Shown: in pieces, positions 1 to 64,000 of the stretch
Layout: every line of letters begins with the position of its first letter
Numbering within the stretch: position 1 is the stretch's first letter
Origin: Muricea muricata
Taxonomy: Eukaryota > Cnidaria > Anthozoa > Malacalcyonacea > Plexauridae
Length of the DNA stretch: 64,000 nt
Direction: 5' to 3'
NCBI GenBank assembly: GCA_963855995.1
Contig: OY979723.1
Coordinates: forward strand, 10,926,713 to 10,990,712
Program-made: the position numbers and the translations under genes
The notes under the pieces: model-generated
Told to the model about the DNA's origin: nothing
Databases searched by the model: none
Seen by the model: only the letters and a program-made list of their open reading frames with translations

Positions 1-3000
1 GACATTTAAGTTGCAAAAACTCATACAGAAAAGTTATTCCCCAGAACTTGTGATACATTGTTAGAAAGAGCATGAAAATCTATATCATATATGTGAAAAT
101 AAAAAAAACTTATCGAATAGGTAACTAGAAAATTAAGTTGGTAGCGCTCGTGCGCATTTTGCTCATTGATTGTAAATATCATATTACGATGGCTGACATT
201 TAAGTTGCAAAAAGGCATAAAGAAAAGTTATTCCCCAAAACTTCTGATACATCGTTAGAAAGAGCATGAAAATCTATATCATATATGTGAAAACAAAAAA
301 GATTTATAGAATAGGCAACTAGAAAATTAAGTTGGTATTTTGCACAATAATTGTAAATATCATATTACCATGACTGACATTTAAGTTGCAAAAACTCATA
401 CAGAAAAGTTATTCCCCAGAACTTGTGATACATCGTTAGAAAAAGCATGAAAATCTATATCATATATGTGAAAATAAAAAAAAATTATAGAATAGGTAAC
501 TAGAAAATTAAGTTGGTAGCGCTCGTGCGCATTTTGCTCAATGATTGTAAATATCATATTACGATGGCTGACATTTAAGTTGCAAAAACTCATACAGAAA
601 AGTTATTCCCCAGAACTTGTGATACATCGTTAGAAAGAGCATGAAAATCTATATCATATATGTGAAAATAAAAAAAAATTATAGAATAGGTAACTAGAAA
701 ATTAAGTTGGTAGCGCTCGTGCGCATTTTGCTCAATGATTGTAAATATCATATTACGATGGCTGACATTTAAGTTGCAAAAACTCATACAGAAAAGTTAT
801 TCCCCAGAACTTGTGATACATCGTTAGAAAGAGCATGAAAATCTATATCATATATGTGAAAATAAAAAAAATTTATAGAATAGGTAACTAGAAAATTAAG
901 TTGGTAGCGCTCGTGCGCATTTTGCTCAATGATTGTACAAATCATATTACGATGGCTGACATTTAAGTTGAAAAAACGCATACAGAAATGTTATTCCCCA
1001 GAACTTGGTATATATGGCTAGAAAGAGCATGAAAATCTATATCATATATTTGAAAATAAAAAAAATTTATTGAATAGGTAACTAGAAAATTAAGTTGGTA
1101 GCGCTCGCGCGCATTTTTCTCAATGATTGCAAACATCATATTACGATGGCTGACATTTAAGTTGCAAAAAGGCATACAGAAAAGTTATTCCCCAGAACTT
1201 CTGATACATCGTTAGAAAGAGCATGAAAATCTATATCATATATGTGAAAACAAAAAAAGATTTATAGAATAGGCAACAAGAAAATTAAGTTGGTATTTTG
1301 CACAATAATTGTAAATATCATATTACGATGAATGACATTTAAGTTTCAAAAACGCATACAGAAAAGTTATTCCCCAGAAATTCTGATACATCGTTAGAAA
1401 GAGCATGAAAATCTATATCATATATGTGAAAATAAAAAAAACTTATCGAATAGGTAACTAGAAAATTAAGTTGGTAGCGCTCGTGCGCATTTTGCTCATT
1501 GATTGTAAATATCATATTACGATGGCTGACATTTAAGTCACAAAAACGCATACAGAAAAGTTATTCCCCAGAACTTGGTATATATGGCTAGAAAGAGCAT
1601 GAAAATCTATATCATATATGTGAGAATAAAAAAAAATTATAGAATAGGTAACTAGAAAATTAAGTTGGTAGCGCTCGCGCGCATTTTTCTCAATGATTGC
1701 AAACATCATATTACGATGGCTGACATTTAAGTTGCAAAAAGGCATACAGAAAAGTTATTTCCCAGAACTTGTGATACATCGTTAGAAAGAGCATGAAAAT
1801 CTATATCATATATGTGAAAACAAAAAATATTTATAGAATAGGCAACTAGAAAATTAAGTTGGTATTTTGAACAATAATTGTAAATATCATATTACGATGA
1901 CTGACATTTAAGTTTCAAAAACACATACAGAAAAGTTATTCACCAGAACTTGTGATATATGGCTAGAAAGAGCACGAAAATCTATATCATATATGTGAAA
2001 ATAAAAAAAATTTATAGAATAGGTAACTAGAAAATTAAGTTGGTAGCGCTCGTGCGCATTTTGCTCAATGATTGTAAATATCATATTACGATGGCTGACA
2101 TTTAAATTGCAAAAACTCATACAGAAAAGTTATTCCCCAGAACTTGTGATACATCGTTAGAAAAAGCATGAAAATCTATATCATATATGTGAAAATAAAA
2201 AAAAAATATAGAATAGGTAACTAGAAAATTAAGTTGGTAGCGCTCGTGCGCATTTTGCTCAATGATTGTAAATATCATATTACGATGGCTGACATTTAAG
2301 TTGCAAAAACTCATACAGAAAAGTTATTCCCCAGAACTTGTGATACATTGTTAGAAAGAGCATGAAAATCTATATCATATATGTGAAAATAAAAAAAACT
2401 TATCGAATAGGTAACTAGAAAATTAAGTTGGTAGCGCTCGTGCGCATTTTGCTCATTGATTGTAAATATCATATTACGATGGCTGACATTTAAGTCACAA
2501 AAACGCATACAGAAAAGTTATTCCCCAGAACTTGGTATATATGGCTAGAAAGAGCATGAAAATCTATATCATATATGTGAGAATAAAAAAAAATTATAGA
2601 ATAGGTAACTAGAAAATTAAGTTGGTAGCGCTCGCGCGCATTTTCCTCAATGATTGCAAACATCATATTACGATGGCTGACATTTAAGTTGCAAAAAGGC
2701 ATACAGAAAAGTTATTTCCCAGAACTTGTGATACATCGTTAGAAAGAGCATGAAAATCTATATCATATATGTGAAAACAAAAAATATTTATAGAATAGGC
2801 AACTAGAAAATTAAGTTGGTATTTTGAACAATAATTGTAAATATCATATTACGATGACTGACATTTATGTTTCAAAAACACATACAGAAAAGTTATTCAC
2901 CAGAACTTGTGATATATGGCTAGAAAGAGCATGAAAATCTATATCATATATGTGAAAATAAAAAAAATTTATAGAATAGGTAACTAGAAAATTAAGTTGG

Positions 3001-6000
3001 TAGCGCTCGTGCGCATTTTGCTCAATGATTGTAAATATCATATTACGATGGCTGACATTTAAGTTGCAAAAACTCATACAGAAAAGTTATTCCCCAGAAC
3101 TTGTGATACATCGTTAGAAAAAGCATGAAAATCTATATCATATATGTGAAAATAAAAAAAAATTATAGAATAGGTAACTAGAAAATTAAGTTGGTAGCGC
3201 TCGTCCGCATTTTGCTCAATGATTGTAAATATCATATTACGATGGCTGACATTTAAGTTGCAAAAACTCATACAGAAAAGTTATTCCCCAGAACTTGTGA
3301 TACATTGTTAGAAAGAGCATGAAAATCTATATCATATATGTGAAAATAAAAAAAACTTATCGAATAGGTAACTAGAAAATTAAGTTGGTAGCGCTCGTGC
3401 GCATTTTGCTCATTGATTGTAAATATCATATTACGATGGCTGACATTTAAGTCACAAAAACGCATACAGAAAAGTTATTCCCCAGAACTTGGTATATATG
3501 GCTAGAAAGAGCATGAAAATCTATATCATATATGTGAGAATAAAAAAAAATTATAGAATAGGTAACTAGAAAATTAAGTTGGTAGCGCTCGCGCGCATTT
3601 TTCTCAATGATTGCAAACATCATATTACGATGGCTGACATTTAAGTTGCAAAAAGGCATACAGAAAAGTTATTTCCCAGAACTTGTGATACATCGTTAGA
3701 AAGAGCATGAAAATCTATATCATATATGTGAAAACAAAAAATATTTATAGAATAGGCAACTAGAAAATTAAGTTGGTATTTTGAACAATAATTGTAAATA
3801 TCATATTACGATGACTGACATTTAAGTTTCAAAAACACATACAGAAAAGTTATTCACCAGAACTTGTGATATATGGCTAGAAAGAGCATGAAAATCTATA
3901 TCATATATGTGAAAATAAAAAAAATTTATAGAATAGGTAACTAGAAAATTAAGTTGGTAGCGCTCGTGCGCATTTTGCTCAATGATTGTAAATATCATAT
4001 TACGATGGCTGACATTTAAGTTGCAAAAACTCATACAGAAAAGTTATTCCCCAGAATTTGTGATACATCGTTAGAAAAAGCATGAAAATCTATATCATAT
4101 ATGTGAAAATAAAAAAAAATTATAGAATAGGTAACTAGAAAATTAAGTTGGTAGCGCTCGTGCGCATTTTGCTCAATGATTGTAAATATCATATTACGAT
4201 GGCTGACATTTAAGTTGCAAAAAGGCATAAAGAAAAGTTATTCCCCAAATTTTCTGATACATCGTTAGAAAGAGCATGAAAATCTATATCATATATGTGA
4301 AAACAAAAAAGATTTATAGAATAGGCAACTAGAAAATTAAGTTGGTATTTTGCACAATAATTGTAAATATCATATTACCATGACTGACATTTAAGTTGCA
4401 AAAACTCATACAGAAAAGTTATTCCCCAGAACTTGTGATACATCGTTAGAAAAAGCATGAAAATCTATATCATATATGTGAAAATAAAAAAAAATTATAG
4501 AATAGGTAACTAGAAAATTAAGTTGGTAGCGCTCGTGCGCATTTTGCTCAATGATTGTAAATATCATATTACGATGGCTGACATTTAAGTTGCAAAAACT
4601 CATACAGAAAAGTTATTCCCCAGAACTTGTGATACATCGTTAGAAAGAGCATGAAAATCTATATCATATATGTGAAAATAAAAAAAAATTATAGAATAGG
4701 TAACTAGAAAATTAAGTTGGTAGCGCTCGTGCGCATTTTGCTCAATGATTGTAAATATCATATTACGATGGCTGACATTTAAGTTGCAAAAACTCATACA
4801 GAAAAGTTATTCCCCAGAACTTGTGATACATTGTTAGAAAGAGCATGAAAATCTATATCATATATGTGAAAATAAAAAAAACTTATCGAATAGGTAACTA
4901 GAAAATTAAGTTGGTAGCGCTCGTGCGCATTTTGCTCATTGATTGTAAATATCATATTACGATGGCTGACATTTAAGTCACAAAAACGCATACAGAAAAG
5001 TTATTCCCCAGAACTTGGTATATATGGCTAGAAAGAGCATGAAAATCTATATCATATATGTGAGAATAAAAAAAATTATAGAATAGGTAACTAGAAAATT
5101 AAGTTGGTAGCGCTCGCGCGCATTTTTCTCAATGATTGCAAACATCATATTACGATGGCTGACATTTAAGTTGCAAAAAGGCATACAGAAAAGTTATTTC
5201 CCAGAAGTTGTGATACATCGTTAGAAAGAGCATGAAAATCTATATCATATATGTGAAAACAAAAAATATTTATAGAATAGGCAACTAGAAAATTAAGTTG
5301 GTATTTTGAACAATAATTGTAAATATCATATTACGATGACTGACATTTAAGTTTCAAAAACACATACAGAAAAGTTATTCACCAGAACTTGTGATATATG
5401 GCTAGAAAGAGCATGAAAATCTATATCATATATGTGAAAATAAAAAAAATTTATAGAATAGGTAACTAGAAAATTAAGTTGGTAGCGCTCGTGCGCATTT
5501 TGCTCAATGATTGTAAATATCATATTACGATGGCTGACATTTAAGTTGCAAAAACTCATACAGAAAAGTTATTCCCCAGAACTTGTGATACATCGTTAGA
5601 AAAAGCATGAAAATCTATATCATATATGTGAAAATAAAAAAAAATTATAGAATAGGTAACTAGAAAATTAAGTTGGTAGCGCTCGTGCGCATTTTGCTCA
5701 ATGATTGTAAATATCATATTACGATGGCTGACATTTAAGTTGCAAAAAGGCATAAAGAAAAGTTATTCCCCAAAACTTCTGATACATCGTTAGAAAGAGC
5801 ATGAAAATCTATATCATATATGTGAAAACAAAAAAGATTTATAGAATAGGCAACTAGAAAATTAAGTTGGTATTTTGCACAATAATTGTAAATATCATAT
5901 TACCATGACTGACATTTAAGTTGCAAAAACTCATACAGAAAAGTTATTCCCCAGAACTTGTGATACATCGTTAGAAAAAGCATGAAAATCTATATCATAT

Positions 6001-9000
6001 ATGTGAAAATAAAAAAAAATTATAGAATAGGTAACTAGAAAATTAAGTTGGTAGCGCTCGTGCGCATTTTGCTCAATGATTGTAAATATCATATTACGAT
6101 GGCTGACATTTAAGTTGCAAAAACTCATACAGAAAAGTTATTCCCCAGAACTTGTGATACATCGTTAGAAAGAGCATGAAAATCTATATCATATATGTGA
6201 AAATAAAAAAAAATTATAGAATAGGTAACTAGAAAATTAAGTTGGTAGCGCTCGTGCGCATTTTGCTCAATGATTGTAAATATCATATTACGATTGCTGA
6301 CATTTAAGTTGCAAAAACTCATACAGAAAAGTTATTCCCCAGAACTTGTGATACATCGTTAGAAAGAGCATGAAAATCTATATCATATATGTGAAAATAA
6401 AAAAAATTTATAGAATAGGTAACTAGAAAATTAAGTTGGTAGCGCTCGTGCGCATTTTGCTCAATGATTGTACAAATCATATTACGATGGCTGACATTTA
6501 AGTTGAAAAAACGCATACAGAAATGTTATTCCCCAGAACTTGGTATATATGGCTAGAACGAGCATGAAAATCTATATCATATATTTGAAAATAAAAAAAA
6601 TTTATTGAATAGGTAACTAGAAAATTAAGTTGGTAGCGCTCGCGCGCATTTTTCTCAATGATTGCAAACATCATATTACGATGGCTGACATTTAAGTTGC
6701 AAAAAGGCATACAGAAAAGTTATTCCCCAGAACTTCTGATACATCGTTAGAAAGAGCATGAAAATCTATATCATATATGTGAAAACAAAAAAAGATTTAT
6801 AGAATAGGCAACAAGAAAATTAAGTTGGTATTTTGCACAATAATTGTAAATATCATATTACGATGAATGACATTTAAGTTTCAAAAACGCATACAGAAAA
6901 GTTATTCCCCAGAAATTCTGATACATCGTTAGAAAGAGCATGAAAATCTATATCATATATGTGAAAATAAAAAAAACTTATCGAATAGGTAACTAGAAAA
7001 TTAAGTTGGTAGCGCTCGTGCGCATTTTGCTCATTGATTGTAAATATCATATTACGATGGCTGACATTTAAGTCACAAAAACGCATACAGAAAAGTTATT
7101 CCCCAGAACTTGGTATATATGGCTAGAAAGAGCATGAAAATCTATATCATATATGTGAGAATAAAAAAAAATTATAGAATAGGTAACTAGAAAATTAAGT
7201 TGGTAGCGCTCGCGCGCATTTTTCTCAATGATTGCAAACATCATATTACGATGGCTGACATTTAAGTTGCAAAAAGGCATACAGAAAAGTTATTTCCCAG
7301 AACTTGTGATACATCGTTAGAAAGAGCATGAAAATCTATATCATATATGTGAAAACAAAAAATATTTATAGAATAGGCAACTAGAAAATTAAGTTGGTAT
7401 TTTGAACAATAATTGTAAATATCATATTACGATGACTGACATTTAAGTTTCAAAAACACATACAGAAAAGTTATTCACCAGAACTTGTGATATATGGCTA
7501 GAAAGAGCACGAAAATCTATATCATATATGTGAAAATAAAAAAAATTTATAGAATAGGTAACTAGAAAATTAAGTTGGTAGCGCTCGTGCGCATTTTGCT
7601 CAATGATTGTAAATATCATATTACGATGGCTGACATTTAAGTTGCAAAAACTCATACAGAAAAGTTATTCCCCAGAACTTGTGATACATCGTTAGAAAAA
7701 GCATGAAAATCTATATCATATATGTGAAAATAAAAAAAAAATATAGAATAGGTAACTAGAAAATTAAGTTGGTAGCGCTCGTGCGCATTTTGCTCAATGA
7801 TTGTAAATATCATATTACGATGGCTGACATTTAAGTTGCAAAAACTCATACAGAAAAGTTATTCCCCAGAACTTGTGATACATTGTTAGAAAGAGCATGA
7901 AAATCTATATCATATATGTGAAAATAAAAAAAACTTATCGAATAGGTAACTAGAAAATTAAGTTGGTAGCGCTCGTGCGCATTTTGCTCATTGATTGTAA
8001 ATATCATATTACGATGGCTGACATTTAAGTCACAAAAACGCATACAGAAAAGTTATTCCCCAGAACTTGGTATATATGGCTAGAAAGAGCATGAAAATCT
8101 ATATCATATATGTGAGAATAAAAAAAAATTATAGAATAGGTAACTAGAAAATTAAGTTGGTAGCGCTCGCGCGCATTTTTCTCAATGATTGCAAACATCA
8201 TATTACGATGGCTGACATTTAAGTTGCAAAAAGGCATACAGAAAAGTTATTTCCCAGAACTTGTGATACATCGTTAGAAAGAGCATGAAAATCTATATCA
8301 TATATGTGAAAACAAAAAATATTTATAGAATAGGCAACTAGAAAATTAAGTTGGTATTTTGAACAATAATTGTAAATATCATATTACGATGACTGACATT
8401 TATGTTTCAAAAACACATACAGAAAAGTTATTCACCAGAACTTGTGATATATGGCTAGAAAGAGCATGAAAATCTATATCATATATGTGAAAATAAAAAA
8501 AATTTATAGAATAGGTAACTAGAAAATTAAGTTGGTAGCGCTCGTGCGCATTTTGCTCAATGATTGTAAATATCATATTACGATATCTGACATTTAAGTT
8601 GCAAAAACTCATACAGAAAAGTTATTCCCCAGAACTTGTGATACATCGTTAGAAAAAGCATGAAAATCTATATCATATATGTGAAAATAAAAAAAAATTA
8701 TAGAATAGGTAACTAGAAAATTAAGTTGGTAGCGCTCGTGCGCATTTTGCTCAATGATTGTAAATATCATATTACGATGGCTGACATTTAAGTTGCAAAA
8801 ACTCATACAGAAAAGTTATTCCCCAAAACTTGTGATACATTGTTAGAAAGAGCATGAAAATCTATATCATATATGTGAAAATAAAAAAAACTTATCGAAT
8901 AGGTAACTAGAAAATTAAGTTGGTAGCGCTCGTGCGCATTTTGCTCATTGATTGTAAATATCATATTACGATGGCTGACATTTAAGTCACAAAAACGCAT

Positions 9001-10300
9001 ACAGAAAAGTTATTCCCCAGAACTTGGTATATATGGCTAGAAAGAGCATGAAAATCTATATCATATATGTGAGAATAAAAAAAAATTATAGAATAGGTAA
9101 CTAGAAAATTAAGTTGGTAGCGCTCGCGCGCATTTTTCTCAATGATTGCAAACATCATATTACGATGGCTGACATTTAAGTTGCAAAAAGGCATACAGAA
9201 AAGTTATTTCCCAGAACTTGTGATACATCGTTAGAAAGAGCATGAAAATCTATATCATATATGTGAAAACAAAAAATATTTATAGAATAGGCAACTAGAA
9301 AATTAAGTTGGTATTTTGAACAATAATTGTAAATATCATATTACGATGACTGACATTTAAGTTTCAAAAACACATACAGAAAAGTTATTCACCAGAACTT
9401 GTGATATATGGCTAGAAAGAGCATGAAAATCTATATCATATATGTGAAAATAAAAAAAATTTATAGAATAGGTAACTAGAAAATTAAGTTGGTAGCGCTC
9501 GTGCGCATTTTGCTCAATGATTGTAAATATCATATTACGATGGCTGACATTTAAGTTGCAAAAACTCATACAGAAAAGTTATTCCCCAGAACTTGTGATA
9601 CATCGTTAGAAAAAGCATGAAAATCTATATCATATATGTGAAAATAAAAAAAAATTATAGAATAGGTAACTAGAAAATTAAGTTGGTAGCGCTCGTGCGC
9701 ATTTTGCTCAATGATTGTAAATATCATATTACGATGGCTGACATTTAAGTTGCAAAAAGGCATAAAGAAAAGTTATTCCCCAAAACTTCTGATACATCGT
9801 TAGAAAGAGCATGAAAATCTATATCATATATGTGAAAACAAAAAAGATTTATAGAATAGGCAACTAGAAAATTAAGTTGGTATTTTGCACAATAATTGTA
9901 AATATCATATTACCATGACTGACATTTAAGTTGCAAAAACTCATACAGAAAAGTTATTCCCCAGAACTTGTGATACATCGTTAGAAAAAGCATGAAAATC
10001 TATATCATATATGTGAAAATAAAAAAAAATTATAGAATAGGTAACTAGAAAATTAAGTTGGTAGCGCTCGTGCGCATTTTGCTCAATGATTGTAAATATC
10101 ATATTACGATGGCTGACATTTAAGTTGCAAAAACTCATACAGAAAAGTTATTCCCCAGAACTTGTGATACATCGTTAGAAAGAGCATGAAAATCTATATC
10201 ATATATGTGAAAATAAAAAAAAATTATAGAATAGGTAACTAGAAAATTAAGTTGGTAGCGCTCGTGCGCATTTTGCTCAATGATTGTAAATATCATATTA
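1..10300. repeat. Two tandem copies of a 5,535-bp satellite block
   Basis: The order of long and short monomers and their private variants repeats with a shift of 5,535 bp. Monomers at 1, 376, 958, 1334, 1903, 2860 and 3817 correspond to those at 5536, 5911, 6493, 6869, 7438, 8395 and 9352. Shared marks include a CATGAAAATC to CACGAAAATC change in the monomers at 1903 and 7438, and TTTATG in place of TTTAAG in those at 2860 and 8395. Inside the block a five-monomer unit of 957 bp (four long plus one short) repeats, for example 1903, 2860, 3817. This is hierarchical higher-order structure, as unequal exchange produces. Confidence 0.9.
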
Positions 10301-13300
10301 CGATGGCTGACATTTAAGTTGCAAAAACTCATACAGAAAAGTTATTCCCCAGAACTTGTGATACATCGTTAGAAAGAGCATGAAAATCTATATCATATAT
10401 GTGAAAATAAAAAAAATTTATAGAATAGGTAACTAGAAAATTAAGTTGGTAGCGCTCGTGCGCATTTTGCTCAATGATTGTACAAATCATATTACGATGG
10501 CTGACATTTAAGTTGCAAAAACTCATACAGAAAAGTTATTCCCCAGAACTTGTGATACATCGTTAGAAAGAGCATGAAAATCTATATCATATATGTGAAA
10601 ATAAAAAAAACTTATCTAATAGGTAACTAGAAAATTAAGTTGGTAGCGCTCGTGCGCATTTTGCTCATTGATTGTAAATATCATATTACGATGGCTGACA
10701 TTTAAGTCACAAAAACGCATACAGAAAAGTTATTCCCCAGAACTTGGTATATATGGCTAGAAAGAGCATGAAAATCTATATCATATATGTGAGAATAAAA
10801 AAAAATTATAGAATAGGTAACTAGAAAATTAAGTTGGTAGCGCTCGCGCGCATTTTTCTCAATGATTGCAAACATCATATTACGATGGCTGACATTTAAG
10901 TTGCAAAAAGGCATAAAGAAAAGTTATTCCCCAAAACTTCTGATACATCGTTAGAAAGAGCATGAAAATCTATATCATATATGTGAAAACAAAAAAGATT
11001 TATAGAATAGGCAACTAGAAAATTAAGTTGGTATTTTGCACAATAATTGTAAATATCATATTACCATGACTGACATTTAAGTTGCAAAAACGCATACAGA
11101 AAAGTTATTCCCCAGAACTTGGTATATATGGCTAGAAAGAGCATGAAAATCTATATCATATATGTGAAAATAAAAAAAATTTATAGAATAGGTAACTAGA
11201 AAATTAAGTTGGTAGCGCTCGTGGGCATTTAGCTCAGTGATTGTACATATCATATTACGATGGCTGACATTTAAGTTGCAAAAACGCACACAGAAAAGTT
11301 ATTCCCCAGAACTTGTGATACATCGTTAGAAAGAGCATGAAAATCTATATCATATATGTGAAAATAAAAAAAATTTATAGAATAAGTAACTAGAAAATTA
11401 AGTTGGTAGCGCTCGTGCGCATTTTGCTCAATGATTGTAAATATCATATTACGATGGCTGACATTTAAGTCACAAAAACGCATACAGAAAATTTATTCCC
11501 CAGAACTTGTGATACATCGTTAGAAAGAGCATGAAAATCTATATCATATATGTGAAAATAAAAAAAATTTATAGAATAGGTAACTAGAAAATTAAGTTGG
11601 TAGCGCTCGTGCGCATTTTGCTCAGTGATTGTACATATCATATTACGATGGCTGACATTTAAGTTGCAAAAACGCATACAGAAAAGTTATTCCCAGAACT
11701 TGTGATATATAGTTAGAAAGAGCATGAAAATCTATATCATATATGTGAAAATAAAAAAAATTTATGGAATAAGTAACTAGAAAATTAAGTTGGTAGCGCT
11801 CGTGCGCATTTTGCTCAATAATTGTAAATATCATATTACGCTGGCTGACATTTAAGTTGCAAAAACGCATACAGAAAAGTTATTCCCCAGAACTTGTGAT
11901 ACATCGTTAGAAAGAGCATGAAAATCTATATCATATATGTGAAAATAAAAAAAATTTATAGAATAGGTCACTAGAAAATTAAGTTGGTAGCGCTCGTGCG
12001 CATTTTGCTCTATGATTGTAAATATCATATTACGATGGCTGACATTTAAGTTGCAAAAAGGCATACAGAAAAGTTATTCCCCAGAACTTGTGATACATCG
12101 TTAGAAAGAGCATGAAAATCTATATCATATATGTGAAAATAAAAAAAATTTATAGAATAGGTAACTAGAAAATAAAGTTGGTAGCGCTCGTGCGCATTTT
12201 GCTCAATGATTGTACATATCATATTACGATGGCTGACATTTAAGTTGAAAAAACGCATACAGAAATGTTATTCCCCAGAACTTGGTATATATGGCTAGAA
12301 AGAGCATGAAAATCTATATCATATATTTGAAAATAAAAAAAATTTATAGAATAGGTAACTAGAAAATTAAGTTGGTAGCGCTCGCGCGCATTTTTCTCAA
12401 TGATTGCAAACATCATATTACGATGGCTGACATTTAAGTTGCAAAAAGGCATACAGAAAAGTTATTCCCCAGAACTTCTGATACATCGTTAGAAAGAGCA
12501 TGAAAATCTATATCATATATGTGAAAACAAAAAAGATTTATAGAATAGGCAACAAGAAAATTAAGTTGGTATTTTGCACAATAATTGTAAATATCATATT
12601 ACGATGAATGACATTTAAGTTTCAAAAACGCATACAGAAAAGTTATTCCCCAGAAATTCTGATACATCGTTAGAAAGAGGATGAAAATCTATATCATATA
12701 TGTGAAAATAAAAAAAACTTATCGAATAGGTAACTAGAAAATTAAGTTGGTAGCGCTCCTGCGCATTTTGCTCATTGATTGTAAATATCATATTACGATG
12801 GCTGACATTTAAGTCACAAAAACGCATACAGAAAAGTTATTCCCCAGAACTTGGTATATATGGCTAGAAAGAGCATGAAAATCTATATCATATATGTGAG
12901 AATAAAAAAAAATTATAGAATAGGTAACTAGAAAATTAAGTTGGTAGCGCTCGCGCGCATTTTTCTCAATGATTGCAAACATCATATTACGATGGCTGAC
13001 ATTTAAGTTGCAAAAAGGCATACAGAAAAGTTATTTCCTAGAACTTGTGATACATCGTTAGAAAGAGCATGAAAATCTATATCATATATGTGAAAACAAA
13101 AAAGATTTATAGAATAGGCAACTAGAAAATTAAGTTGGTATTTTGCACAATAATTGTAAATATCATATCACGATGAATGGCATTTAAGTTTCAAAAACGC
13201 ATACAGAAAAGTTATTGCCCAGAAATTCTGATACATCGTTAGAAAGAGCATGAAAATCTATATCATATATGTGAAAATAAAAAAAATTTATCGAATAGGT

Positions 13301-15059
13301 AACTAGAAAATTATGTTGGTAGCGCTGGTGCGCATTTTGCTCATTGATTGTAAATATCATATTACGATGGCTGACATTTAAGTTGCAAAAAGGCATACAG
13401 AAAAGTTATTCCCCAGAACTTGTGATACATCGTTAGAAAGAGCATGAAAATCTATATCATATATGTGAAAATAAAAAAAATTTTTAGAATAGGTAACTAG
13501 AAAATTAAGTTGGTAGCGCTCGTGCGCATTTTGCTCAATGATTGTAAATATCATATTACGATGGCTGACATTTAAGTTGAAAAAACGCATACAGAAATGT
13601 TATTCCCCAGAACTTGGTATATATGGCTAGAAAGAGCATGAAAATCTATATCATATATTTGAAAATAAAAAAAATTTATAGAATAGGTAACTAGAAAATT
13701 AAGTTGGTAGCGCTCGCGCGCATTTTTCTCAATGATTGCAAACATCATATTACGATAGCTGACATTTAAGTTGCAAAAAGGCATACAGAAAAGTTATTCC
13801 CCAGAACTTCTGATACATCGTTAGAAAGAGCATGAAAATCTATATCATATATGTGAAAACAAAAAAGATTTATAGAATAGGCAAGAAGAAAATTAAATTG
13901 GTATTTTGCACAATAATTGTAAATATCATATTACGATGAATGACATTTAAGTTTCAAAAACGCATACAGAAATGTTATTCCCCAGAAATTCTGATACATC
14001 GTTAGAAAGAGCATGAAAATCTATATCATATATGTGAAAATAAAAAAAACTTATCGAATAGGTAACTAGAAAATTAAGTTGGTAGCGCTCGTGCGCATTT
14101 TGCTCATTGATTGTAAATATCATATTACGATGGCTGACATTTAAGTCACAAAAACGCATACAGAAAAGTTATTCCCCAGAACTTGGTATATATGGCTAGA
14201 AAGAGCATGAAAATCTAAATCATATATGTGAGAATAAAAAAAAATTATGGAATAGGTAACTAGAAAATTAAGTTGGTAGCGCTCGCGCGCATTTTTCTCA
14301 ATGATTGCAAACATCATATTACGATGGCTGACATTTAAGTTGCAAAAAGGCATACAGAAAAGTTATTTCCCAGAACTTGTGATACATTGTTAGAAAGAGC
14401 ATGAAAATCTATATCACATATGTGAAAACAAAAAATATTTATAGAATAGGCAACTAGAAAATTAAGTTGGTATTTTGAACAATAATTGTAAATATCATAT
14501 TACGATGACTGACATTTAAGTTTCAAAAACACATACAGAAAAGTTATTCACCAGAACTTGTGATATATGGCTAGAAAGAGCATGAAAATCTATATCATAT
14601 ATGTGAAAATAAAAAAAATTTATAGAATAGGTAACTAGAAAATTAAGTTGGTAGCGCTCGTGCGCATTTTGCTCAATGATTGTAAATATCATATTACGAT
14701 GGCTGACATTTAAGTTGCAAAAACTCATACAGAAAAGTTATTCCCCAGAACTTGTGATACATCGTTAGAAAGAGCATGAAAATCTATATCATATATGTGA
14801 AAATAAAAAAAAATTATAGAATAGGTAACTAGAAAATTAAGTTGGTAGCGCTCGTGCGCATTTTGCTCAATGATTGTAAATATCATATTACGATGGCTGA
14901 CATTTAAGTTGCAAAAACTCATACAGAAAAGTTATTCCCCAGAACTTGTGATACATCGTTAGAAAGAGCATGAAAATCTATATCATATATGTGAAAATAA
15001 AAAAAATTTATAGAATAGGTAACTAGAAAATTAAGTTGGTAGCGCTCGTGCGCATTTTG

Positions 15060-18000
15060 CTCAATGATTGTACATATCATATTACGATGGCTGACATTTA
15101 AGTTGAAAAAACGCATACAGAAATGTTATTCCCCAGAACTTGGTATATATGGCTAGAAAGAGCATGAAAATCTATATCATATATGTGAAAATAAAAAAAA
15201 TTTATAGAATAGGTAACTAGAAAATTAAGTTGGTAGCGCTCGCGCGCATTTTTCTCAATGATTGCAAACATCATATTACGATGGCTGACATTTAAGTTGC
15301 AAAAAGGCATACAGAAAAGTTATTCTCCAGAACTTGTGATACATCGTTAGAAAGAGCATGAAAATCTATATCATATATGTGAAAATAAAAAAAATTTATA
15401 GAATAGGTAACTAGAAAATTAAGTTGGTAGCGCTCGTGCGCATTTTGCTCAATGATTGTACATATCATATTACGATGGCTGACATTTAAGTTGAAAAAAC
15501 GCATACAGAAATGTTATTCCCCAGAACTTGGTATATACGGCTAGAAAGAGCATGAAAATCTATATCATATATTTGAAAATAAAAAAAATTTATTGAATAG
15601 GTAACTAGAAAATTAAGTTGGTAGCGCTCGCGCGCATTTTTCTCAATGATTGCAAACATCATATTACGATGGCTGACATTTAAGTTGCAAAAAGGCATAC
15701 AGAAAAGTTATTCCCCAGAACTTCTGATACATCGTTAGAAAGAGCATGAAAATCTATATCATATATGTGAAAACAAAAAAAGATTTATAGAATAGGCAAC
15801 AAGAAAATTAAGTTGGTATTTTGCACAATAATTGTAAATATCATATTACGATGAATGACATTTAAGTTTCAAAAACGCATACAGAAAAGTTATTCCCCAG
15901 AAATTCTGATACATCGTTAGAAAGAGCATGAAAATCTATATCATATATGTGAAAATAAAAAAAACTTATCGAATAGGTAACTAGAAAATTAAGTTGGTAG
16001 CGCTCGTGCGCATTTTGCTCATTGATTGTAAATATCATATTACGATGTCTGACATTTAAGTCACAAAAACGCATACAGAAAAGTTATTCCCCAGAACTTG
16101 GTATATATGGCTAGAAAGAGCATGAAAATCTATATCATATATGTGAGAATAAAAAAAAATTATAGAATAGGTAACTAGAAAATTAAGTTGGTAGCGCTCG
16201 CGCGCATTTTTCTCAATGATTGCAAACATCATATTACGATGGCTGACATTTAAGTTGCAAAAAGGCATACAGAAAAGTTATTTCCCAGAACTTGTGATAC
16301 ATCGTTAGAAAGAGCATGAAAATCTATATCATATATGTGAAAACAAAAAATATTTATAGAATAGGCAACTAGAAAATTAAGTTGGTATTTTGAACAATAA
16401 TTGTAAATATCATATTACGATGACTGACATTTAAGTTTCAAAAACACATACAGAAAAGTTATTCACCAGAACTTGTGATATATGGCTAGAAAGAGCACGA
16501 AAATCTATATCATATATGTGAAAATAAAAAAAATTTATAGAATAGGTAACTAGAAAATTAAGTTGGTAGCGCTCGTGCGCATTTTGCTCAATGATTGTAA
16601 ATATCATATTACGATGGCTGACATTTAAGTTGCAAAAACTCATACAGAAAAGTTATTCCCCAGAACTTGTGATACATCGTTAGAAAAAGCATGAAAATCT
16701 ATATCATATATGTGAAAATAAAAAAAAAATATAGAATAGGTAACTAGAAAATTAAGTTGGTAGCGCTCGTGCGCATTTTGCTCAATGATTGTAAATATCA
16801 TATTACGATGGCTGACATTTAAGTTGCAAAAACTCATACAGAAAAGTTATTCCCCAGAACTTGTGATACATTGTTAGAAAGAGCATGAAAATCTATATCA
16901 TATATGTGAAATTAAAAAAAACTTATCGAATAGGTAACTAGAAAATTAAGTTGGTAGCGCTCGTGCGCATTTTGCTCAATGATTGTAAATATCATATTAC
17001 GATGGCTGACATTTAAGTTGAAAAAACGCATACAGAAAAGTTATTCCCCAGAACTTGTGATACATCGTTAGAAAGAGCATGAAAATCTATATCATATATG
17101 TGAAAAGAAAAAAAATTTATAGAATAGGTAACTAGAAAATTAAGTTGGTAGCGCTCGCGCGCATTTTTCCCAATGATTGCAAACATCATATTACGATGGC
17201 TGACATTTAAGTTGCAAAAAGGCATAAAGAAAAGTTATTCCCCAAAACTTCTGATACATCGTTAGAAAGAGCATGAAAATCTATATCATATATGTGAAAA
17301 CAAAAAAGATTTATAGAATAGGCAACTAGAAAATTAAGTTGGTATTTTGCACAATAATTGTAAATATCATATTACCATGACTGACATTTAAGTTGCAAAA
17401 ACGCATACAGAAAAGTTATTCCCCAGAACTTGGTATATATGGCTAGAAAGAGCATGAAAATCTATATCATATATGTGAAAATAAAAAAAATTTATAGAAT
17501 AGGTAACTAGAAAATTAAGTTGGTAGCGCTCGTGGGCATTTAGCTCAGTGATTGTACATATCATATTACGATGGCTGACATTTAAGTTGCAAAAACGCAC
17601 ACAGAAAAGTTATTCCCCAGAACTTGTGATACATCGTTAGAAAGAGCATGAAAATCTATATCATATATGTGAAAATAAAAAAAATTTATAGAATAAGTAA
17701 CTAGAAAATTAAGTTGGTAGCGCTCGTGCGCATTTTGCTCAATGATTGTAAATATCATATTACGATGGCTGACATTTAAGTCACAAAAACGCATACAGAA
17801 AATTTATTCCCCAGAACTTGTGATACATCGTTAGAAAGAGCATGAAAATCTATATCATATATGTGAAAATAAAAAAAATTTATAGAATAGGTAACTAGAA
17901 AATTAAGTTGGTAGCGCTCGTGCGCATTTTGCTCAGTGATTGTACATATCATATTACGATGGCTGACATTTAAGTTGCAAAAACGCATACAGAAAAGTTA

Positions 18001-21000
18001 TTCCCCAGAACTTGTGATATATAGTTAGAAAGAGCATGAAAATCTATATCATATATGTGAAAATAAAAAAAATTTATGGAATAAGTAACTAGAAAATTAA
18101 GTTGGTAGCGCTCGTGCGCATTTTGCTCAATAATTGTAAATATCATATTACGCTGGCTGACATTTAAGTTGCAAAAACGCATACAGAAAAGTTATTCCCC
18201 AGAACTTGTGATACATCGTTAGAAAGAGCATGAAAATCTATATCATATATGTGAAAATAAAAAAAATTTATAGAATAGGTCACTAGAAAATTAAGTTGGT
18301 AGCGCTCGTGCGCATTTTGCTCTATGATTGTAAATATCATATTACGATGGCTGACATTTAAATTGCAAAAAGGCATACAGAAAAGTTATTCCCCAGAACT
18401 TGTGATACATCGTTAGAAAGAGCATGAAAATCTATATCATATATGTGAAAATAAAAAAAATTTATAGAATAGGTAACTAGAAAATAAAGTTGGTAGCGCT
18501 CGTGCGCATTTTGCTCAATGATTGTACATATCATATTACGATGGCTGACATTTAAGTTGAAAAAACGCATACAGAAATGTTATTCCCCAGAACTTGGTAT
18601 ATATGGCTAGAAAGAGCATGAAAATCTATATCATATATTTGAAAATAAAAAAAATTTATAGAATAGGTAACTAGAAAATTAAGTTGGTAGCGCTCGCGCG
18701 CATTTTTCTCAATGATTGCAAACATCATATTACGATGGCTGACATTTAAGTTGCAAAAAGGCATACAGAAAAGTTATTCCCCAGAACTTCTGATACATCG
18801 TTAGAAAGAGCATGAAAATCTATATCATATATGTGAAAACAAAAAAGATTTATAGAATAGGCAACAAGAAAATTAAGTTGGTATTTTGCACAATAATTGT
18901 AAATATCATATTACGATGAATGACATTTAAGTTTCAAAAACGCATACAGAAAAGTTATTCCCCAGAAATTCTGATACATCGTTAGAAAGAGGATGAAAAT
19001 CTATATCATATATGTGAAAATAAAAAAAACTTATCGAATAGGTAACTAGAAAATTAAGTTGGTAGCGCTCCTGCGCATTTTGCTCATTGATTGTAAATAT
19101 CATATTACGATGGCTGACATTTAAGTCACAAAAACGCATACAGAAAAGTTATTCCCCAGAACTTGGTATATATGGCTAGAAAGAGCATGAAAATCTATAT
19201 CATATATGTGAGAATAAAAAAAAATTATAGAATAGGTAACTAGAAAATTAAGTTGGTAGCGCTCGCGCGCATTTTTCTCAATGATTGCAAACATCATATT
19301 ACGATGGCTGACATTTAAGTTGCAAAAAGGCATACAGAAAAGTTATTTCCCAGAACTTGTGATACATCGTTAGAAAGAGCATGAAAATCTATATCATATA
19401 TGTGAAAACAAAAAAGATTTATAGAATAGGCAACTAGAAAATTAAGTTGGTATTTTGCACAATAATTGTAAATATCATATCACGATGAATGGCATTTAAG
19501 TTTCAAAAACGCATACAGAAAAGTTATTCCCCAGAAATTCTGATACATCGTTAGAAAGAGCATGAAAATCTATATCATATATGTGAAAATAAAAAAAATT
19601 TATCGAATAGGTAACTAGAAAATTATGTTGGTAGCGCTGGTGCGCATTTTGCTCATTGATTGTAAATATCATATTACGATGGCTGACATTTAAGTTGCAA
19701 AAAGGCATACAGAAAAGTTATTCCCCAGAACTTGGTATATATGGCTAGAAAGAGCATGAAAATCTATATCATATATTTGAAAATAAAAAAAATTTATAGA
19801 ATAGGTAACTAGAAAATTAAGTTGGTAGCGCTCGCGCGCATTTTTCTCAATGATTGCAAACATCATATTACGATAGCTGACATTTAAGTTGCAAAAAGGC
19901 ATACAGAAAAGTTATTCCCCAGAACTTCTGATACATCGTTAGAAAGAGCATGAAAATCTATATCATATATGTGAAAACAAAAAAGATTTATAGAATAGGC
20001 AAGAAGAAAATTAAGTTGGTATTTTGCACAATAATTGTAAATATCATATTACGATGAATGACATTTAAGTTTCAAAAACGCATACAGAAATGTTATTCCC
20101 CAGAAATTCTGATACATCGTTAGAAAGAGCATGAAAATCTATATCATATATGTGAAAACAAAAAATATTTATAGAATAGGCAACTAGAAAATTAAGTTGG
20201 TATTTTGAACAATAATTGTAAATATCATATTACGATGACTGACATTTATGTTTCAAAAACACATACAGAAAAGTTATTCACCAGAACTTGTGATATATGG
20301 CTAGAAAGAGCATGAAAATCTATATCATATATGTGAAAATAAAAAAAATTTATAGAATAGGTAACTAGAAAATTAAGTTGGTAGCGCTCGTGCGCATTTT
20401 GCTCAATGATTGTAAATATCATATTACGATGGCTGACATTTAAGTTGCAAAAACTCATACAGAAAAGTTATTCCCCAGAACTTGTGATACATCGTTAGAA
20501 AAAGCATGAAAATCTATATCATATATGTGAAAATAAAAAAAAATTATAGAATAGGTAACTAGAAAATTAAGTTGGTAGCGCTCGTCCGCATTTTGCTCAA
20601 TGATTGTAAATATCATATTACGATGGCTGACATTTAAGTTGCAAAAACTCATACAGAAAAGTTATTCCCCAGAACTTGTGATACATTGTTAGAAAGAGCA
20701 TGAAAATCTATATCATATATGTGAAAATAAAAAAAACTTATCGAATAGGTAACTAGAAAATTAAGTTGGTAGCGCTCGTGCGCATTTTGCTCAATGATTG
20801 TACATATCATATTACGATGGCTGACATTTAAGTTGAAAAAACGCATACAGAAATGTTATTCCCCAGAACTTGGTATATATGGCTAGAAAGAGCATGAAAA
20901 TCTATATCATATATGTGAAAATAAAAAAAATTTATAGAATAGGTAACTAGAAAATTAAGTTGGTAGCGCTCGCGCGCATTTTTCTCAATGATTGCAAACA

Positions 21001-24000
21001 TCATATTACGATGGCTGACATTTAAGTTGCAAAAAGGCATACAGAAAAGTTATTCTCCAGAACTTGTGATACATCGTTAGAAAGAGCATGAAAATCTATA
21101 TCATATATGTGAAAATAAAAAAAATTTATAGAATAGGTAACTAGAAAATTAAGTTGGTAGCGCTCGTGCGCATTTTGCTCAATGATTGTACATATCATAT
21201 TACGATGGCTGACATTTAAGTTGAAAAAACGCATACAGAAATGTTATTCCCCAGAACTTGGTATATACGGCTAGAAAGAGCATGAAAATCTATATCATAT
21301 ATTTGAAAATAAAAAAAATTTATTGAATAGGTAACTAGAAAATTAAGTTGGTAGCGCTCGCGCGCATTTTTCTCAATGATTGCAAACATCATATTACGAT
21401 GGCTGACATTTAAGTTGCAAAAAGGCATACAGAAAAGTTATTCCCCAGAACTTCTGATACATCGTTAGAAAGAGCATGAAAATCTATATCATATATGTGA
21501 AAACAAAAAAAGATTTATAGAATAGGCAACAAGAAAATTAAGTTGGTATTGTAGTTGGTAATTAACTACGTTGAAACTACGTTAAAACTAACTTAACTAC
21601 GTTGTAACTACGTTAAAATTAAGTTGGTAATTGTAAATATCATATTACGATGAATGACATTTAAGTTTCAAAAACGCATACAGAAAAGTTATTCCCCAGA
21701 AATTCTGATACATCGTTAGAGAGAGCATGAAAATCTATATCATATATGTGAAAATAAAAAAAACTTATCGAATAGGTAACTAGAAAATTAAGTTGGTAGC
21801 GCTCGTGCGCATTTTGCTCATTGATTGTAAATATCATATTACGATGGCTGACATTTAAGTCACAAAAACGCATACAGAAAAGTTATTCCCCAGAACTTGG
21901 TATATATGGCTAGAAAGAGCATGAAAATCTATATCATATATGTGAGAATAAAAAAAAATTATAGAATAGGTAACTAGAAAATTAAGTTGGTAGCGCTCGC
22001 GCGCATTTTTCTCAATGATTGCAAACATCATATTACGATGGCTGACATTTAAGTTGCAAAAAGGCATACAGAAAAGTTATTTCCCAGAACTTGTGATACA
22101 TCGTTAGAAAGAGCATGAAAATCTATATCATATATGTGAAAACAAAAAATATTTATAGAATAGGCAACTAGAAAATTAAGTTGGTATTTTGAACAATAAT
22201 TGTAAATATCATATTACGATGACTGACATTTAAGTTTCAAAAACACATACAGAAAAGTTATTCACCAGAACTTGTGATATATGGCTAGAAAGAGCACGAA
22301 AATCTATATCATATATGTGAAAATAAAAAAAATTTATAGAATAGGTAACTAGAAAATTAAGTTGGTAGCGCTCGTGCGCATTTTGCTCAATGATTGTAAA
22401 TATCATATTACGATGGCTGACATTTAAGTTGCAAAAACTCATACAGAAAAGTTATTCCCCAGAACTTGTGATACATCGTTAGAAAAAGCATGAAAATCTA
22501 TATCATATATGTGAAAATAAAAAAAAAATATAGAATAGGTAACTAGAAAATTAAGTTGGTAGCGCTCGTGCGCATTTTGCTCAATGATTGTAAATATCAT
22601 ATTACGATGGCTGACATTTAAGTTGCAAAAACTCATACAGAAAAGTTATTCCCCAGAACTTGTGATACATTGTTAGAAAGAGCATGAAAATCTATATCAT
22701 ATATGTGAAATTAAAAAAAACTTATCGAATAGGTAACTAGAAAATTAAGTTGGTAGCGCTCGTGCGCATTTTGCTCAATGATTGTAAATATCATATTACG
22801 ATGGCTGACATTTAAGTTGAAAAAACGCATACAGAAAAGTTATTCCCCAGAACTTGTGATACATCGTTAGAAAGAGCATGAAAATCTATATCATATATGT
22901 GAAAAGAAAAAAAATTTATAGAATAGGTAACTAGAAAATTAAGTTGGTAGCGCTCGCGCGCATTTTTCCCAATGATTGCAAACATCATATTACGATGGCT
23001 GACATTTAAGTTGCAAAAAGGCATAAAGAAAAGTTATTCCCCAAAACTTCTGATACATCGTTAGAAAGAGCATGAAAATCTATATCATATATGTGAAAAC
23101 AAAAAAGATTTATAGAATAGGCAACTAGAAAATTAAGTTGGTATTTTGCACAATAATTGTAAATATCATATTACCATGACTGACATTTAAGTTGCAAAAA
23201 CGCATACAGAAAAGTTATTCCCCAGAACTTGGTATATATGGCTAGAAAGAGCATGAAAATCTATATCATATATGTGAAAATAAAAAAAATTTATAGAATA
23301 GGTAACTAGAAAATTAAGTTGGTAGCGCTCGTGGGCATTTAGCTCAGTGATTGTACATATCATATTACGATGGCTGACATTTAAGTTGCAAAAACGCACA
23401 CAGAAAAGTTATTCCCCAGAACTTGTGATACATCGTTAGAAAGAGCATGAAAATCTATATCATATATGTGAAAATAAAAAAAATTTATAGAATAAGTAAC
23501 TAGAAAATTAAGTTGGTAGCGCTCGTGCGCATTTTGCTCAATGATTGTAAATATCATATTACGATGGCTGACATTTAAGTCACAAAAACGCATACAGAAA
23601 ATTTATTCCCCAGAACTTGTGATACATCGTTAGAAAGAGCATGAAAATCTATATCATATATGTGAAAATAAAAAAAATTTATAGAATAGGTAACTAGAAA
23701 ATTAAGTTGGTAGCGCTCGTGCGCATTTTGCTCAGTGATTGTACATATCATATTACGATGGCTGACATTTAAGTTGCAAAAACGCATACAGAAAAGTTAT
23801 TCCCCAGAACTTGTGATATATAGTTAGAAAGAGCATGAAAATCTATATCATATATGTGAAAATAAAAAAAATTTATGGAATAAGTAACTAGAAAATTAAG
23901 TTGGTAGCGCTCGTGCGCATTTTGCTCAATAATTGTAAATATCATATTACGCTGGCTGACATTTAAGTTGCAAAAACGCATACAGAAAAGTTATTCCCCA

Positions 24001-26560
24001 GAACTTGTGATACATCGTTAGAAAGAGCATGAAAATCTATATCATATATGTGAAAATAAAAAAAATTTATAGAATAGGTCACTAGAAAATTAAGTTGGTA
24101 GCGCTCGTGCGCATTTTGCTCTATGATTGTAAATATCATATTACGATGGCTGACATTTAAATTGCAAAAAGGCATACAGAAAAGTTATTCCCCAGAACTT
24201 GTGATACATCGTTAGAAAGAGCATGAAAATCTATATCATATATGTGAAAATAAAAAAAATTTATAGAATAGGTAACTAGAAAATAAAGTTGGTAGCGCTC
24301 GTGCGCATTTTGCTCAATGATTGTACATATCATATTACGATGGCTGACATTTAAGTTGAAAAAACGCATACAGAAATGTTATTCCCCAGAACTTGGTATA
24401 TATGGCTAGAAAGAGCATGAAAATCTATATCATATATTTGAAAATAAAAAAAATTTATAGAATAGGTAACTAGAAAATTAAGTTGGTAGCGCTCGCGCGC
24501 ATTTTTCTCAATGATTGCAAACATCATATTACGATGGCTGACATTTAAGTTGCAAAAAGGCATACAGAAAAGTTATTCCCCAGAACTTCTGATACATCGT
24601 TAGAAAGAGCATGAAAATCTATATCATATATGTGAAAACAAAAAAGATTTATAGAATAGGCAACAAGAAAATTAAGTTGGTATTTTGCACAATAATTGTA
24701 AATATCATATTACGATGAATGACATTTAAGTTTCAAAAACGCATACAGAAAAGTTACTCCCCAGAAATTCTGATACATCGTTAGAAAGAGGATGAAAATC
24801 TATATCATATATGTGAAAATAAAAAAAACTTATCGAATAGGTAACTAGAAAATTAAGTTGGTAGCGCTCCTGCGCATTTTGCTCATTGATTGTAAATATC
24901 ATATTACGATGGCTGACATTTAAGTCACAAAAACGCATACAGAAAAGTTATTCCCCAGAACTTGGTATATATGGCTAGAAAGAGCATGAAAATCTATATC
25001 ATATATGTGAGAATAAAAAAAAATTATAGAATAGGTAACTAGAAAATTAAGTTGGTAGCGCTCGCGCGCATTTTTCTCAATGATTGCAAACATCATATTA
25101 CGATGGCTGACATTTAAGTTGCAAAAAGGCATACAGAAAAGTTATTTCCCAGAACTTGTGATACATCGTTAGAAAGAGCATGAAAATCTATATCATATAT
25201 GTGAAAACAAAAAAGATTTATAGAATAGGCAACTAGAAAATTAAGTTGGTATTTTGCACAATAATTGTAAATATCATATCACGATGAATGGCATTTAAGT
25301 TTCAAAAACGCATACAGAAAAGTTATTCCCCAGAAATTCTGATACATCGTTAGAAAGAGCATGAAAATCTATATCATATATGTGAAAATAAAAAAAATTT
25401 ATCGAATAGGTAACTAGAAAATTATGTTGGTAGCGCTGGTGCGCATTTTGCTCATTGATTGTAAATATCATATTACGATGGCTGACATTTAAGTTGCAAA
25501 AAGGCATACAGAAAAGTTATTCCCCAGAACTTGGTATATATGGCTAGAAAGAGCATGAAAATCTATATCATATATTTGAAAATAAAAAAAATTTATAGAA
25601 TAGGTAACTAGAAAATTAAGTTGGTAGCGCTCGCGCGCATTTTTCTCAATGATTGCAAACATCATATTACGATAGCTGACATTTAAGTTGCAAAAAGGCA
25701 TACAGAAAAGTTATTCCCCAGAACTTCTGATACATCGTTAGAAAGAGCATGAAAATCTATATCATATATGTGAAAACAAAAAAGATTTATAGAATAGGCA
25801 AGAAGAAAATTAAGTTGGTATTTTGCACAATAATTGTAAATATCATATTACGATGAATGACATTTAAGTTTCAAAAACGCATACAGAAATGTTATTCCCC
25901 AGAAATTCTGATACATCGTTAGAAAGAGCATGAAAATCTATATCATATATGTGAAAACAAAAAATATTTATAGAATAGGCAACTAGAAAATTAAGTTGGT
26001 ATTTTGAACAATAATTGTAAATATCATATTACGATGACTGACATTTATGTTTCAAAAACACATACAGAAAAGTTATTCACCAGAACTTGTGATATATGGC
26101 TAGAAAGAGCATGAAAATCTATATCATATATGTGAAAATAAAAAAAATTTATAGAATAGGTAACTAGAAAATTAAGTTGGTAGCGCTCGTGCGCATTTTG
26201 CTCAATGATTGTAAATATCATATTACGATGGCTGACATTTAAGTTGCAAAAACTCATACAGAAAAGTTATTCCCCAGAACTTGTGATACATCGTTAGAAA
26301 AAGCATGAAAATCTATATCATATATGTGAAAATAAAAAAAAATTATAGAATAGGTAACTAGAAAATTAAGTTGGTAGCGCTCGTCCGCATTTTGCTCAAT
26401 GATTGTAAATATCATATTACGATGGCTGACATTTAAGTTGCAAAAACTCATACAGAAAAGTTATTCCCCAGAACTTGTGATACATTGTTAGAAAGAGCAT
26501 GAAAATCTATATCATATATGTGAAAATAAAAAAAACTTATCGAATAGGTAACTAGAAAAT
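15060..26560. repeat. Tandem duplication of a 5.73-kb satellite block
   Basis: Monomers at 15093, 15287 and 15481 match those at 20823, 21017 and 21211 (shift 5,730). After a 69-bp insertion near 21,550 the shift becomes 5,799 and stays so from 15857/21656 to 20435/26234. The monomer at 20629 is a hybrid: its first part matches the monomer at 26428 and its end matches the one at 14899, so the head-to-tail junction lies near 20,745-20,790. The block starting at 10891 is a more diverged third relative (shift 6,311-6,312 to 17202 onward, with one monomer missing from the later copies). Confidence 0.88.
21549..21628. repeat. 69-bp insertion with four AACTACGTT repeats
   Basis: The short monomer starting at 21405 is 251 bp long. 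Where its relatives read GGTATTTTGCACAATAATTG, this copy has a stretch with four close copies of AACTACGTT. It ends in a second copy of TTAAGTTGGTA, the sequence just before the insertion, as template slippage or a small insertion with target duplication would leave. The duplicated counterpart at 15675 lacks it. Confidence 0.85.
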
Positions 26561-29500
26561 TAAGTTGGTAGCGCTCGTGCGCATTTTGCTCATTGATTGT
26601 AAATATCATATTACGATGGCTGACATTTAAGTCACAAAAACGCATACAGAAAAGTTATTCCCCAGAACTTGGTATATATGGCTAGAAAGAGCATGAAAAT
26701 CTATATCATATATGTGAGAATAAAAAAAAATTATAGAATAGGTAACTAGAAAATTAAGTTGGTAGCGCTCGCGCGCATTTTTCTCAATGATTGCAAACAT
26801 CATATTACGATGGCTGACATTTAAGTTGCAAAAAGGCATACAGAAAAGTTATTTCCCAGAACTTGTGATACATCGTTAGAAAGAGCATGAAAATCTATAT
26901 CATATATGTGAAAACAAAAAATATTTATAGAATAGGCAACTAGAAAATTAAGTTGGTATTTTGAACAATAATTGTAAATATCATATTACGATGACTGACA
27001 TTTAAGTTTCAAAAACACATACAGAAAAGTTATTCACCAGAACTTGTGATATATGCCTAGAAAGAGCATGAAAATCTATATCATATATGTGAAAATAAAA
27101 AAAATTTATAGAATAGGTAACTAGAAAATTAAGTTGGTAGCGCTCGTGCGCATTTTGCTCAATGATTGTAAATATCATATTACGATGGCTGACATTTAAG
27201 TTGCAAAAACTCATACAGAAAAGTTATTCCCCAGAACTTGTGATACATCGTTAGAAAAAGCATGAAAATCTATATCATATATGTGAAAATAAAAAAAAAT
27301 TATAGAATAGGTAACTAGAAAATTAAGTTGGTAGCGCTCGTGCGCATTTTGCTCAATGATTGTAAATATCATATTACGATGGCTGACATTTAAGTTGCAA
27401 AAAGGCATAAAGAAAAGTTATTCCCCAAAACTTCTGATACATCGTTAGAAAGAGCATGAAAATCTATATCATATATGTGAAAACAAAAAAGATTTATAGA
27501 ATAGGCAACTAGAAAATTAAGTTGGTATTTTGAACAATAATTGTAAATATCATATTACGATGACTGACATTAAAGTTTCAAAAACACATACAGAAAAGTT
27601 ATTCCCCAGAACTTGTGATACATCGTTAGAAAGAGCATGAAAATCTATATCATATATGTGAAAATAAAAAAAATTTATAGAATAGGTAACTAGAAAATTA
27701 AGTTGGTAGCGCTCGTGCGCATTTTGCTCAATGATTGTAAATATCATATTACGATGGCTGACATTTAAGTTGCAAAAACTCATACAGAAAAGTTATTCCC
27801 CAGAACTTGTGATACATCGTTAGAAAAAGCATGAAAATCTATATCATATATGTGAAAATAAAAAAAAATTATAGAATAGGTAACTAGAAAATTAAGTTGG
27901 TAGCGCTCGTGCGCATTTTGCTCAATGATTGTAAATATCATATTACGATGGCTGACATTTAAGTTGCAAAAACTCATACAGAAAAGTTATTCCCCAGAAC
28001 TTGTGATACATTGTTAGAAAGAGCATGAAAATCTATATCATATATGTGAAAATAAAAAAAACTTATCTAATAGGTAACTAGAAAATTAAGTTGGTAGCGC
28101 TCGTGCGCATTTTGCTCATTGATTGTAAATATCATATTACGATGGCTGACATTTAAGTCACAAAAACGCATACAGAAAAGTTATTCCCCAGAACTTGGTA
28201 TATATGGCTAGAAAGAGCATGAAAATCTATATCATATATGTGAGAATAAAAAAAAATTATAGAATAGGTAACTAGAAAATTAAGTTGGTAGCGCTCGCGC
28301 GCATTTTTCTCAATGATTGCAAACATCATATTACGATGGCTGACATTTAAGTTGCAAAAAGGCATACAGAAAAGTTATTTCCCAGAACTTGTGATACATC
28401 GTTAGAAAGAGCATGAAAATCTATATCATATATGTGAAAACAAAAAATATTTATAGAATAGGCAACTAGAAAATTAAGTTGGTATTTTGAACAATAATTG
28501 TAAATATCATATTACGATGACTGACATTTAAGTTTCAAAAACACATACAGAAAAGTTATTCACCAGAACTTGTGATATATGGCTAGAAAGAGCATGAAAA
28601 TCTATATCATATATGTGAAAATAAAAAAAATTTATAGAATAGGTAACTAGAAAATTAAGTTGGTAGCGCTCGTGCGCATTTTGCTCAATGATTGTAATAT
28701 CATATTACGATGGCTGACATTTAAGTTGCAAAAACTCATACAGAAAAGTTATTCCCCAGAACTTGTGATACATCGTTAGAAAAAGCATGAAAATCTATAT
28801 CATATATGTGAAAATAAAAAAAAATTATAGAATAGGTAACTAGAAAATTAAGTTGGTAGCGCTCGTGCGCATTTTGCTCAATGATTGTAAATATCATATT
28901 ACGATGGCTGACATTTAAGTTGCAAAAAGGCATAAAGAAAAGTTATTCCCCAAAACTTCTGATACATCGTTAGAAAGAGCATGAAAATCTATATCATATA
29001 TGTGAAAACAAAAAAGATTTATAGAATAGGCAACTAGAAAATTAAGTTGGTATTTTGCTTAATAATTGTAAATATCATATTACCATGACTGACATTTAAG
29101 TTGCAAAAACTCATACAGAAAAGTTATTCCCCAGAACTTGTGATACATCGTTAGAAAAAGCATGAAAATCTATATCATATATGTGAAAATAAAAAAAAAT
29201 TATAGAATAGGTAACTAGAAAATTAAGTTGGTAGCGCTCGTGCGCATTTTGCTCAATGATTGTAAATATCATATTACGATGGCTGACATTTAAGTTGCAA
29301 AAACTCATACAGAAAAGTTATTCCCCAGAACTTGTGATACATCGTTAGAAAGAGCATGAAAATCTATATCATATATGTGAAAATAAAAAAAATTTATAGA
29401 ATAGGTAACTAGAAAATTAAGTTGGTAGCGCTCGTGCGCATTTTGCTCAATGATTGTACAAATCATATTACGATGGCTGACATTTAAGTTGAAAAAACGC

Positions 29501-30621
29501 ATACAGAAATGTTATTCCCCAGAACTTGGTATATATGGCTAGAAAGAGCATGAAAATCTATATCATATATGTGAAAATAAAAAAAACTTATCGAATAGGT
29601 AACTAGAAAATTAAGTTGGTAGCGCTCGTGCGCATTTTGCTCATTGATTGTAAATATCATATTACGATGGCTGACATTTAAGTCACAAAAACGCATACAG
29701 AAAAGTTATTCCCCAGAACTTGGTATATATGGCTAGAAAGAGCATGAAAATCTATATCATACATGTGAAAATAAAAAAAATTTATAGAATAGGTAACTAG
29801 AAAATTAAGTTGGTAGCGCTCGCGCGCATTTTTCTCAATGATTGCAAACATCATATTACGATGGCTGACATTTAAGTTGCAAAAACGCATAAAGAAAAGT
29901 TATTCCCCAGAACTTCTGATACATCGTTAGAAAGAGCATGAAAATCTATATCATATATGTGAAAACAAAAAAGATTTATAGAATAGGCAACTAGAAAATT
30001 AAGTTGGTATTTTGCACAATAATTGTAAATATCATATTACCATGACTGACATTTAAGTTGCAAAAACGCATACAGAAAAGTTATTCCCCAGAACTTGGTA
30101 TATATGGCTAGAAAGAGCATGAAAATCTATATCATATATGTCAAAATAAAAAAAATTTATAGAATAGGTAACTAGAAAATTAAGTTGGTAGCGCTCGCGC
30201 GCATTTTTCTCAATGATTGCAAACATCATATTACGATGGCTGACATTTAAGTTGCAAAAAGGCATACAGAAAAGTTATTTTCCAGAACTTGTGATACATC
30301 GTTAGAAAGAGCATGAAAATCTATATCATATATGTGAAAACAAAAAAGATTTATAGAATAGGCAACTAGAAAATTAAGTTGGTATTTTGAACAATAATTG
30401 TAAATATCATATTACGATGACTGACATTAAAGTTTCAAAAACACATACAGAAAAGTTATTCCCCAGAACTTGTGATACATCGTTAGAAAGAGCATGAAAA
30501 TCTATATCATATATGTGAAAATAAAAAAAATTTAAAGAATAGGTAAGTAGAAAATTAGATTGGTAGCAATGATACGCAGTTGGCTCATTGATTGTACACT
30601 AAACATCATATTGCAATGACT

Positions 30622-31275
30622 GATATTTACGATGCATAAAGACATATAGAAAAGTTATTCCACAGAACTTGGGATATATTGTTAGAAAAAGCATAAAATC
30701 TATATCATATATGCAAAAATAAAGAAAATTTATAGAATAGGTAACTAGAAAATTAGTTTGGTATCACTGATTCGCAGTTGGCTCATTCATTTTACACTTA
30801 TAATATCATATTAGAAAGACTTATATTTAGGATGCATAAACAGATACAGAAAAGTTATTCCACAGAAATTGTGATATATGGTTAGAAAGACCATGAAAAT
30901 TTTTACCATGTATGTGAAAATAAAAAAAATCTATAGAATAGGTAATTAGAAAATAAAGTTGATGTTACTCATGCCCAACTGGTCTGGCACTTTTAATGCT
31001 GATATTGTTTCAAATTTACTGATATTTAAGATTCAAAAACACATAGACAAAAGTTATTCCCCAGAACTTGTGATATATGGCTGGAATGAGCATAAAAATC
31101 TGTATCATTTAGGTGAAAATAAAAAAAATTCTATAGAAGAAGTAACTAGAAAATTAAGTTGGTAGCACTCGTAGGCAGATTGCTCATTGATTGTACAATA
31201 AATATCATATTACAATGACTGACATTTAAGTTGCAGAGAGACATGGAGAAAATTTGTTCCCCAGAAATGGTAATT
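30622..31275. repeat. Degenerate edge monomers of the satellite
   Basis: Four diverged copies start near 30,622, 30,822, 31,021 and 31,221, the last truncated around 31,275. They keep the core (AAAAGTTATTCC, AAAATCTATATCAT, GAATAGGTAA) but differ from the consensus far more than internal monomers do, and none has the intact GC box. Homogenised interior with diverged edges is the normal pattern for arrays maintained by unequal exchange. The copy across 30,959-31,165 contains a + strand ORF of 68 codons. Confidence 0.9.
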
Positions 31276-31900
31276 TTTTGATTTTAACCTTTAAAGTATA
31301 AGTCGCAAGAGCTGTAATTATTATTGCTTCAGAGACGAAAATTGAAAGTATTTGGAATGCTAAAAGCTTTATATAAAGGTAAAGGCTTTTCGAATGATTG
31401 GAAATAGTAAGGGTACCGCAGGTGGTCTTAATCTGTTTATATAATCTCATAATGAATGTGGGGCGAATGTGGGGAGAATGTCGGGAGGAATGTGAGGACG
31501 AATGTGGGGACCAATGTGGGGACAGTTTCACAGTAGTGATTAGAACGTGGCCGTTTGTCCATTGGGAATATAAGTATTGTTACCTGAATTCCCAAGAGGC
31601 AATTAGCTTCGAATACGATGGCGCCGGAAGAAAGTCTGTATAAACAGAACATAATTCTCGTTCTAATTGAAATGAGAACATGTTCTTGGAATAGGAAAAT
31701 AAAGGTTATTTCGCTTACCAGCTTGTTATTGGAATACGTCAACTAAGCAGGCTAAAATAAAACTCTAAATTCAATTGCATCGGTTTCGAATTTCTGACGT
31801 TTCCTGAGAAAAACAACAAAGTACACGAAATACAAAATTCAAATAATTATTTCCGGACATTCCTCGACTCATTACGAACGAGTAACGATGGTATCCGATT
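31276..31900. other. Spacer between satellite and FANCD2 promoter
   Basis: Non-satellite sequence separating the array from the promoter region of FANCD2. Apart from the short GAATGTGGGG minisatellite I recognise no gene here. The overlapping ORFs around the minisatellite on both strands are made of its repeats and are not supported as genes. Confidence 0.5.
31454..31524. repeat. 12-bp minisatellite, GAATGTGGGGAN units
   Basis: About six tandem, imperfect units based on GAATGTGGGG(A/C)(G/C). On the + strand they would encode Gly-Glu-Cys-rich repeats and on the minus strand His-Ser-Pro-rich repeats, which explains the overlapping ORFs nearby. Confidence 0.8.
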
Positions 31901-31902
31901 GA

Positions 31903-31932
31903 TTTCGCGGGAAATTGAAAACAAGATGGCGG
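31903..31932 (+). promoter_or_regulatory. Probable FANCD2 core promoter: E2F-like and YY1-like sites
   Basis: TTTCGCGGGAAA at 31,903-31,914 resembles the symmetric E2F site, and CAAGATGGCGG at 31,922-31,932 is the YY1-type motif often found just downstream of TATA-less start sites. They lie 94-123 bases before the FANCD2 start codon. The ATG within AAGATGGCGG opens a short upstream ORF of eight codons ending in TAA. Vertebrate Fanconi and replication genes are known E2F targets, so the placement makes sense. Transcription start is not shown by sequence alone. Confidence 0.55.
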
Positions 31933-32025
31933 GCGGATTGTTTCGATTTTAATTGAAGTACAGAATTGATATACTTGTAGTTTGTATTTTATGAGGATTT
32001 TTACCTCTATAAACGATTTTCCATA

Positions 32026-35000
32026 ATGCTAAAGTCAAGGAAAAGAGGTTCCAGTGTAGAGAAACAAGATTCTTTTGGTATGTTATTGATTAAATGAGGT
32101 TTATATATAATATAATACCAGGGTGGAATCGGAGAAGCATGTCCGCCACATATTTTACGCCAAACCCCGGCGAAAATTTGATGAAATATTCATGAAACGT
32201 TCATGAAAATTGTTCATGAACATCCATCAAAAGAACATGAATGTTAAATGGTACAGTTCATCAAAATAGGAGTTCATGAATGAAAAGTTCATGCACGTTT
32301 TTGTTCATGAAGATTTCATGAACAAATATTGATGCACTTTTGAATAATAATAATGAATAATGTTCATGAAATATTCATGATTTTCTCATGAACGTTAAAT
32401 GGCACAGTTCATGAAAGTAATAGTTCATGAACAAAAAGCTATGAATATTTGCTCATGAGTCATTCATGAACAAATATTCATGAATTCTTCACGAACTTTC
32501 ATGAAAAATATTCATGAATTATTCATGAATTTCCTCATGAACGTTAAATGGCACAGTTCATGAGGTTCATGAACATTTCATGAATTACTGATTCATAATA
32601 TGCTCATGAAACTGTTCATGAATATTGAGGAATATCTCATGAACAATATTCATGACATTCTCATGAAACTGTTCATGAGTATTTGAGGAACAATTAAGGA
32701 ACAATATTCATGAAATTCTCATGAAACTATTCAAGACATGAATATTTGATGAATATTTATGGCAATACTCATGAAATTCTCATGAAACTGTTCATGAATA
32801 TTTGAGGAACATTTAAGTAATTAAGGAACAATATTCATGAAGTCTCATGAAACTGTTCATGAATATTTGAGGAATATTCATAACCTGATACGTCACAACG
32901 AACTACGGCAAATTTTGTCGTTTGCTTGCATATATATACATCATATATACATCATATATACGTTAAATTTGTTCTTAAATCTCATAGATTGTTTCCCAAT
33001 AACTTGCCATTTATCCATGCGCTGACCAGATGGCCAAGCTTCCTTTGTACAAACAAGCCCACAGGGGTAATATTTACTTTAGAGCAGATAACTATCTTGG
33101 TCGCATTTTTTTAGACTCAAACTTGACAAGGTTAATGTCTTTCGATGATGAGCTTATGTTTCAATCTTAGTAGTTTATAAAGGTTCCACCAGAATAATAT
33201 GAGCATCATGAATATTCATGAATTATTGTTTTTTAAAAAATTCATGAATATTTCATGTATTGTCATCAACCTGAAAACTAATGAAATTTTCATGAATAAT
33301 TTGCTCATGAAGTAATCAATGTCAACATTCATGAACATTCATGAATTATTATGTTTTTTGAAAAATTCATGAATATTTCATGGTATTGTCATCAACCAAT
33401 ACTAATGAAATCTTCATAAATAATTTGTTCATGAAATAATCGATATGAACATTCATGAACATTCATGAATTAATATGTTTACGAACACAAAGTTCATGAA
33501 CTCAATTTTGATTCATCAAAATTTCATGAACAGCTCATGAAGAGCTTTATGAAGAGTTCATGAAAACTTGTTCATGAACAGCCTGCAAAATTTTTGATGA
33601 ACAGAGCATGAACCGTTCATGCATTTTCATGAACGTTCATGAACAGACCATGAAAGTTCATGACTTCATGAACAAATTTTCGCCAGGGAACAGACTAAAA
33701 GTCAAAAATCAACTCCCAGCAATTACGCAAGTTATAACACGATAATTTTGTTTACAAAATTTTAAAAACAGATGCGCAAAGGTATACATGTATCATTTTG
33801 ATTGGCTTTTAACTTGAGAAATGCTGAAATGGAAATGGTTATGTATGAAAGCACCATACATATACAACATACACTGTATATATATATATCGATAATGAAG
33901 ATCGTCACTTTGTGCGACTTTGTCAGAGACTAAGATGTCAAACCAAACACAATACTTTTTCATTTTTTATCTCACACAATTACTGCAATCCGCTGGCACA
34001 AATGTACAGTAATATTTCTCATGTATATAATACGCCGGCGGATCGGAATGTGTCAACACTGTACGCCACAGATCTGTGGCGGGAAGTGCCTTGATTCCAC
34101 CCTGGATATAATATAATAATAAATAGAGAATATAGTTATTAATTTATATCTTTAGCTGGTAAGAAACGAAAGCCTGGCAAAGAGAATGTAGCTTGTAGCA
34201 ATGATTTCATCAACAAGGTTTTGCAATCTACATTTGGGAAGCTAGTCACCAAATCTGGTGTCACTCTGGGAGAAGATCAAAATAAAATAAGTAGGTCACT
34301 ATGGGCTGTGGCATTATGGAGTGTTCAAAATTCTGTTTTCACAGGTCATTCAGGTGCCCAGGATTTGTTCTGCACTAAAAACAGACTGCATTCCATACCA
34401 AAAATCTCCAGCACCACAATATGAGTTGCAATTTATGGGTCATTACTATTTTTACTGTAGATCCTTACATTAGAACAAGGATTAAAGTTAAGGCCTGAAT
34501 GAGTCCTTGTTTAGGTATTTAATAAAAAAAAGGTGTTGGACAACTAAAAGCATATTTTACAGAGATTTAAATTCATTTAATGACAATTCTGTACATTTTT
34601 CTTCCCAATTGTAAATTCTCATGATATGCATCTTAGTTTTCCACATACAGGTGAGGATGATTGCATGTAAGGTGGGTGGTTAGTTCTGAATAGTGTTTCT
34701 TTCAATTGCTGCAGGAAGGCAAAAAAAAAACAATAAAGATGTAAAAAAGTCAAGTGACTTCAACGTGAAGTTGCTTAAATTTATTAGTTGCAAAAATGTT
34801 TCTATCTGTAAAGTCTTAGAAAATCACCATCTGGTGCAAATGCATGGACACCCCTGGGTCCAGGATTAAAAAAAAGGACTAGTAATGCAGCCCCCCCCCC
34901 CCCCTTCTCCTTCAAAAGTGAAAACATAAAATGTTGTAATAATGAATGAGAATTAAAGTCATTAGAAAGTCTGTCTACAGTGAATGACTGTTTCATAGAA

Positions 35001-38000
35001 TTGGATCAGACAATATTTCAAAGGAACTTGTCCAATGCATTAAAAAGACATCAACATTATCCTCAGGTATTGTACAGCTCTACAGATTATGATTATATCG
35101 CTGTAAGAAAGAATAACTCATGATTCTTTAGTGATATATTGTGTGGGTATGAAAAAGACATAATGATAAAGGGTTTTTTGCTCATTTTGTTAAGATTCTG
35201 GATGAGTTTGTTGAAGGTTTAGTGAGCCATGTTGAAGACCCACAAAGGTATTAGTTTGAAAATGCATATTTAAATTGTAGAAATGATATGGTGTAGGACA
35301 AAGGTGTATAACCTTGCATAGGTTAACTTAACTAACTTATTTATCAAAGACATCACCTGTACAGTCTGATGATGCAACAGTCAGTGCAAACTCCCCCTCC
35401 TCCCACCCTGGGATTACGTGGGGGTTAAGTGCAAATGCTAATGGCCCATTTTATGTTCATTAGCAAAGCTCTGGGTCATTAGCTTAGCAAATGGACCTTA
35501 ACCCCCTACTTACAGTACTCCATTCACTGATGCACTAAGCTTTTAATAGAAAAACTTTATTTAAGGTTCTGTCTCTCGTTGTTACCAACATTAACTTCGG
35601 AAGACTGTCATGAGAGGTACTGTAATTGTTATGTTATGTGTGTTCTGAGATACTTTTTTGTTCTAAGTACAAACACTTTTCACCCTTTGGAGTCTGAGAG
35701 GAGCCCTGGGATAATGGAAAATATTGCTATTGATACTCTGCAATGCAAAACATTTTAGGTGGGTGCTAAATTACTCTGGGTGAGGTGCAAAATTTTTTGG
35801 GGGCGTGCACCCCCTCCCACATCTGTTCATTCTTGCCTTAAATAATTATGGTGATAAAAAAATTCTACTAAAAGTAACAACCAGTCTATCCTGTTATCTT
35901 GTAGCACTCGTGGACCAACACAAGACAGCTTAATGAGAATATTTTTGGGTATTGACTCCCTGCAGGTACTGGAATATGCATTTGAGTGAAACTGTCTGAT
36001 CCAGTGCGTAAAATCCAGTCTTTTACCACCAAAATTGTTTTACTTTCTCTTCAAATTATAGCCATTGATTGTCAATGCTTTGTTGGAGAAAATTCCTGAG
36101 TTTTCGGACGAGAATAACAGGTATTGTTGGTTCAACTGCTTGACATACGGACCTTAATCTGCAGGACCACACATCTGTGCATGACACCAACGTAACGACG
36201 ATGGCTAGTAATACCTTGAGATTAAAATGTTTTAAGAAAGATGTAAAACTTGGCCTGAAAAACGTCAGAACCAATTATTCATGGTCCTGCATGTGTTACA
36301 AATGTTTAATGGTTTTATAATACTGAATTGACAGAATTTGTTTAGTTCTCGGGCTTGCTGTACAAAAGGCATAAAAACTGCCCAGAAAGGCATAAAAAGC
36401 AAGGAAACGGATGTTCGAGCTCGCAGAGATAACAAGTGACTTGAAAATTCTAAACTTTAATATGGGTTTTACCAGTTACAGAAGATGTTTAGGAAGTTTG
36501 AGAAAATCACTATCCTGTGGATAGTGCTATTCATCTTGCGTACAACCAGTGACCAACTATTTTGTTAGAATTTCAGAGTATGATATACCAAGATTGGTCA
36601 TCAATCAGTTCAAATGGTTGGACAAAATTACTAATCCTAAGGTCAGTACTGAGGTGCACGTGTGATCTTCTGAATCAAACCAAACACTGTACAACTTTGA
36701 TTACCAATTTTTGGTGGCGTTTGATAGCTATATCATTCTATAGACCCCTCGCACATGACATCATAGGCATGACTAGAGTGGTAAAGTAACAAACATATAT
36801 TTCTAACAATGTTCAAATAATTTTAATTGTGATAAAACATTAAAGCATCGCAGAACCCTTACTTCGTTTGCTGTTTTTAAGCCATAACCTGTATGGCCTT
36901 TAACGCCCATATGATATACGTAACGCCCATACATAATGCCAAGATCCAGCGAAATCTTCACGAGATTATTATCATGAATTCAATTTAAAGACTAAGCATT
37001 CAATATTTAAATAAAAAAACTTTTTACACCTTGTCTGAGAATCGTTGGATCGGTAATATTAACTTCAAAACACCACGCAAGATCTGGCCAATGATTGAAA
37101 TTAATGGTTCTTGCTAAGATTTTACCTTGCTTGAAAAGATTCAAGATCTTGGCAAGATGATGACATGATTAGTGCCATGGGTCTTGTCACGATCATTCCA
37201 GAACTGCGGAGAATAACTTCAAGGATTAAGACATCGGTGCTATGCCGCCAATGAGTCTATTTTTTGTCGTGATGAAAGTACTGTTTTTCCCATTATCCAA
37301 ACAAGTCATCGTGTAATTTTAGGAATTTTTCATTTCTAGGATTTAAGTGAGAAATTATTAGAAATTATCAGCATCTCAAGTGAATCCATTCAGCGCGAAA
37401 TAATCACAGCCATTCCAGAAATCCTTGATGACCACGAACATGTTGAGATTGCAAAACAATTAATGTATGTTTTGAGAAGTGATCCCATTTCTAATAGTGT
37501 CATTCAATAGACTGGAGTGTCTTTCAATGAGAAAGAGTTTGACAACATAGTTCGTGTTGTAGCAATGCAAGCCCTGCAAGGCTCTTAAAACAACTTCATG
37601 CTTCTTCTAGAGACATAATGAAGGAGAATTCGCAGTTAACGGTTGCCATTCTGGACACCCTCACGAATCTTAACCTGAAGGCCGATCTGCTTGCTGAGGT
37701 GTGTACGCTTAATCTCATACACTTAATGCAGGGGTTTATCCACAGATTCGAAGCAGAAACTACTAAGGTATAAATAGCCTTGAAGGAATCGTGTTTAAGC
37801 CTGTTTCCCACTGCAACCGTATTGTGGTGTATTTGATTGTCTCGTGAACAGTCAGGCTGAACTTATGATATGGACACAATAGAATACGCTACGTTTCGCT
37901 ACGATACGGTTGAAGTGAAAAACGGGCTTTGTTTTGATTTTCAGGTGCGAGAATCGGTCATCAACATGTTGTCCTCGACGGAGATGGATGACCTTCCCGT

Positions 38001-41000
38001 GGTCGTCAAATTTATTTTGCAGTCAGTCGCTGACAACGAGGCATTTGAGGTTAGCTCTTAATGTATATCATCTCTATAAGGTCAGATCAAGCGGACGATT
38101 TTCTACTTTTGACTGATGGGAATGAGCGGATTAGCCTAACGCAAATGTCCTTGATGACAGATATCAGTGTAAAGATCCGTGACAAATACACTCGTTCACA
38201 TCTATCAAAAGAGAATTCTTTCATGGGGGGGGGGGGTAGCAGAGCTCAAATACGAGGTGGGTCGTGCCAAAATATTCTCGTAGGCACGGGAGGGGGCACG
38301 AGGGCATCCTCTATTTGTACACCCCTCCCCTCCGCTCCCCTCCTAATAAACGGTCCCTAAAATCTCAGAAAAAATATCCTGTGTCAGCTGGCTTATTGGG
38401 AGAAAAAATTATAGTTCACAGTTTTCCAGTTTGTCCACTTTCAAAATGTCGCAATAATATCAGTAATTTTGTTTTCTTACCAGACAATCGGTGAACTTCG
38501 CAATAACTTGGAGTTTAGCTGTTCCTTAATTCCAGCTGCTACATCGACCCCGTCAAACATTAGGAAAAGGTAATTTTATAAAAGATGATTTGTTGGCGTG
38601 TTGTTCCAATCTCCTACCCAGACAGGGTTCCACGTTAGGACGGTCATGTTGATCGGTTAGTTCCTCAAACACATGTAATTCCCGAACAGTTGCTGTAAAT
38701 TCTACCACACTGCAGAACACAACTGTAGAAAAATTGCTTGTATCACATTCGACGCCATTAACTCTGTTACTGATACAGTATACTTCACTTGAACGAGACA
38801 TAATTGGATTTTGTTCGTGCGGTGTGATAGCTTTTCAAACGCTCGGTTTTAATTTATCCGCCATTTTTAGGTACTGCCCCCTTTTTGACAGTCCATGACG
38901 ATACAATAGAGAGGTTCAGATTTGACTTCTACCAATACCGCTTCCTTTCCCCGATTTTTAAACAGTTTGATTGGTTAATCCAATAGGTACGACACATCTA
39001 ATTGGCTGAAAGATATAGATTAAGGTAGCGGTGGAGATATTAGAAGCAAAATCTGAACCTCTTTATTACTATTAAAGCCAGGGGCGAAACTAGAGCGTTA
39101 ATTGGGGGGGGGGGGTAAATATTCATATCTTCGTGTTCTGCCCGGCGAATTTCTTTTGAAATCAGTGGTCATTAAGGTTAATTTCAAAAGAAATTCGTCG
39201 GGCAGAACATGAATATATGAATATACACCCCCCCCCCCAATTAACGCTCAAGTTTCGCCCCTGATTAAAGCGTACAATGACGCAATGTTTTACGAAAATT
39301 GATTTAACTTGTAGAAATTAGCAAAAGTAAAATTGACAATAAAAGGCTTAATACCTAGAAAATCAACCACATAATGTGACCAGTTACACACTGTCCGGCG
39401 TCATTCAAACTTGACCGGCCGGTGATTGGGCGTTTTTTTGCTTCCTACTAGAGTCTCTGAGTGGTGTTGTTTCGATGGATTGATTTCCATTTCTTAAACT
39501 GGCTTTTTTTCGCTTTAAAGTGTCCGAGAAAACAAGTCGAAAGATGGCGTGCTCTTGACTCTCGATGCAATCAAAGCTAGCATGAGGTTTCGAAAGTCTG
39601 TAGCCGATGGCTGGCTGAAGGTAAGAGCTTTTTAAGATATTAAGTTGGAGAAGTGCCCCCCCCCCCCTGTTAAATATCTAAGCAATGCGAGTAAAAAAGA
39701 TTAGGACATGTTTTGTGCACAAAATGAAATTTTTACATCATTTTCACAAGCATCAGGGGGGTGCCCCACTAGTGATATCACTGCTGGGGCAATAGCACCC
39801 CCAGTTCTATACATTCAAAGTATTGTAGAAACGTTATTTGGCGCACACAACATGTTGTTAACCTTAGCTTCCATTTTGTCGTGATTGTCGTGAGTACATC
39901 AAAGTGACCAATGTGATAAAGCATGTACGCCGATCTACACTTAATGTAACAACCTGATTCTCAGGGTCTTCACCTCTGCTACCCGCGCTACGGCGAAGAC
40001 CCTGACACAGGCTGGTCGCGTGGCACCCCAATTTTGGGTGCTTGACATTCGTACTTAGCAGGGGTAGGTAAAAACGCGTTATCACAAATTATTGTCAAAC
40101 AAAAAGGGAGACCGACGAAGCGGGAAGTCATCTAACTCTAAAACCGTATCTTTGCTTTCTTTTGTGTTTGCATCACGCTGTTGTAATCTAAAGGCCTGTT
40201 CAAGCGAAGCCAAAATCATGCAACATTGTTGGGCCAACCTACCCCTGCTAAGTACGAATGTCAAGCACCCAAAATTTGGGTGCCACGTGACCAGCCTGTG
40301 TCAGGGTCTTCGCCGTAGCGCGGGTAGCGGAGGTGAAGATCCTGAGAATCAGGTTGTTAATGTAGCTGTTCTGAGTACAGCCCACAAAAGAAAAGGTAGA
40401 TCTACACAATATCACATCGTCGAAAATGACTTTGCTACGACATTTACGACCAAATTGAAAATAGGCTTCAGGTGCTGATGCGAGGGCTTGTTTGCCTTTA
40501 ACTTATACAGATATCTAGAGGGTGACTTTCTTTCTTGAGGTGTTCATATGAAGTAACATGCAAACTTTCTCGAACATAATTTCAATTCAAATGCTTAAAC
40601 ATTCCGCAATAAGAATATCTTGACATGTGGTATTATGGTTTCATAGGCCCTGGATAATGTTAAAAGTGCCTCCGAACATTTGGTGGTGGATGTTTTTGTT
40701 GTCCTTATTCTGTATGCCGTCACGGGCAAAAGAAAATCCGTTGAAAGTTTGCTCCGAAACAAGATACGAACTGGCTGTTTTACTGAAGATGTTCTTTGTA
40801 TGGCTTTCAAGTCTTACGGACAGGTTTGTCAATTGCAACTTTTGAATATGACAAGTCATTTACGATTTACAATAACTGGTAGATAGAGGCGGTGATCACG
40901 AATCATCCGAGCCAGCGGTTGATGTATAAACTATAAAGTGAGGATTCCATGTCACCTACATTGAAATTTGGGGACAAACGTTGTCAATGTTAGCCTGTTC

Positions 41001-43774
41001 GCAGACGTTGTTTTTGTTTTTCTCACACCAAGGCCAAGCAAACTGCTGAGAACAACCGCCCTTGTAAGCCCTGTTACACGGTGCAATTTATCCTGCAACT
41101 TGCAATACAATTCTACTCTTGGGAGATGTAAAATTGGCAAATACAGGTTTCCATCACAGTTTGCTAATATATTTTTAACATGCCAAACATTTGCCACAAA
41201 TTTACTTCTCTTAAGAGTAGAATTGCGTTGCAAGTTGCGAGAAAAATTGTACCATGTGACAGGGCCTTATTGCTTTAGGGGTGAGAAAAAAGAACGCCCG
41301 CGAGCAGGATATGCCAGTGTCAGCGGTGCTGTCAAGAATAGAGGAAGATATAGGTCCTACCACGAGCTGGAACTATAAAATCATGCGAGTGCTGAAGGTT
41401 GGGAACCCCGGCAGGAACGCTGGCTTATCGTACAGTACTTACTATATTTTTGTGTCTTGTGTTAGGTTTTACGCGAATATTTTGATAATCTTCTGGTCAT
41501 CTCCGAAGTTCTTCTTCGATCTCCGGATTCCGTCGTTTGTGCCTACGCCAAGAAAATCTACGTGCAAGCTTTTCTCGCATTTGACCTCTACTGCAAACAG
41601 GTAAACAGTTATTTTCTAGTTGCCACTGTAGACAGAGGGTACGACTGCGTGCGCGGATATGGATGATAAACTCACAAACAGGATTTGTTCAGGAAGATGT
41701 TTACAGAGTAATCATGTAGATAGATTCACAAAGACAGATACACAGACATTTTTAGGTATTCTGGTGTTACTCTGAGTTTATATTCACACTGGACAAGCTG
41801 AAAAATATGCCTGCAGACCACGGCGGGGATCGAACCTACGACCTTTACAAGGTACGTAGGTTCGATTCCCACTGTGGTAAGACATATTTTTCAATACAAT
41901 ACAATACAACTTTATTTTTCTCTTTTTAACATATCTCTATTTACATAATTTTAATTTAAATTGAGAAAGAGAACTGACCACCAGAAATATAAACCATAAG
42001 GGTTGTTGTTATAAGTTCAGAGTAACACTATAAACTCGTTCTCTCTTGAGCGTACAGCACGAAAATACAAAAAAAAAATCATCAGTACACGATTACGCTT
42101 AAGATCATAGTGACATCCAAGCAGCTATCCTCTGTTTTCAAAACGACCCGACCGCGTTGCTCAGTGGACCATTCCCCAACTAGACAAACTTTTTAATTCG
42201 AGAACAATTTTAGCACAGTTCAAAAGAGCTTCCTAAATCTAGTGAAATTGCGAAGTTTGGTTGTAAAATATTTTAAAATGTCGAAAATATAGTAATGTAA
42301 AGTTTGCGAATGTTGTATAGTTTTGTATTACGCGGGAAAAAGCGTTACCACATTTCCACATAGTGATAACGCTTTTCCGTGCGTAATACAAAAGTATACA
42401 AAATTCGCGAACTTTACAGGACTATGTTTTCCACGTTTTACAATATTTTTCAACCGTTTTGACAATTGTATGAAATTTAGGATGCTCTATCCGACTGTGC
42501 TTATTGATTTTCCAAATTCAAAAGTTTGTCTAATAGGGGAATGGTCCGTTGGCAGAGCTTTGTGCTAGCATTCCAAAGGTCGTAGGTTCGATTCCCACCG
42601 TGGAACCCGGTGTTTGTGTGTGTATAAACTCAGAGTGGCATCACAAACATAGGGGTAAAGTATTTTGTTTTGTTTTATGACACAGGAAGTGGTCGGTGCG
42701 TTGGTCACTCATGTTGGCAGTGGTTTTCCAAACGAAGCAGATTCATCTCTTGATGTTTTGAGTGATTTGGTTGAACACCATCCGTCTCACATGTCCTCCT
42801 TTGCAATATTTCTCAAGGTGCGAGTAAGAGGCATTTTCAGGGCTGTAACTTGCGCTTTAATTGGGGGGGGGGTGGTTAAACTAGCACTCTAGTTGGGGAG
42901 AGTGAAACTATAGCAATTTAGTTGGGGAGGACTAGCCCTTCAGTTGGTTGGGGTGGTGGGTTATGAAACTAGCACATTAATTAGGAGGGTGAAACTAGCA
43001 CTTTAATTGGGGGGGGGGGGAAATCTAGCACTTTAGTTTGGAGGGGGTGTGAAACTAACACTTTTATTGGGGAGGTGAGACCAGGACTTTAAATGGGGAT
43101 GGAGAGTGAAACAAGCACTTTATTTCAGATGGTGAAACTAGTTTTCTAATTGGAGGCTGAAACTACTGATTTAATTGGGAAGGGATGGGTGAACTTTAGC
43201 TGGGGGGAGGGTGAAATTAGTGTTTTAATTTGGGTGTTGAGACTAGCACTTTAATTAGGAGTTGGTGAAACCAGCATTTTAGTTGAGGTGGGTGAGACTA
43301 GCACATTGATTGGGAGTGGGGGTGAGACTAACACATTGGTTGGGAGTTGTGGGGGGGGGGGTGAAACTAGTGCTTTGATTTGAAGTGGGGGTGAAACTAG
43401 CGCTTTGTTGAAATGGAGAGGGGTAAAACCACCGCAGTTTTAGGAGGTTACCCTCGGCTGAACCGATACGAACGTTGTAATCCAATAAGACTATTGCTGA
43501 TAGCGTTTAGCAATTCCAATAACTTGCTGGGATTGTATTTTCATGACTTCAAAACGATCCTGATCCTAACCCTAGCACTGGTTGGCTAACACAGCTTTAA
43601 ACAAAGGACGCCAACTTGTGAAAATTAAGTACAGTATGTTTTATTCTTCTACTCTTGAATGCGTTTTAGGGTATACTGGATTATTTGGACAATCTTAATG
43701 TTGCTCAAATTCGCAAATTATTCGGCATGCTGAGTGCTTTGGCATTTCATGATGATGATGGCAGTATGATACAG
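32026..43774 (+). CDS. FANCD2: Fanconi anemia group D2 protein, exons 1-17 (N-terminal 535 residues)
   Basis: FANCD2 is the nuclear protein that, paired with FANCI and monoubiquitinated, clamps DNA during interstrand crosslink repair. I read 17 exons: 32026-32077, 34156-34290, 34999-35066, 35195-35247, 35566-35616, 35905-35965, 36062-36120, 36569-36641, 37340-37464, 37611-37698, 37945-38049, 38484-38569, 39521-39620, 40647-40823, 41466-41600, 42686-42817 and 43670-43774. All have AG/GT borders, phases agree at every junction, and they give 535 residues without a stop. The peptide follows human FANCD2 from its N terminus (MLKSRKRG) through LDQTIFQRNL, EYDIPRLVINQFKWLD, IITAIPEILDD, LPVVVKFILQSV, LLRNKIRTGCF and QEVVGALVTHVGSG to GILDYLDNLNVAQIRKLF. 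The next expected exon carries the monoubiquitinated lysine (K561 in human) and I could not find it in the remaining 20 kb. Either intron 17 is very long or the gene is broken there. Confidence 0.93.
32118..34105. mobile_element. 2-kb TIR DNA transposon in FANCD2 intron 1, ATATAATA target duplication
   Basis: The ends are inverted copies of CCAGGGTGGAATC, with further matching CCGCCACA inside. The element is 1,988 bp, flanked on both sides by ATATAATA; the match extends to 13 bp but is low-complexity. No transposase is visible, so it is non-autonomous. An 8-bp target duplication would suit a hAT-type element, but the simple flank makes the length uncertain. It sits between exon 1 (ends 32,077) and exon 2 (starts 34,156) and makes up almost all of that intron. 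Confidence 0.82.
32165..33688. repeat. TTCATGAA palindrome island bounded by GGCGAAAATTTG inverted repeats
   Basis: Inside the 2-kb element, about three dozen copies of the perfect 8-bp palindrome TTCATGAA occur in two clusters (about 32,188-32,872 and 33,206-33,675), often as GTTCATGAAC or ATTCATGAAT with intervals of roughly 10-40 bp. The island is bounded by CCCCGGCGAAAATTTG at 32,165 and its near-perfect inverse CAAATTTTCGCCAGGG ending at 33,688, so it may be a second element nested in the first. Between the clusters is ordinary AT-rich sequence with an ATATATACATC repeat. No coding sequence is supported. Confidence 0.85.
34889..34906. repeat. Poly-C tract in FANCD2 intron 2
   Basis: A homopolymer C run in intron 2. 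Similar C or G runs recur through this locus, near 38,226, 39,108, 39,228, 39,657, 42,865, 43,010, 53,548 and 58,270, several of them at the ends of MITE-like elements. Confidence 0.8.
38910..39062. mobile_element. MITE-like inverted-repeat element in FANCD2 intron 12
   Basis: AGAGGTTCAGATTT at 38,910 is repeated in inverse at the other end (AAATCTGAACCTCT, ending 39,062), with weaker pairing continuing into GACTTCT/AGAAGC. About 153 bp with no coding capacity. I see no convincing target-site duplication, so the exact family is unknown. Confidence 0.6.
39079..39263. mobile_element. hAT-like MITE, 185 bp, ATTAAAGC target duplication
   Basis: Terminal inverted repeats start CAGGGGCGAAACT and the arms pair over about 80 bp, including a G-run/C-run pair. 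The element is flanked by a perfect 8-bp direct repeat ATTAAAGC (39,071-39,078 and 39,264-39,271). The 8-bp duplication and CAGGG ends fit the hAT superfamily. Non-autonomous, located in FANCD2 intron 12 directly after another small inverted-repeat element. Confidence 0.85.
39945..40365. mobile_element. Foldback element in FANCD2 intron 13
   Basis: Two arms of about 130 bp (39,945-40,075 and 40,236-40,365) are inverted copies. They share CAACCTGATTCTCAGG, the CAGGGTCTTC and CCTGACACAGGCTGG segments, and the CAAGCACCCAAA and TAAGTACGAATGTCAAGC stretches. The spacer is about 160 bp. Outside the right arm is a dispersed repeat with CACAAAAGAAAAGG (40,382-40,460), seen again near 43,873-44,020, 47,165-47,310 and, inverted, 55,180-55,290. 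The ORFs on both strands here come from the palindrome and are not genes. Confidence 0.75.
41068..41265. mobile_element. MITE with about 52-bp arms in FANCD2 intron 14
   Basis: GCCCTGTTACACGGTGCAATTT at the left pairs with the right end, which reads GCCCTGTCACATGGTACAATTT on the opposite strand. Pairing continues through CAACTTGCAA and AATTCTACTCT. Weaker inverted similarity (GTTTTTCTCAC against GTGAGAAAAAAGAAC) extends outside. No clear target duplication and no coding capacity. Confidence 0.72.
41757..42030. mobile_element. tRNA-like SINE fragments, head to head
   Basis: GGGATCGAACCTACGACCTT at 41,826 and GTAGGTTCGATTCCCAC around 41,856 are inverted copies of one segment carrying a pol III B-box-like motif (GGTTCGATTCC). 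The left piece also holds TACTCTGAGTTTATA, found again in inverse near 42,625. The right piece leads to an AATACAATACAATAC tail followed by CTTTATTTT. This looks like two truncated copies of a tRNA-derived SINE. No complete tRNA fold is present. Confidence 0.55.
42168..42547. mobile_element. Large imperfect palindrome (foldback element) in FANCD2 intron 15
   Basis: The arms, about 180 bp each, pair from GGACCATTCCCC at the left to GGGGAATGGTCC at the right. The centre is a strong hairpin around 42,313-42,400 (TTTTGTATTACGCGGG against CCGTGCGTAATACAAAA). It directly abuts the tRNA-like SINE piece at 42,548-42,660 and a GTTGCTCAGTGG box at 42,157, so the palindrome and the SINE ends may have moved as one composite. 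Confidence 0.7.
42548..42660 (+). mobile_element. tRNA-derived SINE fragment
   Basis: Contains GTAGGTTCGATTCCCACCGTGG, a good pol III B-box, preceded by a GCAGAGCTTTGTGCTAGCATTCC stretch in A-box position, and followed by a GTGTGTGTATAAACTCAGAGT tail shared with the pieces at 41,757-42,030. The D-arm is not tRNA-like enough for a functional tRNA gene, so I call it a SINE. Confidence 0.5.
42852..43435. repeat. G-rich minisatellite in FANCD2 intron 16
   Basis: About 17 imperfect units of 25-40 bp based on GTGAAACTAGCACTTTAATTGGGG, with G-runs of variable length. The unit closely resembles the inner end of the hAT-like MITE at 39,079 (GCGAAACTAGAGCGTTAATTGGGG), so the array may have grown out of a MITE terminus. 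The minus-strand ORF here (poly Thr-Pro-Asn-Gln) is a product of the repeat. Confidence 0.85.
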
Positions 43775-44815
43775 GTATGATGGAAAATAACTCATTGTAA
43801 TTTTAGTTTGCAAACTGAAATTTGCAGACTGATTTTTGAGGGTGTGCGTCCGTAAAGTTTAGTTTTCATTTAGTCGTGAATATCTGCATCAAAGTGACCG
43901 ATGTGATAGAGTATGTACGTGCATGTAATTTGAATACAGCTCACAAAAGAAAAGGTAGATTAGAATATATTGCATCGTCGAGAATGACTTTGCTATGACA
44001 GTCACGACCAAATGGAAAGTAGGCTTAAGTTCTTCAGGGCACAACAGCTACTCGAAACAAATTTGGTGCAGAATTATCTCAATTTTTTACTTGGCGCAGT
44101 TGTGGTGGTGTTTGTAATAATATTTGATCAGAAAAATCTTCTTCATTTTACAATGATTTTTTAAAAGCATCCAAATTAAAATACTAAACTACACAAGGGT
44201 GTAATACAATAAGATAAGGTCGCACGAAAATCTAAAAACTGTACATGTTGTCTTTCAAGATGACGTAGAACTGGCGTAGATTGATTCGAAACAATGATTT
44301 GGTTAATGTACTTTACGCCTTCCCTATGTTCTGCATTGTTCAAATTTAACGACTGCCTTTTGTCTGTGTCATTTAACCTTGAGAACTTAAAAGGCATATT
44401 GATATTTCATATTTGCTTGACGAGAATTACGTACAGGGGTCACGTGAAATTCATGTGACTAAAATCACGAAGAACATGATGCACTGAATTCTAAAGCTTT
44501 TTGTAATTGTTCTCCTTCATCGAACCCATTACAACAAGCGACAACGAAAATCTTTGCTTTTATCAATGAGAAATAAAATATAATTATAGAATATCCATCA
44601 GAAGACAATACAAAAATTACAGTCAATGAAATATTGATTAATCGTTTTGACAAAGATATCGCACATATAATATTAAGATAACAAATAAATCAAGAATAAA
44701 CGTTCTGATAAGACGAGCTTGCGAAATGTATCTAGCTAAAAAGATTAGCCTTACGCTGTCTTATAAGCTTCACGAATCCATAGAAACGTCTCCAGAACTT
44801 AATTGTCAAGGTTGA
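43726..44815. repeat. Segmental duplication copy A (FANCD2 exon 17 end plus K1 3' flank)
   Basis: Sequence from GGCATGCTGAGTGC in exon 17 through to the last codons of kinase K1 is repeated at 47,019-48,065 with a shift of about 3,295 bp and high identity. It includes the last 49 bp of exon 17, its splice donor, part of intron 17 and a dispersed repeat with CACAAAAGAAAAGG. A possible + strand ORF at 47,790-48,035 is broken by an indel in this copy and is unlikely to be a gene. Confidence 0.9.
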
Positions 44816-46065
44816 ATGGTGATGTCATCTTCGTCTCTCTCGGTTACGATTATCACAGCGTAATTATTTTTTTGTAGCGCGTCCGTGAAGATATTGTCGA
44901 CATCTGTATCGTCTTCCACTTCATTGTAAATCTTTTCACGTCCGTGAATCATAACTTCGTGGCGAAGAATTTGGCGGTCGGCTGCAACCTGCATACGATC
45001 TTGAATTTCCGCTTTTAATGCGGACAGGGTGAACTCGTTTAAACTGCACAAACGTGATTTTTCCTGATTATCTTTTGCTATAAAGCTCACGGCTTTCATT
45101 CGCGATACAGCTGTTGGCGGTGCGTCGCGCTTTGAAAACATGTACTCCTTAACGATACCAGCACTTGGACGCTTGGACGGCTCGTGTTGGAGTAGCGCGT
45201 TTAGTACGTTGCCTAACTTCTCGTCGTCTTTGTGATGTATGTGTGTCCTTACGTCAAGCTTGCCTTTTATTATTTGCTCCAACTCATTGTTGAGAACATC
45301 AGTGCTTACGTTGGGGTAACGACAAATAAAGTACAACACTACTCCTGCACTGTAAACATCTACTCTGAAATCATATGTATTTGTCTTAATCTCGGGTGCC
45401 AGGAGATGATTCTGCTGATCCTCCTTTCCTAATGGCGTTAGTTTTTCATATTGTCCCACAATTTCATTTCCAATTAGATCAAGGTCTATTCCAACGTGTC
45501 TCGCACGTCCAAAATCGGCGATCTTGACATGAATATCACTAATGCGTCGTGGATTTGGGTTCATTATGAGAATATTGCCGGGGTGAATATCGCGATGTAC
45601 CCAGTCGATTGAATGGATATAAACTAGGCCATTTAAAATTTGCTCAAATACTTGTTGATAAAATCGCGGTGGGCCTTCAGCTTGGATAATTGCAGGGCCA
45701 CCAATTTTGTTCCTATAGACGAACTTTTCTAAGTTTGACGAGCACAGTTCCATTTGGATACAAAGTCGTCTGTCGTTGCCAAAATCTACAAGCCAACTTT
45801 TGAAATACTTGATAATATTTGGAGTTTCTTGCTTTCCCATCTTCATGAGAAGTTCCAGCTCTCGTTTCGGATATCTTGGTTGTATCTTAAAACCGTCAAT
45901 GGACATGACTTTTATGGCATACTCTTTACCTGGTTGATCTTTGCGAGTCACTGCGTAAACTGTACCAAAGGCGCCTTTACCAAGTTGACCGTCAAGGTCG
46001 TATCCTCTATCAGCAAAGGAGTGTTTGATTGTTTCCCATTCACTCGAATTAGTCTGGTCAGCCAT
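44806..46065 (-). CDS. K1: PERK/GCN2/IRE1-like Ser/Thr kinase with C-terminal PB1-like domain
   Basis: Intronless reading frame of 419 residues. I start at MADQTNSSEW because the same MADQTN opens K3 and the remnant at 50,247, although the frame runs 17 codons further upstream. Kinase motifs are complete: glycine loop GKGAFG 29-34, Lys52, Glu69, HRD 157-159 with HRDIHPGNIL, Asn164, DFG 184-186, APE 223-225, Arg299. NIIKYFKSWL and LCIQMELC recall eIF2-alpha kinases, while DVYSAGVVLYF recalls IRE1, so the substrate is open. No RNase (KEN) domain follows. Instead residues 341-409 (FTLSALKAEI to YAVIIVTE) have the look of a PB1 or ubiquitin-fold domain, a dimerisation or scaffold module. No signal peptide or membrane segment is seen, so probably cytosolic. 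Its 3' end lies in the duplication shared with K2. Confidence 0.88.
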   Translation of the reverse strand: MADQTNSSEWETIKHSFADRGYDLDGQLGKGAFGTVYAVTRKDQPGKEYAIKVMSIDGFKIQPRYPKRELELLMKMGKQETPNIIKYFKSWLVDFGNDRRLCIQMELCSSNLEKFVYRNKIGGPAIIQAEGPPRFYQQVFEQILNGLVYIHSIDWVHRDIHPGNILIMNPNPRRISDIHVKIADFGRARHVGIDLDLIGNEIVGQYEKLTPLGKEDQQNHLLAPEIKTNTYDFRVDVYSAGVVLYFICRYPNVSTDVLNNELEQIIKGKLDVRTHIHHKDDEKLGNVLNALLQHEPSKRPSAGIVKEYMFSKRDAPPTAVSRMKAVSFIAKDNQEKSRLCSLNEFTLSALKAEIQDRMQVAADRQILRHEVMIHGREKIYNEVEDDTDVDNIFTDALQKNNYAVIIVTERDEDDITIQP

Positions 46066-46116
46066 TGAATGTTGATGAATTTTATTGAAAACTAGCGATG
46101 CACTGACTATGAACAA

Positions 46117-47018
46117 TTAATATCTCACTCTAAACTGTCTAAAGCTTGAACAAAGCGTTCTTGAGTGGATTTGTCGTAGCAACAGTAAACAGTAATACAC
46201 CAGCAGTTCGAGGAAAATAGACAGGAAGTGACGACATATGACGTGCGCACCCACGCACAATATTTGAGGCAAGATATTATCAAGTTCACGTTAATGATGA
46301 GGGTTTGAAGGAGAGTATAGCTGTTACATATAAGATTACAGAACCAGCGACATGATAGTCTATATACACGGCGTATACGCTAGCGAATTTAGCCTGAGAA
46401 CAACCTCTTCACAATTCATTTCGTGTATTCAAATATGCAGAATTGATATTAGAGCTGGAGTCGTATATGAGCTGACGTAACAACGGAGTCGGTGATATTT
46501 CGTCTTTATTCCAAAAACATTGTCATACCAATAGGTTTAAAAAAAATAACAAACAAATTGTGGTGTATATATACAAACTTCAGTCTTGGCAGGATCAGTT
46601 AGCCGATCAAGTGAAGCACATTGAAGGAATGAATTATCTCATGAAATCTTACAAAAATATTTAAAATGAGATTGTTTGCTAGCTTTGAGTCCACAATTTG
46701 ACACTGGCATTTTGTGCTTTATGAGTAGCACTTCTGGTATAAGCAACTGATTAGGATTAAACAACAATAATCTGATTTCTAGGGGGACACACTTTTTATG
46801 TTTATTGTATATTTTTTACTCCCAATGTTACCTAATTTAATAATCCACCTAAGATAATCTGGTTGAATAAACTACAGATCCTCCTTAAATGAACTAGGAG
46901 GAATGTAGTTAAATTAATCTGAAAGTTGAACCAGAAATGAGGATATTTGCATGCGAGTTTGCAGAACTGCTAATATGAATATTATAAAATCTTGTTGCTG
47001 TGTTAATATGCTGTATTT
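46117..47018. other. Intergenic spacer upstream of K1
   Basis: AT-rich sequence between the 5' end of K1 and the second copy of the segmental duplication. The first bases share the K1 leader (GAATTTTATTGAAAACTAGCGATGCACTGA) with 50,258-50,300. I see no other gene or repeat I can name here. Confidence 0.5.
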
Positions 47019-48065
47019 GGCATGCTGAGTGCTTTGGCATTTCATGATGATGATGGCAGTATGATACAGGTATGATTGAAAATAACTCATTGTAATTTTA
47101 GTTTGCAAACTGAAATTTGCAGACTGATTTTTGAGGGCGTGCGTCCGTAAAGTTTAGTTTTCATTTAGTCGTGAATATCTTCATCAAAGTGACCGATGTG
47201 ATAGAGTATGTACGTACATGTAATTTCAATGCAGCAGAAGGTCATGGATCTAGACTATACCACATCGTCGAGAATGACTTTGCTAAGACAGTCACGACCA
47301 ATGGACAGTAGGCTTAAGTTCTTCAGGGCACAACAGCTACTCGAAACAAATTTGGTGCAGAATTATCTCAGTTTTTTACTTGGTGCAGTTGTGGTGGTGT
47401 TGGTAATGGTATTTGATCAGGAAAAGCTTCTTCATTTTACAATGATTTTTAAAAAGGATCCAAATTAAAATACTAAACTACACATAGGGTATGATACAAT
47501 AGGATAAGGTCGCACGAAAATCTAAAAATTGTACATGTTGTCTTTCAAGATGACGTAGAACTGGCGTAGATTGATTCGAAACAATGATTTGGTTAATGCA
47601 CTTTGCGCCTTCCCTATGTTCTGCCTTGTTCAAATTTAACGACTACCTTTTGTCTGTGTCATTTAACCTTGAGAACTTAAAAGGCATATTGACACTTGCT
47701 TGACAAGAATTATATACAGGGGTCACGCGAAATTCATGTGACTGAAATCACAAAGAACACTGAATTCTAAATATCTTTCTCCTTCATCTTTGCTTTTATC
47801 AATAAGAAATATAATTATAGAATATCCATCAGAAGACAATATAAAAATTACAGTCAATGAAATATTGATTAATCGTTTTGACAAAGATATCGCACATTAT
47901 ATTAAGATAACAAATAAATCAAGAATAAAAGTTGTGATTAGACGAGCTTGCAAAATGTATCCAGCTAAAAAGATTATCTGGCTTGCTCACCTCAATCTTG
48001 TTTTACGCTGTCTTATGAGCTTGACGAATCCATAGAAACGTCTCCAGAACTTAATTGTTCAGGTT
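47019..48065. repeat. Segmental duplication copy B with FANCD2 pseudo-exon
   Basis: Copy of 43,726-44,815. It begins in mid-exon at 47,021 and carries the last 49 bp of FANCD2 exon 17 (LSALAFHDDD reading) with its GTATGA donor at 47,070, but no acceptor or exon start, so this piece cannot be spliced as exon 17. It ends inside the last codons of K2, which therefore uses a different reading frame from K1 for its final residues. Confidence 0.9.
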
Positions 48066-49031
48066 CAATGGTGAGTTTTTCTCTTCAGTCGATTCATTTC
48101 GCACCGGTTGTGTGGGAAACATAAATTCCTTGGCTTCGAGGGTTGAGAAACGTCCGTTTGGATCATCTTGAATTAAATTCTTGATCAGGCCGCTCAACTT
48201 TTCGTCATCCTTGTGAAATAAACGTTCCTCCACTTCAAATTTATTTTTCTTGAGATCTGTTAGTTCCTCAGACCATCTCTCGTTATCCGCGAGGAAGCGA
48301 CTGATAAAATACAATACCATGCCGGCGCTGTAAACGTCGACCTTGAAATCGTACGTATCGGTCAAGAGCTCTGGTGCCCTGAAACTGACATGTCTAGAAA
48401 AGCAAGATACCTTCTCAAGTTTTGGGACGATTGTCAAACCCACTGTTGTAAATGTCTCTATTTGAATATGTCTCGCAAGTCCAAAGTCCGCGATCTTAAT
48501 ATGTATATCGCTGATTTGCTTCGGATTCTGATTGACGACTAGGATATTCCTTGGGTGAATATCGTGGTGCACCCAACGTATCGTGTGGATGGCAACTAGG
48601 CCGTTCAATATTTGTTCAAATACTTGGCGATAAAATCGCGGCGAACCTTGAGCTTTGATTATTTCAGGGCCGCCCATGTCGTTGCCGTAGATAAAGCTAT
48701 ATAGGTCGACGGAACACAATTCCATTTGAATGCACAATTGTTCTACGTCGCCCGTTTGCAGTATCCAAGATTTGAAATATTCGATGACATTCTGTTTGAA
48801 CTCTTTTGACAGATTTAAGGTGATGAGCGCTTCGAGTTCCCGTTTTTGATATTTCGCCCTTTCTTCTTGTAGAGGCAGAATTTTTATGGCATAACTCTTT
48901 CCTTCCTCGCTGCACTTCGCTTTAAGAACCTGGCCGTATGCGCCTTTACCAATGGGTTTATCGCATACACAGTGCAGTTTGCGTTGAAAAGCTAAAGCAT
49001 TCTTTATCTTTATAAACTCCGGATCACTCAT
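48051..49031 (-). CDS. K2: kinase-only paralogue, HHD catalytic loop
   Basis: Intronless, 326 residues, closest to K1 (CIQMELCS, PRFYRQVFEQILNGLV, DIHIKIADFG, YDFKVDVYSAG shared or nearly so). Glycine loop GKGAYG 28-33, Lys50, Glu65, Asn162, DFG 182-184 and RAPE 218-221 are present. The HRD motif reads HHD (155-157): the Asp is kept but the Arg is lost, as in kinases not activated through loop phosphorylation. The protein stops about 20 residues after the kinase fold, where K1 would continue into its PB1-like tail. The truncation coincides with the end of the segmental duplication, which supplied a new stop codon. Likely catalytically competent but without the tail. Substrate unknown. Confidence 0.85.
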   Translation of the reverse strand: MSDPEFIKIKNALAFQRKLHCVCDKPIGKGAYGQVLKAKCSEEGKSYAIKILPLQEERAKYQKRELEALITLNLSKEFKQNVIEYFKSWILQTGDVEQLCIQMELCSVDLYSFIYGNDMGGPEIIKAQGSPRFYRQVFEQILNGLVAIHTIRWVHHDIHPRNILVVNQNPKQISDIHIKIADFGLARHIQIETFTTVGLTIVPKLEKVSCFSRHVSFRAPELLTDTYDFKVDVYSAGMVLYFISRFLADNERWSEELTDLKKNKFEVEERLFHKDDEKLSGLIKNLIQDDPNGRFSTLEAKEFMFPTQPVRNESTEEKNSPLNLNN

Positions 49032-49118
49032 GGTAGTTTATCGAAATAGACCCTCTCGTATGTAGGCTGAACGAAGCGTTTTCGTGTGATATGTGCACGA
49101 TTCCACGAAACGGTATTA

Positions 49119-49335
49119 TGACTCATTTTGTCGCATATTGACTGACCTTGTAATTATTTATTATATGCTGTGAAAAGAACATCAATGTCATAGATAGTGT
49201 CCGCTATTCTGTCGTTGTTTAATAATTAGGTTGGTAGGAAAGCTCGACAGCACTACATCCTCTAGACGCATGAGACAATAAGTTGTGGAGGTCTAGTTCT
49301 GTTAGGAATATTTCGAAATTGTCTAAATTTTAGCC
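49119..49335. repeat. Duplicated kinase 5' flank, copy 1
   Basis: About 215 bp (ATGACTCATTTTGTCGCATATTGACTG to TTTTAGCCCACA) repeated at 50,442-50,660 with a 1,323-bp shift and few differences. It lies upstream of K2; its partner lies between the kinase remnant and K3. It was probably carried along as the kinases duplicated and may hold shared promoter elements, but I recognise none. Confidence 0.85.
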
Positions 49336-50193
49336 CACAAAATTCGGCGTTCGCCCCCCCAAAACAATGACCCTGGCTACGCCACTGCGCAGAAGGGGCC
49401 AATTTCGTAATAGTTCATTACATCGTTTTTCGCTTCAGCCGTATTCATGATGTATCTTTAAAAAAGAAATTTATGTTCGGAACTAATGTAATATACAGCA
49501 AATATAAATATCGGCGAATATTCCTTTCTTTGGCTAAACGGTGTTTTGTTTGCTTGTAGTCATGTGACGTGCAAATAAAGTGATGTAATTCTAAGAAGAG
49601 CAAAATTAATGGCGAGATACAAGGTCATAAAGTTCAAACACAATAGCTGTATGATAATTCACAAACTTTACGGACAAAAGCACTGATGTGGATCAAGTAT
49701 ATGACTCACTCGGTCAAAAGTTTAACGCGGTTGTTCATATAATCTCGGTTACCTGGACGATATGAAAGCAGGATACTTTTGACGTATTGAAAAAGCCATG
49801 CTTGATCATTCATACAAAATTGAAGGTTTATAGTCAAATAAACCGATTATAAATTGTTGTGTTTTTCATGATATACACAGCGTGATGGTTAAAAATGATT
49901 GATTAATAAGCATTTTAAATTTTCAAAGGAAACGCGTAGCAACGCCAACCTTGGCCAAATATAGAATTTTGTTATTCTTTACCCCATTGTTTGCATTGAA
50001 ACATTTAAGTATCAGTCCAAAACAATGCAATCTTTCTTCACTTTTAAAATTCGGTCACTAATATAATATTTCAGTTCGGTTTAGAATTAGAAAACATGAC
50101 AACACTCAAACATATATGCCTGTGGGGTGAGACGAAACATTGTTCATCTTCTTTCTTTGCAATTATAAGCTTCGTGAAGGAATTCTTTGCTAG
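49336..50193. other. Intergenic spacer between K2 flank and kinase remnant
   Basis: AT-rich sequence with GACCCTGGCTACGCCACTGCG near 49,370, a phrase typical of transposon ends, but no matching second end found. No gene recognised. Confidence 0.4.
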
Positions 50194-50300
50194 CTAAGGC
50201 GCCTTTTTGATTTTTGCCCATTCACTCAAATTAGTCTGGTCAGCCATTGAATGTCGATGAATTTTATTGAAAATTAGCGATGCACTGATTATGAGCAACT
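50194..50300 (-). pseudogene. 5' remnant of a K1-like kinase
   Basis: Starting at 50,247 on the minus strand it reads MADQTNLSEWAKIKKAP and then stops, matching the first 14 residues of K1. The DNA shows why: the region between the N terminus and the glycine-loop GGCGCC is deleted, fusing the two and putting TAG in frame. The leader (50,248-50,300) matches K1's leader almost base for base. Nothing of the catalytic domain follows. Confidence 0.8.
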
Positions 50301-50441
50301 ATTATTATTTATTGAAAACATTTTAGGAATTTTGATTGGTTAGAGCTAAAGGTGAAATCGTCATATCTGCTTGGTAGTGAAAATAAATATACATTATGAG
50401 TCATTTTGTCGTATATTGAAAACAAATATACGACATTATGA

Positions 50442-50660
50442 CTCATTTTGTCGCATATTGACTGACCTTGTAATTATTGATTATATGCTGTGAAAAGAAC
50501 ATCAATGTGATAGATAGTGTCGGCTATTCCGCCGTTGTTTAATAATTAGGTTGGTAGGAAAGCTCGACAACACTACATCCTCTAGACGCATGAGATAATA
50601 AGTTGTGTAGGTCTAGTTCTGTTAGGAATATTTCGAAATTGTCTAAGTTTTAGCCCACAT
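50442..50660. repeat. Duplicated kinase 5' flank, copy 2
   Basis: Partner of 49,119-49,335. It is preceded by a local second copy of its own first 30 bp (50,395-50,425, ATTATGAGTCATTTTGTCGTATATTG). The sequence from 50,661 to 51,065 shows no gene I can support; two overlapping minus-strand ORFs there have no recognisable motifs. Confidence 0.85.
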
Positions 50661-51065
50661 TCAAATCTCATGCTTGAGTTGACTCGACTATGATGGATTC
50701 ATGGATTATTACCCCAGGAACCAATACAAACCGATAACATAAAAAAAGACTGAGAATAAATCCGAATTTTGTAGGATCTTGAAACTCGGGATATGAATAA
50801 AAGCAAGACGAAAACGAGTCGGTGACTCGTCTTGACACAGCAGAATGACCTTCGGGTGAAAAACGAGGGTGTCAATGCTATAAAATCTCGTTGCGATGTC
50901 ATGAAACTCGTGATTCGTGCATGCTCCCAAATCCCAATAACGAAGACTGTGACCTGTTTGAGGAAATAGTTTAATGTAATAAAAATACTACATGGAAATA
51001 TTCAGTCAACTTACGGTTGTATGTACATGTTATAATTGCTGTCAGTGCATATATTAAGATATAAA

Positions 51066-51557
51066 TTATATTGTCTCATTTAAAGACTCCGTAGCTACAT
51101 CTCCACAACTCATGTATCTGTGTTTCGCTTCGCTATCATCTTCTATCTCAGTCACAACTATGACAACATCGTCCCCTTGGCGTATGGTGTATTGGAAAAT
51201 ATTTTTGACGTCTTCGTTGTCTTTTATTACAACAAGTTTTAGTTCACCGTTAATTTTAGCTTCTTGTCGAAGTTTACATGCTTTGACTTTAATACGTCGT
51301 TTAATTTCTGCTTTCAATGCGGACAACGTGAACTTCTTTAAGTGGCACAGACTAACGTCCTGTTCGCTTTCTTTTCTTGCATAGAACTTGGTCCTCGGTG
51401 TTTCTTGCGCATCCGTCGAGTCTTTCTCTTCGGGGTACATGTACGCCATAACGTCCTTAGCGTCGAGTCGTTTGTGTGCTTCCTTTTGAAGCATATCTTT
51501 TTTCGGACTCTTCAACTTCTCGTCGTCGTTATCATTCGAATTAGTCTGGTCAGCCAT
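51066..51557 (-). CDS. K3: kinase-deleted PB1-like domain protein
   Basis: 163-residue open frame. It starts MADQTNSNDN like K1, then jumps straight to DDEKL, which in K1 is residue 280, at the end of the kinase domain. It continues through a degraded C-lobe end (LQKEAHKRLDAKDVMAYM against LLQHEPSKRPSAGIVKEYMF) into an intact PB1-like tail (FTLSALKAEIKRRI to DDVVIVVTE). About 270 residues of catalytic domain are missing with the frame kept. If expressed it would be a tail-only protein able to pair with K1 or K4 and act as a decoy or regulator (inference). It may also be a decaying copy that happens to be open. Confidence 0.7.
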   Translation of the reverse strand: MADQTNSNDNDDEKLKSPKKDMLQKEAHKRLDAKDVMAYMYPEEKDSTDAQETPRTKFYARKESEQDVSLCHLKKFTLSALKAEIKRRIKVKACKLRQEAKINGELKLVVIKDNEDVKNIFQYTIRQGDDVVIVVTEIEDDSEAKHRYMSCGDVATESLNETI

Positions 51558-51644
51558 TGAATATTCTTGGATTGAAGTGGAATCTACCGATCCATCTAAA
51601 AATCAAGCACGAGAGCAAAATAATTTTAATACATTGAAAATCAT

Positions 51645-51995
51645 CCCTTGATGATTTAAGGTGGTCCACTATTAAAAATTTCTAGTTTCCAATGCAAGCA
51701 GACTGCAGTTTTATGTTGCTATGGCAGCTTAAAAAATACATTTTTGATTCTTCAATATGTTTATAAACGAACTTTCTTTCAGCCTCATTTAATTAATAGC
51801 ATAAATTCAAACTAACACCTAAAAACAAGGTTTAATGCATTTATTCAAAACGATGCTTCGAAGTTTACAAAATATACAAAACTACGATGCGACCATAGAT
51901 TAAGGATACATAGATGTGCAACTGGGGATACTTCGCCTATGATTTTGTTCTCTCACGGATTACGTCATATCCACACGCATTTCTGGCAAGTACAT
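51645..51995. repeat. Dispersed repeat R, copy 1
   Basis: About 350 bp from CATCCCTTGATGATTTAAGG to CTGGCAAGTACATG, repeated at 55,508-55,869 with high identity. Both copies end at the same base and both run directly into a LINE coding fragment, though a different part of the LINE in each case. Confidence 0.85.
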
Positions 51996-52560
51996 GTTTA
52001 TCGCAAAGGTGCATGTTTATCAGCAATTTGCAGAAATATTACTTTCCATCTAAGCCAAGCTAAATTGGGATCAGTGCAGTGATGGAAGTTACAAAAAGCT
52101 TCTCTTAGATCGCTTTGAAATTCAGTGGAATTGAAGTGCTTGAATTTTCTTGTCTCTATTAATTTAGGATTTCCCTTAGGAATACTTATTTTCCTGCAAA
52201 TATAAAGTTTAACCAGGTCTATCCCCATTTCCATGACCCATTTCGTGTCGTCAGTTTTAGTAAGTATAATATCTAAAAGAGTTTGAGAACAGTTAGTTGT
52301 CCTGCTTTGCTTATTAATATGTTTTAAAGCTGATAAATGTTTATTAAGTCTTTCATCGTTTTAATACTAGGGTTAACACAATCTTTTTTTAACAGATCAC
52401 AGTTAAAATCACCGGCTATGATTATTTTTTGTTTTATCATCCATTTCCCGACGAAATTTTTCAAAATATTTTAGAAATTCAATATTTGAAACTGGTGGGC
52501 GATACCAGGTTGAAACTGAGATTGGTTTGCCCATTCCAGATCTCAGCTGAAGTGAAGCTC
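51996..52560 (-). mobile_element. LINE fragment L1 (CR1/L2-like endonuclease C-terminal part)
   Basis: On the minus strand reads RASLQLSSGMGKPILVST, WYRPP, IIAGDFNCDLL, TTNCSQTLLDIILTK, YICRKISIPKGNPKLIE, FLQIADKHAPLR. This is the second half of a non-LTR retrotransposon endonuclease (EEP fold) plus the start of the linker. The catalytic SDH signature expected before YICRK is replaced by GIDLVKL. L2 and L3 share this lesion, so all three descend from one dead insertion. Frames are interrupted and no reverse transcriptase is present. Confidence 0.8.
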
Positions 52561-52628
52561 TTTGCATTTCTTGACTTCTTCAATGTTTTCAACTTCAACC
52601 TGCAATGCCTCCACTTTAATTTCAATTT

Positions 52629-53369
52629 TCAAAAACTCTTTAACAAAGATTGGCCTGCATAGTACTAATTGTACATAGTTACCATACAATACATACCATT
52701 AGTGGTAAATTCTTCCGTGTTCGATTCGTTGTCATCAGTCTCATGTGGCTTTATATTTGCAGTACTTGCAGGAACGTTCGTATTATCAGTGGAAGACAAA
52801 CTATACAAAAATAAGACACATACGTCAAATTCTAACCTAATAATCTCTCAAACCATTTCAGAATTCAGCTCATTTAGCAACTATTATACTTTTGACCCAT
52901 GGAAAACCTTACATCTGCTCTTTCCATTCCTTGACTTCTTCCATATTCTCAATTTCAACCTGCAATCCACCCACTGTAATTCCAATTTGGAAAAACTCCT
53001 TTTCCAAACGTTCTTTCAATCGTCCACTTTCAACGTCGTCTACTACTTCCAAAAATCTTTTGTCCGTAAAACATTCCAGCAACACGCGTAGACAACCAGG
53101 TTTAATTTCTTTAACCTTTTGATCATCTCGCTCACCACCAAGAGCTAGAGTAGTAGCGGCGTCAATTCTTTTTGCTTCTAAAGCATATTTCGTGTAGAAG
53201 GCGCCTAATGTAACAGCAGTTAGACACACGTCTCTCACTGCCTGAGCATTTTTACCTTTAATGATCATTGATAGCGCACGGGGGACTTTTAATCTAAAGG
53301 ATGCCATGACAATGTTTTTTTTTTCTGAAATGTAAAGTTTATTCGGATCAGTTTTACAAATAAGGTATA
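52629..53369 (-). CDS. U1: unrecognised coiled-coil-like protein, 3' exons
   Basis: Three exons with AG/GT borders and agreeing phases: exon A about 53369 (or 53324)-52913, exon B 52800-52697, exon C 52654-52629. Exon A encodes IIKGKNAQAVRDVCLTAVTL, FYTKYALEAKRIDAATTLAL, LRVLLECFTDKRFLEVVDD and a Glu/Lys-rich helix LQVEIENMEEVKEWKEQ. Exon B is Asn/Thr-rich. In U2 exon C repeats the helix motif, but here one A is missing from TTAAAAGAG, so the frame ends at QSLLKSF and U1 lacks the second helix. The start is not settled: Met at 53,307 is possible, but the match with U2 extends upstream to LICKTDPNKLYIS. I do not recognise the family. A second copy (U2) lies 8.9 kb away. Confidence 0.65.
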
Positions 53370-53649
53370 CTCAAAAATCAAAACAAAAAGAAGTAGTCAA
53401 TTTTCTTGTGTGCAACTGATCATAGTGAAATAGGTGAATCATTTGTGGTCAATTTTACTACGAATGGTTGTTATTGTGTCAAATATGTTGCAATATTTAT
53501 TAATGTTAGAACAAGTGTTGCTAATGAACAATATTGCTACCTATTTCCCCCCCCCCCCCCGTGTGTAGATTTTACACACGCATATTTTCTCGCATGAACG
53601 CATTCATTATGCTGGTCCTAAATTGCCTGTCACATCTACTGGCCATGAT

Positions 53650-53704
53650 CATCGTTTTGTAATGTCAGCTTTGCACTATCCTTAGGATCACTCGTATTGG
53701 CCAT
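53650..53704 (-). CDS. Candidate first exon of U1
   Basis: ATG at 53,704 opens MANTSDPKDSAKLTL before a possible donor CA|GTAGAT near 53,640. The same start (MANTSDPKDSA) is present at 62,565 upstream of U2. The phase of this donor does not fit exon A directly, so another exon would be needed between, or the exon ends elsewhere. Weakly supported. Confidence 0.3.
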
Positions 53705-53740
53705 GCGTTCGATGGCAAAATATTTGGCCTGTTATTAATA

Positions 53741-53885
53741 CAGGGTTCGTACAAAACTTGAATGTGCTTAAATGTCCTTAGCATTATTTAACAACTCTTT
53801 TTAGTCCTTGAATTTCAAGATATATAGCCTTGAAACTCCTTGAAACGTCTTTGAATTTTACTCTTCTTGACATGCACGAACCCTG
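53741..53885. mobile_element. 145-bp MITE with TTAATA target duplication, absent from the duplicated copy
   Basis: Inverted ends CAGGGTTCGT and ACGAACCCTG, AT-rich interior with CCTTGAA repeats, flanked by TTAATA on each side (53,735-53,740 and 53,886-53,891). The homologous stretch at 62,590-62,615 reads straight through TATTATTAATAGCAACATATG with a single TTAATA, giving a clean empty site. Insertion therefore came after the U1/U2 segmental duplication, or was lost precisely from the other copy. Confidence 0.85.
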
Positions 53886-53891
53886 TTAATA

Positions 53892-54262
53892 GCAACATAT
53901 GATTGTTTTGCCCCAATGAAAGTTGATCAAAAGTTGATAGCACCATTCTTTTCGCACATATTTATCCACGTTAATTCAACATTTTTTATCCTCTGAGTCT
54001 CCGACATTTATGCATTATTGGAGACTATTAGATCGACGTTTGCAAGCGGCAAACCTCAGACTGAGGATCAGATACCTTTGTAATGTAATTATAAGAAAAT
54101 TATCAACCGTCAATATATTAAAAAATCTCCGCACGGAGACACAGTACAGAAACCTTGTTGTTCAATGGTTTTTCTGTCACAGCTTAAAGTTAGACGTTTG
54201 CGGTTAACAATTTCACGACTAGGCATGCCGACCACAATTAATTAAGCCTACACATCAAAAAA
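53892..54262. repeat. U1/U2 segmental duplication, upstream part
   Basis: Continues the duplication of the U module. GCAACATATGATTG through CGACTAGGCATGCCGACCA matches 62,602-62,990. No gene recognised here. Confidence 0.85.
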
Positions 54263-54264
54263 CG

Positions 54265-54480
54265 AACAACCTGTTTTGGCCTGATGGAAACAGCATTGAA
54301 CAATGCTTTGCTGCCCACATTGTTAAAAGTTGTCAACAATATTGTTCAACGTTGTTACACCTGGTTGCTGGCTAGTTCAGGCTCAACAACTTGTTCAGTA
54401 TTGTTGACAACATTGAACAATGTTGGCAGCAAAACATTGTTCAGTGCTGTTTTCATCAGGCCAGAACAGGTTGTTCATTT
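54265..54480. mobile_element. Foldback element with ATTGAACAATG palindromes
   Basis: Arms of about 85 bp pair around a 40-bp spacer. CCTGTTTTGGCCTGATGG at the left corresponds to CATCAGGCCAGAACAGG at the right, and inner parts share AACAATG, TTGCTGCC and GTTGTCAACAATA. Relatives occur at 58,490-58,705 (whole), 55,115-55,170 (one arm) and 62,985-63,020 (one end). Confidence 0.75.
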
Positions 54481-54487
54481 TTGTCTG

Positions 54488-55110
54488 TGTAGGCGTTGGT
54501 CTCGGCCAAGACGCAAGTGTCAGCAGTATCGCCCATGAGCGCTGCTGCAACATGTGACACCAGAAAAACCTCAGAAATAGGGCGAATTTAAAACTTTGTC
54601 ATTCTCGGCGGGCCAAAAGGTAGTCAAAGTTGACAAATCATTGAGTTCGACTAATTAGCCAAACTGCAGAGGCAGACTGTGGAACCTTGCGTAACTCGAT
54701 AATTCAACCTGATAATTCAAATTTTTCCCTGCTGAGCTTGTCTCATCGATCACGTGACGCTCAGTTACCTGGCAGGAGGCAGATGCGTAACAGCGGGAGT
54801 TAAACCGCTCCCCTTTTTTTATATGTATAATATTTGTACACTTATAAACCTACTTTTACTGTACTTATACTTATAAGTGTTCGCAATAGCTTTGCATAAT
54901 AAGCTTGCCAACAACTTGTAATGAAGTTGTTGGAAAATGTTAACAAGATGGACGAAGACACTCATACACTAAACAGCACTGCTTGAACTTTGCTACAGCT
55001 AGGTTTGTTACGACTTCAGTGCGGTGTGGTGCGCCAGACTTATATTACTTATATTATTATATGGAATGTTGTACTGCTGGTGTTCGCCAAAGTATCTTGA
55101 GAAACTTGCT
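54488..55110. repeat. Dispersed duplication D, long copy
   Basis: GTTGGTCTCGGCCAAGACGC to GTTCGCCAAAGT is repeated at 57,137-57,620. This copy has about 150 extra bases (54,735-54,885) relative to the other. No gene supported. Confidence 0.8.
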
Positions 55111-55289
55111 CGCTGGCAGCACAACATTGTTCAATGCTGTTTTCATCAGGCCAGAACAGGTTGTTCATTTTTGGCTGTGTACTTTCATTTGGTCGTAACT
55201 GTCGTAGCACAGCCTCTCTCGACGATGTGATTATTGTGATATAGGTTTAGATCTATCTTTTCTTTTGTGGGCTGTATTCAAATTAGTTA

Positions 55290-55503
55290 ATTAGTGAGAT
55301 AAAGTATAATAGCTATTGAAGCACAAAAATAGAAAATCGCTCAGAATGAAACGCTAACCAATCAGCGTGGTGCAAAAATGTCAGTTCCACAATAAGCATA
55401 CAAGAATAAACGTAAAATTGGAAAAGTCAACGAATCAACTTTTATAGTAAACTGTAATAGTCATACACTGACACACAGCATTTACCCAGCCTTTACACAG
55501 CAT
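55290..55503. repeat. Dispersed repeat E, copy 1
   Basis: GAAAATCGCTCAGAATGAAA through GCCTTTACACAGCAT is repeated at 56,300-56,493. It follows an inverted piece of the CACAAAAGAAAAGG repeat (55,180-55,290). No coding sequence. Confidence 0.8.
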
Positions 55504-55507
55504 TCAT

Positions 55508-55869
55508 CCCTTAATTATTTAAGGGGGTCCACTAGTAAAAAAATTCTAGTTGCCAATGCAATCAGACTACAGTTTTAATATGTTGCTATGGCAGCTTAAA
55601 AAAACGTTGTTGATTCTTCAATATGTTTATAAACGAACTTTCTTTCAGCCTCATTTATTTAATAGTATAAATTCAAACTAACACCTAAATACAAGGTTTA
55701 ATGCATTTATTCAAAACGATGTTTTGGAGTTTACAAAATATACAAAACTACGAATATTGAGGCGACCATAGATTAAGGATACACAAGGAACTGGGAATAC
55801 TTCGCCTATGATTTCGCCGTCTCACGGATACGTCATATCCACATGCATTTCTGGCAAGTACATGTGAAG
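55508..55869. repeat. Dispersed repeat R, copy 2
   Basis: Partner of 51,645-51,995, ending at the same CTGGCAAGTACATG and followed at once by LINE reverse transcriptase sequence. Confidence 0.85.
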
Positions 55870-56220
55870 TGAGGTAGAACAAGTGCATTAAACATATTGA
55901 GTAGTATATAAACTCTATATTGATTTACAAACTGCTTTGCTCTTCTCAACAGAACAATAGACTGAAATTTTGTTACATTGAACATCATTATGTTCTTCCA
56001 CTTAATTGTTCATCAATAATGACTACAAGTACTTCCTTACTAGATACCTGCTGTATGATGTGATTACCAAAATTTATCTCAGGATTACTTGGAGATTCTT
56101 GAAGTCTCCATGTAGAGCCTATACTGACATGCACTCAGTTTTTCCCTCATTCAAAGTTAATTTGTTGGCATTTAGACATCTGTGCACATCCTCTAAGACA
56201 GTATTAGTCATGCTTTAAAC
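55870..56220 (-). mobile_element. LINE fragment: reverse transcriptase C-terminal part
   Basis: Minus-strand peptides LEDVHRCLNANKLTLNEGKT, ECMSV, EVLVVIIDEQLSWKN, LLRRAKQFVN and MFNALVLPHF match the region after the catalytic core of CR1/L2-type reverse transcriptases (typical pattern ANKLTLN, KTE, LGV.ID..L.W, YNALV.PHF). Frames are broken by stops. It may be the same family as fragments L1-L3. Confidence 0.7.
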
Positions 56221-56299
56221 CTCGCTGAATGATTTACCATGACAAGATAGGTTACTATCGTATTGTGAAGCAGTTAGGTCAAGTGGGCTGTATTAGACT

Positions 56300-56493
56300 G
56301 AATTAGTCAGATAAAGTATAGCTATTCAAGAACAAAAGTAGAAAATCGCTCAGAATGAAACGCTAACCAATCAGCGTAGTGCAAAAATGTCAATGTCACA
56401 ATAAAAGGATTGGAAAAAGTCAACGAATCAACATTTATAGTAAACTGTAATAGTCATACACTGATACACAGCCTGTACCCAGCCTTTACACAG
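56300..56493. repeat. Dispersed repeat E, copy 2
   Basis: Partner of 55,290-55,503, about 1 kb away in the same orientation. The stretch from 56,494 to 57,136 shows no recognisable gene. Confidence 0.8.
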
Positions 56494-57136
56494 CATGCTT
56501 CCATATCTAAACCTCGCTATCAGCAATAGCGCTGGACTATACGCGAGTGTCTAAGTACTGTAAAAACGACACGACTCTTTCAACTCGAATGTCGGGCGAT
56601 TGAGGCATTCACCTATTTACCGTGTATGAAAGTTTTTGAGATCATGATTTCGATAAATTGTATGCTTCAGACACTTCACGGTTGATTTTTGTCTCATATT
56701 ACAAAGGAAGTGTCTGCAGTTAGCGGTTTGGCGTTAACATCAATCTAAAGGAATCTTGCTAAGCTATTCCATATTCACCGAATAATCATTCACTTCTTAA
56801 CAAAATTTAACAGCACGACAAGGCTATACAAGTAGCTATGTCTATCTACATGGAATCTTTCACTTACTGAAACGATTTAAGCAGAATTCCAGGTTTCGAA
56901 TTCGTCGAATTTCGTTTTAAATGTCGATTCAGGTAGTGAGTGATCCATGTTTTGTGTACGTTTTATGTTCTACCAACACTTAGTTATGGATACTATCCCA
57001 TGTTGGGCTATCTTAAATGTGAAGTATAACCTGTCTTACAGAAGTAACATATATACTTACTTTCAAGGTGGAGCGGTCACAAATCACAACAAGATTACTT
57101 CAGTCTTAACTTCGTATGGCAACTGCGTTAACTATA

Positions 57137-57620
57137 GGAGTTGGTCTCGGCCCAGACGCAAGTGTCAGCGGTATCGCCCATGAGCGTTGCTACAATATCA
57201 CCTGACACCCCAAAAACCCTCAGAAATAGGGCGAATTTAAAACTTCGTCATTCTCGGCGGGCCAAAAGGTACTTAATGTCGAGAAATCATTGAGTTCGAC
57301 TAATTAGCCAAACTGCAGAGGCAGACTGGGGGACCTTGCGTAACTCGATAATTCAACCTGATAATTCAAATTTTCCCCTGCTGTGTTCGCTATAGCTTTG
57401 CATAGTAAGCTTGCCAACAACTTGTAATGAAGTTGTTGGAAAATGTTAAGAAGATGGACGAAGACACTCTGCTGACAAGTTTGAACAGCATTGCTTGAAC
57501 TCTGCTATAGTTATGCCTATAGGCTTGTTACGACTTCAGTGCGGTGTAGTGCGCTTGACTTATATTACTTATAGTATTATATATAGAATGTTGTACTGCA
57601 GGTGTCCGCCAAAGTTTCTT
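57137..57620. repeat. Dispersed duplication D, short copy
   Basis: Partner of 54,488-55,110 lacking about 150 internal bases. The stretch from 57,621 to 58,489 has no gene or repeat I can name apart from a C-run near 58,270. Confidence 0.8.
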
Positions 57621-58489
57621 TAGTAGCGAGAAATTTAGCTGATCAACACATTACCAACGTTTCAAGTATTAAACTGTCATATTTTCATTTACTTTTGAGA
57701 GAGTGCTCAATGGATATGCACTGCATAATAATTTATTCATACGACTCAACAAATTCCACTAGGCGTCTTTGTTACTAACTAGTTTCGTACCACGAGATGT
57801 GGCACTCATGAGATAAAATGGCCTAATAACTATTCGTTAAAACTTACAATATTTCTGTACAAGTGAATTACTAATTGTTTTTCGTGTTCTGTAAATAGGA
57901 TTAAAATTTCAAGTCTCAATCACTCGTACAGAACTAGTTAAACCAATTAAACTATCTATCTATCAAAAAATTGTATCGTATTCAGTATCGCATTGCTTTG
58001 AGGTTCACTTCGCGGGGTACTGAGGTCGGTTGTCAGAAGTCATATAGCGATTTTTTGACCTGCCCAAAATAGCTAACATAGATCAATAATTCTATCTTGA
58101 ACTTTTGTTTTTATCAAGGCAATAGCTTTTCTGCAGTTGTATAGGGGTTTCTGAGCATTTTAACAACGGTTGAAACAGTTGCTGCCCGGTGGGTAAAGCT
58201 GTCCTACCTTCTCGAATAGACAGATACATTGCTTTCTATGTATTAAACAAAAAACAGTTTAAAAATCTCCCCCCCCCCCACCAAGGACACCCTCCCAAAG
58301 CCTTCGCTTTAGGTCTCGGCTGCAGTTATCGTATCCTTGCGCTGTAAATGGTTGTTAACTAGCTATGAAAGTGTGTTGGTAGAATGGTAGCTTATGTGCG
58401 CGTAGTATTGATTGACACTCCCTGGATACACAGTGGCCATCACCCCGCTGAGGTGCTAGATTAAGTACACTCCAAAACTGAAATGAACA

Positions 58490-58705
58490 AGCTGTATAGA
58501 GTTGATGAAAACAACATTGAACAATGTTTTGCTGCCCACATTGTTCAATATTGTCAACAATATTGTTCAGCATTGTCGAGGCTGAATTAGCCCGCAATCA
58601 GGTGTAACAATGCTAAACAATATTGTTGACGACATTGAACAATGTGAGCAGCAAAACATCGACAATGTTCAATGCTGTTGTCATCAACCTGAACAGATTG
58701 TTCAT
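58490..58705. mobile_element. Second ATTGAACAATG foldback element
   Basis: Arms with ATTGAACAATG, TTTTGCTGC and CAACAATATTGTT pair around a spacer near 58,590. Similar in design and sequence to 54,265-54,480. It lies just downstream of the 3' end of K4. Confidence 0.75.
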
Positions 58706-58810
58706 TTTTTTTTCTGTACAATGTATAGTTACAAGTGTAAGTTATTTTGAAATATTAAATCAGGAGTTAGTTCATGTTCTTGGCTTTATAGAGCTTACAA
58801 GGTAGAGGCT

Positions 58811-60438
58811 TTAGGCGTACATGTCCGATCGTGTTTCATCTAATACAACGATCTTCACTTTAATTCCTTTTTCCTCGGCGCTCTCAAACATCTCCTTGAC
58901 ATCTTCGTCAGAGTTTATGTTAATCTGTCCTTCCGTGCTTTCCGTGATTTGGACCAACTTTTTAGAGTCGAGTTTCTTGTTAAGGCAATGCCCTATCGCT
59001 TCTTTCAAACCAGCCAAGGTTATGTTATTGCCTGTCACAGAGCATCGATTCCAGATTGTCTCGCCTTCTTCTATGACTGAAAATTTCTTCTTTTCAGGAA
59101 CAATGGTTTCCGTAGGGTGCACGTCGGACGTTTGTATTTCTGACACAACGATGCGAATTTCCTGGCCTGGTTTTTCAGCACTTTGAAACTTCTCCTCAAA
59201 ATCTTGTGCATACGTTATGTTAACCAATTCTTGAACTGTAGTTTCTGTGGAGTTCTCGCTGGCTGACTTTTTTTCTGATACAATGGGGGAAGTTGGTTTC
59301 CGCACTTTCCAGGCACTTTTTTGCTGAGGCTCTATTGCTGCTTTTAAACTAGACAGGTTTAAGGTGTCTTCTTTTATTGAACGTCGATCCGAACTGCCGT
59401 CAACCGTGGACTCAGGATGTTCCTCGGGTTTAACAAGTTCTTGGGATTTAACATCTTCCCAGGGTTCACCAAATTCCCTGGCAATCTCCAAAGCCTCCTT
59501 AGCGGTCGGGCGATTTTCTCTCTTCTTCATAAGCAACTGGATTAGGCTCACTAAATGCTGATCGTCTTGATGACACAAATCGTCAGAACGACGCTCCCCG
59601 GCCTTAAACGCCTTGATCTCATCTTTCCATTGCGTCTTTTCTTCAAGGTAACGACTTAGAAAGTACAAGACAATTCCTGCGCTGTATAAGTCAACTTTGT
59701 AATCATAACATTTAGTTTTCAGTTCAGGCGCTCTAAACAGTTTGTTTCCCACATCGAATGATAACTCTTCCAATTCAACGTCGTCTGTAAGGGTTAGAGG
59801 ATCCAGAAGTTTCGAACGGATTTCCCGGGCCAAGCCAAAATCGGCGATTTTGACGGTAATGTCTGTAATTTGTTCTGGATTTGGATTCGCAATAAGAATA
59901 TTGCCCGGATGGATATCCCGATGAACCCACCCCGAATCGTGGATAAAACCTAGACCCTCCAAAATCTGCGGAAACACATGTTGATAAAATCGTGGAGGAC
60001 CTCGAGCTTTGATAATTTGAGCCTTTTCCAAATCTTTGATGGTGTTGTTATAGACGAAAACAGACAAGTTAACACGACACAGCTCCATTCGAATGCACAG
60101 ATATTGCCTTTCGTCGATGTTCATCGTCCATGAACCGCTATATTTGACAATATTCTCATGCGAATATCCATTTTCTTTAAGAAATTGTAATTCTCGTTCC
60201 CTGTACCTCGCCGTCGACGTCTTACCCTCGGTCTTTCCCTCGCCCTCGGACTTTCCCTCGCCCTCGGTCTTATCTTCCACAATAGGAAGAATTTTTAGGG
60301 CGTATTTCCCGTTGCTTGCTTTACCCTCCGTGTCTTGCGGCGGCAGCAGGTATTTGACTTGTATTAAACTGTAACTTCCTGTGCCAAGTTGCATTTCATA
60401 CTCGTAACCCCGTCGCTTTAAATCCTCTTTGAGTTTTT
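58811..60438 (-). CDS. K4: PERK/GCN2/IRE1-like kinase with two PB1-like domains
   Basis: Open frame with first Met at 60,394 (527 residues from there), but homology to K1 starts earlier: LKEDLKRRGYEYE precedes Met in frame, matching K1 around RGYDLDG. A good acceptor (ATATATCTTTAG) ends at 60,439 and no upstream ATG precedes the in-frame stop at 60,488, so a 5' exon is probably missing from my model. Counting from Met: loop GTGSYS 4-9 (third Gly is Ser), Lys34, Glu68, HRD 158-160 with HRDIHPGNIL, Asn165, DFG 185-187, RAPE 221-224. A Gly-Glu-Lys repeat insert (41-58) lies between beta3 and helix C. After the kinase come two PB1-like domains, about 345-418 and 457-517; the second reads ININSDEDVKEMFESAEEKG. 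No KEN RNase domain. Probably cytosolic. Confidence 0.85.
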
Positions 60439-60559
60439 CTAAAGATATATTTATCAGCTTTAAATTCGAAAACGTTTTTTTGCGAGGTCACATAATATAG
60501 GGGTTCAAGATCCAATCGTGGTATATTTCGGCAAGTTGGAGTCAAATTTTACAAAAAAA

Positions 60560-61435
60560 AATATTGAACTCATTTGCAGTATCTTTATCATCAGTTTTCT
60601 TATTTTGGTAAATATATGAGCTCCTTTATTGAAGTGATCTTAGATTTCTTGTTCAGTTATGATATTCCAGTTATCCTTACTATTAGTAGTATTTTCCAAA
60701 CTTGTTTTGTATTTTTTTTAATACCACGATTTACCTCATTTCTACATTTTTTACGCATTGTGATACACTGGGGAATTAAGGCTTACTGCTTTCTTTTTCA
60801 AATATTCCCTGTGATAACTCATACTTTTAATTTCGTTAGTTAGCCATGGCGTATATTCGCTCTTTAATTTTCTTATTCATAAAGGTGCATGTTTATCAGC
60901 AATTCAGAGAAATATTTCTTTCCATCTAAGCCAAGCTAAATTGGGATCAGTGTAGTGATTGAAATTACCAGAAGCTTTTCTTATAGATCGCTTTGAAATT
61001 CAGTGAAATTGAAGTGCTTGAATTGTCTTGTTTCTATTAATTTAGGATTTCCCTTAGGAATACTTATTTTCCTGCAAATATAAAGTTTAACCAGGTCTAT
61101 CCCCAATTCCATGACCCATTTCGTATCGTCAATTTTAGTAAGTATAATATCTAAAAGAGTTTGCGAACAGTTAGTTGTTCTGCTTGGCTTATTAATATGT
61201 TTTTGGAACAGATAAATGTTTATTAAGTCTTTCATCGTTTTAATACTAGGGTTAACACAATCTTTTTTTAACAGATCACAGTTAAAATCACCGGCTATGA
61301 TTATTTTTTGTTTTCATCATCCATTTTTCGACGAAATTTTTCAAAATATTTTAGAAATTCAATATTTGAAACTGGTGGGCGATACCAGGTTGAAACTAAG
61401 ATTGGTTTGTCCATTCCAGAACTCAGCTAAAGTGA
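60560..61435 (-). mobile_element. LINE fragment L2 (endonuclease part plus linker)
   Basis: Same family as L1 with the same GIDLVKL lesion, extending further 3': after IADKHAPL come KLKSEYTPWLTNEIKSMSYH and REYLKKKAVSLNSP, the linker before the reverse transcriptase, broken by several stops. It sits directly downstream of U2, whose stop codon lies in or at the LINE's RASLQLSS segment. Confidence 0.82.
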
Positions 61436-62240
61436 AGCTCTTTGCATTTCTTGACTTCTTCAATGTTTTCAATTTCAACCTGCAATGCCTCCACTTTAAT
61501 TTCAATTTTCAAAAACTCTTTTAACGAAGATTGGCCTGCATAGTACTAATTGTACATAGTTACCATACATTACATACCATTAGTGGTAAGTTCTTCCGTG
61601 TTCGATTCGTTGTCACCAGTCTCATGTGGCTTTATATTTGCAGCAACGTTCGTATTATCAGTGGAGGACAAACTATACAAAAATAAGACCCATACGTCAA
61701 ATTCTAACCTAATCATCGCTCAAACCATTTAAGAACTCAGCTCATTTTCAACTATTATACTTTTGACCCATGGAAAACCTTACATCTGCTCTTTCCATTC
61801 CTTGACTTCTTCCATATTCTCAATTTCAACCTGCAATCCCTCCACTTTAATTTCAATGTTCAAAAACTCCTTTTCCAAACGTTCTTTCAATCGTCCACTT
61901 TCAACGTCGTCTACTACTTCCAAAAATCTTTTGTCCGTAAAACATTCCAGCAACACGCGTAGACTATCAGGTTTAATTTCTTTAGTCTTTTGATCATCTC
62001 GCTCACCACCAAGAGCCAGAATAGTAGCGGCGTCAATTCTTTTTGCTTCTAAATCATATTTTGTGTAGAAGGCGCCTAATGTAACAGCAGTTAGACACAC
62101 GTCTCTCACTGACTGAACATTTTTACCTTTAATGATTAATGATAGCGTAAGGCCAACGTGTAATCTAAAGAATGCCGTGACAATGTTGTTTTCGTCTGAA
62201 ATGTAAAGTTCATTTGGATCAGTTTTACAAATAAGGTATA
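61423..62240 (-). CDS. U2: unrecognised coiled-coil-like protein, 3' exons intact
   Basis: Exon A from about 62,240 to 61,784, exon B 61,672-61,578, exon C 61,535-61,423, with AG/GT borders and consistent phases. Exon A runs LICKTDPNELYISDENN, IIKGKNVQSVRDVCLTAVTL, FYTKYDLEAKRIDAATILAL, LRVLLECFTDKRFLEVVDD, then LKERLEKEFLNIEIKVEG and LQVEIENMEEVKEWKEQ. Exon C repeats that last helix as LKEFLKIEIKVEALQVEI and ENIEEVKKCKELHFS, then TGA. So the C terminus has two related amphipathic helices joined by an Asn/Thr/Glu-rich linker. An unspliced 177-residue frame also exists but would end at the exon A donor. A candidate start, MANTSDPKDSA at 62,565, is not phase-matched. Family not recognised; neither membrane segment nor enzyme motif is evident. 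Confidence 0.7.
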
Positions 62241-62601
62241 CTAAAAAACCAAAACAAAAAGTAGTAGTTAATTTTCTTGTGTGCAACTGATCATGGTGAA
62301 ATAGGTGAATCATTTGTGGTTAATTTTACTACGAGTGGTTGTTATTGTGTCAAATATTTTGCAATGTTTATTAACGTTAGAACAAATGTTATATCGCTAC
62401 CTATTTATCCCCCCCCGTGTGTAGATATTACATAGGCATATTTTCTTGCATTACGCCCATTCATAATGCACCACTTAAATTGTCTGTCACATCAACTGGC
62501 CATGATCGTCGTTTAGTCATGTCAACATTCAGTGCACTATCCTTAGGATCACTCGTATTGGCCATGCGTTCGATTGCAAAATGTTTGGCCTATTATTAAT
62601 A

Positions 62602-62990
62602 GCAACATATGATTGTTTTGCCACAATGAAAGTTGTTCAACAGCTAATAGCACCATTCTTTTCGCACATATTTATCCATGTTAATTCAAAAATTTTTTAT
62701 CCTCTGAGTCTCCGACATCTATGCATTATTGGAGACTATTAGATCGACGTTTGCAAACGGCGAACCTCAGACTGAGGATCAGACACCTTTGTAATGTAAT
62801 TATAAGAAAATTATCAACCGTCAATATATTAAAAAATCTCCGCACCGAAACACAGTACAAAAACCTTGTTGTTCAATGATTTTTCTATCACAGCTTAAAG
62901 TTAGACGTTTGCGGTTAACAATTTCACGACTAGGCATGCCGACCATGACAATTCATTAAGCATACACATCAAAAAACGAACAACCTGTTC
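62602..62990. repeat. U1/U2 segmental duplication, second copy
   Basis: Matches 53,892-54,262. It breaks off after the first arm of an ATTGAACAATG foldback element (to about 63,020), where the third LINE fragment begins. Confidence 0.85.
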
Positions 62991-63019
62991 GGGGCTGATT
63001 AAAAAACAGCATTGAACAA

Positions 63020-63530
63020 TGGCGCTAAGCCAAGCTAAATTGGGATCAGAGTAGTGATAGAAATTACAAAAAGCTTTTCTTATAGATCGCTTTGAAATTC
63101 AGTGGAATCGAAGTGCTTGAATTGTCTTGTTTCTATTATTTTAGGATTTCCCTTAGGAATACTTATTTTCCTGCAAATATAAAGTTTAACCAGGCCTACC
63201 CCCATTTCCATGACCCATTTCGTGTCGTCAGTTTTAGTATAAGTATAATATCTAAAAGAGTTTGAGAACAGTTAGTTGTCCTGCTTTGCTTATTATGTTT
63301 TTAAAGCTGATAAATGTCTTTCATCATTTTAATACTAGGGTTGACACAATCTTTTTTGACAGATCACAGTTAAAATCACCGGCTATGATTATTTTTTTGT
63401 TTTCATCATCCATTTTCCGACGAAATTTTTCAAAATATTGTAGAAATTCAATATTTGAAACTGGTGGGCGATACCAGGTTGAAACTAAGATTGGTTTGCC
63501 CATTCCAGAACTCAGCTGAAGTGAGGCTCT
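63020..63530 (-). mobile_element. LINE fragment L3
   Basis: Third copy of the endonuclease fragment with the same GIDLVKL-type lesion (written GVGLVKL here), running from about FHYS at the 3' side to RASLQLSSGMGKPILVST at the 5' side. Directly downstream of U3 exon C. Confidence 0.8.
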
Positions 63531-64000
63531 TTGTATTTCTTGACTTCTTCAATATTCTCAATTTCAACCTGCAATGCCGCCTCCACTTTAATTTCAATTT
63601 TCAAAAACTCTTTTAACGAAGATTGGCCTGCATAGTAGTAATTGTACATAGTTACCATACAATACATACCACTAGTGGTAAATTCTTTCGTGTTCGATTC
63701 GTTGTCATCAGTCTCATGTGGCTTTATATTTGCAGTACTCGCAGCAACGTTCGTATTATCAATGGACAACAAACTATACAAAAATAAGACCCATACGTCA
63801 AATTCTAACCCAATAATCGTTCAAACCATTTCAGAACTCAGCTCATTTGCCAACTATTATACTTTTGACCGACGGAAAACCTTACATCTGCTTTTTCCAT
63901 TCCTTGACTTCTTCCATATTCTCAATTTCGACCTGCAATCCCTCCACTTTAATTTCAATGTTCAAAAACTCCATTTCCAAACATTCTTTCAATCGTCCAC
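63512..64000 (-). CDS. U3: third copy of the U gene, cut by the window edge
   Basis: Exon C 63,627-63,512 (LKEFLKIEIKVEAALQVEIE, NIEEVKKYKEPHFS, stop), exon B 63,773-63,670 and the 3' part of exon A (donor at 63,886) running past the window end. One extra codon (Ala) relative to U2 lies in the exon C helix. Borders and phases match U2. Only the 3' end is visible, so integrity is unknown. Confidence 0.65.

Follow-up and report, generated by a model that had tools for sequence, protein, structure and literature searches.

Tandem kinases with PB1-like tails in the octocoral Muricea muricata, with a favoured place next to or within the eIF2-alpha kinases

What are the tandem kinases of an octocoral whose catalytic motifs recall both IRE1 and the eIF2-alpha kinases, enzymes that arrest translation under stress? 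The question is raised by a stretch of 64,000 nucleotides of Muricea muricata DNA (hereafter the window; bases 10926713-10990712 of contig C8), in which the open frames of K1, K2 and K4 lie on the minus strand and each match Pfam Pkinase (E-values 2.4e-32, 6.2e-33 and 3e-27). A preliminary description had proposed a set of tandem, intron-poor, fast-changing kinases of mixed PERK/GCN2 and IRE1 character, ending in one or two PB1-like domains and belonging to no described family. The tandem kinases themselves were borne out by these three frames.

The features of the window are collected in Table 1. In the genomic sequence K1 is readable from ATG to stop without an intron, and its whole open frame extends over 44806-46116 (-); those of K2 and K3 cover 48051-49037 (-) and 51066-51602, respectively. 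The kinases of K1 and K2 have only half of their residues in common and their silent sites are saturated, yet the two loci are 84% identical in DNA over 947 bp of 3' sequence, starting about five codons ahead of the K1 stop. Since this identity contrasts with the half-identical kinases, K2 probably acquired its present 3' end by a swap, and recombination that replaced its tail and 3' flank is the simplest reading of the sequence. K4 is 84% identical to K5, its neighbour directly outside the window, over 551 aligned codons; it is without the start codon and first residues present in K5, and its earliest Met is one preceding the glycine loop. The expectation of one or two tails per kinase held for K1, which has one, and failed for K2, which has none; K4 has one whole tail and one truncated. 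Two whole tails are found in K5.

Table 1. Features of the K loci and their surroundings in the window
Feature	Position	Strand	Remarks
K1 kinase gene	44806..46065	-	single open frame of 419 codons counted from ATG; one tail
K1 kinase domain	45130..46005	-	catalytic residues retained
K1 PB1-like tail	44827..45099	-	predicted fold, pLDDT 77.9; PB1 domains fill the first 12 rows of the structural list
K2 kinase gene without tail	48051..49031	-	HHD in catalytic loop
K2 3' end and flank	47196..48074	-	homologous to K1 3' flank 43901-44822; probable tail-removing replacement
K1-like N-terminus relic between K2 and K3	50206..50298	-	tblastn 77% identity, E 3e-10
K3, kinase lost	51066..51557	-	N-terminus MADQTNS (K1-like) fused to end of C-lobe and tail
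K3 PB1-like tail	51135..51395	-	by alignment; dN/dS 0.34 against K1 tail
K4	58811..60487	-	open frame of 558 codons without its start; most of first tail deleted, second tail whole
K4 kinase domain	59471..60409	-	glycine loop one residue shorter than in K5
K4 first-tail remnant	59130..59240 (approximate limits)	-	by comparison with K5
K4 second PB1-like tail	58826..59095	-	Pfam PB1 E 0.0022, 18.3 bits, under the 23.6 cut-off
LINE-like endonuclease fragment upstream of K4	60981..61313	-	open frame; weak Exo_endo_phos_2 match, E 0.045, under cut-off

The family extends past the window. A search of the assembly (453 Mb, 74 contigs) with K1 and K4 gave at least 11 loci on four contigs, ten with a kinase and one (K3) with a tail only; all locus counts are lower bounds. 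K1 to K6 lie within about 30 kb of C8, where K5 (620 codons) and K6 (418 codons, one tail) follow directly outside the window on the same strand as its members; K7 is on C9, K8 on C6 and K9 to K11 on C11. Most loci are single open frames, those of K5 to K11 terminate within or right behind the tail, and the frames on C8 agree with the tandem, single-open-frame layout described earlier. The proposed fast change was likewise confirmed, dN/dS being 0.47 to 0.80 across five whole-frame pairs. Purifying selection is seen on some copies. From the sequence, the damage and mosaics among the copies resemble birth-and-death turnover within a tandem family.

The same octocoral keeps its own PERK (C5, 1.19 Mb), which is split over several exons whereas K1 is contained in one open frame, and its own IRE1 (C9, 1.87 Mb; exons 56-71% identical). 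Kinase-KEN genes of RNase L/IRE1-like type, each in a single frame, number at least 30 in its genome. Contig C74 (19,292 bp) is the mitochondrial genome, in which ARAGORN detects one tRNA, Met. Inspection by eye shows a MutS-like gene of 987 codons whose end is HNH-like, and places cox2, atp6 and cox3 on one strand and cox1 and nad1 on the other; a mitochondrial MutS of this kind is not known from outside the octocorals.

Ten K kinases were aligned with kinases of human and octocoral origin. All ten conserve the catalytic Asp and Asn, DFG-Asp, APE-Glu, helix-F Asp and final Arg, as they do the beta-3 Lys and alpha-C Glu in the nine that possess an N-lobe (K9 is without it); HHD replaces HRD in K2, and DLG replaces DFG in K8. 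The motifs quoted previously are present, namely HRDIHPGN (K1, K4), HHDIHPRN (K2), LCIQMELC or LCIRMELC, and DVYSAG or DLYSAG. LCI[QR]MELC occurs throughout (LCIQMELC in five, LCIRMELC in five) and matches the LFIQMEF-type motif of the eIF2-alpha kinases, and D-x-[YF]-S-A-G occurs in eight of the ten, with S-S-G in K6 and K8. Scanned against Pfam with an E limit of 1, five frames of the window gave no match to a sensor, RWD or KEN (Ribonuc_2-5A) domain, and within them the reported absence of sensor, RWD and RNase domains is upheld.

Three trees were built, the last with 36 rows including nine K kinases, on a small panel in which this octocoral is the sole cnidarian. The nine form one clade (support 100/100), whose stem is long, at 1.3 changes per column. 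This clade is sister to human GCN2, HRI, PKR and PERK with the octocoral PERK (93/94, not starred), which are themselves grouped at 87/81. In AU tests, placing the K kinases with the IRE1 group was weakly rejected, at a marginal p of 0.044, and lower values were obtained with the ankyrin-kinase-KEN group (p 0.025) and with HRI (p 0.026); union with PERK (p 0.088), PKR (p 0.103) or GCN2 (p 0.178) was not rejected. The tree and the AU tests disfavour an IRE1 origin and favour a position either next to the eIF2-alpha kinases or within them; the family probably stands apart from IRE1. The mixed PERK/GCN2-IRE1 character is not sustained: nearness to the eIF2-alpha kinases stood, and a clade with IRE1 was weakly rejected. 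By BLASTP, the best human eIF2-alpha kinase outscored human IRE1 for all ten K kinases (for K2, IRE1 was absent among the 22 matches listed). When K1 was compared with solved structures, GCN2 chains came top; the likeness to eIF2-alpha kinases is not exclusive, since calcium-dependent protein kinases ranked ahead of HRI, IRE1 and PERK.

Could the K kinases then be a fifth kind of true eIF2-alpha kinase, with PB1 tails replacing the sensor so that adaptors recruit them and translation is stopped as by PKR in vertebrates? Their sister place, the unrejected unions with GCN2, PKR and PERK, the BLASTP scores and the GCN2 chains among the structural matches all argue in this direction. Against it stand the residues that contact the substrate. 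Positions 451, 487 and 490 are T, T and E in all four human eIF2-alpha kinases in our alignment, but the contacts at 451 and 490 are missing in ten of ten K kinases and that at 487 in nine. At 451, seven carry Asn, two His and one Gln; at 487, K10 has Ser and the other nine have neither Ser nor Thr; no K kinase has Glu at 490, and the helix-G columns may be offset by about one residue. Since the conserved contacts are missing, eIF2-alpha is probably not the substrate, and the target is probably another. The beta-4/beta-5 insert is also short, at 7-10 residues in all ten, and does not match the acidic insert of eIF2-alpha kinases, the human rows of the alignment being crystal constructs (that of HRI without insert) that give no measure of length; for PKR, PMC2291453 gives 14-34 residues. 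The rank of the calcium-dependent protein kinases and the octocoral's possession of its own PERK speak against this reading as well. Judged from these residues, function as an eIF2-alpha kinase is improbable, if possible, and we regard a fifth eIF2-alpha kinase as unlikely.

The cluster might also be decaying, in which case most copies would be pseudogenes and the open frames what remains of a gene that was formerly useful. K3 without its kinase, K2 without its tail, K4 with a truncated tail and no start, K9 without its N-lobe and the K1-like relic between K2 and K3 are all consistent with this, but we consider general decay improbable. Descent from an IRE1- or RNase L-like kinase that lost its KEN nuclease and gained a tail would account for the D-x-[YF]-S-[AS]-G motif, which is as in IRE1, and the abundant single-frame kinase-KEN genes offer a possible source; with both the IRE1-group and the ankyrin-kinase-KEN clades rejected and BLASTP favouring the eIF2-alpha kinases, we hold such descent to be very improbable.

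What the tails are was addressed by structure prediction, which upheld a PB1-like nature for that of K1. The PB1 fold runs beta-beta-alpha-beta-beta-alpha-beta, and the K1 tail (one of 11, modelled alone) was predicted to have this topology. Its best Foldseek matches are to NBR1, with p62 in the VIA list, at about 10% identity, and PKC-iota, MEKK2/3 and the MEK5 complex are among its nearest solved folds. On the model, the K tail is a PB1-type beta-grasp domain. Only the K8 tail passed the curated Pfam PB1 cut-off (24.9 bits against 23.6; one of 11), and nine of the 11, all but that of K8 and the second of K4, gave no Pfam PB1 match. PB1 domains pair front to back through an acidic OPCA core or a basic lysine in strand 1. 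In a hand-anchored alignment, PKC-iota has a core charge of -4, K10 and K11 have -3, and the other nine tails range from -2 to +1; Lys stands near the end of strand 1 in eight of 11 and Arg in the first tail of K5, and neither residue occurs there in the second tail of K4 or of K5.

We propose, with about even confidence, that the K kinases are an octocoral family of cytosolic serine/threonine kinases from the branch to which the eIF2-alpha kinases also trace back, in which one or two C-terminal PB1-like tails replace the sensor and clustering activates. The tails would pair with one another or with PB1-bearing adaptors and so gather the kinase domains, which would then phosphorylate one another and be switched on. 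We infer this from the facts that dimerisation activates the eIF2-alpha kinases and IRE1, and that aPKC and MEKK/MEK5 come together in complexes through PB1 domains; the cytosolic place, the catalysis and the tail pairing are conjectural in the same sense. A stress or immune role may be supposed, and would fit tandem, fast-changing genes that occur beside an RNase L/IRE1-like expansion. In the 500 bp upstream of nine members, heat-shock and NF-kB consensus sequences were absent; an ISRE-like match was present in one, and short UPR-type pieces (CCACG/CGTGG) in eight, which, with no control, says little.

As a long shot, the tails might encode a network, in which acidic-core tails (K10, K11) and basic, less acidic ones (such as K6 and K7) would stack front to back into kinase-firing filaments and the tail-only K3 would cap or poison the stack; together with the RNase L-like genes this might form a stress or antiviral layer apart from PERK and IRE1. 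If the clustering-activated family is as proposed, it would stand as a fifth branch alongside GCN2, PERK, HRI and PKR, its sensor exchanged for an oligomerising tail and its substrate surface rewritten, with ordinary PERK and IRE1 kept. It suggests that among cnidarians the eIF2-alpha/IRE1 kinase superfamily has diversified more broadly than is apparent from vertebrates, and provides natural swaps for testing activation by clustering alone.

No family with a kinase and a C-terminal PB1-like tail was described in the literature searched (open-access texts and listings), in keeping with the preliminary description. Both modules are already known; their combination as the K clade is apparently new. 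The eIF2-alpha kinases GCN2, PERK, HRI and PKR are the nearest human kinases by BLASTP and tree and share the L-x-I-[QR]-M motif, but the K family has a PB1-like tail, is without the sensor, the acidic insert and the conserved eIF2-alpha contacts, and mostly carries HPGN in the catalytic loop where they have KPSN. The IRE1 and RNase L kinases, expanded in the same genome, share the helix-F SAG motif (eight of ten; SSG in two), but the K family is without their KEN nuclease and a common clade is weakly rejected. Atypical PKC, MEKK2/3 and MEK5 also combine a kinase with a PB1-type domain; theirs is N-terminal and their kinases belong to the AGC or STE groups, whereas the K family carries one or two C-terminal copies. 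NBR1 and p62, whose PB1 domains match the K1 tail in fold, are autophagy receptors without a kinase. Fish PKZ and duplicated PKRs offer a parallel, in that an eIF2-alpha-type kinase was duplicated within one lineage and had its regulatory module exchanged, but, according to PMC2291453, they bear Z-DNA- or dsRNA-binding domains and phosphorylate eIF2-alpha.

The whole M. muricata assembly was searched using as query the human IRE1 kinase together with KEN, the ribonuclease domain that follows the kinase in IRE1 and RNase L. A match was taken to extend from kinase into KEN when it stayed within a single open frame and ended no earlier than query position 345, as did 30 of the 103 matches, 18 of these falling within the C9 interval in the table. 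The ankyrin-kinase-KEN gene in piece L057 carries GVVITPLH in place of the HRDLKPEN catalytic loop of its relatives, and, judging by this replacement, its product is probably a pseudokinase. Seven places on C9 have frames of 1284-1285 codons. Many more IRE1-like matches were found at C12:7.1-9.9 Mb and C9:8.5-9.3 Mb, each as two close pieces, one holding the N-terminal part of the kinase and the other its C-terminal part plus KEN; these are apparently clustered two-exon genes.

Within the window, codons 1-7 of K1 and K3, two minus-strand members of the kinase family with PB1-like tails (K3 having lost its kinase), are the same in DNA (46045-46065 and 51537-51557), although their tails share only 41% protein identity. 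This hints at either recent exchange or strong constraint. Elsewhere, a PB1-coding stretch beginning MTIVKIKVFYG was seen by eye to be almost unchanged across the five places examined (L072-L076, on C1, C2 and C3), and represents either a mobile copy or an expanded PB1 gene family. C1, the largest contig of the assembly, also carries a second cox1 copy (L052, C1:38414782-38416095), which contains a stop and adjoins a cox2 piece; it is either a misassembly or a nuclear copy of mitochondrial DNA.

Positions 1-31266 of the window are occupied by a satellite array with a unit of 194/388 bp (about 163 copies of 194 bp). A repeated open frame with two of its four copies in the window is possibly part of a mobile element; both window copies lie close to LINE fragments, and neither gave a Pfam match over the cut-off.

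Coordinates of kinase-KEN matches and repeated frames
Feature	Location	Basis
Single-frame kinase-KEN matches	C9:4.33-5.15 Mb; C7:5.71-5.72 Mb; C7:11.70-11.72 Mb; others	human IRE1 kinase-KEN search
Ankyrin-kinase-KEN gene, 1285 codons	L057:168-4025 (C9)	
Repeated open frame, 143-179 codons, four copies	window 52909-53370, 61780-62319; L043:595-1134, 2697-3128	

A literature search for cnidarian or coral RNase L found, in the portions of text available, only an introductory mention. The available part of PMC3710099 catalogues eukaryotic kinase-KEN fusions with ankyrin repeats, and describes KEN as expanded in Oikopleura and monocots. In M. muricata, L055 holds a frame of more than 2100 codons with numerous ankyrin-like repeats, as judged by eye, and a Pfam scan of L049 and L050, two of the 30 single-frame matches, identified ankyrin, kinase and Ribonuc_2-5A domains in both, the same architecture as that of RNase L.
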